Shown piece after piece: positions 1 to 53,353 of a DNA stretch of 53,353 nt; the stretch's first letter is position 1, and each line of letters starts with the position of its first letter. The DNA is from Streptomyces lydicus (GTDB taxonomy: Bacteria > Actinomycetota > Actinomycetes > Streptomycetales > Streptomycetaceae). The notes below the pieces were generated by a model. That model saw only the letters and a list, made by a program, of their open reading frames with translations, was not told where the DNA came from and did not search any database. Both the position numbers and the translations under genes were made by a program. The stretch spans positions 1 to 53,353 of the forward strand of contig NZ_JNZA01000045.1 of the NCBI RefSeq assembly GCF_000717345.1, written 5' to 3'.

Positions 1-2
1 AG

Positions 3-3000
3 ACGTCGTGGGAGGCGGTCGAGCGGGCGGGGCTGGATCCCCGTGCCCTGCGGGGCAGCCGTACCGGTGTCTTCACCGGCGTGATGTACCACGACTACGG
101 CAGCGGACTGGACGACGTACCCGAGGACGTCGAGGCGTTCCTCGGCAACGGCAGCGCGGGCAGCATCGCCTCCGGCCGGGTGTCGTACGCCCTCGGGCTG
201 GAGGGCCCGGCGGTGACGGTGGACACCGCGTGCTCGTCGTCGCTGGTGGCGCTGCATCTGGCGGCACAGGCGCTGCGCAGCGGCGAGTGCACCCTCGCAC
301 TCGCCGGCGGGGCGACCGTGATGGCCACCCCGGGGACCTTCGTCGGGTTCAGCCGGCAGCGGGGCCTCGCCGCCGACGGGCGGTGCAAGGCGTTCGCCGA
401 CGGCGCGGACGGCACCGGCTGGGGCGAGGGCGTGGGGGTGCTGCTGCTGGAGCGGCTGTCGGACGCACGGCGCAACGGGCATCCGGTGCTCGCCGTGGTC
501 CGTGGCAGCGCCGTCAACCAGGACGGTGCCAGCAACGGCCTGACCGCCCCCAACGGCCCCGCCCAGCAACGCGTCATTCGGCAGGCCCTCGACCACGCGC
601 GCCTCGGGCCGGCGGATGTCGACGCGGTCGAGGGGCACGGCACCGGCACCACGCTCGGCGACCCCATCGAGGCGCAGGCACTGCTCGCCACCTACGGGCA
701 GCGGCCTGAGGACCAACACCCGCTGTGGCTGGGCTCGTTGAAGTCCAACATGGGACACACCCAGGCCGCGGCCGGGGTGGGTGGTGTGATGAAGATGGTG
801 CTGGCGTTGCGGCACGGGGTGTTGCCCCGGACGCTGCATGTGGACCGGCCGTCGCGGCACGTGGACTGGTCGGCGGGCGCGGTGTCGCTGCTGACCGAGC
901 AGGTTCCCTGGCCGGAGACCGGCAGGCCGCGCCGGGCCGGTGTCTCCTCCTTCGGGATCAGCGGCACCAACGCGCACGTGATCCTGGAGCAGCCCGCCCC
1001 CGTGGCCATGGGCGCAGGCTCCGACACGTCCGACGTCCCCAACCAGCCCGGCGGACCGGCGCCCGTGCTGCCGTGGGTGCTCTCCGCCAGGACGCCCGCG
1101 GCGCTGCGCGAACAGGCTGCGGCGCTGGGGGAGTTGCTCACCGAGCGGCCGGAGACCGCCGCCGCGGACCTGGGGTTCTCGCTCGCCACCACCCGTACCG
1201 CCTTCGAGCACCGCGCCGCGGTCGTCGCCGGGGACCGGGCCGGTGCCCTGGCGGCGCTGGCCTCCCTGGCCCGGGGGGAGAGCGCGCCCGGCGCCCTGCG
1301 GGGAACCGCGACGGCCGGCGCCAGGACCGCGGTCCTCTTCTCCGGTCAGGGCAGTCAGCGCGCGGGCATGGGGACGGAGCTGTACGCCTCCTTCCCCGTC
1401 TACGCACGGGCCTTTGACGAGGTCTGCGCCCACCTCGACCCGCGGCTGGCACGGCCGCTGCGCGAGGTGGTGTTCGCGGCGCCCGAGTCGCCGGACGCCG
1501 CGCTGCTGGACCGTACGGAGTACGCGCAGCCGGCCCTGTTCGCCGTCGAGGTCGCGCTGTTCCGGCTGTGGGAGAGCTGGGGCCTGCGGCCGGACGCGGT
1601 GGCCGGGCACTCGATCGGCGAGCTCGCGGCGGCCCATGTCGCCGGGGTGTTCGACCTGGCCGACGCGGCCCGGCTGGTGACCGCCCGGGGCGGGGTGATG
1701 CAGGCGCTGCCCGGTGGCGGGGCCATGGTGTCCCTCCAGGCCGCCGAGGACGAGGTGCTGCCGCTGCTGGCCGGACGCGAACGAGAGGTGGCCGTCGCGG
1801 CGGTGAACGGCCCGGCGTCGGTGGTCGTCTCCGGCACCGAGGGCGCCGTCGCCGACGTCGCCGCGCACTTCGAGGCGCTGGGGCGCAGGACCCGCCGGCT
1901 GCGGGTGAGCCACGCCTTCCACTCGCCGCTGATGGATCCGGCCCTGGACGCCTTCCGGCAGGTGGCCCGCGAGGTGACCTACCACGCCCCGCGCATCCCG
2001 CTGGTCTCGGACGTCACCGGTGACACCGCGACGGACGAGCAGCTGGCCGACCCCGAGTACTGGGTGCGCCACGCCCGGGAGGCGGTGCGCTTCGCGGACC
2101 AGGTGCGCACGCTGGCCGGCCGGGGCGTGACCACCTTCGTCGAGGTGGGGCCGGATGCCGTACTGACCGCCATGGCGCGGGAGAGCCGGAGCGCGGACGC
2201 GGTGGCCGTGGCGAGCCTGCGCAGGGACCGGCCGGAGTGCCGGGCGGTGGCTACCGCCCTCGCCGAACTCCACGTCGGCGGCGTGCGCGTGGACTGGCAG
2301 GGCGTATTCGCGGACACCGGTGCGCGACGGGTGGAGCTGCCGACGTACGCGTTCCAGCGGGACCGCTACTGGCTGCGGTCCGGCCCGTCTGCCGCGGGCG
2401 CCCGCGCCGCCCGGTCCGCCACGCCGAACGCCCCCGCGCCGGTACGGCCGGACGGGGCGCCCGAGGACCGCTTCTGGCGGGCGGTCGCGGACCGCGATCT
2501 CGGCGCGCTGGCCACCCTGCTGGACGTGGACTCGGCACGCGAGGAGCCCTCGCTGAAGGCTGTGCTCGCGCTGCTGTCCGACTGGCGCGACGGCCGCGCC
2601 GAGGTGCCGGCCGCGGCGGGACCGGGCGACGCCGAACCGGGCGCGGACTGGTTCCACCGTCTCGCCTGGCACCCGCTGACCGACCGTGCCACCGCGCCGG
2701 CCCCCACCGGCACCTGGCTGGTCGTCGCCCCGGCCCGCCGCCCGGACGACGCCCTGGTGGCGGCCACGGTCGCGGCGCTGGAGGAGGGCGGCGCCGAGGT
2801 GGTCCTGGTCGAGCCGGCGGGGGAGGCGGGCAACGAGGCGGACGACACCGACGGGGACCGCGCCGCGGCCGGCGCTGCCTCGCTCGCGGACCGGCTGCAC
2901 CGTGCGGCCGGCGGACGGCAGATCGAGGGCGTGCTCTCGCTGCTGGGGCTCGCCGAGGGGGAGGGGCCCGGACACCCCGGCACCGCCCCTGGCCCGGCCC

Positions 3001-4550
3001 TCACCCTGGAACTGCTGCGCGCCCTCGACGCCGGGGACGTGCCGGGTGGCAGGGCACCGGTCTGGGTGGCCACCCGCGGCGCCGTATCGGTCGGCCGCTC
3101 CGACCGGCCGGCCGACCCTGCCCAGGCGCAGACCTGGGGGCTGGGCCGGGCCGCCGCCCGGGAGGCGGCCGACCGCTGGGGCGGTCTGGTCGACCTGCCT
3201 GTGGACCTCGACGTGCGGGCCCGGGCCCGGCTGCGTGCGGTACTCGCCGGCGCGATCGGAGGGGACGCGAAGGGAGCGAACAGTGAGGCCGGCGCGCTCA
3301 CGGAGACCGGAACGGCCGGCGCGAGCCCGGAGAACGAGGTTGCCCTGCGGCCGTCCGGCGCGTACGCCCGGCGTCTCGTGCCGGCCCCGCAGCCGGCCAC
3401 CGGCCGCGCCCCCGCCTGGACCACGCGCGGTACGGCACTGCTCACCGACGTGACGACGCCCGAGGGCCCGCACCTCGCCCGCTGGCTGGCCCGCGCCGGT
3501 GCCGAACACCTGGTGCTGCTGGCACCGCCCGGCACCGACACGCCCGAACAACTCGCCGACGAACTGGCCGAGTTGACAGCCGAGGTCACCGTCGCCCGGT
3601 GCGACACCCGCGACCGGGCGGCGCTGGCCGCGCTGCTCGATTCGCTGACCGCGAGCGGCCGGCCGGTGCGTACGGTCGTGCACACGACCGGAACGCCGCA
3701 CCCGGCCCCGCCGAGCGGCACCCCGCGCGCCGTCCTGGCCGACACCCTGCCGGCCCGGGTCGCGGGCGCCGAGCACCTGGCCGAACTGCTCGACCACGAC
3801 GCCCTGGACGCCTTTGTCGTCTGCTCCTCCGCCGCCGGTACCTGGGGCGCCGAGGGGCAGGCGGCCGCTGCCGCCGCCGACGCCCACCTCTCGGCCTGGG
3901 CCGCCCGCCGCCGGGAGTCGGGGCTGCCGGTGACCGTGGTCGCCTGGGGGCCGTGGGCCGGGAACGACCCCACGGACGGGGCGGCCACGGGCGACGGACT
4001 CACCCCGCTGCCCCCGGCCGCGGCCGTCCGCGCGCTGCACCGGATCCTCGACGCGGGCGGCGGCACCGACCGGATCGTGGCGGACGTGGACTGGGAGCGG
4101 TACGTCGCCGGCTGCCCCGCCGGCCGCATCAGCCCGCTGTTCCGCGAACTACCGCCGGTACAGGCCGCGTTGGCCGCACACGCCGCACCGTACGGCCGGG
4201 ACGGGGACGCGCCGGGGCAGGCCACCGGGCCGGGCGACTGGACGCCCGAGGAGCTGCGGCGGCGCCTGGCCGGACTGCCGGCGGACCAGCGGCCGGCCCT
4301 GCTGCTGGAGCTGGTCCGGGCCCGCTCCGCCACCGTGCTCGGCCATGCCGACCCGCGGTCCGTCGGCGCCGACGACGACTTCCTCGACATCGGCTTCGCC
4401 TCCATGACCGCCGTCGAACTGCGCAACCAACTGGTCGCGGACACCGGAGTGGAGCTGCCGCCGACCCTGATCTACGACTGCCCCACACCGGCAGCCCTCG
4501 CCACGTACCTGCTCGAAGAAGTGCAACAGCTGAAGGAGCCCGTTTCATGA
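3..4550 (+). CDS. Type I modular PKS, final module (KS-AT-KR-ACP), 5' partial
   Basis: The frame is open from base 3 and the N-terminus lies outside the window. The KS lacks its first part but has the active-site Cys (DTACSSS, fragment residue 77) and the two His (GHGTGT near 212, KSNMGH near 252). The AT has GHSIG (Ser near 537) and HAFH (near 637), the malonyl-CoA signature. The KR region (about 1140-1310) has lost the glycine-rich NADPH motif and the catalytic Tyr (the GQ..AYAAANA region reads [10 protein letters not shown]), so it is almost certainly inactive. The ACP follows, with [10 protein letters not shown] (Ser near 1467). There is no thioesterase or reductase domain. A malonyl-loading, non-reducing terminal module with no release domain is what is needed to pass a beta-keto acyl chain to an NRPS C domain for tetramic acid formation. 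It is probably the C-terminus of the last streptolydigin PKS. The stop overlaps the next start (ATGA). Confidence 0.95.
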
Positions 4551-5329
4551 CCACCTCCGCGACGGCATCCGCGATCCACCGCGCCAACCCCTGGATCCAT
4601 CGCTACCACCCGGCTCCGGACGGCGCGCTGACCCTGGTCTGCTTCCCGCACGCCGGGGGCTCGGCCACCTTCTACCACCCGGTCTCCCGCGCGCTGTCCC
4701 CGCAGGTGGAGGTGGTGGCCGTGCAGTACCCGGGACGTCAGGAGCGGTACGGCGAACCGGCGATCGACAACCTCGCGGAACTCGCCGACCGCGCCCACGA
4801 GGCGCTCGCGCCGCTGGCCGGCCGTCCGCTCGCACTGTTCGGCCACAGCATGGGCGCGATCGTCGCCTTCGAGGTGGCCCGGCGGATGGAGCGGGACGCC
4901 GGCGCGGGCCCCCTCGCGCTGTTCCTCTCGGGCCGCCGGGCGCCCTCCTGCCGCCGCGGCGACCGGGTCAGCGACGGCGGCGACGCGGCGCTGATACGGG
5001 AACTCCGGCTGCTGCGCGGCACCGACCCCGCGATGCTGGACGACCCCGAGATCGTCGAGATGATCCTGCCCGCGCTGCGCGCCGACTACCGGGCGATCGA
5101 ATCCCACCGCTGCCCGCCCGACGCCGCGGTGCGCTGCCCGGTCACCGTGCTCACCGGTGACGCCGACCCGCACACCACCGTCGAGGAGGCGCGGGCCTGG
5201 TCCGGTCACACCACCGGCGGCTGCGACATCGAGATCTTCCCCGGTGGCCACTTCTTCCTCGCGGACCGGTCCGCGGACGTCCTCGCCGCCGTCGCCCGAC
5301 GACTGCGGACGCTCGCGGCGACGGCATGA
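4547..5329 (+). CDS. Type II thioesterase
   Basis: An alpha/beta-hydrolase of 260 residues, the usual size for stand-alone editing thioesterases of PKS/NRPS clusters. Visible motifs are FPHAGGSA near residue 33, the nucleophile elbow GHSMG (Ser101), GDADP in the acid region and GGHFFL with the catalytic His near the C-terminus. Such enzymes remove aberrant acyl groups from carrier proteins. The ATG at 4547 overlaps the PKS stop (ATGA), implying translational coupling. It is not expected to release the product, because the tetramic acid is formed by the separate Dieckmann cyclase at 33024. Confidence 0.93.
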
Positions 5330-5370
5330 CGACCGTCGACGGCCCCCGTCCGGCACCCGGAAAGGACTTC

Positions 5371-6228
5371 ATGAGCGAGCGCACCGCGCACCGGCCCCCA
5401 CCTGCCCCGGACCGCTGGCGGGTCATCTGGCAGGACACCTTCGACGGGGACGCGGGCGCGCCCCCGGACCCGGAGCGCTGGCGGGCCGTCACCGGCAGCC
5501 CCTTCGGCGCCGGCGTGGAGGAGCACACCGACGACCCCGGGCACCTGGCGCTCGACGGCGACGGGCACCTGCGCCTGACCGCCACGTACGAGGCCGGGAC
5601 CGGACCCGACGGCACCGAGGGCCGGTACCGGGCGGCGTGGATCGAGACCCGGCGGGAGGACTTCGTTCCCCGCCCGGGCGGCGCGCTGCGCATCGAGGCC
5701 CGGGTCCGCACCGCCCCCGGCAGCGGCCTCGACTGCGCGATGTGGGCCTGGGGCACCCAGCTGCGCCACCGTGGGGACGAGGACCCGGTCCAGGCGTGGT
5801 ACCGGGCCGGCGAGATCGACGTGTTCGAGGTGCTCGGCTCCGAACCCGACTCCGTCTGGGGCGCGGTGCACTCCCCGGAGTGCCACCAGATCCCCTCCCT
5901 CGGCATGGGCGGCCCCACCACCACCGGCGACGGCAGCGCGCTCAGCGACCGGTTCCACACCTACGCGGTCGTCTGGCGGCGGGACCCCGACTCCCTCACC
6001 TGGTCCCTCGACGGCCGTGAGTACCTGCGGCTGATACCCGAGGACACCACGCCCCAGGGATGGCTGTTCCACCAGCCCGTCTTCTTCTGCCTGGCCGTCA
6101 TCATCGGCAGCCCGGGCGGACCCGTGCTGCCGGGCACACCGGACCCGTCCGCGTTCCCGTCCGCGCTGCTCGTCGACCACCTCACCATCTCCGAAGAGAC
6201 CGAACCGACCGAGGGGACACGGGCGTGA
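5371..6228 (+). CDS. GH16-fold protein, TrdE-like dehydratase candidate (copy 1)
   Basis: A concanavalin-like GH16-family protein of 285 residues. The family signature ExDxxE is intact as [10 protein letters not shown] (E148, D150, E153). In tirandamycin biosynthesis the GH16-family enzyme TrdE was shown to form the C11-C12 double bond rather than cleave a glycan, so a polyketide-tailoring role is the best inference here. No signal peptide is evident, which argues against a secreted glucanase. I chose the ATG at 5371 because GGAAAGGA lies just upstream. A start at 5326 overlapping the thioesterase stop is also possible. The end overlaps the next gene (GTGA). A second, clearly paralogous copy lies at 24168. 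Confidence 0.85.
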
Positions 6229-7772
6229 ACCAGCCCACCGCACAGGACCTCCATCCGCTGATCACCGCGCTGGTGCACGACGTCCGCCGGGATCCGACGG
6301 GCGCGCTGGGCCCCTCCGTCTACGAGACGGCCCGGCTGACCGCGCTGGCCCCCTGGCTCCCGGGCCACGCGGCGCGGATCGCCTTCCTCCTCGACGAGCA
6401 GAACCCGGACGGCAGTTGGGCCGGCCCGGACGGCTATGCGCTGGTCCCCACCCTGAGCGCGGTGCAGGCCCTGCTGGCCCTCCTCGGCCGGGACGGCTCC
6501 GCGGCGTTGCCCGTCCCGAGGGAGGCCGTCGCCTCCGCCGCCGTACGGGGACTGACCGCCGCGGCCGCGGTACTCGCCAAGAGCGAGCAGTGCGCGGTGC
6601 CGCCCACGGTCGTTTACTTCATGATCATTCCGGCCCTGGTGGAGGACATCAACGCACGGTTGGCCGCCCCGCCGCCCGGCCTCCCCGGCACCGCCCTGCG
6701 CCCGCTGCCGCTGCCGCACGGCATGACCGACGCCGTACTGCGCAGCCTGCGGACGGACGCCTGGCGCAACCCGCTGGCCGGCCACTACCTGGAGATCGTC
6801 GGGCCGGTCGCGGTCAACGCCCGCGAAATGCAGCCCGTCGACGGGGCCGTGGGCTGCTCGGCCGCGGCGACCGCGGCCTGGCTCGGCCCCGACGAACCCA
6901 CCGACCCGGACCACCCCTCGGTGCGCTTCCTCACCGCCACCCAGGCCCGGCTCGGCGGACCGGTCCCCGCCATGACCTCGCTGACGTACTACGAACGGGC
7001 CTGGATCCTGGGCAACCTCGCCACCGCGGGCGCCCCCGTCGAGCTGCTCGCGCCGCTGGCGGAGGGACTGCCGCCCGACGTCGGACGCTCGGGCGCGCCC
7101 ACCGCACCGGGGTTCGCCTACGAGGCCGAGACCAGCGCCATCGTCCTGACGGCGCTCGCCCACCTGGACGCCCCGGAAGAACCCCACTACCTGTGGCAGT
7201 ACGACGCGGGCAGCCACTTCATGTCCACCCTCCCGGAACACCAGCCCTCGAACACCACCAACGCCCACGTCCTCGAAGCGCTCGGCGGCTACGCCGAGCA
7301 GCACCCCGCCGACGCCGCCCGCTACCGCGACGCGGTCACCCGGATCGCCCGCTGGCTGGGGGAGCGGCAGCAGCCGGACGGCAGCTGGTCGGACAAGTGG
7401 CATGCCTCCCCGCTCTTCGCCACCGCGCGCTGCGTCCTCGCCCTGCACCGGCATGCCGGCGCGCAGTCCGCCGAAACGGTGCGGCGGGCCGTCCGCTGGG
7501 TGCTGCGCAACCAGCACGACGACGGATCGTGGGGCCACTGGGGCGGCACCGCGGAGGAGACCGCGTACGCGGTGCGGATCCTCCTGGACACCCGGGCCGA
7601 GGGGGACCAGGAGGCCGTGCGCGCCGCGCTGCGCGGCCGCGACCACCTCCTGCGGCACGGTCCGGGCGACCGTCATCCGCCCCTGTGGATCGGCAAGGAG
7701 CTCTACACCCCCGCCCACATCGTCCGCGCCGCCGTCCTGGGCGCACTGCTGGCCGCACAGCGGCTCGACTGA
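6225..7772 (+). CDS. Class II terpene cyclase-like protein with altered DxDD motif
   Basis: 515 residues, the usual size of bacterial class II diterpene cyclases, with an alpha-barrel/QW-repeat architecture: QNPDGSW near residue 57, QQPDGSW near 383 and QHDDGSW near 428. At the place where the DxDDT proton-donor motif is expected the sequence reads YEAETSAIVLTAL (E300-A-E302-T303), so the aspartate acid is replaced. There are no terpene precursor genes nearby and the gene is coupled by GTGA to a TrdE-like gene in a polyketide operon. I recall a similar prenyltransferase/cyclase-like gene in tirandamycin clusters. A role in cyclising the polyketide (for example the bicyclic ketal) is inference. 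The start is the GTG at 6225. Confidence 0.75.
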   Translation: MNQPTAQDLHPLITALVHDVRRDPTGALGPSVYETARLTALAPWLPGHAARIAFLLDEQNPDGSWAGPDGYALVPTLSAVQALLALLGRDGSAALPVPREAVASAAVRGLTAAAAVLAKSEQCAVPPTVVYFMIIPALVEDINARLAAPPPGLPGTALRPLPLPHGMTDAVLRSLRTDAWRNPLAGHYLEIVGPVAVNAREMQPVDGAVGCSAAATAAWLGPDEPTDPDHPSVRFLTATQARLGGPVPAMTSLTYYERAWILGNLATAGAPVELLAPLAEGLPPDVGRSGAPTAPGFAYEAETSAIVLTALAHLDAPEEPHYLWQYDAGSHFMSTLPEHQPSNTTNAHVLEALGGYAEQHPADAARYRDAVTRIARWLGERQQPDGSWSDKWHASPLFATARCVLALHRHAGAQSAETVRRAVRWVLRNQHDDGSWGHWGGTAEETAYAVRILLDTRAEGDQEAVRAALRGRDHLLRHGPGDRHPPLWIGKELYTPAHIVRAAVLGALLAAQRLD

Positions 7773-7822
7773 CCGCCGCCGGCGGGCCGGAGGCGGACCG
7801 TACGGCCCGCCTCCGGCCCGTC

Positions 7823-9067
7823 TCACGCGCGGTGCAGACGGACCGGGAGCGTGCGGAGGCCGCGGATGAGCGTGCTGGACCGCCAGCGCAACTCGCCCGG
7901 TGCGACGGCCAGTTCCATGCCGGGGAACCGCTGGAGCAGCGCGTCGAAGGCGATCCGGGCCTCCAGCCGGGCCAGCGGCGCGCCCAGGCAGTGGTGGATG
8001 CCGTGCCCGAACGCCAGGTGGCCGCCGGTCGCGCGGGAGACGTCCAGGTCGTGCGGCCGGGTGAACCGCCGCGGGTCGCGGTTGGCGGAGGCCAGCGACA
8101 GCAGCACGAAGTCCCCGGCGGGGATGTCCACGTCACCGATGCGTACGCACTCCGTGGCGCAGCGGAACGTGGCGTGCTTCAACGGCCCCTCGATTCGCAG
8201 GAATTCCTCCACCGCGGTGGGCAGCAGCGACCGGTCGGCGAGCAGCTTCTCCCACTGGTCGCGGTCCGCCATCAGATGGAACACCCCGTTGCCCAGGGTG
8301 TTGACGGTGGTCTCGTGGCCGGCGACCAGCAGCAGAAACGTCATCGACAGCAGCTCGGTCTCGCTCAGCCGGTCCTCGTCGTCGCGGGCGGCCACCAGCG
8401 TGGACAGCACATCGCCGGACGGTGCGCGGCGCTTGCGCTCGATGAGGTCGCGCAGATAGCCGGTCAGTTCGGCCGATGCGGCGGCGGCCGCTTCCGAGGT
8501 GCCACCGGCGACCAGCGCCCTGGACCAGGTACTGAAGGCTGCCTCCTCCCCGGGCGGTATCCCCAGCAGCAGGCAGATCACCGCGATCGGCAGCGGAAAC
8601 GCGAAGCGGTCCAGGAGGTCCACGACGCCCTCGTCGGGCAGACCGTCCAGCAGTTGATGGGTGAGGCGCTCGATGTCGGGGCGGAACCGCTCGACGGCGC
8701 GGGTGGTGAACACGCTGTTGACGAGCCGGCGGAGCCTGGTGTGGTCCGGTGGGTCGCTGTGCAGCATGTGCGTGGCGAGGGAGGCGGAGAAGGCGCCGCG
8801 CTTGTCGCTGTCCGGTGCGTTCTGCGCGAAGAGCGGGTCCGTCCTGCGCAGATCGGTGCTGAGCCGGGGGTCCGTGAGCGCCGCGCGCACCGCGTCGTAG
8901 CCGGTCACGACCCACACCGGCAGGCCGCCGCAGACCGGGAGGTCCGGCGGGAGGACGACCTGGTGGGCCGGGCCGTCGCCGTGCAGTTCGGCGTAGAGGG
9001 AATGCGGGTCCTGCATGAAGGCGGCGTCGAGCTGCCGGAGGCGTGAGCGGACCGGGTTCTCTGACAT
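7823..9067 (-). CDS. Cytochrome P450 (copy 1)
   Basis: 414 residues, typical of bacterial CYPs. The I-helix motif AGHETT, the K-helix EEFLR (ExxR) and the heme loop FGHGIHHCLG with the axial Cys are all present. The start ATG is preceded by GGAGGAAG. It is the downstream member of a minus-strand pair with the MFS exporter. It is closely paralogous to the P450 at 25019: both share FMQDPH near the N-terminus, GGLPVWVV, ALTDPRLSTDL and the same heme loop. Streptolydigin needs oxidations (ketal-forming hydroxylation, epoxide), and two cluster P450s (SlgO1/SlgO2) are described in the literature. I cannot tell which copy is which. Confidence 0.93.
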   Translation of the reverse strand: MSENPVRSRLRQLDAAFMQDPHSLYAELHGDGPAHQVVLPPDLPVCGGLPVWVVTGYDAVRAALTDPRLSTDLRRTDPLFAQNAPDSDKRGAFSASLATHMLHSDPPDHTRLRRLVNSVFTTRAVERFRPDIERLTHQLLDGLPDEGVVDLLDRFAFPLPIAVICLLLGIPPGEEAAFSTWSRALVAGGTSEAAAAASAELTGYLRDLIERKRRAPSGDVLSTLVAARDDEDRLSETELLSMTFLLLVAGHETTVNTLGNGVFHLMADRDQWEKLLADRSLLPTAVEEFLRIEGPLKHATFRCATECVRIGDVDIPAGDFVLLSLASANRDPRRFTRPHDLDVSRATGGHLAFGHGIHHCLGAPLARLEARIAFDALLQRFPGMELAVAPGELRWRSSTLIRGLRTLPVRLHRA

Positions 9068-9094
9068 GTGGCACTTCCTCCACGGAAAGAATGT

Positions 9095-9131
9095 GGCCGC
9101 CCCACCGGGGCAAAGGAACGGTGGGGCGGCC
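9095..9131 (-). terminator. Hairpin between MFS gene and P450 gene
   Basis: Perfect 12-bp stem (9095-9106 with 9120-9131) and a 13-nt loop, downstream of the MFS stop and upstream of the P450 start on the same strand. There is no T-run. It may terminate or attenuate read-through, so the two genes need not be expressed equally. Confidence 0.5.
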
Positions 9132-9188
9132 GGCGGCAGCCGCTGGGCCGGGGGAACCCGGCGACTGCTGGCTCGTGGTGACCTGCGG

Positions 9189-10685
9189 TCAGGTGCCCGG
9201 GGCGACTTCCTCCTTGGCGGGCGCGGCCGGCGCCTTGGCCGGAGCCGGCGTCCGCAGGTCGACCTTGATCAGGACCGCCGCGACGACCGCGGTGACCAGC
9301 AGGATCCCGCCGGCCCACAGGCTCGCCACCGCGTAGCCGTGCACGGTCGCCTCCGCGGTGGCCGCGGCTCCGGGCGCCCGGGAGGCCAGGGCGGTGGCCG
9401 TCACGCTCGTCGCGATGGTGTTGAGCAGCGCCGTCCCGATGGAGCCGCCGATCTGCTGCGAGGTGCTGACGAACGCCGAGACGACACCGACGTCGGCGGG
9501 CGGCACCTTGTTCGTCGCGATGTTGACGCACGGCGTCATCACCAGGCCCAGTCCGGCGCCGAGCAGGATCTGGGTGGGCAGCAGCGTCGACGCGTACGGG
9601 CTCTCCGGGGTCAGCCGGCCGAGGTTGAACAGTCCGGCCGCGGCCAGCAGCAGGCCCGGCGCCACCAGCAGCCGCACCGGCACCCGCGGCATGAGCCGGG
9701 CGGTGACCTGGGTCGTGGTGAGCACCGTCGCCAGGGTCGCCGGGAGCAGCGCCAGCCCGGCACGGGCCGGTGAGTAGTGCATGACCACCTGGAGCTGGTA
9801 GGTCATGATCAGGAACAGCCCGAACATGCCGACCATGGCCAGCGCGATGGTGAGGAAGCCGCCGGCGCGGTTGCGTTCGGCCAGCACCCGCAGCGGCAGC
9901 AGGGGATCGCGGACCTTGGCCTGGAGCGCCACGAAGGCGGTCAGCAGCACCAGCGCGGCCACCAGCAGGCCGACCACCCGGCCCGAGCCCCAGCCCTCGT
10001 CCGCGGCCTCGCTGAAGCCGTAGACCAGCGCCACCATGCCGCCGCTGGAGAGCACCGCGCCGGGGACGTCGATCCGCACGCCCCGCTGGGCCGGCAGACC
10101 GGGCAGCAGCAGCCAGGCGCCGACGGCCACCAGGACCCCGATGGGGACGTTGACGTACAGGCACCAGCGCCAGTCGAGGTACTGGGTGATCACGCCGCCG
10201 CAGAGCAGACCCAGCGCTCCGCCGGCCGCGGCCACCGAGCTGAAGACGCCGAACGCCTTGGCGCGCTCCCGGGGCTCGGTGAACGTCGTGGTGAGCATCG
10301 CGAGGGTCGCGGGGATCAGGAGCGCGGCGAAGAGTCCCTGTGCGGCGCGGGAGCCGACCAGGATCGCGGCGGTCGGCGCGGCGCCGCCGGCCGCGGAGGC
10401 GGCGGTGAATCCGGCGACCGCGATGACGAAGGCCCGCTTGCGCCCGATGAGGTCGCCGATCCGGCCGCCCAGGAGCAGCAGTCCGCCGAAGGCGAGGGTG
10501 TAGGCGGTGATCACCCATTGCCGGTCCGCGTCCGACATGCCCGTGGCCCGCTGCGCCCAGGGAAGGGCGATGTTCACGATCGTGGTGTCCAGCATGACCA
10601 TCAGCTGGGCGATCCCGATCACCGCCAGGCCCCACCACCGGAAGCGCGCCTGCCTCGTGGTCGAGGCCGCGGTCGCTTGCGTCAT
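9189..10685 (-). CDS. MFS drug exporter, DHA2 (EmrB/QacA) type
   Basis: 498 residues with many hydrophobic segments, consistent with a 14-helix DHA2 proton antiporter of the cytoplasmic membrane. Family motifs include LDTTIVNIALP in the first helix region and GGRIGDLIGRKRAF (motif A) in the loop after helix 2. I start at 10685 (MTQATAAS) because AGAGGAGC lies 6 nt upstream. Its divergent partner is the TetR gene at 10837, and the shared intergenic region holds an inverted repeat, the usual arrangement for a repressor controlling an efflux pump. The probable substrate is the cluster product. Confidence 0.9.
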   Translation of the reverse strand: MTQATAASTTRQARFRWWGLAVIGIAQLMVMLDTTIVNIALPWAQRATGMSDADRQWVITAYTLAFGGLLLLGGRIGDLIGRKRAFVIAVAGFTAASAAGGAAPTAAILVGSRAAQGLFAALLIPATLAMLTTTFTEPRERAKAFGVFSSVAAAGGALGLLCGGVITQYLDWRWCLYVNVPIGVLVAVGAWLLLPGLPAQRGVRIDVPGAVLSSGGMVALVYGFSEAADEGWGSGRVVGLLVAALVLLTAFVALQAKVRDPLLPLRVLAERNRAGGFLTIALAMVGMFGLFLIMTYQLQVVMHYSPARAGLALLPATLATVLTTTQVTARLMPRVPVRLLVAPGLLLAAAGLFNLGRLTPESPYASTLLPTQILLGAGLGLVMTPCVNIATNKVPPADVGVVSAFVSTSQQIGGSIGTALLNTIATSVTATALASRAPGAAATAEATVHGYAVASLWAGGILLVTAVVAAVLIKVDLRTPAPAKAPAAPAKEEVAPGT

Positions 10686-10754
10686 GTCGCTCCTCTTTCG
10701 TCTTTCCGCGCTCGTTGACGCAGGCCGGCGCGGCACCGGACTGCGGTAGCAGCA

Positions 10755-10830
10755 GTAAAACCCAATTGCTTAACCGAGTCAAGATGTAAACCTGGTCACC
10801 TCCTTGACTCGGTAAGCCTCGTGTTAGGGT
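10755..10830. promoter_or_regulatory. Divergent promoters with TetR operator-like inverted repeat
   Basis: Inverted half-sites CTTAACCGAGTCAAG (10769-10783, + strand) and CTTACCGAGTCAAG (10816-10803, - strand) differ by one base. Reading toward the MFS gene, TTGACT (inside the left half-site) is followed after 17 bp by TTTACT. Toward the TetR gene, TTGACT (10805-10810) is followed by TAGGGT (10825-10830), which would start transcription at or next to the GTG at 10837. Both -35 elements lie inside the half-sites, so a bound regulator would block both genes. Confidence 0.65.
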
Positions 10831-10836
10831 GCAGGG

Positions 10837-11499
10837 GTGGAAGAGCGAGACGAGCCGATGGGGCTCAGGGAGCGCAAGAAACAGCGGACGCGGCAGGCGA
10901 TCTCCGACGCCGCGATCTCACTGTTCCTCCAGCACGGGTTCGACCAGGTCTCGGTCGTGGACGTGGCGGCGGCGGCCGAGGTGTCCAAGCCGACGCTGTT
11001 CAAGTACTTCCCGACCAAGGAAGACCTGGTGGTGCACCGCTTCGCCGACCACGAGACGGTGGCGGGCACCATCGTGCGCGAGCGCCGCTCCGGCGTCTCA
11101 CCGCTCGCCGCCCTGCACCAGCACTTCGTCGACGGGCTGGCCCGCCGCGACCCCATCACGGGCCTGAACGACGAGCAGGAGGTCCTCGACTTCCACGGTC
11201 TGGTGTACTCCACGCCCAGCCTGCTCACCCGCGTGGTGCAGTACCAGAGCCGCGCCGAGGAAGCGCTGGCGCAGGCGCTGGCCGAGGCACTGGACGCCGG
11301 GCCCGCCGACGTCACGCCCCGGCTGCTGGCCGGTCAGGTCGTCGCCGCCCAGCGCATCCTGGCCGCGGCCAACTGGCAGCGGATCGTCGACGGCGCCACG
11401 GCGGACGGCAGTTACCCGCAGGCGGTCGCCGACGCCGACCATGCCTTCGCGCTGCTGGAGTGGGGACTCGCCGGCCCCTCGGCAGCCCGCACCGCCTGA
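10837..11499 (+). CDS. TetR-family transcriptional regulator
   Basis: 220 residues. The N-terminal helix-turn-helix is typical of TetR (RTRQAISDAA...FDQVSVVDVAAAAEVSKPTLFKYF, about residues 18-58) and is followed by a ligand-binding domain. The GTG start at 10837 would make a leaderless mRNA given the -10-like TAGGGT 7 nt upstream; an ATG at 10858 (MGLRERKK) is the alternative. It is divergent from the MFS exporter and convergent with the helicase gene. It probably represses the exporter and itself, relieved by the antibiotic or an intermediate, and may also act at the helicase promoter, where related half-sites occur. Confidence 0.92.
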   Translation: MEERDEPMGLRERKKQRTRQAISDAAISLFLQHGFDQVSVVDVAAAAEVSKPTLFKYFPTKEDLVVHRFADHETVAGTIVRERRSGVSPLAALHQHFVDGLARRDPITGLNDEQEVLDFHGLVYSTPSLLTRVVQYQSRAEEALAQALAEALDAGPADVTPRLLAGQVVAAQRILAAANWQRIVDGATADGSYPQAVADADHAFALLEWGLAGPSAARTA

Positions 11500-11517
11500 G
11501 GCCGCACGCCACACGAG

Positions 11518-11565
11518 CACGTCACGCAAGCGCGTCACATACACGTCACGCAAGCGCGTCACATA
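11518..11565. repeat. Perfect 24-bp tandem duplication
   Basis: Two identical 24-bp units (11518-11541 and 11542-11565), each containing GTCACGCAAGCGCGTCAC, lie between the TetR stop and the terminator. The function is unknown. Confidence 0.9.
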
Positions 11566-11600
11566 AAGGAGCACGCCCCGGGGCCGGGGCGTGCTCCTTT
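11565..11600. terminator. Bidirectional terminator between tetR and helicase genes
   Basis: Perfect 15-bp stem (AAAGGAGCACGCCCC at 11565-11579 with 11586-11600) with a 6-nt loop. The arms end in AAA/TTT, so it works on either strand for the convergent genes. Confidence 0.85.
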
Positions 11601-11611
11601 CGCCTGTCGCG

Positions 11612-13711
11612 TCAGCCGGCCAGCGGCTCCGGCAGCGGGTGCGCGTGCAGCACGTCGAGGCGGGACACCGCACGCGTCACGGCCACGTACAACCGGTGCA
11701 GACCGCGCGGCTCGGCCGCCACGATGGCCGACGGCTCCACGACGATCACGTGGTCGTACTCCAGGCCCTTGACGACCTTCGCCGGCAGGACCGCGAGCCG
11801 CGCCGCCGTACCGACGTCCTCGGAGGTGGCGACCTCCAGGCCCGCCGCCCGCAGCGCCTCGGCCGTCCGCTCCGCCTCGGCGTCCGCGGTGATCACCGCG
11901 ATGGCCCCCTCCTGCGTCAGCGCCTGCCGCGCGGCCTCGACCGTCGCGGACAGCGTGTCCGGTACCCGGCGGACCGACAACTCGCCGTCCTGGCGCAGGG
12001 ACCGGGCCGGCGGCACGTCCACGTCGAGCGCGCCCAGCAGCCGGTTGGCCAGGGACATCACGGCGGCCGGCACCCGGAAGCCGGTGGTGAGCTCGGTGAC
12101 CGTCCCCTGGGTCTTGCCCAGATGCGCCAGCTGCTCGGCCCAGGAGCGCGCCGCCCACGGAGCGGTGGCCTGTGCCAGGTCACCCAGTACGGTGAGCGAA
12201 CCGAAGCCGCTGCGGCGGGCGATCGCCCGGCACTGCATGGGGGAGAGGTCCTGGGCCTCGTCGACGACCACATGGCCGAAGCTGCCGGGCCGCTCGATCA
12301 GGCCGGCTACCTCGTCGATCAACAGCATGTCCTGGACGGACCACTTGGCGCTCTTGACCGATCGCGGCGGCCTGTCCCACACCAGCGCCGCCTGCTCGTC
12401 CGCGTCCAGCAGCCCGTCCGCCGCCCGGGCCAGCGCCTCGGCATCGCCCAGCAGACCGGCGACCACCTCCTCCGCCCGGACCGTGGGCCACACGGCGTCC
12501 AGGAAGGCCGCGACCGGGCGGCAGCGGCCGATCTTCCGCTGCCAGGTCATGTTCTTGGGGCCCGCCCGGCGCTCGGCCTGCTCCTGCACCAGCGACACCG
12601 CCCGCGAGCGGACGTGTTCGCGCCCCACCGCGTACGGCGGCGCCTGCTCGCGGACCTCCTCGACGATGCGGCTCAACTCGTCGCCGTACACCCGCCAGCG
12701 GTAGGAGCCGTCCGGGACGGTGATGCCGTCGGGGACCGCGGTGACCCTGCTGTACAGGGCGCGCTCCAGTACGGCCGCCATCCGGTGGCTCTGCTTGACG
12801 GCCGCCGCCAGTTCGCCGTCGACGGCCTGCACCGGATGGCGGGCCACCACGTCCTCCACCGTGCACTGCGCGATGTCGATCTCGCCGAGCGCCGGGAGCA
12901 CCTGGGCGATGTAGCGCAGGAACGTCTGGTTGGGGCCGATGATCAGCAGACCGCTGCGCTGCAGCCGCTGCGGGTAGGTGTACAGCAGGTAGGCCGCACG
13001 GTGCAGACCGACCGCGGTCTTTCCGCTGCCCGGTGCCCCCTGGATGCACACCGAATCGGCCAGTTCGCGGCGCACCAGGTCGTCCTGCTCCGGCTGGATG
13101 GTGGCGGCGATGTCGCGCATCGGGCCGGTGCGCGGGCGCTCGATCTCGGCCGCGACGATCCGGCTCGCCCCGGCCGGCACGTCCTCCTGCCGGTCGAGGT
13201 GCTCGTCCTCCATGCCCGTCAGGTCCTTCGGCTCGCCGCTGCTCAGCGGTGCCCAGCCGAAGCGCCGGCGGACCGCGACGCCCTGCGGTTCCAGGGCGCT
13301 CGCCTGATAGAAGGTGCGCGAGACCGGCGCCCGCCAGTCGACGACCAGCGGCGGCGCGGCCGGGTGCTCCGAGACCCGGCGGCGCCCGATGTAGTAGCGC
13401 TGCCGGCGGTGGTCCCCGGTCTCCGGCGCGTCGTCGAAGTCCAGCCGGCCGAAGAAGAGCGGGCTGTCCGGCTCCTGCGCCATGTCCCGTGCGCGGGTGC
13501 GCAGATACCGGCCCAGCGCCTCCGCGCTCGCGCCGTCGCCCGAGACGTCCTGCCCCTCGGTGACCTGCAGGCCCGCGTCCTCCACCTGCCGGGTCATCGC
13601 GCTCCGGCACAGGGCGACGTACCGCCGCTCCTCGGCGAGTTCGTCGTCCAGCCCGGTGGCATCGCCGGCGCGGGAGTCCGGGGTGTACGCGTCCTGGGCG
13701 TATGACGTCAT
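11612..13711 (-). CDS. HelD/HelR-type superfamily 1 helicase acting on RNA polymerase
   Basis: A UvrD/Rep-like ATPase of 699 residues. Walker A is GAPGSGKT (Lys231), Walker B/motif II is VVVDEAQD near 485, motif III is LGDLAQAT, and motifs V-VI are at KGLEYDHV and LYVAVTRA. The preceding MRDIAATIQPEQDDLVR is the Q-motif region typical of actinobacterial HelD proteins. HelD binds RNA polymerase and remodels its main and secondary channels. The Streptomyces homologue HelR protects RNAP from rifamycins. Placed inside the cluster of an RNAP inhibitor, beside an exporter and its regulator, this is a strong candidate self-resistance determinant, although that specific role is inference. A housekeeping HelD is the alternative. 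Confidence 0.88.
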   Translation of the reverse strand: MTSYAQDAYTPDSRAGDATGLDDELAEERRYVALCRSAMTRQVEDAGLQVTEGQDVSGDGASAEALGRYLRTRARDMAQEPDSPLFFGRLDFDDAPETGDHRRQRYYIGRRRVSEHPAAPPLVVDWRAPVSRTFYQASALEPQGVAVRRRFGWAPLSSGEPKDLTGMEDEHLDRQEDVPAGASRIVAAEIERPRTGPMRDIAATIQPEQDDLVRRELADSVCIQGAPGSGKTAVGLHRAAYLLYTYPQRLQRSGLLIIGPNQTFLRYIAQVLPALGEIDIAQCTVEDVVARHPVQAVDGELAAAVKQSHRMAAVLERALYSRVTAVPDGITVPDGSYRWRVYGDELSRIVEEVREQAPPYAVGREHVRSRAVSLVQEQAERRAGPKNMTWQRKIGRCRPVAAFLDAVWPTVRAEEVVAGLLGDAEALARAADGLLDADEQAALVWDRPPRSVKSAKWSVQDMLLIDEVAGLIERPGSFGHVVVDEAQDLSPMQCRAIARRSGFGSLTVLGDLAQATAPWAARSWAEQLAHLGKTQGTVTELTTGFRVPAAVMSLANRLLGALDVDVPPARSLRQDGELSVRRVPDTLSATVEAARQALTQEGAIAVITADAEAERTAEALRAAGLEVATSEDVGTAARLAVLPAKVVKGLEYDHVIVVEPSAIVAAEPRGLHRLYVAVTRAVSRLDVLHAHPLPEPLAG

Positions 13712-13807
13712 CGATCGCGACCTTTCCGCAGTGACCGCCTTGCTGTGCTGCGTCTGCGTCGTCCGTACGCCGTACGGAGCCGGCGGCGGTTGACCCGCAC
13801 AGCATAA

Positions 13808-13836
13808 CTGAACCGGGTTAAGAGACTTACCGGGTT
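13808..13836. promoter_or_regulatory. Operator-like repeat upstream of the helicase gene
   Basis: Half-sites CTTAACCCGGTTCAG (13822-13808, - strand) and CTTACCGGGTT (13826-13836, + strand) are separated by 3 nt. They resemble the tetR/MFS half-sites (11 of 15 and 9 of 11 matches) but are arranged head to head with a different spacing. They sit just upstream of a -10-like TATGCT for the helicase. Confidence 0.45.
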
Positions 13837-13962
13837 GCCCCTACGGAGGTGTGGTCCCGGGGGCGGACCGCGCCGTCGCGTCCGCCCTGCGGAGACGGGC
13901 CCGGAGCCGCCCTCCCGGTGCCCCGCGGGCGCCGGGCCAACACCCCTGCGCCGCCACGCAGA

Positions 13963-13986
13963 TAGGGGCTGTAGGGGTTTTGGGGC
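13963..13986 (+). promoter_or_regulatory. Tandem TAGGGG boxes upstream of slgE1
   Basis: TAGGGGCTG (13963) and TAGGGGTTT (13972), followed by TGGGGCGCT (13981), at about 9-bp steps. The same core occurs as CTAGGGGTTA twice at 24067-24096 and as TAGGGGCATTAC upstream of the LAL gene. Possible binding sites for that regulator. Confidence 0.4.
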
Positions 13987-13989
13987 GCT

Positions 13990-14015
13990 CTTTCCGCGGG
14001 CTAGCCTGCGGAAAG
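13990..14015. promoter_or_regulatory. 26-bp near-perfect palindrome upstream of slgE1
   Basis: CTTTCCGC...GCGGAAAG arms enclose GGCTAGCC, with a single mismatched pair over 26 bp. It ends 42 bp before the slgE1 start, directly after the TAGGGG boxes. It could be a dimeric operator or a 5'-leader hairpin. Confidence 0.55.
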
Positions 14016-14057
14016 CGACACACAGGTTTTGCGAGTCCGACTATTCGGGGTGGGTGG

Positions 14058-14519
14058 ATGGGCAAGGCAATGGAGCGCGCATGCGACGACGCACGGCACA
14101 GCGGAGTGGTGATCGTCAGCAGTCTCGCTTCCGACGCCCACACCTGGAACCTCGTCTATCTTCAACTGCTGCTGGAAGAGCACGGTTTCGAGGTGGTGAA
14201 TCTCGGTGCCTGCGTACCCGATGAACTGCTCGTCGCCGAATGCCTGGACCGCGCCCCGGACATGGTGGTCATCAGCAGCGTGAACGGGCACGGATATCAG
14301 GACGGCCTGCGCGTCATCGCCCAACTGCGCCGGCGCCCGCCGCTCGCCCGGACCCGCATGGTGATCGGCGGGAAGCTCGGGATATCCGGAGCGCGGGACG
14401 GTCTGCGCGCGGACCGGCTGCTGGACGCCGGATTTGACGCGGTGTTCCCCGACGGGCCCGACGCCGTACCGGAATTCGAGCGCTATCTGAGTCATGTCTT
14501 CGAACGAGTCGCGTCATGA
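14058..14519 (+). CDS. slgE1: Glutamate mutase (methylaspartate mutase) small subunit
   Basis: 153 residues, one cobalamin-binding domain of the MutS/GlmS type. The adenosylcobalamin loop DxHxxG appears as DAHTWN (D26, H28 the axial ligand, N31 in place of Gly), followed by SSVNGHG and VIGGKL. With the large subunit it rearranges L-glutamate to (2S,3S)-3-methylaspartate. Genetic work on S. lydicus assigns SlgE1/SlgE2 to supplying the 3-methylaspartate unit of the streptolydigin tetramic acid. I start at the ATG at 14058 because upstream in-frame sequence shows no family similarity. The stop overlaps the slgE2 ATG (ATGA). Confidence 0.92.
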   Translation: MGKAMERACDDARHSGVVIVSSLASDAHTWNLVYLQLLLEEHGFEVVNLGACVPDELLVAECLDRAPDMVVISSVNGHGYQDGLRVIAQLRRRPPLARTRMVIGGKLGISGARDGLRADRLLDAGFDAVFPDGPDAVPEFERYLSHVFERVAS

Positions 14520-15865
14520 CCGTCGAATTCCGTGTTCCGTCGCACACGGCGGAAGACGGGACGGCCGGTAATTCCACCGGCTTCGGCGAGTTCGTACGCC
14601 ACCGGGCCGCATCCGGCGAACTCGTCGTCCAACCGCGCATGGGATTCAGCGATCCCGCGCGGATGCGGGCCGGACTGCTGGCCACCCGGCGCGCCGCGGC
14701 CACCACCGTGGGCACCCTCACCGTCGACAGCTACACCCGCGTCGGCGACCTGGCGGCGGCCCGCGACGCCCTGCGCGCGGGCATCGCGCTCAACGGCTAC
14801 CCCCTCGCGACGCACCCACGGGAGACCACCGCGCAGGTCCTCGCGGGCATCGCGGCCGACGACTTCCCCGTACAGGTCCGGCACGGCTCGGCTGATCCCG
14901 GCCACATCTTCACCGCCCTGACCGCCGCCGGGCTCTCGGCGACCGAGGGCGGACCGGTCTCCTACTGCCTGCCCTACGGCCGCACGCCGCTGGAGAAGTC
15001 CGTCGACAGCTGGGCGCGGTGCTGCGAGGACTTCGCCGAACCGCGGCGGCCGGGCGTACGGCCGCACCTGGAGACCTTCGGCGGCTGCATGCTCGGGCAG
15101 CTGTGCCCGCCCGGCCAGCTGGTGGCGCTCAGCGTCCTGGAGGCGCTGTTCTTCCACCGCCACGGCGTGCGCAGCATTTCGGTGAGCTACGCCCAGCAGA
15201 GCCACCCCGGCCAGGACCGGGAGGCGGTCCGGGCGCTGCGCGTCCTGTGCGCGCGGCTGCTGCCCGACGCGGACGTGCACATCGTGGTCTACGCCTACAT
15301 GGGTCTGTTCCCGCAGACCGCGGACGGCGCCCGGGCGCTGCTCGGCGAGGCCACGCGGCTGGCCCGGGCCACCGGAGCCGAACGGCTCATCGTCAAGACC
15401 GAGGCCGAGGCCGACCGCATCCCCACGGTCGCCGAGAACGTCGCCGCGCTGGAACACGCGGCCCGCACCGCCCGCCGCCACCGCGCGGAGGCCCCGGCCG
15501 GCGCCGACGACGACTCCCAGGTGCACGCCGAGGCGTACGCCCTCATCGACGCGGTGCTCAACGCCGCGCCGGACATCGGCCGGGCCCTGGTGCAGGCGTT
15601 CAAGCGCGGGCTGCTGGACATCCCCTACTGCCTCCACCCGGACAACGCCGGCCGCAGCCGGAGCTATCTGGACCGCGACGGCCGGCTGCGCTGGGCCGAC
15701 GTCGGTTCGCTCCCGCTGGCCCCGCTGGTCGGGGCCGGCCGCAGCCGGCCGGTCACCTCCGGCGAGCTGATGAGTGCCCTGTCCTATGTGCGCCGCACCT
15801 TCGACGGCGACCCGTACGGCGAGCTGCGCGGGCGCCCGCGCGGAAAGGCGGTCGAAGACCGATGA
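14516..15865 (+). CDS. slgE2: Glutamate mutase large (epsilon) subunit
   Basis: 449 residues, slightly shorter than the clostridial MutE/GlmE barrel subunit (about 480). It forms the TIM-barrel partner that binds glutamate and the adenosyl group. Recognisable stretches are QPRMGFSD near residue 38, VRHGSADP near 122, PYGRTPLEKSVDSW near 155 and ETFGGCMLGQLCPP near 185. It is coupled to slgE1 upstream and to rmlA downstream by ATGA overlaps, so precursor supply for the amino acid and for the sugar are on one transcript. Confidence 0.93.
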   Translation: MTVEFRVPSHTAEDGTAGNSTGFGEFVRHRAASGELVVQPRMGFSDPARMRAGLLATRRAAATTVGTLTVDSYTRVGDLAAARDALRAGIALNGYPLATHPRETTAQVLAGIAADDFPVQVRHGSADPGHIFTALTAAGLSATEGGPVSYCLPYGRTPLEKSVDSWARCCEDFAEPRRPGVRPHLETFGGCMLGQLCPPGQLVALSVLEALFFHRHGVRSISVSYAQQSHPGQDREAVRALRVLCARLLPDADVHIVVYAYMGLFPQTADGARALLGEATRLARATGAERLIVKTEAEADRIPTVAENVAALEHAARTARRHRAEAPAGADDDSQVHAEAYALIDAVLNAAPDIGRALVQAFKRGLLDIPYCLHPDNAGRSRSYLDRDGRLRWADVGSLPLAPLVGAGRSRPVTSGELMSALSYVRRTFDGDPYGELRGRPRGKAVEDR

Positions 15866-16929
15866 GAGCACTCGTGCTGGCCGGCGGGACCGGGACCAGA
15901 CTGCGTCCGCTCACCCACACCTCGGCCAAGCAGATGGTGCCGGTGGCCAACAAGCCCGTGCTGTTCTACGGCCTGGAATCGATCGCCCGTGCCGGGATCA
16001 TCGACGTCGGCATCGTCGTCGGCGACACCGCGGCGGAGATCCGCGCGGCGGTCGGGGACGGATCGAGATTCGGCCTGAAGGTCACCTACATCCCGCAGCA
16101 CGCGCCGCTCGGCCTGGCCCACGCGGTGCTGGTCGCCCGGGACTTCCTGGGGGAGGAGGACTTCCTCATGTACCTCGGCGACAACTTCATCTGCGGCGGG
16201 ATCACCGGACTCGTGGCGGACTTCCAGGTCAAACGGCCCGACGCACACATCCTGCTGACCCGGGTGGCCGACCCCGGCGCCTTCGGCGTGGCCGAGCTCG
16301 GCCCGGACGGGCGGGTCGTGGGGCTGGAGGAGAAGCCGGAGCAGCCGCGCAGCGACCTCGCCATGGTCGGCGTCTACCTGTTCACCCCGGCCGTCCACGA
16401 AGCGGTGCGGGCCATCGAGCCCTCCCGGCGGGGCGAGCTGGAGATCACCCACGCCCTGCAATGGCTGATCGACGCCGGGCGGCGGGTGGACTCCACCCTC
16501 ATCGAGGACTACTGGAAGGACACCGGTAGCGTGGTGGACATGCTGGAGGTCAACCGCACCGTCCTGGAGAGCGCCGAACCCAGGCTGGACGGGCTGGTCG
16601 ACGAGCACAGCGAGATCATCGGCCGGGTCGTGGTCGAGGCCGGGTCCCAGATCCGCGGCTCACGCATCGTCGGCCCGGTCGTGATCGGCGCGGACAGCCG
16701 GATCACCGGCTCCTACGTCGGTCCGTTCACCTCCATCGGCGAGCGCTGCCGGCTCGACGACTGCGAGGTCGAGTACTCCGTCGTCCTGCCGGAGACCCGC
16801 ATCACCGGAGTGCGCCGCATCGCCGCCTCGCTGATCGGACGCAATGTGGAGGTCAGCCCGGCCGCGCCCGGCCCCCGCACCCACCGCCTCGTCCTCGGCG
16901 ACCACAGCACCGTGCAGATCGCGTCATGA
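15862..16929 (+). CDS. Glucose-1-phosphate thymidylyltransferase (long form)
   Basis: 355 residues. The N-terminal nucleotidyltransferase signature is LAGGTGTRLRPLT (residues 6-18), then KQMVPVANKP, YLGDNFI and EDYWKDTGS. The C-terminal 110 residues form a hexapeptide-type left-handed helix repeat (GSQIRGSRIVGPVVIG), as in StrD-type enzymes of antibiotic clusters. It makes dTDP-glucose, the first step toward dTDP-L-rhodinose. It is the RmlA-equivalent member of the slgS sugar set; I do not assign the number. Confidence 0.93.
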   Translation: MRALVLAGGTGTRLRPLTHTSAKQMVPVANKPVLFYGLESIARAGIIDVGIVVGDTAAEIRAAVGDGSRFGLKVTYIPQHAPLGLAHAVLVARDFLGEEDFLMYLGDNFICGGITGLVADFQVKRPDAHILLTRVADPGAFGVAELGPDGRVVGLEEKPEQPRSDLAMVGVYLFTPAVHEAVRAIEPSRRGELEITHALQWLIDAGRRVDSTLIEDYWKDTGSVVDMLEVNRTVLESAEPRLDGLVDEHSEIIGRVVVEAGSQIRGSRIVGPVVIGADSRITGSYVGPFTSIGERCRLDDCEVEYSVVLPETRITGVRRIAASLIGRNVEVSPAAPGPRTHRLVLGDHSTVQIAS

Positions 16930-17912
16930 ACATCCTGGTCACGGGAGGCGCCGGATTCATCGGCTCGCACTACGTCCGGACGCTGCTGGGCACGCCCGGT
17001 GCCGCGGACTGCGGCCGGCTGACGGTGCTGGACAAGCTCACCTACGCCGGCAACACCGCCAACCTCGCCACCGTGTGGGACGACCCGCGGTTCACCTTCG
17101 TGCGCGGCGACGTCTGTGACGCCGGGCTGGTCGACAAGCTCGTCGCGGACCACGACACCGTGGTGCACTTCGCCGCGGAGTCACACGTCGACCGCTCCAT
17201 CGCCGGCGCGTCCGACTTCATCATGTCCAACGTCGTCGGCACCCAGACCCTGCTGGACGCGGCGCTGCACCATCAGGACTCCTTCGGCACCTTCGTCCTC
17301 ATATCGACCGACGAGGTCTACGGCTCCATCGACACCGGTTCCTGGACCGAGAGCCACCCCGTCGCCCCCAACTCCCCGTACGCCGCGGCCAAGGCGTCCA
17401 GCGACCTGATCACGCTGGCCTACGGGCGCACCCACGGCCTCGACGTACGGGTCACGCGGTGCTCCAACAACTTCGGCCACCACCACTTCCCCGAGAAGCT
17501 CATCCCGCTGTTCGTCACCAACCTCCTGGACGGCAAGCAGGTCCCGCTGTACGGCGACGGCCTGCACATCCGCGACTGGCTGCACATCGACGACCATGTG
17601 CAGGGCATCGAGCTGGTGCGCACCAAGGGCCGCCCCGGCGAGGTCTACAACATCGGCGGCGGCACGGAGCTGTCCAACACGGCCCTGACCGGGCGCCTGC
17701 TGGAGGCGTGCGGCGCGGGCTGGGAGCGGGTCGACCACGTCGCGGACCGCAAGGGCCACGACCGGCGCTACTCGGTGGACTGGACGAAGATCCGCACCGA
17801 GCTGGGGTACGCGCCGCACCGCGACTTCGACTCCGCCCTGGCGGAGACCATCGACTGGTACCGCACGCACCGCGAGTGGTGGGAGCCGCTCAAGCGCCGC
17901 GCGGGACTGTGA
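16926..17912 (+). CDS. dTDP-glucose 4,6-dehydratase
   Basis: 328 residues, extended SDR. The NAD-binding motif GGAGFIGSHYVR is at residues 7-18, the catalytic region STDEVYGS near 122, and the YxxxK pair is in SPYAAAKASSDL near 146. It converts dTDP-glucose to dTDP-4-keto-6-deoxyglucose (RmlB reaction). It overlaps the thymidylyltransferase stop by ATGA and ends the plus-strand operon; a terminator follows at 17981. Confidence 0.95.
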   Translation: MNILVTGGAGFIGSHYVRTLLGTPGAADCGRLTVLDKLTYAGNTANLATVWDDPRFTFVRGDVCDAGLVDKLVADHDTVVHFAAESHVDRSIAGASDFIMSNVVGTQTLLDAALHHQDSFGTFVLISTDEVYGSIDTGSWTESHPVAPNSPYAAAKASSDLITLAYGRTHGLDVRVTRCSNNFGHHHFPEKLIPLFVTNLLDGKQVPLYGDGLHIRDWLHIDDHVQGIELVRTKGRPGEVYNIGGGTELSNTALTGRLLEACGAGWERVDHVADRKGHDRRYSVDWTKIRTELGYAPHRDFDSALAETIDWYRTHREWWEPLKRRAGL

Positions 17913-17980
17913 GCCGGGCGGTACGGCCAGGGACGGCGAACCACCCGCGCCGTTCCGGGGCCGCGCCGCCCACCGACACC

Positions 17981-18015
17981 GAAGGAGCCGGCCCGCCGCG
18001 CGGACCGGCTCCTTC
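17981..18015. terminator. Bidirectional terminator between rmlB-like gene and slgN1
   Basis: Perfect 11-bp stem GAAGGAGCCGG (17981-17991) with 18005-18015 and a 13-nt loop, between converging genes. Confidence 0.75.
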
Positions 18016-18059
18016 CGGTGCACCCACCCCGGTGGCTGTCCGGTGCGGAAGGCTGCGGC

Positions 18060-19763
18060 TCAGCTCCCGCTGCCGGTCAGGGCCCGCCGGTCCAGCTTCC
18101 CGTTCGGCGTCCGCGGCAGCTCGTCCACCGGCACACACTCCACCGGCACCATGTACGCGGGCAGCGCCTCGGCCACATGCCGGCGCAGCTCCGCCGCGTC
18201 CGGTGGCGCGTCCGCCCGCTCGGCCACCACGTACGCGACCAGCTGCTTGTCGCCGAGCCGCGAGTCCTGGGCCAGCACCGCCGCCTGCCGCACCGCGGGG
18301 TGGCCGACCAGCCGCGCCTCCACCTCGCCCGGCTCGACCCTGAAGCCGCGGATCTTGACCTGGTCGTCGGCGCGCCCCACGTACTCCAGCACCCCGTCCG
18401 CCCGCCGCCGGGCCAGATCGCCGGTGCGGTACATCCGCTCCCCGCCCGGACCGGCGAAGGGATCGGCGACGAACCGTTCAGCGGTCAGCGCCGGGCGGCT
18501 GACATAGCCGTGGGCCAGCCCGGCGCCCGCCACGTACAGCTCGCCCAGCGCCCCGTTCGCCGCGGGTTTGAGGTCGTCGTCCAGGACGTAGGCCCGCTTG
18601 CCGGCGAGGGGCACGCCGATCGGCAGGGCGGTGCCCGACAGGTCCCCGGCGACGACCGCGTGGTGGGTGGTGAAGCCCATGCTCTCGGCCGGGCCGTAGC
18701 CGTTGCCGAGACGCAGCGCCGGGTGGTCCCGGCGGGCCTTGGCGACGTGCGGGACGGACGCCGGCTCGCCGCCGGTGATCGCGTAGCGCACCCCCTCGAA
18801 CGCCTCCGGCACCTCGTCCACCAGGAAGTTGAACAGGCTCGCCGAGAGCTGGAGCATGGTCACCCCGTGCCGCGCCACCAGCTCGCCGATCTCCAGCGGG
18901 TCCGGGTTCTGGCCGGACTGGAGCACACAGCGCGCGCCGAACAGCAGGGCACCGAACAGCTCCAGGCCGAAGGCGTCCCAGGACACCGGGGAGCACTGGA
19001 GGAAGACCTCGTCGGGCCCGAACCCCGCGTAGTCCTGCCCGAGATACGTGCCGGTCAGGGCGCGGTGCGGGGACATCACACCCTTGGGCCGGCCGGTGGA
19101 GCCGGAGGTGAACATCACGCACGCGACGTCCTCCGGGCCGACCCCGGTGGCCAGGTTCCCGGCGGGGGCGTCGGACGCCGCCTCGTCCTCGACGTACAGG
19201 GTGGTCGTGCCCGTCAGCCGGCCGCTCAGCGGCCGCGAGGTGACGAGCAGCGGCGCGCCGGTGTCCTCCAGGGACAGGGCCAGCCGTTCCACCGGGAACT
19301 GCGGGTCGAGCATGGTGTAGCCGCCGCCCGCCTTGAGCACCGCCAGCAGCGCCACCACCATGTCGAAGCCGCGCTCCAGATGGACGCCGACCAGCGTGCC
19401 CGGTGCGACGCCGAGCCCCACCAGCCGGTGCGCGAGACGGTTGGCCCGCTCGTTGAGCGCGCCGTAGGTCAGCTCGTCGGCTTCGTGGAGCAGGGCGACG
19501 GCGTCGGGAGCCCGCGCGGCCTGCGCCTCGAACAGCTCGTGCACGCACGCCCCGGCGGGCGCCCGCTCCACGGCGGGCCCGGTGGGCCGCAGGTCGGTCC
19601 AGTGGTGCTCGATGTGCGCCAGGCAGCCCTCCCGGCTGTCGGTGCCGTGGCGCACCGACCAGCCGGCGGGTACGGCGATGCCGGCGGGCCACAGGCTGTG
19701 GCGGCCCAGGGCGTCCGTGAGGACCACATGGCCGCCGTCGTACTCCTCGAACGGATTGCTCAC
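18060..19763 (-). CDS. slgN1: MbtH-adenylation fusion, 3-methylaspartate-activating NRPS enzyme
   Basis: 567 residues. Residues 1-65 are an MbtH-like domain ([25 protein letters not shown] with the conserved Trp residues), fused to an adenylation domain. Core A3 is [14 protein letters not shown]8 is [20 protein letters not shown] and A10 is [10 protein letters not shown] with the catalytic Lys. There is no C or carrier domain, so it must load a carrier protein in trans, most likely the PCP of the protein at 33920. The crystal structure of SlgN1 from S. lydicus shows exactly this MbtH-A fusion and activates 3-methylaspartate. The start is GTG at 19763, overlapping the slgE3 stop (GTGA). Confidence 0.94.
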
Positions 19764-21082
19764 GAGGGCTCCCTCGTCGTCGGGTCCGGCCGCCGCTCGG
19801 CGGCCGGCTGCGGCCACAGGTCCTCCGGGGCCAGTTCGGCCGCCGCGTACTTTCCCAACGCGCTGACCAGAAGGCGCAGTTCGAGCTCCAGGCAGGCGGT
19901 CAGCCGGATCAGCCCGCGGTCCGGGTCCTCGTCGGCGGCCAGCAGCGCGGCCCGGCCCAGACCGGCCGCGCGGGCGCCCAGGGCCAGGCTCCTGGCCACC
20001 CGGCCGCCCTCCCACATCCGCCCGCTGACCAGCAGCGGGTGCGGCCCCGCAGCGATCCGGCGCAGGCACTCGCCCAGCGGCAGCCCGACGCCGTCGAGGA
20101 ACGCGTGCGGTGCCCAGCCGGAGCCGCCCTCGGCGCCGTCGACGGTCACCGCGTCGGCACCGGCCTGCCACGCCACCGCCGCGGCCCGGTCCACGTCCCG
20201 GCCCGGGAAGAGCTTCACCCACACCCGGACCCGCGGATAGTTGCTGCGCATGAAGCGGATCTGCTGGCGCAGGATCTCCTCGGTGACGGTGCCCGGCGCA
20301 CTGCAGCGCAGCACGTCGCCCTTCTCGCCGAGGGTGTCCTGCACCCGGTAGCGATCGGCCAGCCGGTCCGCCTCCGCCGCGTCCACCAGGGTCATCCCGC
20401 CCAGGCCCGGTTTGGCGCCCTGGCCGACCTTGAGCTCGAAGGCCAGCCGCCCGGACGCCAGCAGCGGCTGGACGTGCGGGTCGCTGTGCACCAGGTTCCA
20501 CACCTCGGCGTCGGCGTCCTCGGTGCTCTGCTGCACGGCGATGCCGCCGACGCCGTCGGGCAGTTCGTCGGCGTACGCGCGGATGCGGCGCAGCAGGCCG
20601 GCGGCGTTCCCGCCGCCGTCGGACGCGGTGCCGGGCCGTCCGTAGCCGCTGACGGGCAGCACGTTCTCCCCGATGACCAGGGGCAGACCGAGGCTGCCCG
20701 CCTGCCGGCCGACGGCGGTGCCGAGGCCGTCGCCGGCGGCGCGGGTCGAGCCGAACGCCGAGACGTACAGCGGCAGCGGGGCCTGGAAGCCGCCGATGTC
20801 GGTGGTCAGGTCGACATCGGAGTGCTGGGGCTCGCGGCCCAGCTCGATGAGCTTCTCCAGCCGCCGCGGCATGAACACCGGCGGCACCAGGCGCCCGGTC
20901 TCCAGCAGCTCACCGGGCGTGCCGTACGGGGCGCCCGCCTCGGGTGCGCCGGGGGCCGCGCCGAGCAGCGTGTGCCCGTAGCCGGAGAGCGGCGGGAAGG
21001 CCGCGGCGGTGCCCGAACGTGCCCGCTCGCGCACCGCTGCCTCGGGGAACCCCGGGGCAGACAGCCCGCTGCCGCCGGTCAC
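19760..21082 (-). CDS. slgE3: FMN-dependent glutamate synthase-like protein
   Basis: 440 residues corresponding to the synthase (FMN barrel) part of glutamate synthase: QGAKPGLGG near residue 215 and VDGAEGGSG near 313 are family signatures. It lacks the N-terminal glutaminase domain. The Cys cluster that binds the 3Fe-4S centre is also missing: the equivalent C-terminal region reads [18 protein letters not shown]. SlgE3 of S. lydicus is described as a ferredoxin-dependent glutamate synthase supplying glutamate to the mutase; the missing features leave its electron and ammonia sources unclear. The GTG start at 21082 overlaps the slgZ stop. Confidence 0.85.
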
Positions 21083-22059
21083 AACGACACCACGCCGGGG
21101 ATCTTCGGGAACGCGGTGGCCTCCCAGACCGCGTCCAGGCCGCACACGTAGCGGGTCAGGCGCTCGATGCCGATGCCGAACCCGGCACTGGCCGGAATGC
21201 CCTCCCGGGCCACCTCCAGGAAGTGCTGGTACTTGCCGGGGTTCTCGCCGGTCTCCCGCATCCGCGTGACGATCCGCGCGTGGTCGAACTCCCGCTCCGC
21301 ACCGCTGATCAGCTCGCCGAACCCCTCGGCCGCCAGCAGGTCGAAGTTCCGCAGGGTGCCGGGCACTTCGGGGTCCTCGCGGTCGTAGAAACCGCGCGAG
21401 CCCTTCGGGTAGCTGGTGACGAAGAACGGGCGGGTGGCCTTGCGGGACAGCATCGCCTCGCCCTCCCAGTCGATCTCCGCGTCCGGGTTCTGCTCGTGTC
21501 CCAGGACGGCCAGCTCGGCGACCGCCGTGGCGTGGGTGAGGCGGTCGAATGGCTGGGCGAGCAGGTCGGCGAAGGCGTCCGGGTCCCGGCCGAGCACGTC
21601 GAGGTCCGCGGGCAGCTGCTCGGTGACCGAACGCACCGCGGCACGGACGAGGTCCTCGGCGACGCCCATCGCGTCCTGCGCGCCGGCGCCCGCGATCTCC
21701 ACGTCGAACTGGTGGAATTCGGCGAGGTGCCGTTGGGTCGAGCAGGTCTCCGGCGGCTCCAGACGGACGTTGGGCGCCACGCAGAAGATCTTGTCGAAGG
21801 ACAGCAGCGCAGCCTGCTTGTACATGATCGCGCTGGTCATCAGCTTGTAGCGGTGCCCGTAGTAGTCGACGTCGACCTGCTTGGCGCCGCGCCCGCCGGG
21901 GTCGGTGGCCGGGCCGATGACGGGCGGCAGCAGCTCGACGAAGCCGAGCGCGCGCAGATGGTCGCGGGCCGCGGAGACGATCTGCTGCTGGATGCGCAGA
22001 ACGGCGCGGGTGCGGGGGCTGTCGAGGTGCTTCCGGGGTGAGGGCGGCAGCTGGCTCAT
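21079..22059 (-). CDS. slgZ: Asparaginyl-tRNA synthetase-like asparagine synthetase paralogue
   Basis: 326 residues, a class II synthetase catalytic core without the N-terminal anticodon-binding domain, as in archaeal asparagine synthetase-related proteins. Motif 2 reads RLEPPETCSTQRHLAEFHQF (about residues 100-119) and motif 3 GFGIGIERLTRYVCG (about 294-308). Such paralogues activate the aspartate side-chain carboxylate as an adenylate and amidate it. Inactivation of slgZ in S. lydicus gave an altered streptolydigin, placing it in tailoring of the 3-methylaspartate side chain toward the amide. The start is ATG at 22059. It heads the slgZ-slgE3-slgN1 overlapping set. Confidence 0.92.
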   Translation of the reverse strand: MSQLPPSPRKHLDSPRTRAVLRIQQQIVSAARDHLRALGFVELLPPVIGPATDPGGRGAKQVDVDYYGHRYKLMTSAIMYKQAALLSFDKIFCVAPNVRLEPPETCSTQRHLAEFHQFDVEIAGAGAQDAMGVAEDLVRAAVRSVTEQLPADLDVLGRDPDAFADLLAQPFDRLTHATAVAELAVLGHEQNPDAEIDWEGEAMLSRKATRPFFVTSYPKGSRGFYDREDPEVPGTLRNFDLLAAEGFGELISGAEREFDHARIVTRMRETGENPGKYQHFLEVAREGIPASAGFGIGIERLTRYVCGLDAVWEATAFPKIPGVVSL

Positions 22060-22142
22060 GTGCCTTTACTCCGTGGGGTGCTGACGGGGCCGGGGGCCCG
22101 CGCGTGGTGCGGCCGGTGAGGTTCGGGAGGGGGAGGGGGCGC

Positions 22143-22670
22143 TCAGGGGCGAAGGGTGAACTCCGCCCGGAACCCGAAGAATCCACTGGGCGCGTCCTGG
22201 ACCTGGCTGAAGCGGACCTCGCCGCGGGCGCCGCGGTACTTGCCGGATCCGCCGGTGACCACGCCCTCGAAGGCGTAGTCGGCGGCGGCCCCGGAACGGG
22301 CCTTCTTCGGCGCGGCGCCGGTGACGGTGTCGAAGGGCAGCAGCTGGCTCACGCTGAGCTGGCCGCCGGGCAGCTTCCACATGCTGGTGCACTGGGCCGC
22401 CCACATGTGGCCCTCGAAGTGGGCCTTGACGATGGCGCACTGGCCGCCGGTCTCACCGATCTTCTTCCGGGCGGTGTCGGTGATGTCGGCGTAACTGGTG
22501 AACGGGGTGCCCACCTTCGCGTCCGCCGGTATCGCGATGTCGGTGATCTGCTCCTGCACCACCAGGGACGGTCGGGGGGCGGCGGGCCCGCCGGGGTCGG
22601 CCACCGCCACGCCGACGGTCGCGGCAACGGCCAGGGCCGCGGCTCCGAGGCCGAGGACAACTCGTTTCAT
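22143..22670 (-). CDS. Secreted allene-oxide-cyclase-barrel-like protein
   Basis: 175 residues. The N-terminus is a signal peptide (MKRVVLGLG, hydrophobic Ala/Val core, cleavage probably after AVA near residue 24). The mature part resembles the small beta-barrels of the allene oxide cyclase/dirigent group, with GGQCAIVKAHFEGHMWAAQC and a C-terminal GGSGKYRGARGEV segment typical of that group. A GGAGGAATC ribosome site precedes the ATG. It sits between the glycosyltransferase and slgZ. Barrel proteins of related folds act as pericyclic or ketal-forming cyclases in polyketide pathways, so a cyclase or stereo-directing role is possible but unproven, and export is puzzling. Confidence 0.75.
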   Translation of the reverse strand: MKRVVLGLGAAALAVAATVGVAVADPGGPAAPRPSLVVQEQITDIAIPADAKVGTPFTSYADITDTARKKIGETGGQCAIVKAHFEGHMWAAQCTSMWKLPGGQLSVSQLLPFDTVTGAAPKKARSGAAADYAFEGVVTGGSGKYRGARGEVRFSQVQDAPSGFFGFRAEFTLRP

Positions 22671-22783
22671 GATTCCTCCGGGTCGTGGTGCGCGGCGTAC
22701 CGGGGCACGCCGCACGGTGCTGGGGACGATCACCGCAGCGGGAACGGGCGGGGCGGTCGGGAAGCTCGGGGCGGTCCGGGCCG

Positions 22784-23959
22784 TCAGGACAGGAGGCGTA
22801 CGAGGGAGGGCACGGTGTCCGCCGGGGCGGGCATCGCCTCGATCTCCGTACGCACCTCCTCGGCGGCGGCGCGGTAGGCCGCGTCCTCCAGCAGCGCCGA
22901 GAGGTGACCGGTGGTGAAGGCGTCCAGCTCGACGCCGATGCCGACCCCGCGGCCGGCCACCGCCTTGGTGTTGAGGAGCTGTTCGTTGCCGTGCGGCACG
23001 ATCAGCTGCGGTACGCCGCGGGCCAGGGCGGTGAAGGTCGTACCGTCGCCGCCGTGGTGCACCACGGCTGCACAGGTCGGCAGGAGTTCGTGCAGCGGGA
23101 TCCAGCCGGTGGGGCGGACGTTGGCGGGGAGGTCGCCCAGCGCCGACAGGTCGCTGTCGCCGACCGCCAGCACGATCTCCGCGCCGGAACGGGCCGCTTC
23201 GTGCACCACCCGCTTGAGGTGGCCCACCCCTTCCACGCCGGGGACCACCGTGCCCAGCGTGAGGCACACCCGGGGGCGTCCGGCAGGCCGGGTCACCCAG
23301 TCCGGGAGGATCCCGCCGCCGTTGTGCGGCAGATAGCGCATCGGCCGGGCCGTGGGCTCGGGCGGGACGACGCTGGGCGGCGCCATGCCGAGGGCGACGG
23401 CGGGGGGTTCGACGGCGGGTACGCCGTGGTGCGCGGCCAGCCACCGGGTGAACTGCGGGTGGAAGAAGCGGTCCACGCCCTGCAGATGAATCTCCAGCTG
23501 CACCCGGGGAATTCCGAGCCGGGTGGCCACCAGGGGGGCTCCGATATGGGACGGCTCATGGATGATGACGTCCGGACGCCAGCGCCGGGCGATTTCCAGA
23601 TCGCCGTCCAGGGTGAGTGCGGCAAAACCCGCGAAAGTTTCGGCGATACGTGCCGCGTCCCGCGCGTCGATAATCTTCGCGGGGTCGAACATCCCCGAAA
23701 GATGGGCTATGCGGTCGCTTTCCTCTTGGGTTTCTCCGGGCGCCTGGTGCTGAGTTCCGGGGCGGTTCACAAGGACCGCTTCCACGTCCGACTCCGGGGC
23801 CGTATCGGCCATGGAGAGCCCCGATTCGGCGACCACTCGGGTCCGTTCACCGGTTCCGGTGTACAGAACCTCGTGCCCGGCCGACCGTAATGCCCAGGCC
23901 AACGGAATGGACGGAGAGATATGGCTGAAGCCGGACAGGAACATGAACAGCGCCCGCAT
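22784..23959 (-). CDS. slgG: Glycosyltransferase (GT-B, antibiotic type), probable L-rhodinosyltransferase
   Basis: 391 residues, GT1-like. The C-terminal nucleotide-sugar site is recognisable (GWIPLHELLPTCAAVVHHGG, then GVPQLIVPHGNEQLLN). The N-terminal MRALFMFLSGFSH is the usual acceptor-domain start. It is the only glycosyltransferase in the window, and streptolydigin carries a single sugar, L-rhodinose, on the tetramic acid nitrogen. Leu24 is encoded by TTA (23890-23888), so translation may depend on the bldA tRNA. I start at 23959, preceded by a G-rich ribosome site. It is divergent from the TrdE-like gene at 24168. The symbol is from recall. Confidence 0.9.
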   Translation of the reverse strand: MRALFMFLSGFSHISPSIPLAWALRSAGHEVLYTGTGERTRVVAESGLSMADTAPESDVEAVLVNRPGTQHQAPGETQEESDRIAHLSGMFDPAKIIDARDAARIAETFAGFAALTLDGDLEIARRWRPDVIIHEPSHIGAPLVATRLGIPRVQLEIHLQGVDRFFHPQFTRWLAAHHGVPAVEPPAVALGMAPPSVVPPEPTARPMRYLPHNGGGILPDWVTRPAGRPRVCLTLGTVVPGVEGVGHLKRVVHEAARSGAEIVLAVGDSDLSALGDLPANVRPTGWIPLHELLPTCAAVVHHGGDGTTFTALARGVPQLIVPHGNEQLLNTKAVAGRGVGIGVELDAFTTGHLSALLEDAAYRAAAEEVRTEIEAMPAPADTVPSLVRLLS

Positions 23960-24167
23960 TACGCCCCCGAATAAAGGTTGTCTCTCGTGCCGGTGCCGCA
24001 AAGCGGCCGCGCACAATGCTGCCCCGATGTGTCGCCGACACTAGCAGCGATGTCAATACCCGGAATCTAGGGGTTAGTCAGGGGGGCTAGGGGTTACGTC
24101 CATTGGGCGCCCGGCATACCGTGAGTCCGGTGAATGCACGTAGGTACGCTATCGCTGCGAGAGGCCG
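23960..24167. promoter_or_regulatory. Divergent promoter region with paired CTAGGGGTTA boxes
   Basis: 208 bp between divergent genes. CTAGGGGTTA occurs at 24067-24076 and again at 24087-24096, exactly 20 bp apart (two helical turns), with TCAGGGG between them at 24078. The boxes match those upstream of slgE1 and are plausible activator sites for the cluster LAL regulator. Confidence 0.5.
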
Positions 24168-25022
24168 ATGACGACAGCCGATCCCAAAGATCGCACCTTT
24201 TCCGCGACGCAGTGGCGCGTCCTGTTGCACGACGACTTCACGGGCCCGGCCGGCTCCCCGCCCGACGCCGGACGCTGGCTGACGCGCACCGGCCGCCCCT
24301 TCGGCGCCGGGGTCGAGACGCATGCCGACGACAGCGGTCATGCGGCGCTCGACGGCGCCGGCCGGCTGGCGATGACCGCCACCCGCGACGCCTCGGGCGG
24401 CTTCACGGCTGCCTGGCTCGAAAGCCGCCGGGAGGACCTGCTGCCGCCCAGCGGCGGAGCCCTGCGCATCCAGGCGCGGGTCCGCACCGCCCCGGGGCCC
24501 GGCCTGGACTGCGCCCTGTGGGCCTGGGGCAACCCGATGCGGCACCCGGAGCCCGGTGAGGCCGAACTGGACCGCTGGTTCCGGGCGGGCGAGATGGACG
24601 TGTTCGAGGTGCTCGGCTCCCAACCCGACCGGGTCCACGGCTCGTTGCACTCCCCGGCCTGCGACCAGCTGCCCTCCTGCGGCATCGGCGGACACGGCGC
24701 GACCGTGGACGGCGCACCGCTGAGCGACGGCTTCCACACCTACTCCATGGTCTGGACCCGCGACCCGGACACCGTCACCTGGCACATCGACGCCCGCCCC
24801 TACCTCAAGCTGACCCCCGAGGACACCACCCCGGAGGGCTGGCTCTTCAACCAGCCGGCCCACCTGTGCCTGGCCATCATCATCGGCAGCCCGGGCGGCC
24901 CGGTGCCGCCGGGCACGCCGGACCCCGCCGCCTTCCCCGCCGCCATGCTCGTCGACGAGATCACCGTCGCGGTGCGCGGCCCCAAGGGCGGCACCGACGC
25001 GGCCGGGGAGGCTCCGCGATGA
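24168..25022 (+). CDS. GH16-fold protein, TrdE-like dehydratase candidate (copy 2)
   Basis: 284 residues, paralogous to the protein at 5371 along its whole length (shared FGAGVE, LWAWG/MWAWG, FEVLGS, EDTTP.GWLF.QP and [15 protein letters not shown] segments). The GH16 signature is kept as GEMDVFEVLG (E142, D144, E147). No signal peptide. It heads a long plus-strand operon and overlaps the P450 start by ATGA. By analogy with TrdE of tirandamycin it probably performs a dehydration on the polyketide, and having two copies suggests two separate steps or substrates. Confidence 0.85.
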   Translation: MTTADPKDRTFSATQWRVLLHDDFTGPAGSPPDAGRWLTRTGRPFGAGVETHADDSGHAALDGAGRLAMTATRDASGGFTAAWLESRREDLLPPSGGALRIQARVRTAPGPGLDCALWAWGNPMRHPEPGEAELDRWFRAGEMDVFEVLGSQPDRVHGSLHSPACDQLPSCGIGGHGATVDGAPLSDGFHTYSMVWTRDPDTVTWHIDARPYLKLTPEDTTPEGWLFNQPAHLCLAIIIGSPGGPVPPGTPDPAAFPAAMLVDEITVAVRGPKGGTDAAGEAPR

Positions 25023-26260
25023 GCGAGCGGACACCGGTCGCGGACGCCTTCGGCGACGCCGACTTCATGCAGGACCCGCACGCGGTCTACCGGCGGCTGC
25101 GCGAGCAGGGCCCGGTGCACCGCACCACGCTCCCCAAGGGCGTACCGCTCTTCGGCGGGCTGCCGGTGTGGGTGGTCAGCACGTACTCCGCGGTGCGGGC
25201 CGCGCTGACCGACCCCCGGCTGAGCACCGACCTCAAACACACCAGCGCGCTGTTCGCCCGGCACGGCACCGACACCGCCGGCGGCGCGTTCGGCGCGGTG
25301 CTCGCCCGGCACATGCTCCACTCCGACCAGCCGGACCACACCCGGCTGCGCAAACTGGTCAACAAGGCGTTCACCCCGGGCGCCGTGGACCGGCTGCGGC
25401 CGCGCATCGAGGACATCACCAGCGGCCTGCTGGACGCCATGAAGGGGCGCGAACAGGTCGACCTGCTGGAGGAGTTCGCCTTCCCGCTGCCGGTCACCGT
25501 CATCTGCGAACTGCTCGGCGTCCCCGAGGCCGACCGGGCCGACTTCACGCGCTGGTCCCAGCGCCTGGTCTCCGGCCCCTCCGCCGAGGAGGTCGCCGCC
25601 GCCCAGGCGTCGATGGTCGGCTACCTGACCGAGCTGACCGCGGCCAAGCGCGCCGAGCCGCAGGACGACATCCTCAGCGCCCTGGTCCAGGCCCGCGACG
25701 AGGGCGACCGCCTCGCCGACAGCGAACTGGTCCCGATGGCGTTCCTGCTGCTGGTCGGCGGACACGAGACGACCACCAACCTGATCGGCAACGGCACCCT
25801 CCATCTGCTGCGCGACCGCACCAAGCTGCGTGCCCTGCTCGACGATCCGGCCCTGCTGCCCAACGCGGTCGAGGAGTTCCTGCGGTTCGAAGGGCCCATC
25901 AAGCACGCCACGTTCCGGTACACCACCGACGAGGTCGAGGTGGACGGCGTCCGCATCCCCGCCGGGGAACTGGTCCTCGTTTCACTGGTGTCCGCCAATC
26001 GCGACGGCGAGCGCTTCACCGACCCGGACCGGCTCGACCTGACCCGCGCGCCCGGCGGCAACCTGGCCTTCGGCCACGGCATCCACTACTGCGTCGGCGC
26101 GCCCCTCGCCCGCCTCGAAGCGCAGATCGCCTTCCGCCAACTCCTTGAACGCTACCCGGACATGGAGCTGGCGGCCGAGCCGGCCGAGCTGTACTGGCGG
26201 GCCAGCACCCTGATGCGGGGCCTGCACTCGCTGCCCGTCCGCCTCGGGGGCGGCGGATGA
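25019..26260 (+). CDS. Cytochrome P450 (copy 2)
   Basis: 413 residues. I-helix GGHETTTN, K-helix EEFLR and heme loop FGHGIHYCVG with the axial Cys are present. It is paralogous to the P450 at 7823 and linked here to a TrdE-like gene by ATGA. A candidate for one of the streptolydigin oxidations such as bicyclic ketal hydroxylation or epoxidation. No ferredoxin or reductase gene is nearby, so electrons must come from host partners. It overlaps the next gene by ATGA. Confidence 0.93.
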   Translation: MSERTPVADAFGDADFMQDPHAVYRRLREQGPVHRTTLPKGVPLFGGLPVWVVSTYSAVRAALTDPRLSTDLKHTSALFARHGTDTAGGAFGAVLARHMLHSDQPDHTRLRKLVNKAFTPGAVDRLRPRIEDITSGLLDAMKGREQVDLLEEFAFPLPVTVICELLGVPEADRADFTRWSQRLVSGPSAEEVAAAQASMVGYLTELTAAKRAEPQDDILSALVQARDEGDRLADSELVPMAFLLLVGGHETTTNLIGNGTLHLLRDRTKLRALLDDPALLPNAVEEFLRFEGPIKHATFRYTTDEVEVDGVRIPAGELVLVSLVSANRDGERFTDPDRLDLTRAPGGNLAFGHGIHYCVGAPLARLEAQIAFRQLLERYPDMELAAEPAELYWRASTLMRGLHSLPVRLGGGG

Positions 26261-27609
26261 CCACCACCGCCGTCCCGCCGCGGGCGCCCGCCTTCCAGGA
26301 GTGGTTCGAGGCCCGCAAGGCCGCCCACGAGCACCGGGTACGGCCCCTCGCGCTGGACCGGCTCGACGGCTGGCGGTTCCACGAGGACACCGGGAACCTC
26401 GTCCACCGCAGCGGCCGGTTCTTCACGGTCGAGGGGCTCCGGACGTACGTCGGCGAAGAGGGCCGGGCCCGCTGGAGCCAGCCGGTCATCGTGCAGCCGG
26501 AGACCGGCATCCTCGGCATCCTCGTCAAGCGGTTCGGGACGGTGCCGTACTGCCTGATGCAGGCGAAGATGGAGCCGGGCAACATCAACACGCTGCAGCT
26601 CTCGCCGACCGTCCAGGCCACCCGCAGCAACTACACCCGCGTCCACCAGGGCAACCGCGTCCCCTACCTGGAGCACTTCACCGCGCCCCGCCGCGGCCGG
26701 GTCCTGCTGGACGTCCTGCAGTCCGAACAGGGCGCGTGGTTCCTCGGCAAGCGCAACCGCAACATGATCGTCGAGGTGGAACCGGACGAGGACGTGCCCG
26801 TCCTGGACGACTTCCGGTGGGTCGAACTGGCCGAACTCCGCTCCCTGCTGCACACCGACAACCTCGTCAACATGGACTCCCGCACCGTCCTGTCCGGCAT
26901 GCCGCCGACCCCACCGGCCGCCGGAACGGCCGGGACCGACGGCTTCTTCCGGCCCGCGCCCGACGGCCGCGCACGGCACGACACCGCGTATCTGCGCAGC
27001 TGGTTCACCGAGGCCCGGACCGCGAACCCCCTGGTGCAGCGCCGGGTTCCGCTGGCGGACCTGGCCGACTGGGAGTACCGCGACGGGCGCCTCGCGCACC
27101 GGCAGGGCGGCCCGTTCACCGTCATCGGTGTCGACGTCGAGGCCGGCGGCCGTGAGGTGCCGCACTGGACCCAGCCCATGGTGGCCCCCACGGGCCGTGG
27201 ACTGGCCGCCTTCCTCGTCCGGCGGCTCGACGGCGTGCCGCATGTGCTGGTCAAGGCCCACACCGAGCCCGGCACCTTCGACGCGGTGGAGATGGGCCCG
27301 ACCGTGCAGTGCTTCCCCGGCCGGGACGACCGGGACGACCCCGCCGAACGGCCCCCGTACCTGGACCGGATCCGCACCGCCCCGCCGTCCGCCGTGCGCT
27401 TCGACGCCGTGCATTCCGAGGAGGGCGGACGCTTCCACCACGCCGAGACCCGCTATGTGATCGCCGAGGCCGGCCCGGACGCGGAGCGCGACGTGCCGGA
27501 CACCCACGTGTGGATGACGGTGGAACAACTCACCGGGTTCGTCCGCTGCGGCGGCCACGTCAATGTCGAAGCCCGCAGCCTGCTGGCGTGCCTGCACACC
27601 CTGGGATGA
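26257..27609 (+). CDS. dTDP-4-keto-6-deoxyglucose 2,3-dehydratase
   Basis: 450 residues. It is built as a tandem duplication: the motif W-x-QP with a following LV(K/R)R...P segment occurs near residue 75 (SQPVIVQPETGILGILVKRF) and again near 307 (TQPMVAPTGRGLAAFLVRR), the internal repeat typical of NDP-hexose 2,3-dehydratases (TylX3/EryBVI type). It removes the C2 hydroxyl, the first committed step to a 2-deoxysugar. Translationally coupled on both sides by ATGA. Confidence 0.9.
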   Translation: MTTTAVPPRAPAFQEWFEARKAAHEHRVRPLALDRLDGWRFHEDTGNLVHRSGRFFTVEGLRTYVGEEGRARWSQPVIVQPETGILGILVKRFGTVPYCLMQAKMEPGNINTLQLSPTVQATRSNYTRVHQGNRVPYLEHFTAPRRGRVLLDVLQSEQGAWFLGKRNRNMIVEVEPDEDVPVLDDFRWVELAELRSLLHTDNLVNMDSRTVLSGMPPTPPAAGTAGTDGFFRPAPDGRARHDTAYLRSWFTEARTANPLVQRRVPLADLADWEYRDGRLAHRQGGPFTVIGVDVEAGGREVPHWTQPMVAPTGRGLAAFLVRRLDGVPHVLVKAHTEPGTFDAVEMGPTVQCFPGRDDRDDPAERPPYLDRIRTAPPSAVRFDAVHSEEGGRFHHAETRYVIAEAGPDAERDVPDTHVWMTVEQLTGFVRCGGHVNVEARSLLACLHTLG

Positions 27610-28622
27610 GCACCGTGGCCGATCCGCAGCACCGTGAACCCCCGCTCCGCTTCGGCGTCCTGGGCTGTGCCGACATCGCCCGGCGCCGGGTGCTGCCGGC
27701 CCTGCTCCGGACCCCCGGCGCCCGGCTCACCGCCGTCGCCAGCCGCGATTCCGCCCGTGCCCGGCAGGTCGCCGACACCTTCGGCTGCGCCCCGGTGGCC
27801 GGGTACCAGGCCCTGCTGGCACGCGACGACATCGACGCCGTGTACCTGCCCCTGCCCCCGGCCCTGCACCCGGAGTGGATCCGGCGCGCCCTCACGGCCG
27901 GCAAGCACGTCCTCGCCGAGAAGCCGCTCACCACGAGCAGCGCCGAGACCGCCGAACTGACCGCGCTGGCCGCCGCCTCGGGACGGGTGCTGGCCGAGAA
28001 CGTGATGTTCGTGCACCACCCGCGGCACGAACGGGTACGCCGGCTCGTCGCCGACGGCGCCGTCGGGGTGCCGCAGACGTTCACCGCCGCCTTCACCGTC
28101 CCCCGGCGGCCGCCGGGCGACATCCGGCTCTCCGCGGAGCTGGGCGGCGGCGCGCTGCTGGACATCGGCGGCTATCCGCTGCGCGCCGCCCAGTACTTCC
28201 TCGGCCCGGACCTGCGGGTCGCCGGCGCGGCCCTGCGCACCGACGGGGCGGCCGAAGTCGACTGCGGGGGCAGCGCGTTGCTGGTCGCCGGCGACGGCAC
28301 GGTGGCCGCGCTTACGTTCGGCCTCGACCACGCCTATGTGAGTCGCTACGAGATTCTCGGCAGCACCGGCCGGATCACCGTCGACCGCGCCTTCACCCCG
28401 CCCGCCGACCACGTCGGAGAGATCCGGCTGGACCGCGCCGACGGCACCGAAACCCTCCCCACCCCCGCCGCCGACCAGTGCGTCAACACCCTCGCCGCCT
28501 TCGTCCGCGCCGTACGCACCGGTGAAACGGCCGCCGGGCACGGGACGATGCGGCGCCAGGCGGAGCTGATCGAGGAGATCCGCCGCGCCGCCGGGATGAC
28601 GGACCGGGAGCCGGGCCGGTGA
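27606..28622 (+). CDS. NDP-hexose 3-ketoreductase
   Basis: 338 residues, Gfo/Idh/MocA family. The Rossmann motif is FGVLGCADIARRRVLPAL near residue 15, and the conserved Lys-Pro of the active site is in LAEKPLTTS near 101. It acts directly after the 2,3-dehydratase and reduces the 3-keto group, fixing the C3 configuration before C3 deoxygenation. It overlaps its neighbours by ATGA and GTGA. Confidence 0.9.
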   Translation: MSTVADPQHREPPLRFGVLGCADIARRRVLPALLRTPGARLTAVASRDSARARQVADTFGCAPVAGYQALLARDDIDAVYLPLPPALHPEWIRRALTAGKHVLAEKPLTTSSAETAELTALAAASGRVLAENVMFVHHPRHERVRRLVADGAVGVPQTFTAAFTVPRRPPGDIRLSAELGGGALLDIGGYPLRAAQYFLGPDLRVAGAALRTDGAAEVDCGGSALLVAGDGTVAALTFGLDHAYVSRYEILGSTGRITVDRAFTPPADHVGEIRLDRADGTETLPTPAADQCVNTLAAFVRAVRTGETAAGHGTMRRQAELIEEIRRAAGMTDREPGR

Positions 28623-29641
28623 CCGGCCGCGAGCAGCGGGACGCCCCCGGCACGGCCCGCCGCGTCCTGGTCCTGGGCGGCAGCGGCTTCCTCGGCCGGC
28701 ACCTCACCGCCGCCTTCCACCGCGCGGGCTGGCAGGTCACCGCCGTCTCCCGCTCGGGGGAGGCCGGGCAGCCGGCCGGCGGCCCGGAGCCGGCGGCGCG
28801 CATGCTGGCGCTGGACGTGCCGGGTGCGGACCCCGGCACGCTGACCGAGGTCCTGACCCGGACCGCCCCGCACGTCGTCGTCAACGCCGCGGGCGCGGTG
28901 TGGGCCGCGTCCGAGGAGGAGATGGCCCGCGGCAACGTCCTCCTCGTCGACCGCCTGCTGACCGTCCTGCCGCGGCTGCCCCGGCCGCCGCGGCTGCTCC
29001 AGCTCGGCACCGTCCACGAGTACGGACCGCCCCTGGGCGACGGCCCGGTCACCGAGGCGGCGGCGCTGCGCCCGGTCTCCGGCTACGGACGGACCAAGGC
29101 ACGGGCGAGCGAGGCCGTGCTCGGCGCGGCGCGGGACGGCGCGCTGGAGGCGACGGTGCTGCGCATCTCCAACGCCGTGGGCGCCGGACTGCCCCCGGCC
29201 AGCCTGCTGGGCGGGGTCGCCGCGGCGCTGGCCGCGGCACCGGGCGACGGCGCCCCGGCCGTCCTGCGGCTCGGCCCGCTGACCGCCCGCCGCGACTTCG
29301 TCGACGCCACCGACGTGGCCGAGGCCGTGGTCGCGGCCGCCGCCGCGCCGGCCGCCGTACCCGTCGTGAACATCGGCCGGGGCACCTCGGTCGCCGCCGG
29401 GGACCTGGTCCGGCGGCTGCTGGCGGTCAGCGGCCGGCCCGCCGAGCTCGTCGAACGGCAGCAGCCGGCGGCCGTCCCGGCGGCACCGGGCGGCACCGCT
29501 TACGCACAGCGGCTCGACATCACCCTCGCCCGCCGGGCACTGGGCTGGCGACCGAGCAGAGAACTGGACGACTCCCTGCGGTGTCTGTGGCTCGCGGCCG
29601 GCGACCCGCCGTACGCGTCCGGCCGGGGCGCGAGGAAATGA
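28619..29641 (+). CDS. NDP-hexose 4-ketoreductase
   Basis: 340 residues, extended SDR. The nucleotide-binding motif GGSGFLGRHL is at residues 20-29 and the active-site YxxxK in SGYGRTKARASE near 155. Among the sugar genes it is the best fit for the final 4-keto reduction that yields dTDP-L-rhodinose. The GTG start overlaps the previous stop. The exact step is inferred from family and context. Confidence 0.88.
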   Translation: MTGREQRDAPGTARRVLVLGGSGFLGRHLTAAFHRAGWQVTAVSRSGEAGQPAGGPEPAARMLALDVPGADPGTLTEVLTRTAPHVVVNAAGAVWAASEEEMARGNVLLVDRLLTVLPRLPRPPRLLQLGTVHEYGPPLGDGPVTEAAALRPVSGYGRTKARASEAVLGAARDGALEATVLRISNAVGAGLPPASLLGGVAAALAAAPGDGAPAVLRLGPLTARRDFVDATDVAEAVVAAAAAPAAVPVVNIGRGTSVAAGDLVRRLLAVSGRPAELVERQQPAAVPAAPGGTAYAQRLDITLARRALGWRPSRELDDSLRCLWLAAGDPPYASGRGARK

Positions 29642-29651
29642 GGAAGAGGCG

Positions 29652-30956
29652 ATGACCGACAGCAAGGCGCGGATCCTGGAGCAGGTGCGCGGCTACCACC
29701 AGGAGAACGAACGCCGGGGATTCACACCGGGGGTCACCCCCATCTGGCCGTCGGGCGCCGTACTCGACGAGGACGACCGGGTCGCGCTGGTCGAGGCGGC
29801 GCTGGACATGCGGATCGCGGCCGGGGTCAGCTCGCGCCGGTTCGAGCGGGAGCTGGCCAAGGCGCTCGGCCTGCGCAAGGCGCACCTGACCAACTCCGGT
29901 TCCTCGGCGAACCTGCTGGCCCTGTCGGCGCTGACCTCACCGCAGCTGGAGGACCGCCGGCTGCGGCCCGGTGACGAGGTGATCACCGTGGCGGCCGGCT
30001 TCCCGACCACCGTCAACCCCATCCTCCAGAACGGCATGGTCCCGGTCTTCGTCGACGTCGAGCTGGGGACGTACAACACCACCCCGGAGCGGATCGCCGA
30101 GGCGATCGGGCCCCGCACCCGCGCGATCATGGTTGCGCATGCGCTGGGCAACCCGTTCGCCGCGGCCGAGGTGGCCGAACTCGCCGAGGCGCACGACCTG
30201 TTCCTCGTCGAGGACAACTGCGACGCCCTGGGCTCGACCTACCGCGGGCAGCTCACCGGGACCTTCGGGGACCTGGCGACCGTCAGCTTCTACCCCGCGC
30301 ACCACATCACCACCGGCGAGGGCGGCAGCGTCCTCACGTCGAACCTCGTGCTCGCCCGGATCGTCGAGCAACTGCGGGACTGGGGCCGGGACTGCTGGTG
30401 CGAACCGGGCGAGGACAACACCTGCTTCAAGCGGTTCGACTACCAGATGGGCACGCTGCCGCACGGCTACGACCACAAGTACATCTTCTCCCACGTCGGG
30501 TACAACCTGAAGTCCACCGACCTCCAGGCCGCCCTGGGGCTGAGCCAGCTCGCCAAGCTCCCCGCGTTCGGCGAGGCCCGCCGCCGCAACTGGCAGCGCC
30601 TGCGGGACGGGTTGGAGGGCGTGCCCGGACTGCTGCTGCCGCGGGCCACCGAGGGCAGCGACCCCAGCTGGTTCGGCTTCGCCCTCACCGTGCTGCCCGA
30701 CGCCTCGTTCAAGGTCAAGGAGCTCACCGACTTCCTGGAGTCCCGCAAGATCGGCACCCGCCGCTTCTTCAGCGGCAACCTCACCCGCCACCCCGCCTAC
30801 CTCGACCGGCCGCACCGGGTCGTGGGGGACCTGGCCAACTCCGACACGGTGACCGGGAGCACCTTCTGGATCGGCGTCTTCCCGGGCCTGACCGAGGAGA
30901 TGACGGACTACGTCAGCGCCTCGATCCGGGAGTTCGTATGCGGTACCGCGAACTGA
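29652..30956 (+). CDS. PMP/[2Fe-2S] NDP-hexose 3-dehydrase (C3 deoxygenation)
   Basis: 434 residues, DegT/DnrJ/EryC1 fold but of the E1/SpnQ subclass. The Schiff-base Lys of aminotransferases is replaced by His (FYPAHHITTGEGG, H217). The iron-sulfur ligands of E1 are conserved with the right spacing: C190, C248, C250 and C258 (DCWC, then C after seven residues). It removes the C3 hydroxyl, as needed for the 2,3,6-trideoxy sugar L-rhodinose. No E3-type reductase is present in the window, so, as described for SpnQ, it probably uses host ferredoxin or flavodoxin reductases. GAGGAAATGAGGAAGAGG precedes the ATG. Confidence 0.93.
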   Translation: MTDSKARILEQVRGYHQENERRGFTPGVTPIWPSGAVLDEDDRVALVEAALDMRIAAGVSSRRFERELAKALGLRKAHLTNSGSSANLLALSALTSPQLEDRRLRPGDEVITVAAGFPTTVNPILQNGMVPVFVDVELGTYNTTPERIAEAIGPRTRAIMVAHALGNPFAAAEVAELAEAHDLFLVEDNCDALGSTYRGQLTGTFGDLATVSFYPAHHITTGEGGSVLTSNLVLARIVEQLRDWGRDCWCEPGEDNTCFKRFDYQMGTLPHGYDHKYIFSHVGYNLKSTDLQAALGLSQLAKLPAFGEARRRNWQRLRDGLEGVPGLLLPRATEGSDPSWFGFALTVLPDASFKVKELTDFLESRKIGTRRFFSGNLTRHPAYLDRPHRVVGDLANSDTVTGSTFWIGVFPGLTEEMTDYVSASIREFVCGTAN

Positions 30957-31594
30957 GCATCGAGGGCGGCCTGCTGCTGTCCCCCGACAAGATCACCGAC
31001 TCCCGCGGCTGCTTCTACGAGGCGTACCGGCCCGGTGAACTCGCCGACCACGCGGGCCACCCCTTCACCGTCGCCCAGACCAACTTCTCCGTCTCGGCAC
31101 ACGGGGTGCTGCGCGGCATCCACGGCACGCTCACCCCGCCCGGCCAGGCCAAAATCGTCACCTGCCACCGGGGCGCCGTACTGGACGTGATCGTCGACCT
31201 CCGCCAGGGGTCGCCCACCTTCGGCCGGCACCAGAGCCAGGTGCTGCGTGCCGAGTCCGGCGCGGCCGTGTACCTCGCCGAGGGCCTGGGACACGCCTTC
31301 CTCGCCCTCACCGACGACACCTGCGTGGGGTACCTGTGCTCCACCCCGTTCGTACCGGGCACCCAGATCGACCTCGACCCCTTCGACCCGGACCTCGCCA
31401 TCGACTGGGGACCGGCGAAGGACCTGCACGTCTCGGAGAAGGACCGGCGGGCGCCCGGGCTCGCCGAGGCGGCGCGGTCCGGGCTGCTGCCCCGCTACGG
31501 CGACTGCCTGGCGCTCTACGAGCGGCTCCGCCGGGCCGCGGACCCTTCCGCGCCGCCGGACCCGGGCGCCCGGACCGCGGCGGCCCCCTCGTGA
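30938..31594 (+). CDS. dTDP-4-keto-6-deoxyhexose 3,5-/5-epimerase
   Basis: 218 residues, RmlC fold. Recognisable motifs are SRGCFYEAYR near residue 20, the active-site LRGIHGT (His) near 57, then VIVDLRQGSPTFG and LAEGLGHAFLAL. It inverts C5 to give the L-configured sugar. The ATG at 30938 lies 19 bases inside the preceding gene. The last 20 residues are a Pro/Ala-rich tail. Confidence 0.93.
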   Translation: MRYRELSIEGGLLLSPDKITDSRGCFYEAYRPGELADHAGHPFTVAQTNFSVSAHGVLRGIHGTLTPPGQAKIVTCHRGAVLDVIVDLRQGSPTFGRHQSQVLRAESGAAVYLAEGLGHAFLALTDDTCVGYLCSTPFVPGTQIDLDPFDPDLAIDWGPAKDLHVSEKDRRAPGLAEAARSGLLPRYGDCLALYERLRRAADPSAPPDPGARTAAAPS

Positions 31595-31688
31595 CGCACC
31601 GCCTTTCCCCGCCCGCACACCCCCGCCCTCCGCGCGCCCCGCGCGCGCAGGTGGGCGACGCAACCGAACCCGGAGGGTCGTAACAGCC

Positions 31689-32969
31689 GTGTCCGAGCAG
31701 CGCGTACCGACGCACCAGCCCCCCAGCGCCCCCGAACCGGCGCGCGGGGACCACGAGGGCCAGACCCTCAACTCCTTCTACGGTGCCTTCCCCTACCCCT
31801 GGTCGCCGCACCAGCTGACCACGCTGGACGACCCGGCCTTCTACACCCGCTTCCTGTGCCAGGACGTGGGCGACGACACGGGCGGCCGGGTCCCCGTCGA
31901 CGCCGACATCTGGGTCGCCGGCTGCGGCACGAACCAGGCGCTGATCACCGCCCTGCGCTTCCCGGGCGCCCGCGTCCTGGGCACCGACGCCTCCGAGAAC
32001 TCCCTCGCGCTGTGCGAGGCCAACGCCCGCAGCCTCGGCGTCAGCAACCTGACGCTCCGTCACGAGGGGCTGACGAAGGCCGCGTACCGCGAGCAGTTCG
32101 ACTACGTCCTGTGCACCGGCGTCATCCACCACAACCCGGACCCGTCGGTCTGTCTGCGGTCGCTGGCCGCCGCCCTGCGGCCGGACGCCGTGCTGGAGCT
32201 GATGGTCTACAACACCTACCACCGCCAGGAGATGATCGCCTTCCAGAAGGCGCTCACCCTGATCGGCATCGACCAGGTGGGGGAGCTGCCCGAGCGGCTC
32301 GCGCTGGCCCGCGGGCTGGGGGAGTCCGTACCGGCCGACGGGCTGCTCGGCCGCAAGATGGAGATGTTCGAGTACACCGACGAGGCGGCCTGGGCCGACA
32401 GTTGGATGAGTCCCCTCGAACACAGCTACTCCGTCGAGGAGCTGGCGGCGATGGCGGACGGCTGCGGCCTCGCCCTGGAGACGCCCACCGTCAACGCCTT
32501 CGACCAGGTCAGCGACAGCAACCAGTGGGACGTCCCGGTGCCGGACGGCGAGCTGCGCGCCCGCTATGACGCGCTGCCGGACCCGACGCGCTGGCAGCTG
32601 GTCAACCTGCTGCTGATGGACCGCTCGCCGATGCTGTGGTTCTACCTGGGCCGGGCCGGCCGGCCGCGCCGCACCGAGGCCGAGCGCGACCGCGCGTTCC
32701 TGGACACCGTGCACCGCCACAGCGCCGCCCGCCAGCGCCGCTGGACCCGGCAGCCGGACGGCGGCTACCAGGAGGCGGCGGCCACCACGGCCTTCCCCGC
32801 GGCCAAGCCGCCCGCCGCGGTCCGCCCCCTGTACGACGCCGTCGACGGCGAGCGCACGATCCGGCAGCTGCTCGCGGACCTGGGTGCCACCCCCACCCCG
32901 GCCGAAGTGCGCAGCGCGCGGCTGCAATTGACGAGCAGTCAATTCCCGTTCCTGGTCGCCGCCCGGTGA
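31689..32969 (+). CDS. slgM: SAM-dependent methyltransferase, probable side-chain N-methylase
   Basis: 426 residues. A class I methyltransferase domain occupies about residues 20-200: the SAM motif is IWVAGCGTNQAL near 73, then LGTDASENSLALC, with post-motif FDYVLCTGVIHH. About 200 further residues follow, ending in a small domain (PLYDAVDGERTIRQLLADLG) that resembles PqqD-like or winged-helix modules. SlgM of S. lydicus acts with SlgZ in tailoring 3-methylaspartate, so it most likely makes the N-methylamide. GTG start at 31689 with GGAGGG about 12 nt upstream. Confidence 0.88.
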   Translation: MSEQRVPTHQPPSAPEPARGDHEGQTLNSFYGAFPYPWSPHQLTTLDDPAFYTRFLCQDVGDDTGGRVPVDADIWVAGCGTNQALITALRFPGARVLGTDASENSLALCEANARSLGVSNLTLRHEGLTKAAYREQFDYVLCTGVIHHNPDPSVCLRSLAAALRPDAVLELMVYNTYHRQEMIAFQKALTLIGIDQVGELPERLALARGLGESVPADGLLGRKMEMFEYTDEAAWADSWMSPLEHSYSVEELAAMADGCGLALETPTVNAFDQVSDSNQWDVPVPDGELRARYDALPDPTRWQLVNLLLMDRSPMLWFYLGRAGRPRRTEAERDRAFLDTVHRHSAARQRRWTRQPDGGYQEAAATTAFPAAKPPAAVRPLYDAVDGERTIRQLLADLGATPTPAEVRSARLQLTSSQFPFLVAAR

Positions 32970-33023
32970 CGCCCGGCGAGGAATCCCGCGGCACGCCGAC
33001 GAACTCCCACAGATGAGGCCCTC

Positions 33024-33866
33024 GTGAATACATCCCTGAACGCGTCGGACGCACCCCGTGCGGCGGCCCCCGCCGCCCCGGACGGCTGGAAGGTGCTCCA
33101 CGACGGCGGCCCCGGCGAACTGGTGCTGGCCGTCGACTACGCCTCCACCGGCCGGCGCGAGTCCAGCTTCTTCGACATCGTCCCCAACCTGCCCGCGGAC
33201 CGGACCGTCTGGGAGACCACCCAGCCCGCGCTCGGGCAGGAGACCGAGATGGGCGGCGCCGCGTACGTGGCCCGCTGGATGCGCGCGGTCACGGAGTCCG
33301 GCCGGTACGTCCGGGCCGTCATGGGCTACTGCGTGGGCAGCGTCTTCGCGGCCGCGCTGGCCGAGGAGATCGGCCGGATCCAGGCCGAGCCGCCCGCGGT
33401 GCTGATGTTCGACCCCTCCGTGCCGGTCTCGGTCAACCTCCGGCATGACTTCTGCAACGTCATCGACCACTACGCGACCATCCTCACCGAGGACGAGGTC
33501 GTCCACTGCAAGGCCGAGGCGCACCGGCTGTTCGCCGAGGACGACGACTTCGACCGGCTGGGGGCGCGGTACTCCCGGATGTTCGAGGAGGTCGTGGAGA
33601 CCGCCTTCGTCCGCAGCGAACTGGACGTCGAGCTGGGCCGCGAACTGTCGGACACCTTCGTCTCCTTCGTCCGCTACCTGGTCGCCGCCCGGCAGGTGGA
33701 CCCCAGCCGCGTCTGGGCGCGGGGCACCGCCGTCAGCTCACGGGACTCGACCCCGGCCGCCGACCTCGCCGGCCGCGAGATCCAGTTCGACATCGACCAC
33801 CTCGACATCCTCCGCGACCCCGGCGTCGGCCGGGCGGTGACCGAGCTGCTGACCGCTCCCCGCTGA
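33024..33866 (+). CDS. slgL: Cysteine-type Dieckmann cyclase (tetramate-forming)
   Basis: 280 residues, alpha/beta-hydrolase fold with a Cys nucleophile elbow, MGYCVGS (Cys103), an acidic residue 27 positions later (FDP, Asp130) and a C-terminal His (DIDHLD, His259). The Cys-Asp spacing matches what I recall for NcmC, and TrdC and SlgL are the founding members of this family, which releases the PCP-bound beta-ketoacyl-aminoacyl chain by Dieckmann condensation. That explains why neither the PKS nor the C-PCP protein has a release domain. GTG start at 33024; it lies directly upstream of slgN2. Confidence 0.85.
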   Translation: MNTSLNASDAPRAAAPAAPDGWKVLHDGGPGELVLAVDYASTGRRESSFFDIVPNLPADRTVWETTQPALGQETEMGGAAYVARWMRAVTESGRYVRAVMGYCVGSVFAAALAEEIGRIQAEPPAVLMFDPSVPVSVNLRHDFCNVIDHYATILTEDEVVHCKAEAHRLFAEDDDFDRLGARYSRMFEEVVETAFVRSELDVELGRELSDTFVSFVRYLVAARQVDPSRVWARGTAVSSRDSTPAADLAGREIQFDIDHLDILRDPGVGRAVTELLTAPR

Positions 33867-33919
33867 CCCACCCCGCACCTCAACCGCACGTCACACACAG
33901 CAAGGAAGGACCAACCGCG

Positions 33920-36043
33920 ATGTCACTCTCGACGGGGGCCACAGCGCGCACCGCCTCCCCCAAGGAACGGTCGCTGTGGATGCTCGACCGGCTCGTACCC
34001 GACGCGGGCGCCAACAACGTCCCGGCGGCCCTGCGGATCGGCGGCCGGCTGGACCGCCCGGCCCTGCGGACGGCCCTGACCGCGGTGGTACGCCGCCACG
34101 ACGCCCTGCGCACCGTCTTCCACGCCGCCGACGACACCCTCACCGCCTCGGTGCTCGCCCCCGGCGGGACGGACCTGGACGTCCAGGAGATCACGCCCTC
34201 GGCGGACGGGCCGCAGGCCGCCCTGACGGCCTTCGCCGCCACGCCGTTCGCCCTCGACGGCCGCCCGCTGATCCGCGTGGGCCTCCTCGCCGACGGCGAC
34301 GACGACGTGCTCTGCTTCGTCGTGCACCACCTGGTCTTCGACACCGTCTCCGCGGGCGTCTTCACCCGCTCCCTGGCCCGGGCGTACGCACGGGTGCTGC
34401 GCGGCGAGCAGCCGTACCCGGCCGACGAGGGCGCCGGCCCGGTCCCGGTGCTGGACGAACCCGCCCCTCGGCCGCAGAGCACCGACTTCTGGCGCGACCA
34501 CCTGGCCGGCTTCGACCCCGGCGCGCTGGAGACGGACTGCGGCACCGGCCACAACCCCGCCCGGCCCACGCTGGCCGGCGGCAGGCTGGACCACACCCTC
34601 ACGCCCGGGGCGACCGCGGCGGTGCGCAAGCTGGCCAAGGAACTGCGCGCCCCCGAGGCCGTGGTGCTGCTCGCCGCCTACTACCTGCTGCTGGCCGCGC
34701 ACGGCGCCGGCCCCGACCTCGTCGTCGGCACGCCCGTCAACGTCCGCGGCGACGGCGCGGCGGACGCCATCGGCTACCACGTCAACACCCTGCCGCTGCG
34801 GACGGCGGTGGACCCCGGCGAGTCGTTCCGCGCGCTCGTCACCCGCACCCGGAACGTCTTCTTCGGCGCCCTGTCCCATGCGGACGCCCCCGTCGACGCC
34901 CTGCTCGCGGAGGTCGCCCGGCCCGGCGCGTCCTGGCGCGGCTCGCTCTTCCGCCATGTGTTCAACTACGTCCCCGCCCCGGGCGACGCCGGCCTGGCCT
35001 TCGGCGACACCCCGGCCCGCACGGAGCCCGCCGAGTCCGGGTACTGCAAGTTCGACCTGGAACTGAACGTTCTCGCGACGCCGGAGACCCTCTCCCTGCG
35101 CGTGGTCCACGGCACCGAGGCGCTCGCCGAGGCGGACGCCCGGGCGCTGGTACGGCGCTATGACGCCCTGCTGTCCGGCCTGGGTGAGGCGGCGGACCGG
35201 ACCGTGGCGGAGATCGAGGTGGGCACCGACGCCGACCGCACCGCGCTGCGGACCGGGTACGAGGAGGCGGTCCGCGCCGGGGGGACGGCCGGGTTCGTGG
35301 CCTCCGCCGGCGGCCGGGAGGCGCTGCCCGGCGTGCGCGGCGAGCTGTGCCTCGTGGCCACGTCCCGCCCCGCGGCCGACGACGGGCACGACGGCGCACA
35401 CCCGCAGCACGGGCCCTACCGCCGCACCGGCGAACTGGCCCGCCGCGGCTACGACGGCACGCTGGAGATCCTCGGCCGGGCGGACCGCCGGGTCACCGTC
35501 CACGGCGTCCCGGTTCAACTCGACCGCCTGGAGGCCCTGTTGGCCTCGGAGGACGGCGTGCGGGCGGCGGCCGTGGTGCTGCGGAAGGGCGACGACACCG
35601 ACCCCGGCGGACTGGTCGCCTTCCTCGCCGCCCCCGACGACCCGCAGCTCCTGGACCGGCTGCGCAAGCGCATCGGCGCCGAACTGCCGGCCGCCGCCGA
35701 ACCGGGCTCCTTCGTGGTCCTGGACGCGCTGCCCACGGCCGCCGACGGGCGGCCGGACCTCGCGGAGCTGGAGCGCCGGGCCGCCGCCGGAGGGACCACC
35801 GGCGCCGATGACGCCGACGGGCAGCTGCTGGCGGACCTGGTCGAGCTGTGGAACGACGTCCTGGAACGGGACGACGTCGGCCCGCAGGCCAACTTCTTCG
35901 AGCTGGGCGGCCATTCCCTGCTCGCCGCGAAGGTGGCACAGCGCAGCGGCAAGCTGGCCGGCGTACGGGTCAGGCTCGCCGACGTCTTCGCCAACCCGAC
36001 CCCGCTCACCCTGGCCGAGCATCTGCGCGCCGCCCGCGCCTGA
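33920..36043 (+). CDS. slgN2: NRPS protein: condensation domain, truncated A remnant, PCP
   Basis: 707 residues. The condensation domain covers about 1-430, with HHLVFD (H136, H137, D141) as the HHxxxDG core. The middle region (about 440-610) contains only the C-terminal part of an adenylation domain: YRRTGELARRGYDGTLEILG near 500 and a GRADRRVTVHG equivalent of A8, without the ATP-binding A3-A5 cores, so it cannot activate an amino acid. The PCP has FFELGGHSLLA (Ser666). It accepts the polyketide from the last PKS ACP and 3-methylaspartate loaded by the free-standing SlgN1. No release domain. AAGGAAGGA precedes the ATG. Confidence 0.92.
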   Translation: MSLSTGATARTASPKERSLWMLDRLVPDAGANNVPAALRIGGRLDRPALRTALTAVVRRHDALRTVFHAADDTLTASVLAPGGTDLDVQEITPSADGPQAALTAFAATPFALDGRPLIRVGLLADGDDDVLCFVVHHLVFDTVSAGVFTRSLARAYARVLRGEQPYPADEGAGPVPVLDEPAPRPQSTDFWRDHLAGFDPGALETDCGTGHNPARPTLAGGRLDHTLTPGATAAVRKLAKELRAPEAVVLLAAYYLLLAAHGAGPDLVVGTPVNVRGDGAADAIGYHVNTLPLRTAVDPGESFRALVTRTRNVFFGALSHADAPVDALLAEVARPGASWRGSLFRHVFNYVPAPGDAGLAFGDTPARTEPAESGYCKFDLELNVLATPETLSLRVVHGTEALAEADARALVRRYDALLSGLGEAADRTVAEIEVGTDADRTALRTGYEEAVRAGGTAGFVASAGGREALPGVRGELCLVATSRPAADDGHDGAHPQHGPYRRTGELARRGYDGTLEILGRADRRVTVHGVPVQLDRLEALLASEDGVRAAAVVLRKGDDTDPGGLVAFLAAPDDPQLLDRLRKRIGAELPAAAEPGSFVVLDALPTAADGRPDLAELERRAAAGGTTGADDADGQLLADLVELWNDVLERDDVGPQANFFELGGHSLLAAKVAQRSGKLAGVRVRLADVFANPTPLTLAEHLRAARA

Positions 36044-36051
36044 ACGGCAAC

Positions 36052-36082
36052 GGGGCGGCGTACCCCGCGGGTACGCCGCCCC
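36052..36082. terminator. Bidirectional terminator between slgN2 and LAL regulator
   Basis: Perfect 14-bp stem GGGGCGGCGTACCC (36052-36065) with 36069-36082 around a 3-nt loop, between converging stops. Confidence 0.85.
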
Positions 36083-36100
36083 GTCCGGTGGGCCGAGGTG

Positions 36101-38932
36101 TCAGCCCACCGGCCGTTCGGCCCCCACCCGCCGGCTGTCCACCACCAGGTCCAGGTCCGAGGGGATCTCCGTGCGGTGCCGCACATTGAGCTTGCGGTAC
36201 ACCCGCGTCAGATGCTGCTCCACCGTGCTGACCGTGATGTGCAGCTTGCGGCTGATCTCGCGGTTGGTGTAGCCGAGCGTGGCGAGGGTGGCCACCCTCC
36301 GCTCGGCGCTGCTCAGCGAGGCGATGTCGGCGGGGCCGGCCTGGACACGCAGCGGCCGGTCAACCTCCTCGGCACCGCCGGTCGGTTTGAGCCGGCGCAG
36401 CAGCGGCTCGGCCTGGCAGTGCCGGGCGGCGTTCCACGCCTGCCGGGACACCATCCGCGCCCGCCCCGCGGCACCGAGCGCACGGTGCGCGTCACCGAGA
36501 TCGGCCAGCGCCCGGGCCAGTTCGTACGGATTGTGCGCCGACTGGAGCTCCTCCACCGCCTCCGTCAACAGCGCCGGGCGCCGCTGGAGTTCGACGGTCG
36601 CGGCGAGCAGGCGGAGCGTGGTGCCCCGGAGGCGCGGGCCGTTCGCGCGGGGGCGGGCCAGCTGCGCGTCGAGGAGTTCGCGGGCCCGCGCCCGGTCCCC
36701 GAGCTGGATCAGGACCTCCGCCGCCGCGGAGCGCCACGGTACGAGCGTGGGGACGTCCACCCCCCAGTCCGTCATCAGCTCGCCGCAGGCCAGGAAGTCG
36801 CCCAGGGCCGCCTGCAGACGGTTGTTGGCGAAGTGGTGCTGTCCGCGGGCGTGCAGGTGGTACAGGCCGTACAGCGAGTCGAAGGCGGTCTCCGGCAGGG
36901 GGCCCGACAGCTGGTCCGCCGCTTCCGTGTCCTTGCCCATCGCGGTGCAGGCGAGCGCCATGGCGCTGGAGGCCAGGAAGCCGAACGGTCCCCAGATCCG
37001 CCGCGGGATCAGCCGCAGCGCGGCGCGGGCGTGCTCCTCGGCCGCCGACAGCTCTCCCTGCCGCAGCGCGATCTGCGCCTGCAGCGCGGCGAACACCGCC
37101 TGCCAGGTGGGGGCCCGGCGGGCGACCGCCTGTGCCTGGAGACTCCGGCACCAGACCGCCGCCTTGTCCAGCCGGTCGGCGTGGAACAGCGCCAGGATCG
37201 CGAAGGCCAGCATCTCGAAGGTGTGGTCGCTGAGCGCGGAGTTCTGCAGGATGTGCTCGGCGTCCGCCACCACGTCCTTGCCGTCCTCGTCCCGGAGCGC
37301 GGTGGACAGCAGCGTCGCCGCCAGGAGCTCCGGATTGAGGGCGATGGTGGCCGGGGTGCTGCCGTCGGGCGCCGACTCCGACGGGCACGCCGGTAACTCC
37401 TTCACCAGGGACGGGAAGGTGCAGCCCAGCCACACCCGGGAGAGGTGCCGCTCGGCCGCGAGCTGCCGGTCCTCCCCGGCACCGGACGGACCCGGCGCCC
37501 GCAGCGCCTCGACGGCCTGCCGCTCCTCGACCGACCACAGCAGATGGCGCCGGATCACGGCCAGCACACCGGCGGAGCGCTGGTGCGGGTCCCGCGCCGG
37601 GGCCAGCAGGGACCGCAGGTGGCGGGTGGCGGCGGGGAGGTTCACCCGCAGTTCGGCACGGGCCAGGTCCGCGATGACGGCGACGTGCTGTCGGTTGTCC
37701 AGGGCCGCCCGGTGGGCAAGTTCCAGGCACCGGATGGCGGTTGCCGCGTCGTCGCCGGCCAGCGCCTGCTCGGCCGCCTCGCGCAGGACGGGGACCGCCT
37801 CGGGGTCGGGCGCCCCGCCGGCGCCGATCAGCTGCCGGGCGATGTCCAGCGCCGGGCCCCCGGTGTCATGCAGCAGCCGTGCGCACCGCCGGTGCAGCCG
37901 GGTCCGTTCCTCGGCCGGCATGCCGTCGAGGATCGCGGACCGCATCGCGGGGTGCCTGAAGCGCCCGGCGACCAGCAGCCCGGCCGCCTCCAGGATGCGT
38001 ACGGCACGCTCGGCGCACAGCGTGTCGATGTCCAGTGCGCGGCACAGCACGTCGAAGGACCAGGCGTCGTCCAGCACGGCCAGGGCCCTGGCGACCCGGC
38101 CCGTCTTGGCGTCCCCGCGCCGCAGGCAGGTCAGCACCGCCTGGCGGAACATCTCGTCGACCACCGGCTCGGCGGGCACCGCGGCCCGGCCCGTACGGCC
38201 CGCCCGGGCGGACCCGGTGGCATCGGCCAGGACGGTCGCCAGCAGCGGATTGCCGCCGGAGACCGCGAGCACCGCCGGAGCCAGCCGCCGCGCGGCGGCG
38301 TCGTCGAAGCGACGGCCGAGCAGTGCGGCGACATCGGACTCGGTCAGCGGCCGCAGCCCCAGGTGTCCGACGTGCGGTTCCCGGGACATGTCGGTGTACG
38401 GCGTCAGGTCGGGCTCGGCCTCCAGCTGCTTGCTCAGCACGACCATGATGCGGGCCGAGCGAAGCCGCCGGGTCAGGTGGGACAGACAGCGCATGGACGC
38501 CGTGTCCGCCTGGTGGACGTCGTCCACCGTGATGACGAGGGGGGTTTCCGCCGCGAGCGTCAGCAGTACTTCGCACAGTCCCTGGTGGATGCGCGCGGAC
38601 CTGCCCTCCGCGGCGTCCGGGCCGTCCGCCGCCGGCACGGCGCCTTCTCTCAGGAGTTGTTCGGCCCGCCTGGTCGCCGGCTCGTCCAGCGGCGCGCTCC
38701 GCAGCAGCTGGCTCATCACGCCCAGCGGGAGGGCCTGCTCCGAGGAGCAGGCCGTGGCACTGAGCCATCGGGCACCGGACTGCAGGGCGTGCTCGGCCGC
38801 AGCGTGCAGCATCCCGGTTTTTCCCAGAGCGGCGGAGCCGGTGACGATGATGACGCCGCCTCTGCCGCATTGGACGTCCGCGAACATCCTTCGCAGGACC
38901 GTCGTTTCCTCTTTCCGACCGACTAACGTCAT
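36101..38932 (-). CDS. LAL-family (large ATP-binding LuxR) transcriptional regulator
   Basis: 943 residues. N-terminal AAA-type ATPase with Walker A GSAALGKT near residue 31 and Walker B VITVDDVHQAD near 140. A long TPR-like middle follows. The C-terminal LuxR helix-turn-helix starts at LSSAERRVATLATLGYTNRE and contains STVEQHLTRVYRKL. Pathway-specific activators of macrolide and polyene clusters belong to this class. Two Leu codons are TTA: codon 3 (38926-38924) and codon 513 (37396-37394), so expression should depend on bldA tRNA. GGGGGAAG lies just before the ATG at 38932. It marks the right end of the recognisable cluster. Confidence 0.92.
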   Translation of the reverse strand: MTLVGRKEETTVLRRMFADVQCGRGGVIIVTGSAALGKTGMLHAAAEHALQSGARWLSATACSSEQALPLGVMSQLLRSAPLDEPATRRAEQLLREGAVPAADGPDAAEGRSARIHQGLCEVLLTLAAETPLVITVDDVHQADTASMRCLSHLTRRLRSARIMVVLSKQLEAEPDLTPYTDMSREPHVGHLGLRPLTESDVAALLGRRFDDAAARRLAPAVLAVSGGNPLLATVLADATGSARAGRTGRAAVPAEPVVDEMFRQAVLTCLRRGDAKTGRVARALAVLDDAWSFDVLCRALDIDTLCAERAVRILEAAGLLVAGRFRHPAMRSAILDGMPAEERTRLHRRCARLLHDTGGPALDIARQLIGAGGAPDPEAVPVLREAAEQALAGDDAATAIRCLELAHRAALDNRQHVAVIADLARAELRVNLPAATRHLRSLLAPARDPHQRSAGVLAVIRRHLLWSVEERQAVEALRAPGPSGAGEDRQLAAERHLSRVWLGCTFPSLVKELPACPSESAPDGSTPATIALNPELLAATLLSTALRDEDGKDVVADAEHILQNSALSDHTFEMLAFAILALFHADRLDKAAVWCRSLQAQAVARRAPTWQAVFAALQAQIALRQGELSAAEEHARAALRLIPRRIWGPFGFLASSAMALACTAMGKDTEAADQLSGPLPETAFDSLYGLYHLHARGQHHFANNRLQAALGDFLACGELMTDWGVDVPTLVPWRSAAAEVLIQLGDRARARELLDAQLARPRANGPRLRGTTLRLLAATVELQRRPALLTEAVEELQSAHNPYELARALADLGDAHRALGAAGRARMVSRQAWNAARHCQAEPLLRRLKPTGGAEEVDRPLRVQAGPADIASLSSAERRVATLATLGYTNREISRKLHITVSTVEQHLTRVYRKLNVRHRTEIPSDLDLVVDSRRVGAERPVG

Positions 38933-39166
38933 CGTGCTTCCCCCGACATAGTGCTTCCTGGTCAGGAGAACCTCGAGATGGCGCGATGATCCACGCGCAC
39001 CTGGTCGACGAGCATTCCCCCGAACAGCTCGGAATGATCCAGACGATATCGAGCGCATGTCCGCCGGCGGGCGACTTGTGACATAGGTAACACGGGCGTA
39101 TAGGGGCATTACGCACGCCCCCGCGCGCCGCTGCCGCACTTCGCCCGTCAGGTTTGGTAATGCCCC
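38933..39166. promoter_or_regulatory. Upstream region of LAL gene with separated inverted repeat
   Basis: 234 bp. AGGGGCATTAC (39102-39112) is repeated in perfect inverted orientation at 39157-39167, 44 nt apart. The left copy is part of TAGGGGCATTAC and so carries the same TAGGGG core found upstream of slgE1 and at 24067-24096. Possible autoregulatory sites. Confidence 0.45.
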
Positions 39167-39553
39167 TCAGGGCCGGTAGCGCAGCGGATGGTCCGCCGGG
39201 ACCTGGGTCAGCACGATCCGGTGGCCGTCCGGATCGGCGATCCACATCTCGATCAGGCCCCACGGCTCCTGGACGGGCGGCCGCAGCACCTCGACCCCGT
39301 GTGCCAGCAGCTCCTGGTGCGCCGCCGCCGCGTCCGCCACCTGGAGCCACAGCTTGAGGGTGTCGGTGGCGGGCTGCGCGGCGCGGCCGGAGACCTCCAG
39401 GAAGCCGCCGCCGAGGAAGTACACCGTGCCGCGCTCGGGCCCGGTGCCGAACTCCCGGTAGATCTCCAGCCCCAGCGCCTCGCCGTAGAACGCCCGCGAG
39501 CGCTCGGGATCGGACGGCCGCAACAGCACTCGGCTGCTCAGTACGTGCACCAT
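39167..39553 (-). CDS. VOC-superfamily (glyoxalase/bleomycin resistance-like) protein
   Basis: 128 residues, a paired beta-alpha-beta-beta-beta fold protein: VLLRPSDPERSRAFYGEALGL at the N-terminus and WGLIEMWIADPDGHRIVL at the C-terminus are the usual VOC landmarks. The substrate is unknown. I start at MVHVLSSRV (39553), since upstream in-frame sequence is Arg-rich and unlike the family. Adjacent to the cluster but most likely ordinary chromosomal content. Confidence 0.85.
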   Translation of the reverse strand: MVHVLSSRVLLRPSDPERSRAFYGEALGLEIYREFGTGPERGTVYFLGGGFLEVSGRAAQPATDTLKLWLQVADAAAAHQELLAHGVEVLRPPVQEPWGLIEMWIADPDGHRIVLTQVPADHPLRYRP

Positions 39554-39688
39554 GCCGGCGACCCTACGCCGCCGCCCCCGCCCGGCCCGGGGAAAGACCC
39601 GGCCGTACGGCCCTGACATCGCCCGCGGCTCTGCCTACCGCGGGGACACCGGCCGGGCGGCATGGACGACGGAGGCGGATCTCCACTG

Positions 39689-39819
39689 GTCGCCTGGTAC
39701 GAGCGCTGCGGCTACCGGCGCACCGGGCAGTGCACCCGTTCCCGTACGGCGACGAGCGGTTCGGCGTCCCGCAGGTCGCCGACCTGGAGTTCGAACTCCT
39801 GGTCAAGCCGCTGGGCTGG
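39689..39819 (+). pseudogene. Frameshifted C-terminal remnant of a GNAT acetyltransferase
   Basis: VAWYERCGYRRTG (39689-39727) is the typical C-terminal GNAT helix-strand. The family sequence continues in a different frame as HPFPYGDERFGVPQVADLEF and LLVKPLG (39733-39816). The N-terminal acetyl-CoA-binding half is missing and there is no start. The rest of 39554-39922 holds nothing I can identify. Confidence 0.7.
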
Positions 39820-39922
39820 CGGAGGCGGCGCCCCGGCTCTCCTTGTCCGGGACCGGCCCGGACTGCTCTCCGCCCTTACTTCGTCTCACCGGGCGCGAAG
39901 TTTTCCCCCACCGGGCGCGCCG

Positions 39923-40606
39923 TTACGCGGTGAAGCGCACCGCCCGCCGGATCTCCGGGAGGTCGGTCACCACACCGTCCAGCCCCAGGCCGCGCGCCAG
40001 TCGCAGCTGGTCGTGGGTGTTGACCGTCCAGGCGACGACCTTCAGATGGGCGGCGTGCGCCCGCTCGACCAGTTCCAGGGTGAGCCGCCGGATGTTCAGC
40101 GAGAGCATCGTCGCGCCCACGGCCTGGGCGCGGTCCACCACATCGGCGCCGTAGCGACTGGCCACCAGCGCGGTGCGCACCCCCGGCAGCAGGGTGCGGA
40201 TCGCCGCCAGCGCCTCGTCGTGGAAGGAGATCACCTCGACCCGGCCGACCAGATCGCGCGCCCGCATCACCTCGGCCAGCGCCTGCGCGGCCGCCACGTC
40301 CTTGATCTCGGCCTGGAGCGGCGCCTTGACCGCCTCCACCACCTGCTCGAAGACGGGGATCCGCTCGCCCTTCCCGGCGTCCAGTTCCCGCAGCTCGGCC
40401 AGGGTGCGCTCGGCGATCGGGCCGGTGCCGTCGGTGGTCCGGTCCACGTCCGCGTCGTGCATGACCACGAGCGCGCCGTCCTTGCTCAGGTGCAGATCCA
40501 GTTCGATGACGTCCAGACCCTCGTGCTCGGCGCGTACGAAGGAGCGCAGGGTGTTCTCGGGCTCGACGCCCATCATCCCGCGGTGTCCGATGGTCAGAAA
40601 GGACAA
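39923..40606 (-). CDS. Glycerophosphodiester phosphodiesterase
   Basis: 227 residues, GDPD TIM barrel. Catalytic and metal sites are visible: GHRGMMGVEPENT at the N-terminus (HRG and PEN), ELDLHLSKDGALVVMHD near 35-51 and EIKD near 97. It hydrolyses glycerophosphodiesters to glycerol 3-phosphate and an alcohol. No signal peptide, so cytoplasmic. The best start matching the family N-terminus is a TTG at 40606 with a weak GAGG upstream. TAA stop. Confidence 0.88.
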   Translation of the reverse strand: MSFLTIGHRGMMGVEPENTLRSFVRAEHEGLDVIELDLHLSKDGALVVMHDADVDRTTDGTGPIAERTLAELRELDAGKGERIPVFEQVVEAVKAPLQAEIKDVAAAQALAEVMRARDLVGRVEVISFHDEALAAIRTLLPGVRTALVASRYGADVVDRAQAVGATMLSLNIRRLTLELVERAHAAHLKVVAWTVNTHDQLRLARGLGLDGVVTDLPEIRRAVRFTA

Positions 40607-41114
40607 GGCTGCCTCGCTTCTGTCGGCTCGGTACTGCTGTCGGCTCTTCGTCAGTGTCGACCGTCGACCGTCGACAACGGCGGAACGAAATGGCGCTCAG
40701 CCTAACGGGCCCACGAGGCGATGAACCGGTTGCGGAGTCGACCGCGGTGTGTCCAGTACGGGTACCCGCCATATCGGGGGCCCAGACACTCACCCGTGCG
40801 TGGGCGCGCCCGCGCCGCGCTGACACCAAGGGGGCGGAAGGGGCATTCCGGGCAGCATGGAGTAGTCGTGTGGCATATGCCATACGGCCGTCGCGGGAGC
40901 GCCGTACGTCCTGTGCCGACAGCGTCGGCCGCCGGAGGAAGCGCGGAATCCCTTGGCATTGCTGGCAGGAAGTGAGGTCCGAGTCGCTACCAACAGGAAA
41001 AAGTTGCGTGACTGCCGGGGGTCCACAGAATAATTTTCGGCAACCCCACTTGAGTCGGCGAACCCCGGCTGGTTACCGTGTGCTGACAGCACGATCTACC
41101 GCCGGAGGGCAGTC
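40607..41114. other. 508-bp intergenic region
   Basis: No convincing gene. It contains a three-fold 7-bp tandem repeat of GTCGACC at 40656-40675. A promoter-like TTGAGT (41050-41055), 18-bp spacer and TACCGT (41074-41079) precedes the gene at 41115. A small open frame at 40721-40975 looks non-coding. Confidence 0.5.
41050..41079 (+). promoter_or_regulatory. Probable sigma-70-type promoter for the DUF6421 operon
   Basis: TTGAGT at 41050-41055 and TACCGT at 41074-41079 separated by 18 bp, about 35 bp before the ATG at 41115, with GGAGGG in the leader. Confidence 0.4.
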
Positions 41115-42512
41115 ATGACGGAAATTCTTTCGCCTGTGGGTGTCCAGGGAGGCACTCCCACCGCAGAGCGTGTGGTCGCGCACCCTGCATGGCCCGCGCT
41201 CAAGGACGCCGTCGAGGCCATCCGGCCGTGGCAGTCCAAGGACGGCTCGATCGACCTGGCCGCGGAGGGCGCGCCGTCCGCCGGCGCCGTCCGCGCCGAG
41301 GTCGAGCGCGTGATAGCGGCCGTCGAGGAGCTCGCGCCGCTGCTGCCGCACAACGACGCCTACCACCGCGCGCTCGTCGCCGACCTGCGCCGCTGGGCCG
41401 ACGAGGGCTTCAGCGTGCCGGACTTCCTGGACTCGCTGCTCGCCTTCCAGCCCGCCCGGCAGCGCGCCGACGGCCTCCCGCACCTCGTGCTGTTCCCGAT
41501 GTACACGCAGAACGGCAACCTGGACCGCAACTTCGAGGCCGTCGTGCTGCGCATGGTCTGGCCGGACTGGCTCGCCGACCTGGAGCGCACCCGCTACGAC
41601 AACCCCCTCTTCTGCGGTATCGCCTTCGAGGACTTCACGGCCGGCTACGACACCAACTCCGCCGTGCTCTTCCCGGAGACCATCGCGGTGCGCGAGGCCC
41701 CCGAGCGCTTCACCTGGGGCGGCATCTTCTGCGACCGCGAGGCCGCCCGCTTCCGCCGGGTCAGCGAGGCCGCCGTCGAGACGCTCGGCATCGAACTCCC
41801 CGAGGACATCCGGGAGATGCTGACCGACCAGGAGCGCTGCCAGGAGGCGTTCGTCCTGTGGGACATGGTCCACGACCGCACCCACAGCCACGGCGACCTG
41901 CCCTTCGACCCGTTCATGATCAAGCAGCGCCAGCCGTTCTGGATGTACGGCCTGGAGGAGCTGCGCTGCGACCTCACCGCCTTCAAGGAGGCCGTGAAGC
42001 TGGAGGCCGAGGGATACTCCCAGGCCCGTGACGTGCAGTTCGCGGTGATCTTCGACCGGATGTTCCGCTTCCCCGTCACCGGCGACCGGGTCCGCAACTA
42101 CGACGGCCTCGGCGGCCAGCTGCTCTTCGCCTACCTGCACAAGCACGACGTCGTACGCTGGACGGACAACACACTGCACATCGACTGGGAGCGGGCGCCC
42201 AAGGTCACCAACCAGCTGTGCGGTGAGATCGAAAAGCTCTACCGCGACGGCATCGACCGGCCCAAGCTGGTCCACTGGTTCGCCGCGTACGACCTCGTCT
42301 CGACCTACCTCGCGCCGCACCCGGGTTCGGTCTGGGCCAAGGGTCCCGACGCCCTCGACCTGGACCTGCCGCCGCGCAAGCTCGTGGACGACGTGCTCCC
42401 CGACGAGTTCCCGCTGAGCATGTTCTACGAGGCGCTCGCCAAGAAGCTGCGCGGTGTGATCGCCTCCACCAAGGGCATCACTGCTCACAGCGACGAACTG
42501 GCGGCGGCGTGA
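41115..42512 (+). CDS. DUF6421-family protein
   Basis: 465 residues, no signal peptide or membrane segments. I recognise it as a conserved actinobacterial protein of unknown function (DUF6421). A His/Asp-rich stretch WDMVHDRTHSHGDLPFDP near residue 252 could bind a metal. A good GGAGGG ribosome site precedes the ATG. It is first in a three-gene operon with an SDR and a threonine aldolase-like enzyme, which suggests a small-molecule metabolic role, but no function can be assigned. Confidence 0.85.
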   Translation: MTEILSPVGVQGGTPTAERVVAHPAWPALKDAVEAIRPWQSKDGSIDLAAEGAPSAGAVRAEVERVIAAVEELAPLLPHNDAYHRALVADLRRWADEGFSVPDFLDSLLAFQPARQRADGLPHLVLFPMYTQNGNLDRNFEAVVLRMVWPDWLADLERTRYDNPLFCGIAFEDFTAGYDTNSAVLFPETIAVREAPERFTWGGIFCDREAARFRRVSEAAVETLGIELPEDIREMLTDQERCQEAFVLWDMVHDRTHSHGDLPFDPFMIKQRQPFWMYGLEELRCDLTAFKEAVKLEAEGYSQARDVQFAVIFDRMFRFPVTGDRVRNYDGLGGQLLFAYLHKHDVVRWTDNTLHIDWERAPKVTNQLCGEIEKLYRDGIDRPKLVHWFAAYDLVSTYLAPHPGSVWAKGPDALDLDLPPRKLVDDVLPDEFPLSMFYEALAKKLRGVIASTKGITAHSDELAAA

Positions 42513-42571
42513 ACAACGACCGGAACACCCGGCCACAGGCCGTCCAGGAGCAGGACGAGGAGGCGACGGAG

Positions 42572-43333
42572 ATGGTTACTTCGACGGGCGGCCAGGGGCC
42601 GCTGGAGGGCGCGGTCATCGCGGTGGCCGGAGCGGCCGGACCGGCGGGCCGGGCCACGCTGATGCGGCTGGCCGAGGCAGGCGCGGTGGTCGTCGGCTCG
42701 GACTCCAACCCCGAGCGGCTCGCCGAGGCCGTGGACGCGGCCCGCTACGCCCATGGCGGTGCCACGGTCATAGGGGAGACCGTCGACCTCCTCGACCTGG
42801 ACCAGACCCGCGAGTGGGCGGCCCGTACGGAGAAGGAATTCGGCCGGATCGACGGCCTGGTGCACCTCGTCGGCGGCTGGCGCGGCTCGTCGACCTTCGC
42901 GGAGACGGACCTGGGGGACTGGGACCTCCTGCACAAGCTGCTGATCCGCACCGTCCAGCACACCTCCCTCGCCTTCCAGGACGCCCTGGAGCGCAGCGGC
43001 AACGGCCGCTACCTGCTCACCAGCGCGGCCGGTGCCTCCAAGCCCACCGGCGGCAACGCCGCCTACGCCGCAGCGAAGGCCGCCGCCGAGGCGTGGACGC
43101 TCGCCATGGCTGACGGCTTCCGCAAGTCGGGGGGCGAGCAGGGGCCGCGCGCCGCGGCTGCGATCCTGATCGTCAAGGCGCTCGTCCACGACCAGATGCG
43201 TGCCGAGCGACCGAACGCAAAGTTCGCGGGCTTCACGGACGTCAAGGAGCTGGCCGAGGCCATCGCCGGCGTCTGGGACCGGCCCGCCCAGGAAGTGAAT
43301 GGACAGCGTCTGTGGCTGACCCCCGAGCCGTAA
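42572..43333 (+). CDS. SDR-family oxidoreductase
   Basis: 253 residues from the ATG at 42572, chosen for the GAGGAGG ribosome site. A GTG at 42509 overlapping the previous stop would add 21 residues. Rossmann motif VAGAAGPAGRATL near 16 and the NAG-region equivalent HLVGGWRG. The Ser/Tyr/Lys region reads LTSAAGASKPTGGNAAYAAAKAAAE, so the YxxxK pair is present. Substrate unknown. Middle gene of the DUF6421 operon. Confidence 0.85.
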   Translation: MVTSTGGQGPLEGAVIAVAGAAGPAGRATLMRLAEAGAVVVGSDSNPERLAEAVDAARYAHGGATVIGETVDLLDLDQTREWAARTEKEFGRIDGLVHLVGGWRGSSTFAETDLGDWDLLHKLLIRTVQHTSLAFQDALERSGNGRYLLTSAAGASKPTGGNAAYAAAKAAAEAWTLAMADGFRKSGGEQGPRAAAAILIVKALVHDQMRAERPNAKFAGFTDVKELAEAIAGVWDRPAQEVNGQRLWLTPEP

Positions 43334-44403
43334 GCGGAGCGACGACCGACGCACGGCAGCACCACGATCCCGGGATCCGCGGCTTCGCCAGCGACAACTA
43401 CGCCGGCGCCCACCCGGAGGTCCTGGCGGCGCTCGCCCTCGCCAACGGCGGCCACCAGGTCGCCTACGGCGAGGACGACTACACCGCGCACCTCCAGCGT
43501 GTCTTCCGCAGCCACTTCGGGCAGCGCGCCGAGGCGTTCCCGGTCTTCAACGGCACGGGCGCCAACGTCGTCGCCCTCCAGGCCGTGACCGACCGCTGGG
43601 GCGCGGTGGTCGCCGCCGAAACCGCACACATCAACGTCGATGAATGCGGTGCGCCCGAGCGCGTCGGCGGGCTCAAGCTGCTGACCGTACCGACCGAGGA
43701 CGGCAAGCTCACCCCCGAGCTGATCGACCGCCAGGCGTGGGGCTGGGACGACGAGCACCGCGCCATGCCGCAGGTCGTCTCGATCACCCAGAGCACGGAG
43801 CTGGGCACGGTCTACACGCCCGACGAGATCCGGGCGATCTGCGACCACGCGCATGAGCGCGGCATGGTGGTCCACCTGGACGGCTCGCGGATAGCCAACG
43901 CCGCGGCCACCCTCGACGTCCCGATGCGGGCCTTCACCAACGCCGTGGGCGTCGACATCCTCTCCTACGGCGGCACCAAGAACGGTGCGGTCTTCGGCGA
44001 GGCCGTGGTCGTGCTCAACCCCGACCGGGTGCGCGCGATGAAGCACCTGCGGAAGCTGTCCATGCAGCTCGCCTCCAAGATGCGCTTCGTCTCCGTCCAG
44101 TTGGAGGCGCTGCTCGCCAAGGACCTGTGGCTGCGCAACGCCCGCCACGCGAACACCATGGCCCAGCGGCTGGCGGCCGGCGTACGGCAGATCGACGGGG
44201 TCCAGATCCTCTACCCCGTCCAGTCCAACGCGGTCTTCGCCCGCCTCCCGCACGACGTGAGCGAACGCCTCCAGAAGCGCTACCGCTTCTACTTCTGGGA
44301 CGAGCAGGCCGGCGACGTCCGCTGGATGTGCGCGTTCGACACCCGCGAGGAGGACGTCGACGGCTTCCTCGCAGCCCTGCGCGAGGAGCTGCGCGCGGGC
44401 TGA
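43312..44403 (+). CDS. Threonine aldolase/beta-eliminating lyase-type PLP enzyme
   Basis: 363 residues, fold-type I PLP enzyme of the low-specificity threonine aldolase group: FASDNYAGAHPEVL near residue 25 (the SDN substrate motif), HLDGSRIANA near 184, and the PLP-binding Lys in SYGGTKNGAVFGEA near 224. It would cleave beta-hydroxy amino acids such as L-threonine or allo-threonine to glycine and an aldehyde. The GTG start overlaps the SDR gene by 22 bases. A strong terminator follows. Confidence 0.9.
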   Translation: MADPRAVSGATTDARQHHDPGIRGFASDNYAGAHPEVLAALALANGGHQVAYGEDDYTAHLQRVFRSHFGQRAEAFPVFNGTGANVVALQAVTDRWGAVVAAETAHINVDECGAPERVGGLKLLTVPTEDGKLTPELIDRQAWGWDDEHRAMPQVVSITQSTELGTVYTPDEIRAICDHAHERGMVVHLDGSRIANAAATLDVPMRAFTNAVGVDILSYGGTKNGAVFGEAVVVLNPDRVRAMKHLRKLSMQLASKMRFVSVQLEALLAKDLWLRNARHANTMAQRLAAGVRQIDGVQILYPVQSNAVFARLPHDVSERLQKRYRFYFWDEQAGDVRWMCAFDTREEDVDGFLAALREELRAG

Positions 44404-44422
44404 TTCCCGGGTCGCCGACCTT

Positions 44423-44461
44423 CCCGCCGCGGGGGCTTCACGCCGTTGCCCCCGCGGCGGG
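44423..44461 (+). terminator. Terminator after threonine aldolase gene
   Basis: Perfect 14-bp stem CCCGCCGCGGGGGC (44423-44436) with 44448-44461 and an 11-nt loop, 19 bp after the stop. Confidence 0.8.
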
Positions 44462-44573
44462 CGCGTGTGTGGCGGGGGAGGGCAGCGCGGGCCGCAAGGG
44501 ACTCGACGCATAGGTATGCGACATTGCGAAATTTCATTGCCCTGCGGCGGGTGCCTGGCTACGCTCCCCGTCC

Positions 44574-45191
44574 ATGGAGCTGATCCAGAACACCCCTGAT
44601 CTCGCTGCCTATTTGGCGGCCGACGACGCCATCGACCATGAACATCCGGTCGTCCGGCGCACCGCCGCGACACTGTCCGCCGACGCGCCGGACGCATATG
44701 CATACGCCGAGGCGGCCTTCACTTTCGTGCGTGACGCCATCCCGCACAGCTTCGACTCCGGGGACGAGCGAAGCGAGATGGGGGTCCCCCCGGCCGAAGG
44801 CTGGGGGAGCGTCACCTGGCGGGCCTCGGACGTCCTGGAGACGCGCACCGGCATCTGCTACGCCAAGTCGCACGCCCTCGTCGCCCTGCTGCGCGCCCGG
44901 GGCATCCCGGCGGCCCTCTGCTATCAGAAGTTCGAGGCCGTCCACGGTCTGATCGCGCTGAAGCTGCCCGGCCGGGAGCGCTGGGTGCGGCAGGACGCGC
45001 GGGGCGGCGAGGCGGGCGCGGGCGCACAGTTCCGGCTCGACTGCGAGCAGCTGGCCTTCGCCGTCCGCCCGGAGTTCAATGAAGTGGACTATCCGGTGCT
45101 ATTTGCTGAACCGCACCCGGCCGTGCTCCAATGCCTGCGAGACGCCGTCGACCGGCCCCGTCTCGCGCAGCTCCTGCCCACCGCACTCTGA
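44574..45191 (+). CDS. Transglutaminase-like cysteine protease-fold protein
   Basis: 205 residues. The transglutaminase-like core is RTGICYAKSHALVALLRARG (Cys near residue 100) and VHGLIALKLP (His near 125), followed by an Asp region. Between HSFDSGD and VTWRASDVLE there is a 15-residue segment (ERSEMGVPPAEGWGS) encoded by a palindromic repeat at 44762-44810 that interrupts the family consensus without breaking the frame. Function unknown. The next gene starts 11 bp downstream. Confidence 0.82.
   Translation: MELIQNTPDLAAYLAADDAIDHEHPVVRRTAATLSADAPDAYAYAEAAFTFVRDAIPHSFDSGDERSEMGVPPAEGWGSVTWRASDVLETRTGICYAKSHALVALLRARGIPAALCYQKFEAVHGLIALKLPGRERWVRQDARGGEAGAGAQFRLDCEQLAFAVRPEFNEVDYPVLFAEPHPAVLQCLRDAVDRPRLAQLLPTAL
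44762..44810. repeat. Dispersed Streptomyces-type palindromic repeat inside a gene
   Basis: The segment has GAGCGAAGCGAG followed by GGGGGTCCCCCC and CCCCC..GCC GAA GGC.GGGGG hairpins. I recall this sequence type as a dispersed, usually intergenic element in Streptomyces genomes. Here it is in frame within the transglutaminase-like gene. Only one copy occurs in the window. Confidence 0.6.
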
Positions 45192-45202
45192 GGAACGGCC
45201 CG

Positions 45203-45928
45203 ATGCCCAGCCCCCGGCGCGTCTCCGGCGCGACCCTTCCCCTGTCCGTCTCCGACGAGGTCAGCGCCCTGGCGCCCGGCTTCGGCCACCTCGCCGTCAC
45301 GGCGCACGGGCTGACCAACGGGCCCAGCGACGAGGCCGGGTCCGCGCTCCTGGACGACGCCGCCCGCCGCCTCGCCCGGCGCCTCGACGGGCGCGCCCCG
45401 CAGGACGATCCGCACATGGCGGCCTGGCGCGCCGCCTACACCGCCTTCGGCAGCAAGCCCTCGCGCACCCGCAACTCCGCCGAAGCGCTCGCCAAGCGGG
45501 CCCTCGCGGACGGCGGGCTGCCGCGCATCAACCGCCTCGTCGACCTCTACAACGCCGTCAGCGTCGCCCATCTCCTCCCGGTGGGCGGCGAGGACCTGGA
45601 CCGCATCCAGGGCGGGATGCGGCTCGTACGGGCCACCGGTGACGAGCCGTTCGCCACCGCGGCCGGCGGCGAGGACGTCATCGAGCACCCGGACGCGGGC
45701 GAGGTCGTGTGGTGCGACGACGAGGGCGTCACCTGCCGCCGCTGGAACTGGCGCCAGGGCACCCGCACCCGGCTGACCGAGGACTCCGTCAACGCCCTCT
45801 TCCTGCTGGAGCGGATGGCCCCGATGCCCCTGGACGACCTGACGGCCGCCGGCACCGAACTGGCCGAGGCGCTGCAGAAGGCATGCCCCGACGCCCGTAT
45901 CGAGATCGGTGACGTCCGGACCCGGTGA
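45203..45928 (+). CDS. B3/B4 (tRNA-editing-like) domain protein
   Basis: 241 residues. The core (AAYTAFGSKPSRTRNSAEALAKR, then LPRINRLVDLYNAVSV and FNA-type EDVIEHPDAGEVVW) is the B3/B4 domain otherwise found in the phenylalanyl-tRNA synthetase beta chain, where it edits mischarged tRNA. Stand-alone versions are thought to act on non-canonical or D-amino acids or their tRNAs; the substrate here is unknown. The ATG at 45203 fits the family start. Confidence 0.85.
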   Translation: MPSPRRVSGATLPLSVSDEVSALAPGFGHLAVTAHGLTNGPSDEAGSALLDDAARRLARRLDGRAPQDDPHMAAWRAAYTAFGSKPSRTRNSAEALAKRALADGGLPRINRLVDLYNAVSVAHLLPVGGEDLDRIQGGMRLVRATGDEPFATAAGGEDVIEHPDAGEVVWCDDEGVTCRRWNWRQGTRTRLTEDSVNALFLLERMAPMPLDDLTAAGTELAEALQKACPDARIEIGDVRTR

Positions 45929-45939
45929 TCCGGGCTCCG

Positions 45940-46656
45940 TTACGCGGTGCTCCCCGGCGCCGCCGGTGCCGTACCGCCCAGGTGCGCCGGGATCCACCAG
46001 GTGTCCTCCGGGCCGCGGGGACGCACCGGGTAGGCGCGCTGTGCGGCCTCCAGCAGGTCCTGCACCCGGGAGCGCAGCCGGTCGGTGATCTTCTCGGCGG
46101 GCTCGGCCGGGTCGGCCTCCAGCGGCTCGCCGACCCGGATCGTTATCGGGATGTGGTGCCGGCCCAGGTCGCGCTTGTGGCCCTTGGTCCACAGCCGCTG
46201 GGTGCCCCACAGCGCCACCGGCAGCAGCGGCACCCCGGCCTCCTGGGCCAGCCGGGCGGCACCCGACTTGAAGGTCTTGAGGGTGAAGGACTCGGAGATC
46301 GTCGCCTCCGGGAAGACCCCGATGATCTCGCCCGAACGCAGCGCGGTCAGCGCGTGCTTGTAGGCGTGCATCCCCTGCGCGCGGTCCACCGGAATGTGCT
46401 TCATCGCGCGCATCAGCGGCCCCGACACCTTGTGCCGGAACACCGACTCCTTCGCCATGAAGCGCACCAGGCGCTTGGCCGGCCGCGCGGCGAGCCCCGC
46501 GAAGACGAAGTCGAGGTACCCGATGTGATTGCTCACCAGCACCGCCCCGCCGCGGCGCGGGATGTGATCCGCCCCGGCGATGTCGAACTTGAGATCGAGC
46601 GCCTTGAAGAGCGTGCGCGCGGCGCCGATCACGGGCGGATAGACGAGCTCTGCCAT
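45940..46656 (-). CDS. 1-acyl-sn-glycerol-3-phosphate acyltransferase-like (PlsC family)
   Basis: 238 residues. Acyltransferase block I is SNHIGYLDF (HxxxxD: His near 44, Asp near 49), block III is GVFPEATIS near 114, and VPLLPVALWGTQ is block IV. It transfers acyl groups onto lysophosphatidate or a related acceptor at the membrane. The C-terminus is Pro/Ala-rich. It converges with the B3/B4 gene with only 11 bp between stops. Confidence 0.9.
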   Translation of the reverse strand: MAELVYPPVIGAARTLFKALDLKFDIAGADHIPRRGGAVLVSNHIGYLDFVFAGLAARPAKRLVRFMAKESVFRHKVSGPLMRAMKHIPVDRAQGMHAYKHALTALRSGEIIGVFPEATISESFTLKTFKSGAARLAQEAGVPLLPVALWGTQRLWTKGHKRDLGRHHIPITIRVGEPLEADPAEPAEKITDRLRSRVQDLLEAAQRAYPVRPRGPEDTWWIPAHLGGTAPAAPGSTA

Positions 46657-46814
46657 TGTCGGGAGGACCCCTTTTCCGTGCCTGGGGAGGGTTCTCCCGG
46701 CGGAAAGCTACGCCGCCGTAACTGCGGCTTTCGGGAGATCGTGCCCGATCCCGGCCCTGGCGGCCAGCGCACGGGACGCCACGGAGGCGAGATTCTTGTC
46801 ACGTGGCGACCGGC

Positions 46815-47231
46815 TCAGCCGACCGCCCTGCGCAGCAGAAGGTACATCTCGCACCCCAGGCAGTACCCGAAAACCGCATTGAGGAACGCCGCCGCGAGCG
46901 CACAACCGGTGGCCGCGAGCCCCAGCCACTCCGGCCCCACGAGGTAGCCGGTCAGCCCCGCCGCGGCGAAGAACAGTCCGACGCTCTGGGCGAAGCGCGG
47001 CGGAGCGGAGTCCTCGAACTCGGTCGGCGCGGACAGCCGCGGCCGCACCGCCACCCTGAACAGCCGGGCATAGGGCGAGTGCTGGACACCGGCCACCGCA
47101 CCGACCGCGAACACCAGGGTCTGCAGGGCCAGTAGCGGCGCGCTCCCGCTGATCAGCACGGCCGCCAGCACCACCGTCGTCAGTGCGGCCCCGAACCTCG
47201 GACCCCGTACATCGATCCTCTCGGCAGTCAT
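46815..47231 (-). CDS. DUF4395 membrane protein
   Basis: 138 residues with about four hydrophobic helices (LTTVVLAAVLISG, LLALQTLVFAVGAVAG, VGLFFAAAGLTGYLVG, LAATGCALAAAFLNAVFGYCLGCEMY). The CLGCEM motif at the end of the last helix is typical of DUF4395. It is divergent from a thioredoxin-like gene, and the C-x-x-C may be redox-active, consistent with the frequent pairing of these families. Start ATG at 47231 with GGTGGAG. Confidence 0.85.
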   Translation of the reverse strand: MTAERIDVRGPRFGAALTTVVLAAVLISGSAPLLALQTLVFAVGAVAGVQHSPYARLFRVAVRPRLSAPTEFEDSAPPRFAQSVGLFFAAAGLTGYLVGPEWLGLAATGCALAAAFLNAVFGYCLGCEMYLLLRRAVG

Positions 47232-47306
47232 GTCTCCACCCTCCCCCAGGACGGGCCGCCCGGGAGCCCGGGAATCTTTGCGGTCTCGTGAACGCTGCAC
47301 CCGGAG

Positions 47307-47735
47307 ATGACCGGACTCATGGTGTGCATCGCGGTGCTCGCGGCGGCGAGCGCCTTCGGCATGTGGCACCAACGCCGCAACGGGAGGCTGACGGTGCACA
47401 AGAGGGACGACCACGGCGACGCGCCACGGCTGGGCGCCACCGAGATCGGCGCGGAGCTGGGGGAGCGGGCCACCCTGCTGCAGTTCTCCAGTGCCTTCTG
47501 CCAGCCTTGCCGCGCCACCCGCCGCACCCTCGTCGAGGTCGCCGAAATGATCGACGGCGTGGCCCATGTCGAGATTGACGCGGAGGCCCACCTCGACCTG
47601 GTGCGGGAACTCAACGTGCTGCGCACGCCCACCGTCCTCGTGCTCGACGCGGACGGCCGGATCGTGCGCCGCGCCGCGGGCCAGCCCCGTAAGGCCGATG
47701 TGATCGCGGCACTGGGCACGGCGGTCCGTGATTGA
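47307..47735 (+). CDS. Membrane-anchored thioredoxin-fold protein
   Basis: 142 residues. The N-terminal hydrophobic segment (LMVCIAVLAAASAFG) is probably a membrane anchor. A thioredoxin domain follows with the CxxC active site in SSAFCQPCRATR near residue 63 and the cis-Pro loop LRTPTVLVLD near 105. It probably exchanges electrons with the DUF4395 protein encoded divergently. TTAs or unusual starts are absent. Confidence 0.88.
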   Translation: MTGLMVCIAVLAAASAFGMWHQRRNGRLTVHKRDDHGDAPRLGATEIGAELGERATLLQFSSAFCQPCRATRRTLVEVAEMIDGVAHVEIDAEAHLDLVRELNVLRTPTVLVLDADGRIVRRAAGQPRKADVIAALGTAVRD

Positions 47736-47772
47736 TCTCCCAGATGGTGGGCGGCCCTTGACGCTGTGGTGT

Positions 47773-47799
47773 CCGCATCGTCACTCTGACGTGATGCGG
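47773..47799 (+). terminator. Possible terminator downstream of thioredoxin-like gene
   Basis: Inverted repeat CCGCATC (47773-47779) with GATGCGG (47793-47799), 38 bp after the stop. Short stem, no T-run. Confidence 0.3.
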
Positions 47800-47960
47800 C
47801 CAGGACCCCTTCTCTACGGACGCGCCCACGTCGACCTTCTGCGGACCGCCAGCGCGCGCTGTCCGGGCGTGTGAGCAGCGACGACACCACCGCCGCCGGC
47901 AGCTATCGGGCCGCCCGCGGCGCCGCCTCGGCCCGTACACCACAGGAGAAGGACAACTCC

Positions 47961-48467
47961 ATGACGGCCTCGCCCGACCTCGGCACGCCTCGCACCGCCA
48001 CTCCGGACCTCCTGCGCTCCGTCTTCCGCCAGCACGCCGCCGGCGTCGCGGTGATCACCGCACACGGCGCCGCCCCCGTCGGCTTCACCGCCACCTCCCT
48101 CACCTCCGTCGCCGCCGATCCGCCGCTGCTCTCGTTCGGCATCGGCACCGGCGCCTCCAGCTGGCCGGCCGTCTCCGAGGCCGCCCACGTCGGCGTCCAC
48201 ATACTCGGCGAGCACCAGGAGGAGCTGGCCGCCACCTTCGCCCGCAGCGGCGCCGACCGCTTCGGCCCCGCCACCTCCTGGCGCACCGGCCCCGAGGGCG
48301 TGCCCCTGCTGGACGGCGTACTGGCCTGGATGGTGTGCCGGGTCGTCGCCCGGGTGCCGGCCGGCGACCACCGGATCGTGCTCGCCGAGCCCGTCGTCGG
48401 CGACCCCGCGGGACCCGGCCGCCCCCTCCTCTATCACCAGGGTCGCTTCAACGCGCTGCGGAACTGA
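47961..48467 (+). CDS. Flavin reductase-like FMN-binding protein
   Basis: 168 residues of the flavin reductase (HpaC/NAD(P)H:FMN) family: LRSVFRQHAAGVAVITA, GFTATSLTSVAADPPLLSFG and HRIVLAEPVVGD are typical. It would reduce free FMN/FAD for a partner monooxygenase. I start at the ATG at 47961 with AGGAGAAGGA just upstream; a GTG at 47871 would add 30 atypical residues. No monooxygenase is adjacent. Confidence 0.88.
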   Translation: MTASPDLGTPRTATPDLLRSVFRQHAAGVAVITAHGAAPVGFTATSLTSVAADPPLLSFGIGTGASSWPAVSEAAHVGVHILGEHQEELAATFARSGADRFGPATSWRTGPEGVPLLDGVLAWMVCRVVARVPAGDHRIVLAEPVVGDPAGPGRPLLYHQGRFNALRN

Positions 48468-48557
48468 GAGGTTCCGGCAGGGCGCCTCGTTCCTCCGTTC
48501 AGGGCCGTTGGCAAGGTCACATTTCGACGGCCTTGATTCGGGGCACCAGACTGTATG

Positions 48558-48569
48558 TACTGGCGAGTA
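48558..48569. promoter_or_regulatory. Small palindrome upstream of etfB
   Basis: TACTGGCGAGTA (TACT...AGTA) about 110 bp before etfB. TetR-family fatty-acid regulators often use short palindromes of this kind; no regulator is identified. The rest of 48468-48680 shows nothing clear. Confidence 0.25.
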
Positions 48570-48680
48570 ATATGGCGGTCGGCGTGGGGGATCCACGTCC
48601 GACCGGGAGCCGCCCCAACAGGCGCCTATGCTGCCAATACAAGGCAGTTCTGAAGAGACGAAGCAGGTAGGAGAGCCGGC

Positions 48681-49466
48681 GTGAGCTTGAGGATCGTTGT
48701 CTGTGTGAAGTACGTGCCCGACGCCACCGGCGACCGGCACTTCGCCGAGGACCTGACCGTCGACCGTGACGACGTGGACGGCCTCCTCTCGGAGCTCGAC
48801 GAGTACGCCGTCGAGCAGGCCCTGCAGATCAAGGAAGCCGCCGACGACGCGGAGATCACGGTCCTGACCGTCGGTCCCGAGGACGCCAACGACGCGCTGC
48901 GGAAGGCCCTGTCGATGGGCGCCGACAAGGCCGTCCACGTCGAGGACGACGACCTGCACGGCACCGACGCGCTCGGCACCTCGCTCGTGCTCGCCAAGGC
49001 GATCGAGAAGACCGGCTACGACCTCGTCGTCTGCGGCATGGCCTCCACCGACGGCACCATGGGCGTGCTCCCGGCGCTGCTGGCCGAGCGGCTGAACGTC
49101 CCTCAGGTCACCCAGCTCTCCGAGGTTTCCGTAGCCGACGGCAAGGTCACCGGCCGCCGGGACGGCGACACCGCCAGCGAGCAGCTGGAGGCCGCGCTGC
49201 CCGCCGTCGTGTCCGTCACCGACCAGTCGGGCGAGGCGCGCTACCCCTCCTTCAAGGGCATCATGGCCGCCAAGAAGAAGCCGGTGGAGTCCCTGGACCT
49301 GGACGACCTGGGCATCGACGCGGACGAGGTCGGCCTGGAGGGCGCCTGGACCAAGGTCGAGGACGCGGCCGAGCGTCCGGCCCGTACGGCCGGCACGATC
49401 GTCAAGGACGAGGGCGAGGGCGGCAAGCAGCTCGCCGAGTTCCTCGCGGGCCAGAAGTTCATCTAG
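48681..49466 (+). CDS. etfB: Electron transfer flavoprotein beta subunit
   Basis: 261 residues, full length. The N-terminus SLRIVVCVKYVPD is characteristic, followed by DEYAVEQALQIKE and the GADKAVHV and CGMASTDGTMG segments that contact AMP/FAD and acyl-CoA dehydrogenases. With EtfA it carries electrons from acyl-CoA dehydrogenases to the respiratory chain. GTG start at 48681 with AGGAGAG upstream. etfA begins 50 bp downstream, so the two form an operon. Confidence 0.96.
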   Translation: MSLRIVVCVKYVPDATGDRHFAEDLTVDRDDVDGLLSELDEYAVEQALQIKEAADDAEITVLTVGPEDANDALRKALSMGADKAVHVEDDDLHGTDALGTSLVLAKAIEKTGYDLVVCGMASTDGTMGVLPALLAERLNVPQVTQLSEVSVADGKVTGRRDGDTASEQLEAALPAVVSVTDQSGEARYPSFKGIMAAKKKPVESLDLDDLGIDADEVGLEGAWTKVEDAAERPARTAGTIVKDEGEGGKQLAEFLAGQKFI

Positions 49467-49516
49467 GCCCGTCCTTACCTCAACCGCCCTCATTCTTCCC
49501 GCAGGAGAGCAATCCC

Positions 49517-50479
<963 letters not shown>

Positions 50480-50511
50480 ACCCGTCCGACGGCGCCGGAG
50501 CACCTGCGGCG

Positions 50512-50568
50512 CCGCGCACGCCCGAGGCCCCGTACGCGCGCTGCGTACGGGGCCTCGGGCGTGCGCGG
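50512..50568. terminator. Strong bidirectional terminator after etfA
   Basis: Perfect 26-bp stem (50512-50537 with 50543-50568) and a 5-nt loop between the convergent etfA and ABM genes. Confidence 0.9.
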
Positions 50569-50593
50569 ACGGACCGCTTCAGGTGTGCGACGG

Positions 50594-50908
50594 TCAGGTC
50601 TGCGGCAACCGGTCCTTGCCCGGCTCGCCGGCCGGGACCGGCTGGAGCACCGCGACATCCACCGGAGCGGCCAGCGCCTCGGCGATCTCCGCCCCGATCG
50701 CCTCCAGCGCCGGTCCCGCCGAGTGTGCGTCGAGGCTCGCCTGGTCGGCCCAGTTCTCGATGACGGTGACCCGGTCCTCGCCCGAGTGCACCGCGTAGAG
50801 CAGGCATCCGGGCTCGGCGTGCACGGCGGGCGTGTGCCGGCGGAACGCGGCGAGCACGTCCGCCAGGCGGCCGGGCTTGGTCTTGACGGTGGCGACGACG
50901 ACGGGCAC
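50594..50908 (-). CDS. Antibiotic biosynthesis monooxygenase (ABM) domain protein
   Basis: 104 residues, a single ferredoxin-like ABM domain: [32 protein letters not shown] and [14 protein letters not shown] are family landmarks. Members are cofactor-free oxygenases or heme-degrading or quinol-acting enzymes; many are of unknown function. It is 14 kb from the antibiotic cluster in housekeeping surroundings, so involvement in streptolydigin is unlikely. Confidence 0.85.
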
Positions 50909-51101
50909 GGAGCCTCCCGGTGTGCGGCGACGGGCACGGCCGGACGCGGTCAGGTCCGGGCGCCCCGTCGCTGGACGGACATGATCCTTTGGGACACCGG
51001 AAGCCTAGAGGGTGTCTTCCGGGCCGATCGCCCGGCACGGCTCCGGAGCGGCCGGCGGGGATCCTTGAGGGCGGGCCGGACATGATCCGAAAGGCATCGG
51101 C

Positions 51102-51620
51102 CTAGTCGCCGGTGACCCCGTCGATCCGCTCGCGCAGCAGGTCCGCGTGGCCGTTGTGGCGCGCGTACTCCTCGATCATGTGGACGTAGATCCAGCGCAG
51201 GCTGAGCGTGCGTCCCCGCGACGCCGGGAAGGTGTCGTCCAGCCCGCGGTCGGCCACCGCCTTGTCGCAGGCGGCGATCTCGGCACGCAGGGCCGCCAGG
51301 TCGGCCTCGGCGGCGGCCGGGTCCAGGTCGTCGAAATCGGCGTCCAGGTTCTCCGCCGTGAGGTGCACGTCGGGGATCTCCTCGCCGAGGAAGCGCTGGC
51401 GGAACCACGTGCGTTCGACATCGGTCAGGTGGCGCACGAGACCGAGCAGCGTGAGGGTGGACGGCGGGTTGCTCGCCAGGGCGAGCTGGTCGCCGTCGAG
51501 CCCGGCGCACTTGGCGAGCAGGGTGTCGCGGTGGAAGTCGAGCCAGCCCTGCAGCATCTCCCGTTCGCCGGCCGTGGTCGGGAGTTCTCTGCGCTGTATG
51601 GAGGGTGCGATCCAAGTCAT
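51102..51620 (-). CDS. DinB/DUF664-family protein
   Basis: 172 residues, four-helix DinB-like fold: LGLVRHLTDVERTWFRQRF near residue 58 and IYVHMIEEYARHNGHADLLR near 145 contain the His residues that normally bind a metal. Related enzymes include mycothiol-dependent transferases. The start at MTWIAPSIQRREL (51620) fits the family. The 193 bp downstream (50909-51101) has a 7-bp hairpin (CCGGAAG/CTTCCGG) and two copies of CGGACATGATCC, with no gene. Confidence 0.82.
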   Translation of the reverse strand: MTWIAPSIQRRELPTTAGEREMLQGWLDFHRDTLLAKCAGLDGDQLALASNPPSTLTLLGLVRHLTDVERTWFRQRFLGEEIPDVHLTAENLDADFDDLDPAAAEADLAALRAEIAACDKAVADRGLDDTFPASRGRTLSLRWIYVHMIEEYARHNGHADLLRERIDGVTGD

Positions 51621-51711
51621 GACGGCGAGTCTGACCTTGTCCACGGGTGGGCGCCACGGGTTTTGGGCCCCGGGCCGGGCCCGTGACCTGCGCCGCCTCG
51701 GGCGAGAGGGT

Positions 51712-51774
51712 GTTGACCTCGTCAACCGACCCCGTTAACTTCGCTCTACGGATTGTTGATTCCATTAAGCGGAA
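51712..51774. promoter_or_regulatory. Two inverted repeats upstream of the DUF6986 gene
   Basis: GTTGAC-CTC-GTCAAC (51712-51726) and TTCC-N7-GGAA (51760-51774) lie 46-108 bp before the ATG. They look like operator sites, perhaps of an IclR- or GntR-type regulator; the regulator gene is not in the window. Confidence 0.35.
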
Positions 51775-51819
51775 AACGCCCGCGCGTCAGCGTCGGACGT
51801 AGTCACCGGGAGGTATCGA

Positions 51820-53103
51820 ATGGGGCAGCACGAGACCGTGGCGACGAGCCTCGCGGACACCGTACGCGAGGGCATCGGAGCCGCCCTCGCAGAGGTGGAC
51901 GCGGACCTGGCGCGGCGCTACCCCGGCGACCCCGGCACCCGCCAGCCGGTGCACACGGTCTACGTCCCCGGTGACGCCTTCGCCGCCGACACCGTGCGTT
52001 CCTGGGGCGACCAGGCGCTCGCCGCCCTCGACGAGCACGCCCCCGACGCCGGCGCGCTCGCCGCCGTACTGGACATCCCCGACGCGCTCGCCGCCGACGT
52101 CCACGACCGCGTACGCGCCAAGCTGACCCGGGAGCCCATCGAGGACCTGCGGATCGACTTCGAGGACGGCTACGGCCCGCGCCCGGACGCCGAGGAGGAC
52201 GCGGCCGCGGCCCGTGCCGCCGCCCTGGTCGCCGCGGCGTACGGGAACGGCACCGCGGCCCCCTACATGGGCATCCGGATGAAGTGCATGGAGGCCGCCG
52301 TCCGGGACCGCGGCATCCGCACCCTCGACATCTTCCTGACCGGCCTCATGGAGGCCGGCGGCCTGCCCGACGGCCTGGTCCTCACGCTCCCGAAGGTGAC
52401 CTACGCCGAGCAGGTCACCGCCATGGTGCGGCTGCTGGAGGCGTTTGAGAAGGCGCGCGGCCTGGAGAGCGGCCGGATCGGCTTCGAGATCCAGATCGAG
52501 ACCACCCAGTCGATCCTGGGCGCCGACGGCCGGGCCACCGTGTCCCGCATGATCGAGGCCGCCGAGGGCCGGGCCACCTCGCTGCACTACGGCACCTTCG
52601 ACTACAGCGCCTCCTGCGGCGTCAGCGCGGCCCACCAGTCCCTCGACCACCCGGTGGCCGACCACGCCAAGGCCGTCATGCAGGTGGCCGCGGCGGGCAC
52701 CGGCGTCCGCCTCTCGGACGGCTCCACGAACGTCCTCCCGGTCGGCCCCACCAAGCAGGTGCACGACGCCTGGCGACTGCACCACGGCCTCGTCCGCCGC
52801 TCCCTGGCCCGCGCCTACTACCAGGGCTGGGACATGCACCCGGCGCATCTGCCCACCCGTTACGCGGCGGTCTACGCCTTCTACCGCGAGGGACTCGAAC
52901 AGGCGGCAGCCCGACTCGCCGCGTACGTGGCCAAGGCCGGCGGCGATGTCATGGACGAGCCCGCCACCGCCAAGGCCCTCAGCGGCTACCTCCTGCGCGG
53001 CCTGGACTGCGGCGCCGTGGACCCCACCGAGGTCACCCACCTCACCGGCCTGACCCGCACCGACCTCGACGCCTTGGCGGGCCGCCCGACGAAGACGGGC
53101 TGA
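51820..53103 (+). CDS. DUF6986 / HpcH-HpaI aldolase-citrate lyase-like protein
   Basis: 427 residues. The sequence contains LRIDFEDGYG near residue 107, RMKCMEAAVRDRGIRTLDIF near 150 and GFEIQIETTQSILG near 221, matching the acidic metal-binding and substrate-loop residues of HpcH/HpaI-like TIM barrels. I recognise it as the actinobacterial DUF6986 group. It probably cleaves or forms a C-C bond in a keto-acid or CoA ester; in other streptomycetes I recall it near malate synthase and allantoin genes, but that context is outside this window. ATG at 51820 with GGGAGGT upstream. Confidence 0.8.
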   Translation: MGQHETVATSLADTVREGIGAALAEVDADLARRYPGDPGTRQPVHTVYVPGDAFAADTVRSWGDQALAALDEHAPDAGALAAVLDIPDALAADVHDRVRAKLTREPIEDLRIDFEDGYGPRPDAEEDAAAARAAALVAAAYGNGTAAPYMGIRMKCMEAAVRDRGIRTLDIFLTGLMEAGGLPDGLVLTLPKVTYAEQVTAMVRLLEAFEKARGLESGRIGFEIQIETTQSILGADGRATVSRMIEAAEGRATSLHYGTFDYSASCGVSAAHQSLDHPVADHAKAVMQVAAAGTGVRLSDGSTNVLPVGPTKQVHDAWRLHHGLVRRSLARAYYQGWDMHPAHLPTRYAAVYAFYREGLEQAAARLAAYVAKAGGDVMDEPATAKALSGYLLRGLDCGAVDPTEVTHLTGLTRTDLDALAGRPTKTG

Positions 53104-53332
53104 GGCTGGGGCGCGAGCTGTCGGCGGCGCCGGGGCGGGGGTCGGCCGACGCCGGTGCTGAGGCTGGGGTCCGGTCGTCGACGGGGCCACGGTTGGGGCT
53201 GGCTGTTGGCGGGGCCGAGGCCAGGGCCGCCCCGAACCTGAGCCGTTCGCCAACGCCGAGCCCACTCCCGCCCCCACCGGCCCCTTTCCCGACGCTGATT
53301 CCTCCCCCCACCCCCGAACCCACCCCCCGCCC

Positions 53333-53351
53333 CCTCCCCCGAAGGGGGAGG
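53333..53351. terminator. Hairpin at the right window edge
   Basis: 8-bp stem CCTCCCCC/GGGGGAGG with a GAA loop. The 250 bp after the DUF6986 stop are low-complexity G/C-rich sequence without a gene. Confidence 0.45.
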
Positions 53352-53353
53352 AG

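Follow-up and report, generated by a model that had tools for sequence, protein, structure and literature searches.

HelD proteins of Class II are defined by a primary-channel loop (PMC11464796), and they displace rifampicin, whose loss is ascribed to the tip of that loop (PMC10719064). Loop-tip mutants remained able to clear stalled RNA polymerase (RNAP) from DNA but conferred no resistance to rifampicin (PMC10719064), so disassembly alone is insufficient in the case of rifampicin. HelR of S. venezuelae and M. abscessus, a Class II protein that provides target protection from rifamycins, shares with the protein described here the HelD fold, the ATPase, an actinobacterial host, a tie to an RNAP-targeting antibiotic and apparent inducibility. 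HelR has the primary-channel loop, however, whereas our protein is without it and is part of a producer's cluster; HelR is also described with a rifamycin-associated element (RAE) upstream, whereas the array found at our gene resembles TetR-type operators. M. smegmatis HelD (6yxu, 8q3i) has the N-terminal hairpin, RecA-like domains and clamp-opening domain in common with our protein (31% identity in the fold match) but likewise carries the loop. HelD of B. subtilis (Class I) is also loop-less and protects from rifampicin via its N-terminal domain or arm (PMC12802891); this arm is long, whereas the corresponding hairpin of our protein is predicted to be short. Several HelDs are often present per Streptomyces genome, and the small variants SCO4195 and SCO4316 (680-681 aa) are of the same size class as our protein; the portion of that account drawn on here names no TetR or cluster link for them, whereas the gene described below has both (PMC8655204). 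These two variants probably belong to the same lineages as the types seen here. A literature search, weak in that few primary cluster papers were covered, found no paper that places HelD in a streptolydigin or tirandamycin cluster.

The window analysed here is one whole contig of Streptomyces lydicus (NZ_JNZA01000045.1; 53,353 nucleotides), and the features that bear on helD are collected in Table 1. A complete HelD-family gene between an MFS/TetR pair and the glutamate mutase genes had been reported in the initial annotation and was confirmed, coordinates and neighbours being exact. The gene converges with tetR, from which the MFS gene diverges; on its other side, helD and the glutamate mutase genes are divergently oriented. 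The streptolydigin set in the window comprises a PKS end, NRPS, two GH16 genes, two P450 genes, dTDP-sugar genes, an SlgZ-type gene and glutamate mutase. When 16 window proteins were compared with a 19.9-kb stretch of S. lydicus 103 (G137), 11 matched in their own place at 91-98% identity and the PKS end matched at 86% across its last 639 residues; GH16b and P450b matched paralogues only, and two queries lie beyond the stretch. The two HelD proteins are 98% identical. On its gene set and this near-identity to S. lydicus, the locus is a streptolydigin cluster. Rfam gave no match within positions 9000-16500. The two GH16-like genes of the window, the marker and a second at 24168-25022, are approximately 62-63% identical to each other, and both also occur in S. 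lydicus 103; a single marker-type match was found in each of genomes G283 and G316.

Table 1. Features of the helD locus and its surroundings, in window positions.
Feature	Position	Strand	Remarks
Type I PKS end (KS-AT-KR-ACP)	81..4550	+	cut by contig edge
GH16-like gene, marker for related clusters	5326..6228	+	TrdE/NcmE type by position and family
Cytochrome P450	7823..9067	-	
MFS exporter, DHA2/EmrB-type	9189..10736	-	515 aa
Predicted TetR operators (three), 17-bp spacing	10771..10815	.	between divergent MFS and tetR
TetR-family regulator	10837..11499	+	220 aa; predicted to repress MFS, tetR and helD
helD-family gene	11612..13711	-	699 aa, ATG start, intact ORF; without primary-channel loop; TetR-linked lineage
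Predicted TetR operator pair, helD promoter	13810..13837	-	17-bp-spaced pair of TRACYNRGTYA-like sites; followed by TATGCT, the presumed -10
Glutamate mutase B12 subunit, slgE1-like	13851..14519	+	divergent from helD; true start probably downstream
Glutamate mutase E subunit (MutE), slgE2-like	14516..15865	+	
tRNA-synthetase-like gene, SlgZ type (class-II)	21079..22059	-	97.5% to S. lydicus 103

The helD product matched M. smegmatis HelD (6yxu) at E=1.9e-73, and at 2.1e-95 in a profile alignment. Foldseek searches with an AlphaFold model ranked M. smegmatis HelD first to fifth and B. subtilis HelD sixth and seventh; the model was of modest confidence (mean pLDDT 65.9) and was used for element order only, the short N-terminal hairpin being predicted, at the same modest confidence, as helices 19-52 and 60-79. 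Walker A (GAPGSGKT) and Walker B (VVVDEAQ) motifs are present, and these motifs (with S or T at one place in the former) and DWRAP were found in 26/26 aligned relatives. By these matches, which cover the N-terminal, 1A/2A and clamp-opening regions, the protein is a member of the HelD family. All four NCBIfam matches were to HelD/HelR models, and all fell below cut-off: HelR_2 325/1100 bits and HelR 263/750 bits (the curated HelR cut-offs, NF041258 and NF041254), HelD_MYCSM 288/1051 and HelD_BACSU 175/419. Between the WP motif and Walker B the protein has 72 residues, compared with 114, 130 and 134 in the three large paralogues encoded elsewhere in the genome; the segment where the loop would sit, after the clamp-opening domain and ahead of Walker B, is thus shorter by 42-62 residues, and the loop region of M. 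smegmatis HelD (419-515) is mostly without counterpart in the profile alignment. On these alignments the primary-channel loop is absent, which sets the protein outside Class II HelD and HelR. The term "HelR-type" in the initial annotation was consequently dropped: the protein lacks the loop, the tip of which rifampicin protection requires, and its HelR scores lie far below cut-off.

Five HelD-like genes were found in the source genome, namely the window gene, a paralogue on contig C6 (49% identical) and more distant copies on C43, C12 and C16. The latter three (C43:69117, C12:281006 and C16:52966) encode large proteins that are longer at the expected site of the primary-channel loop. A reading of the window gene as the housekeeping helD was ruled out by the four other copies. 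Matches at 1e-150 or better were obtained in 383/392 Streptomyces genomes and mix two lineages, which split with 100/100 support in a tree of 64 proteins: type A, which is C6-like and approximately 49% identical to the window HelD, and type B, the window lineage, at 58-75% in many strains among the matches listed. The spacing from WP motif to Walker B is 72 residues in 7/7 type-A proteins and 66-73 in 59/72 type-B rows (duplicates included, the other 13 rows being outside the search motif). Among type-B copies sampled elsewhere, 20/20 (L110-L129, hand-picked at steps down the match list before promoters were inspected) have a TetR gene upstream in the same orientation, and at 21/21 of loci L017-L037 such a gene adjoins helD, divergently in six. 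No TetR match was found beside helD in 7/7 type-A copies, six of these loci holding a 1.5-kb flank only. Many TetR-linked copies elsewhere share flanks mutually, and the relic and lone-pair loci described below share none with them; this comparison covered the relic and lone-pair loci, with the window locus left out. A single conserved chromosomal helD, syntenic in non-producers, had been named in the initial annotation as the observation that would speak against a dedicated role; the gene is instead one of five, and the flanks of copies elsewhere are not common to the loci of its lineage. An empty native site was also considered, and the idea was dropped when neither the own genome nor S. lydicus gave a clear ortholog of two flanking genes of copy L055.

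In order to locate related clusters, a named genome collection was scanned for the GH16 marker using six short peptide patterns, which diverged clusters can escape. Nine loci were obtained, of which seven are Streptomyces tetramate-type clusters and two (L065, L066) were dropped, having no window protein match above 70 bits. With the window and S. lydicus 103 added, helD was present in 9/9 GH16-marked tetramate clusters, one link (S. lacrimifluminis) running across two contigs. Six of the seven scanned clusters carry a full-length helD (73.8-74.1% identity) roughly 2 kb beyond the GH16 gene; in S. lacrimifluminis, the 13-kb marker contig is without helD and a 12-kb contig holds a PKS end, NRPS, P450, TetR and a 67% HelD. 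Within a genus sample, the marker occurred in 4/384 genomes (own included) and helD was in the cluster in 4/4. S. tirandamycinicus has a HelD 75% identical to the window protein (P0023; known from the protein match alone). The gene is thus conserved in clusters for the same drug class, a criterion of self-resistance. GH16 matches in a class sample (71/394 genomes) were at most 44% identical among the matches listed, except for the own two cluster copies, and were taken as ordinary GH16 enzymes.

Gene order in S. actuosus (L105) is NRPS, GH16, cyclase-like gene, helD, LuxR, P450, MFS and TetR, the cyclase-like gene having squalene-hopene cyclase domains; TrdF is named a prenyltransferase in the literature. 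By this order helD would be TrdG/TamG, which we take to be labelled "unknown function". The description of nocamycin biosynthesis includes NcmJ, a 713-aa AAA family ATPase that resembles the window HelD in size and annotation style and is adjoined by the TetR NcmK (49% to TrdK), as tetR accompanies type-B helD, and also Orf2, a 664-aa helicase at the cluster edge whose size and annotation, compared by description only, are similar (PMC5466765). Judged from these descriptions only, NcmJ could be a HelD, with Orf2 another candidate.

The helD genes of eight tetramate clusters, three relics and two lone pairs group together in a fully supported clade (100/100; 13 members). S. lacrimifluminis HelD lies outside this clade (branch supports 90/91 and 90/97) and may have been captured independently, although a single clade including it was not rejected by the AU test on a smaller tree (p 0.127).

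Near-palindromic sites (CTTRACYNRGTTMAG) were identified in two regions, the MFS/tetR gap and the stretch preceding helD; a TRACYNRGTYA core recurs there in a 17-bp repeat, three times in the gap and twice before helD (Table 1). Pairs of such sites scoring at least 19/22 and spaced 17 bp apart are confined, across both strands of the whole 53-kb window, to the helD promoter and the gap between MFS and tetR, so that TetR probably controls exporter and HelD together. The second site in the window helD promoter directly abuts TATGCT and would lie within the promoter spacer, a position that suits a repressor. Scanning the window with the pattern gave four strand-wise matches against 0.73 expected (1/100 shuffles had as many), a result that is partly circular because the pattern was derived from cluster promoters; a set of copies from elsewhere is a fairer test. 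Before the 20 sampled type-B copies the mean score was 18.85, against 13.95 in Markov controls (0/500 as high); 20/20 have a pair before helD at 17-21/22 and 15/20 reach 19, and the loci jointly hold 32 strand-wise hits at 19 or more in 391,878 positions. Upstream of helD at 12 cluster, relic and pair loci the mean was 19.33, against 14.02 (sd 0.27) in Markov controls, again with 0/500 as high. The seven type-A copies gave no signal (scores 13-15; 444/500 controls as high). Among L017-L037, 18/21 score at least 17, the exceptions being L019 (14), L021 (16) and L026 (13); the pair at L055 scores 16/22, and that of S. lacrimifluminis, which is outside the 12-locus set, is weak at 18/22.

Three strains keep intact helD and tetR beside differing broken remnants of genes from tirandamycin-type clusters: L043 (G157), L046 (S. 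griseus, G274) and L047 (Streptomyces sp. SCSIO 75703, G092), whose helD is full-length at 92, 96 and 92% and whose tetR is at 94, 97 and 94%, respectively, relative to L105. L043, with pieces of NRPS, GH16, cyclase-like gene and LuxR and no MFS, is clearly a decayed cluster. L046 retains 94/498 aa of the MFS protein, a piece of an FMN-binding edge gene and weak cyclase-like matches, and L047 retains 54/498 aa of MFS and a smaller edge-gene piece. Decay was probably independent in the three, because their remnants differ. Whole-genome searches of these strains found no intact marker-type GH16 (a 64-residue fragment in G157, otherwise at most 40%) and no exporter above 57%, the MFS paralogues being at 52-57%. 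Pairwise helD dN/dS (NG86, no significance test) relative to L059 was 0.155 for L043, 0.122 for L046 and 0.164 for L047, 0.18-0.21 among the relics, 0.118-0.130 between intact clusters and 0.36 for the window; tetR gave 0.18-0.54 from few changes. Two further strains, S. ficellus (G210) and S. bambusae (G188), have the helD-tetR pair with no recognisable remnants within 20 kb.

We read helD, from sequence and context, as an inducible RNAP rescue factor that forms one layer of self-resistance, and assign this reading a probability of roughly two in three. The earlier proposal of a dedicated immunity factor is favoured by context, because the gene is present in 9/9 clusters, appears to share an operator array with the exporter, is kept beside broken cluster genes and is not the housekeeping copy; as the sole immunity it is doubtful, given the altered RpoB described below. 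Several points count against the reading. The relics may be too young for helD to have been lost, and what is left of the cluster in two of the three is pieces of the exporter gene and of one edge gene; some relatives (L019, L021, L026, L055) have no strong pair before helD; the RpoB allele alone may suffice in this strain; and the TetR-HelD pair is found in many marker-less strains, so that both its function and its inducer may be less specific.

Streptolydigin targets the trigger loop; it prevents the folding of this loop and makes short pauses long. Drugs acting in this region get in the way of the bridge helix, the trigger loop and fork loop 2 (PMC10274647). GreA and GreB, which are secondary-channel factors, cooperate with streptolydigin and strengthen its effect (PMC10274647), so entry into the channel does not by itself guarantee protection. 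Under the rescue reading, intracellular drug or a late intermediate would release TetR, and exporter and HelD would rise together. HelD would then bind the drug-arrested polymerase, its N-terminal hairpin inserted into the secondary channel where trigger loop and bridge helix lie, while its clamp-opening domain would open the primary channel and the arrested complex would fall apart. Distortion of the streptolydigin pocket, made up of bridge helix, trigger loop and fork loop 2, would let the drug leave, after which ATP would release HelD. Drug loss would thus come about by clamp opening and complex disassembly rather than by a loop tip in the drug site, as proposed for rifampicin; the clamp-opening route is favoured because the primary-channel loop is absent, and dismantling of arrested complexes because streptolydigin stabilises paused elongation complexes. 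This exact mechanism (clamp opening, arrested-complex disassembly, drug release) is offered tentatively and is itself somewhat doubtful.

RpoB residues L485 and D486 reportedly confer streptolydigin resistance in S. lydicus, as described by Sanchez-Hidalgo in 2010. In a comparison of RpoB and RpoC segments only, L-D was found in the own genome and S. lydicus 103, at what are presumably these same producer positions, and F-E in the other 28/30 genomes (six other cluster strains, three relics, two pair-only strains and 17 controls; S. griseoflavus was not counted). Across the 30 genomes, the RpoC bridge-helix/trigger-loop segment had no change common to cluster strains, and G394 had one substitution of its own. 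Because RpoB is altered, HelD is probably not the sole immunity in this genome. The allele, the exporter in the cluster and the frequency of multiple HelDs in Streptomyces (PMC8655204) would all suit an alternative in which target mutation and export are the real immunity and helD is a captured RNAP-recycling gene that aids transcription during production without protecting; this is unlikely, since the RpoB drug-pocket segment is ordinary in 6/6 other cluster strains, three strains hold helD without an intact cluster exporter and the exporter's operator-like array is common to helD. In the segments compared, the target change was seen in the streptolydigin lineage only, and HelD is in all clusters, which makes HelD the shared factor. 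As a rescue factor, HelD would act on top of altered RpoB in the streptolydigin lineage and may be the main target protection in the tirandamycin-type lineage, whose RpoB is ordinary in the compared segment. The own-genome RpoB is encoded on contig C27 (L130, L138). In Streptomyces sp. I6 (G396, L167) the rpoB frame is apparently shifted, perhaps by sequencing error.

The TetR-HelD pair is widespread in Streptomyces and was also found in Embleya and Nonomuraea, at loci without a GH16 marker match. Such a distribution would accord with HelD being a general stress factor, whose TetR senses another signal (a different RNAP inhibitor or a metabolite), which clears stalled polymerases whatever the cause and whose place in the cluster reflects a general benefit only. 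We consider this improbable, as helD lies among biosynthetic genes in 9/9 tetramate clusters, the genes of eight of these clusters group with those of the relics and lone pairs in the fully supported clade of 13, and the predicted operator array in the window would serve the exporter too. Eviction in the manner of HelR, with a steric element at the active site expelling streptolydigin as Class II HelD proteins displace rifampicin (PMC10719064), is very improbable given the shortened loop segment and the M. smegmatis loop region that has no counterpart in the profile alignment.

More broadly, Streptomyces and some relatives (here Embleya and Nonomuraea) may hold a separate loop-less HelD subfamily that its own TetR repressor gates via 17-bp-spaced operators and that acts as a drug-inducible RNAP-rescue module against bridge-helix/trigger-loop inhibitors; streptolydigin/tirandamycin-type clusters would have adopted it, perhaps more than once, as self-resistance, and it would be kept as a stand-alone resistance island after loss of the drug genes; we place this generalisation just short of an even bet. 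If true, HelD-based resistance would extend to a non-rifamycin drug and would not need the primary-channel loop. HelD-type target protection in the literature found concerns rifamycins only, and the producer copy described here would add a second RNAP pocket. The role of the small Streptomyces HelD paralogues would then become a directly testable question, for which the streptolydigin lineage with altered RpoB, the tirandamycin-type lineage with an ordinary RpoB segment and the strains with helD and tetR only provide a contrast set. The helD-tetR pair may also aid mining for RNAP-inhibitor clusters. Strong 17-bp-spaced operator-like sites were observed at the TetR-HelD pairs of Nonomuraea gerenzanensis (L207, 22/22) and Embleya sp. 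NBC_00896 (L208, 20/22).
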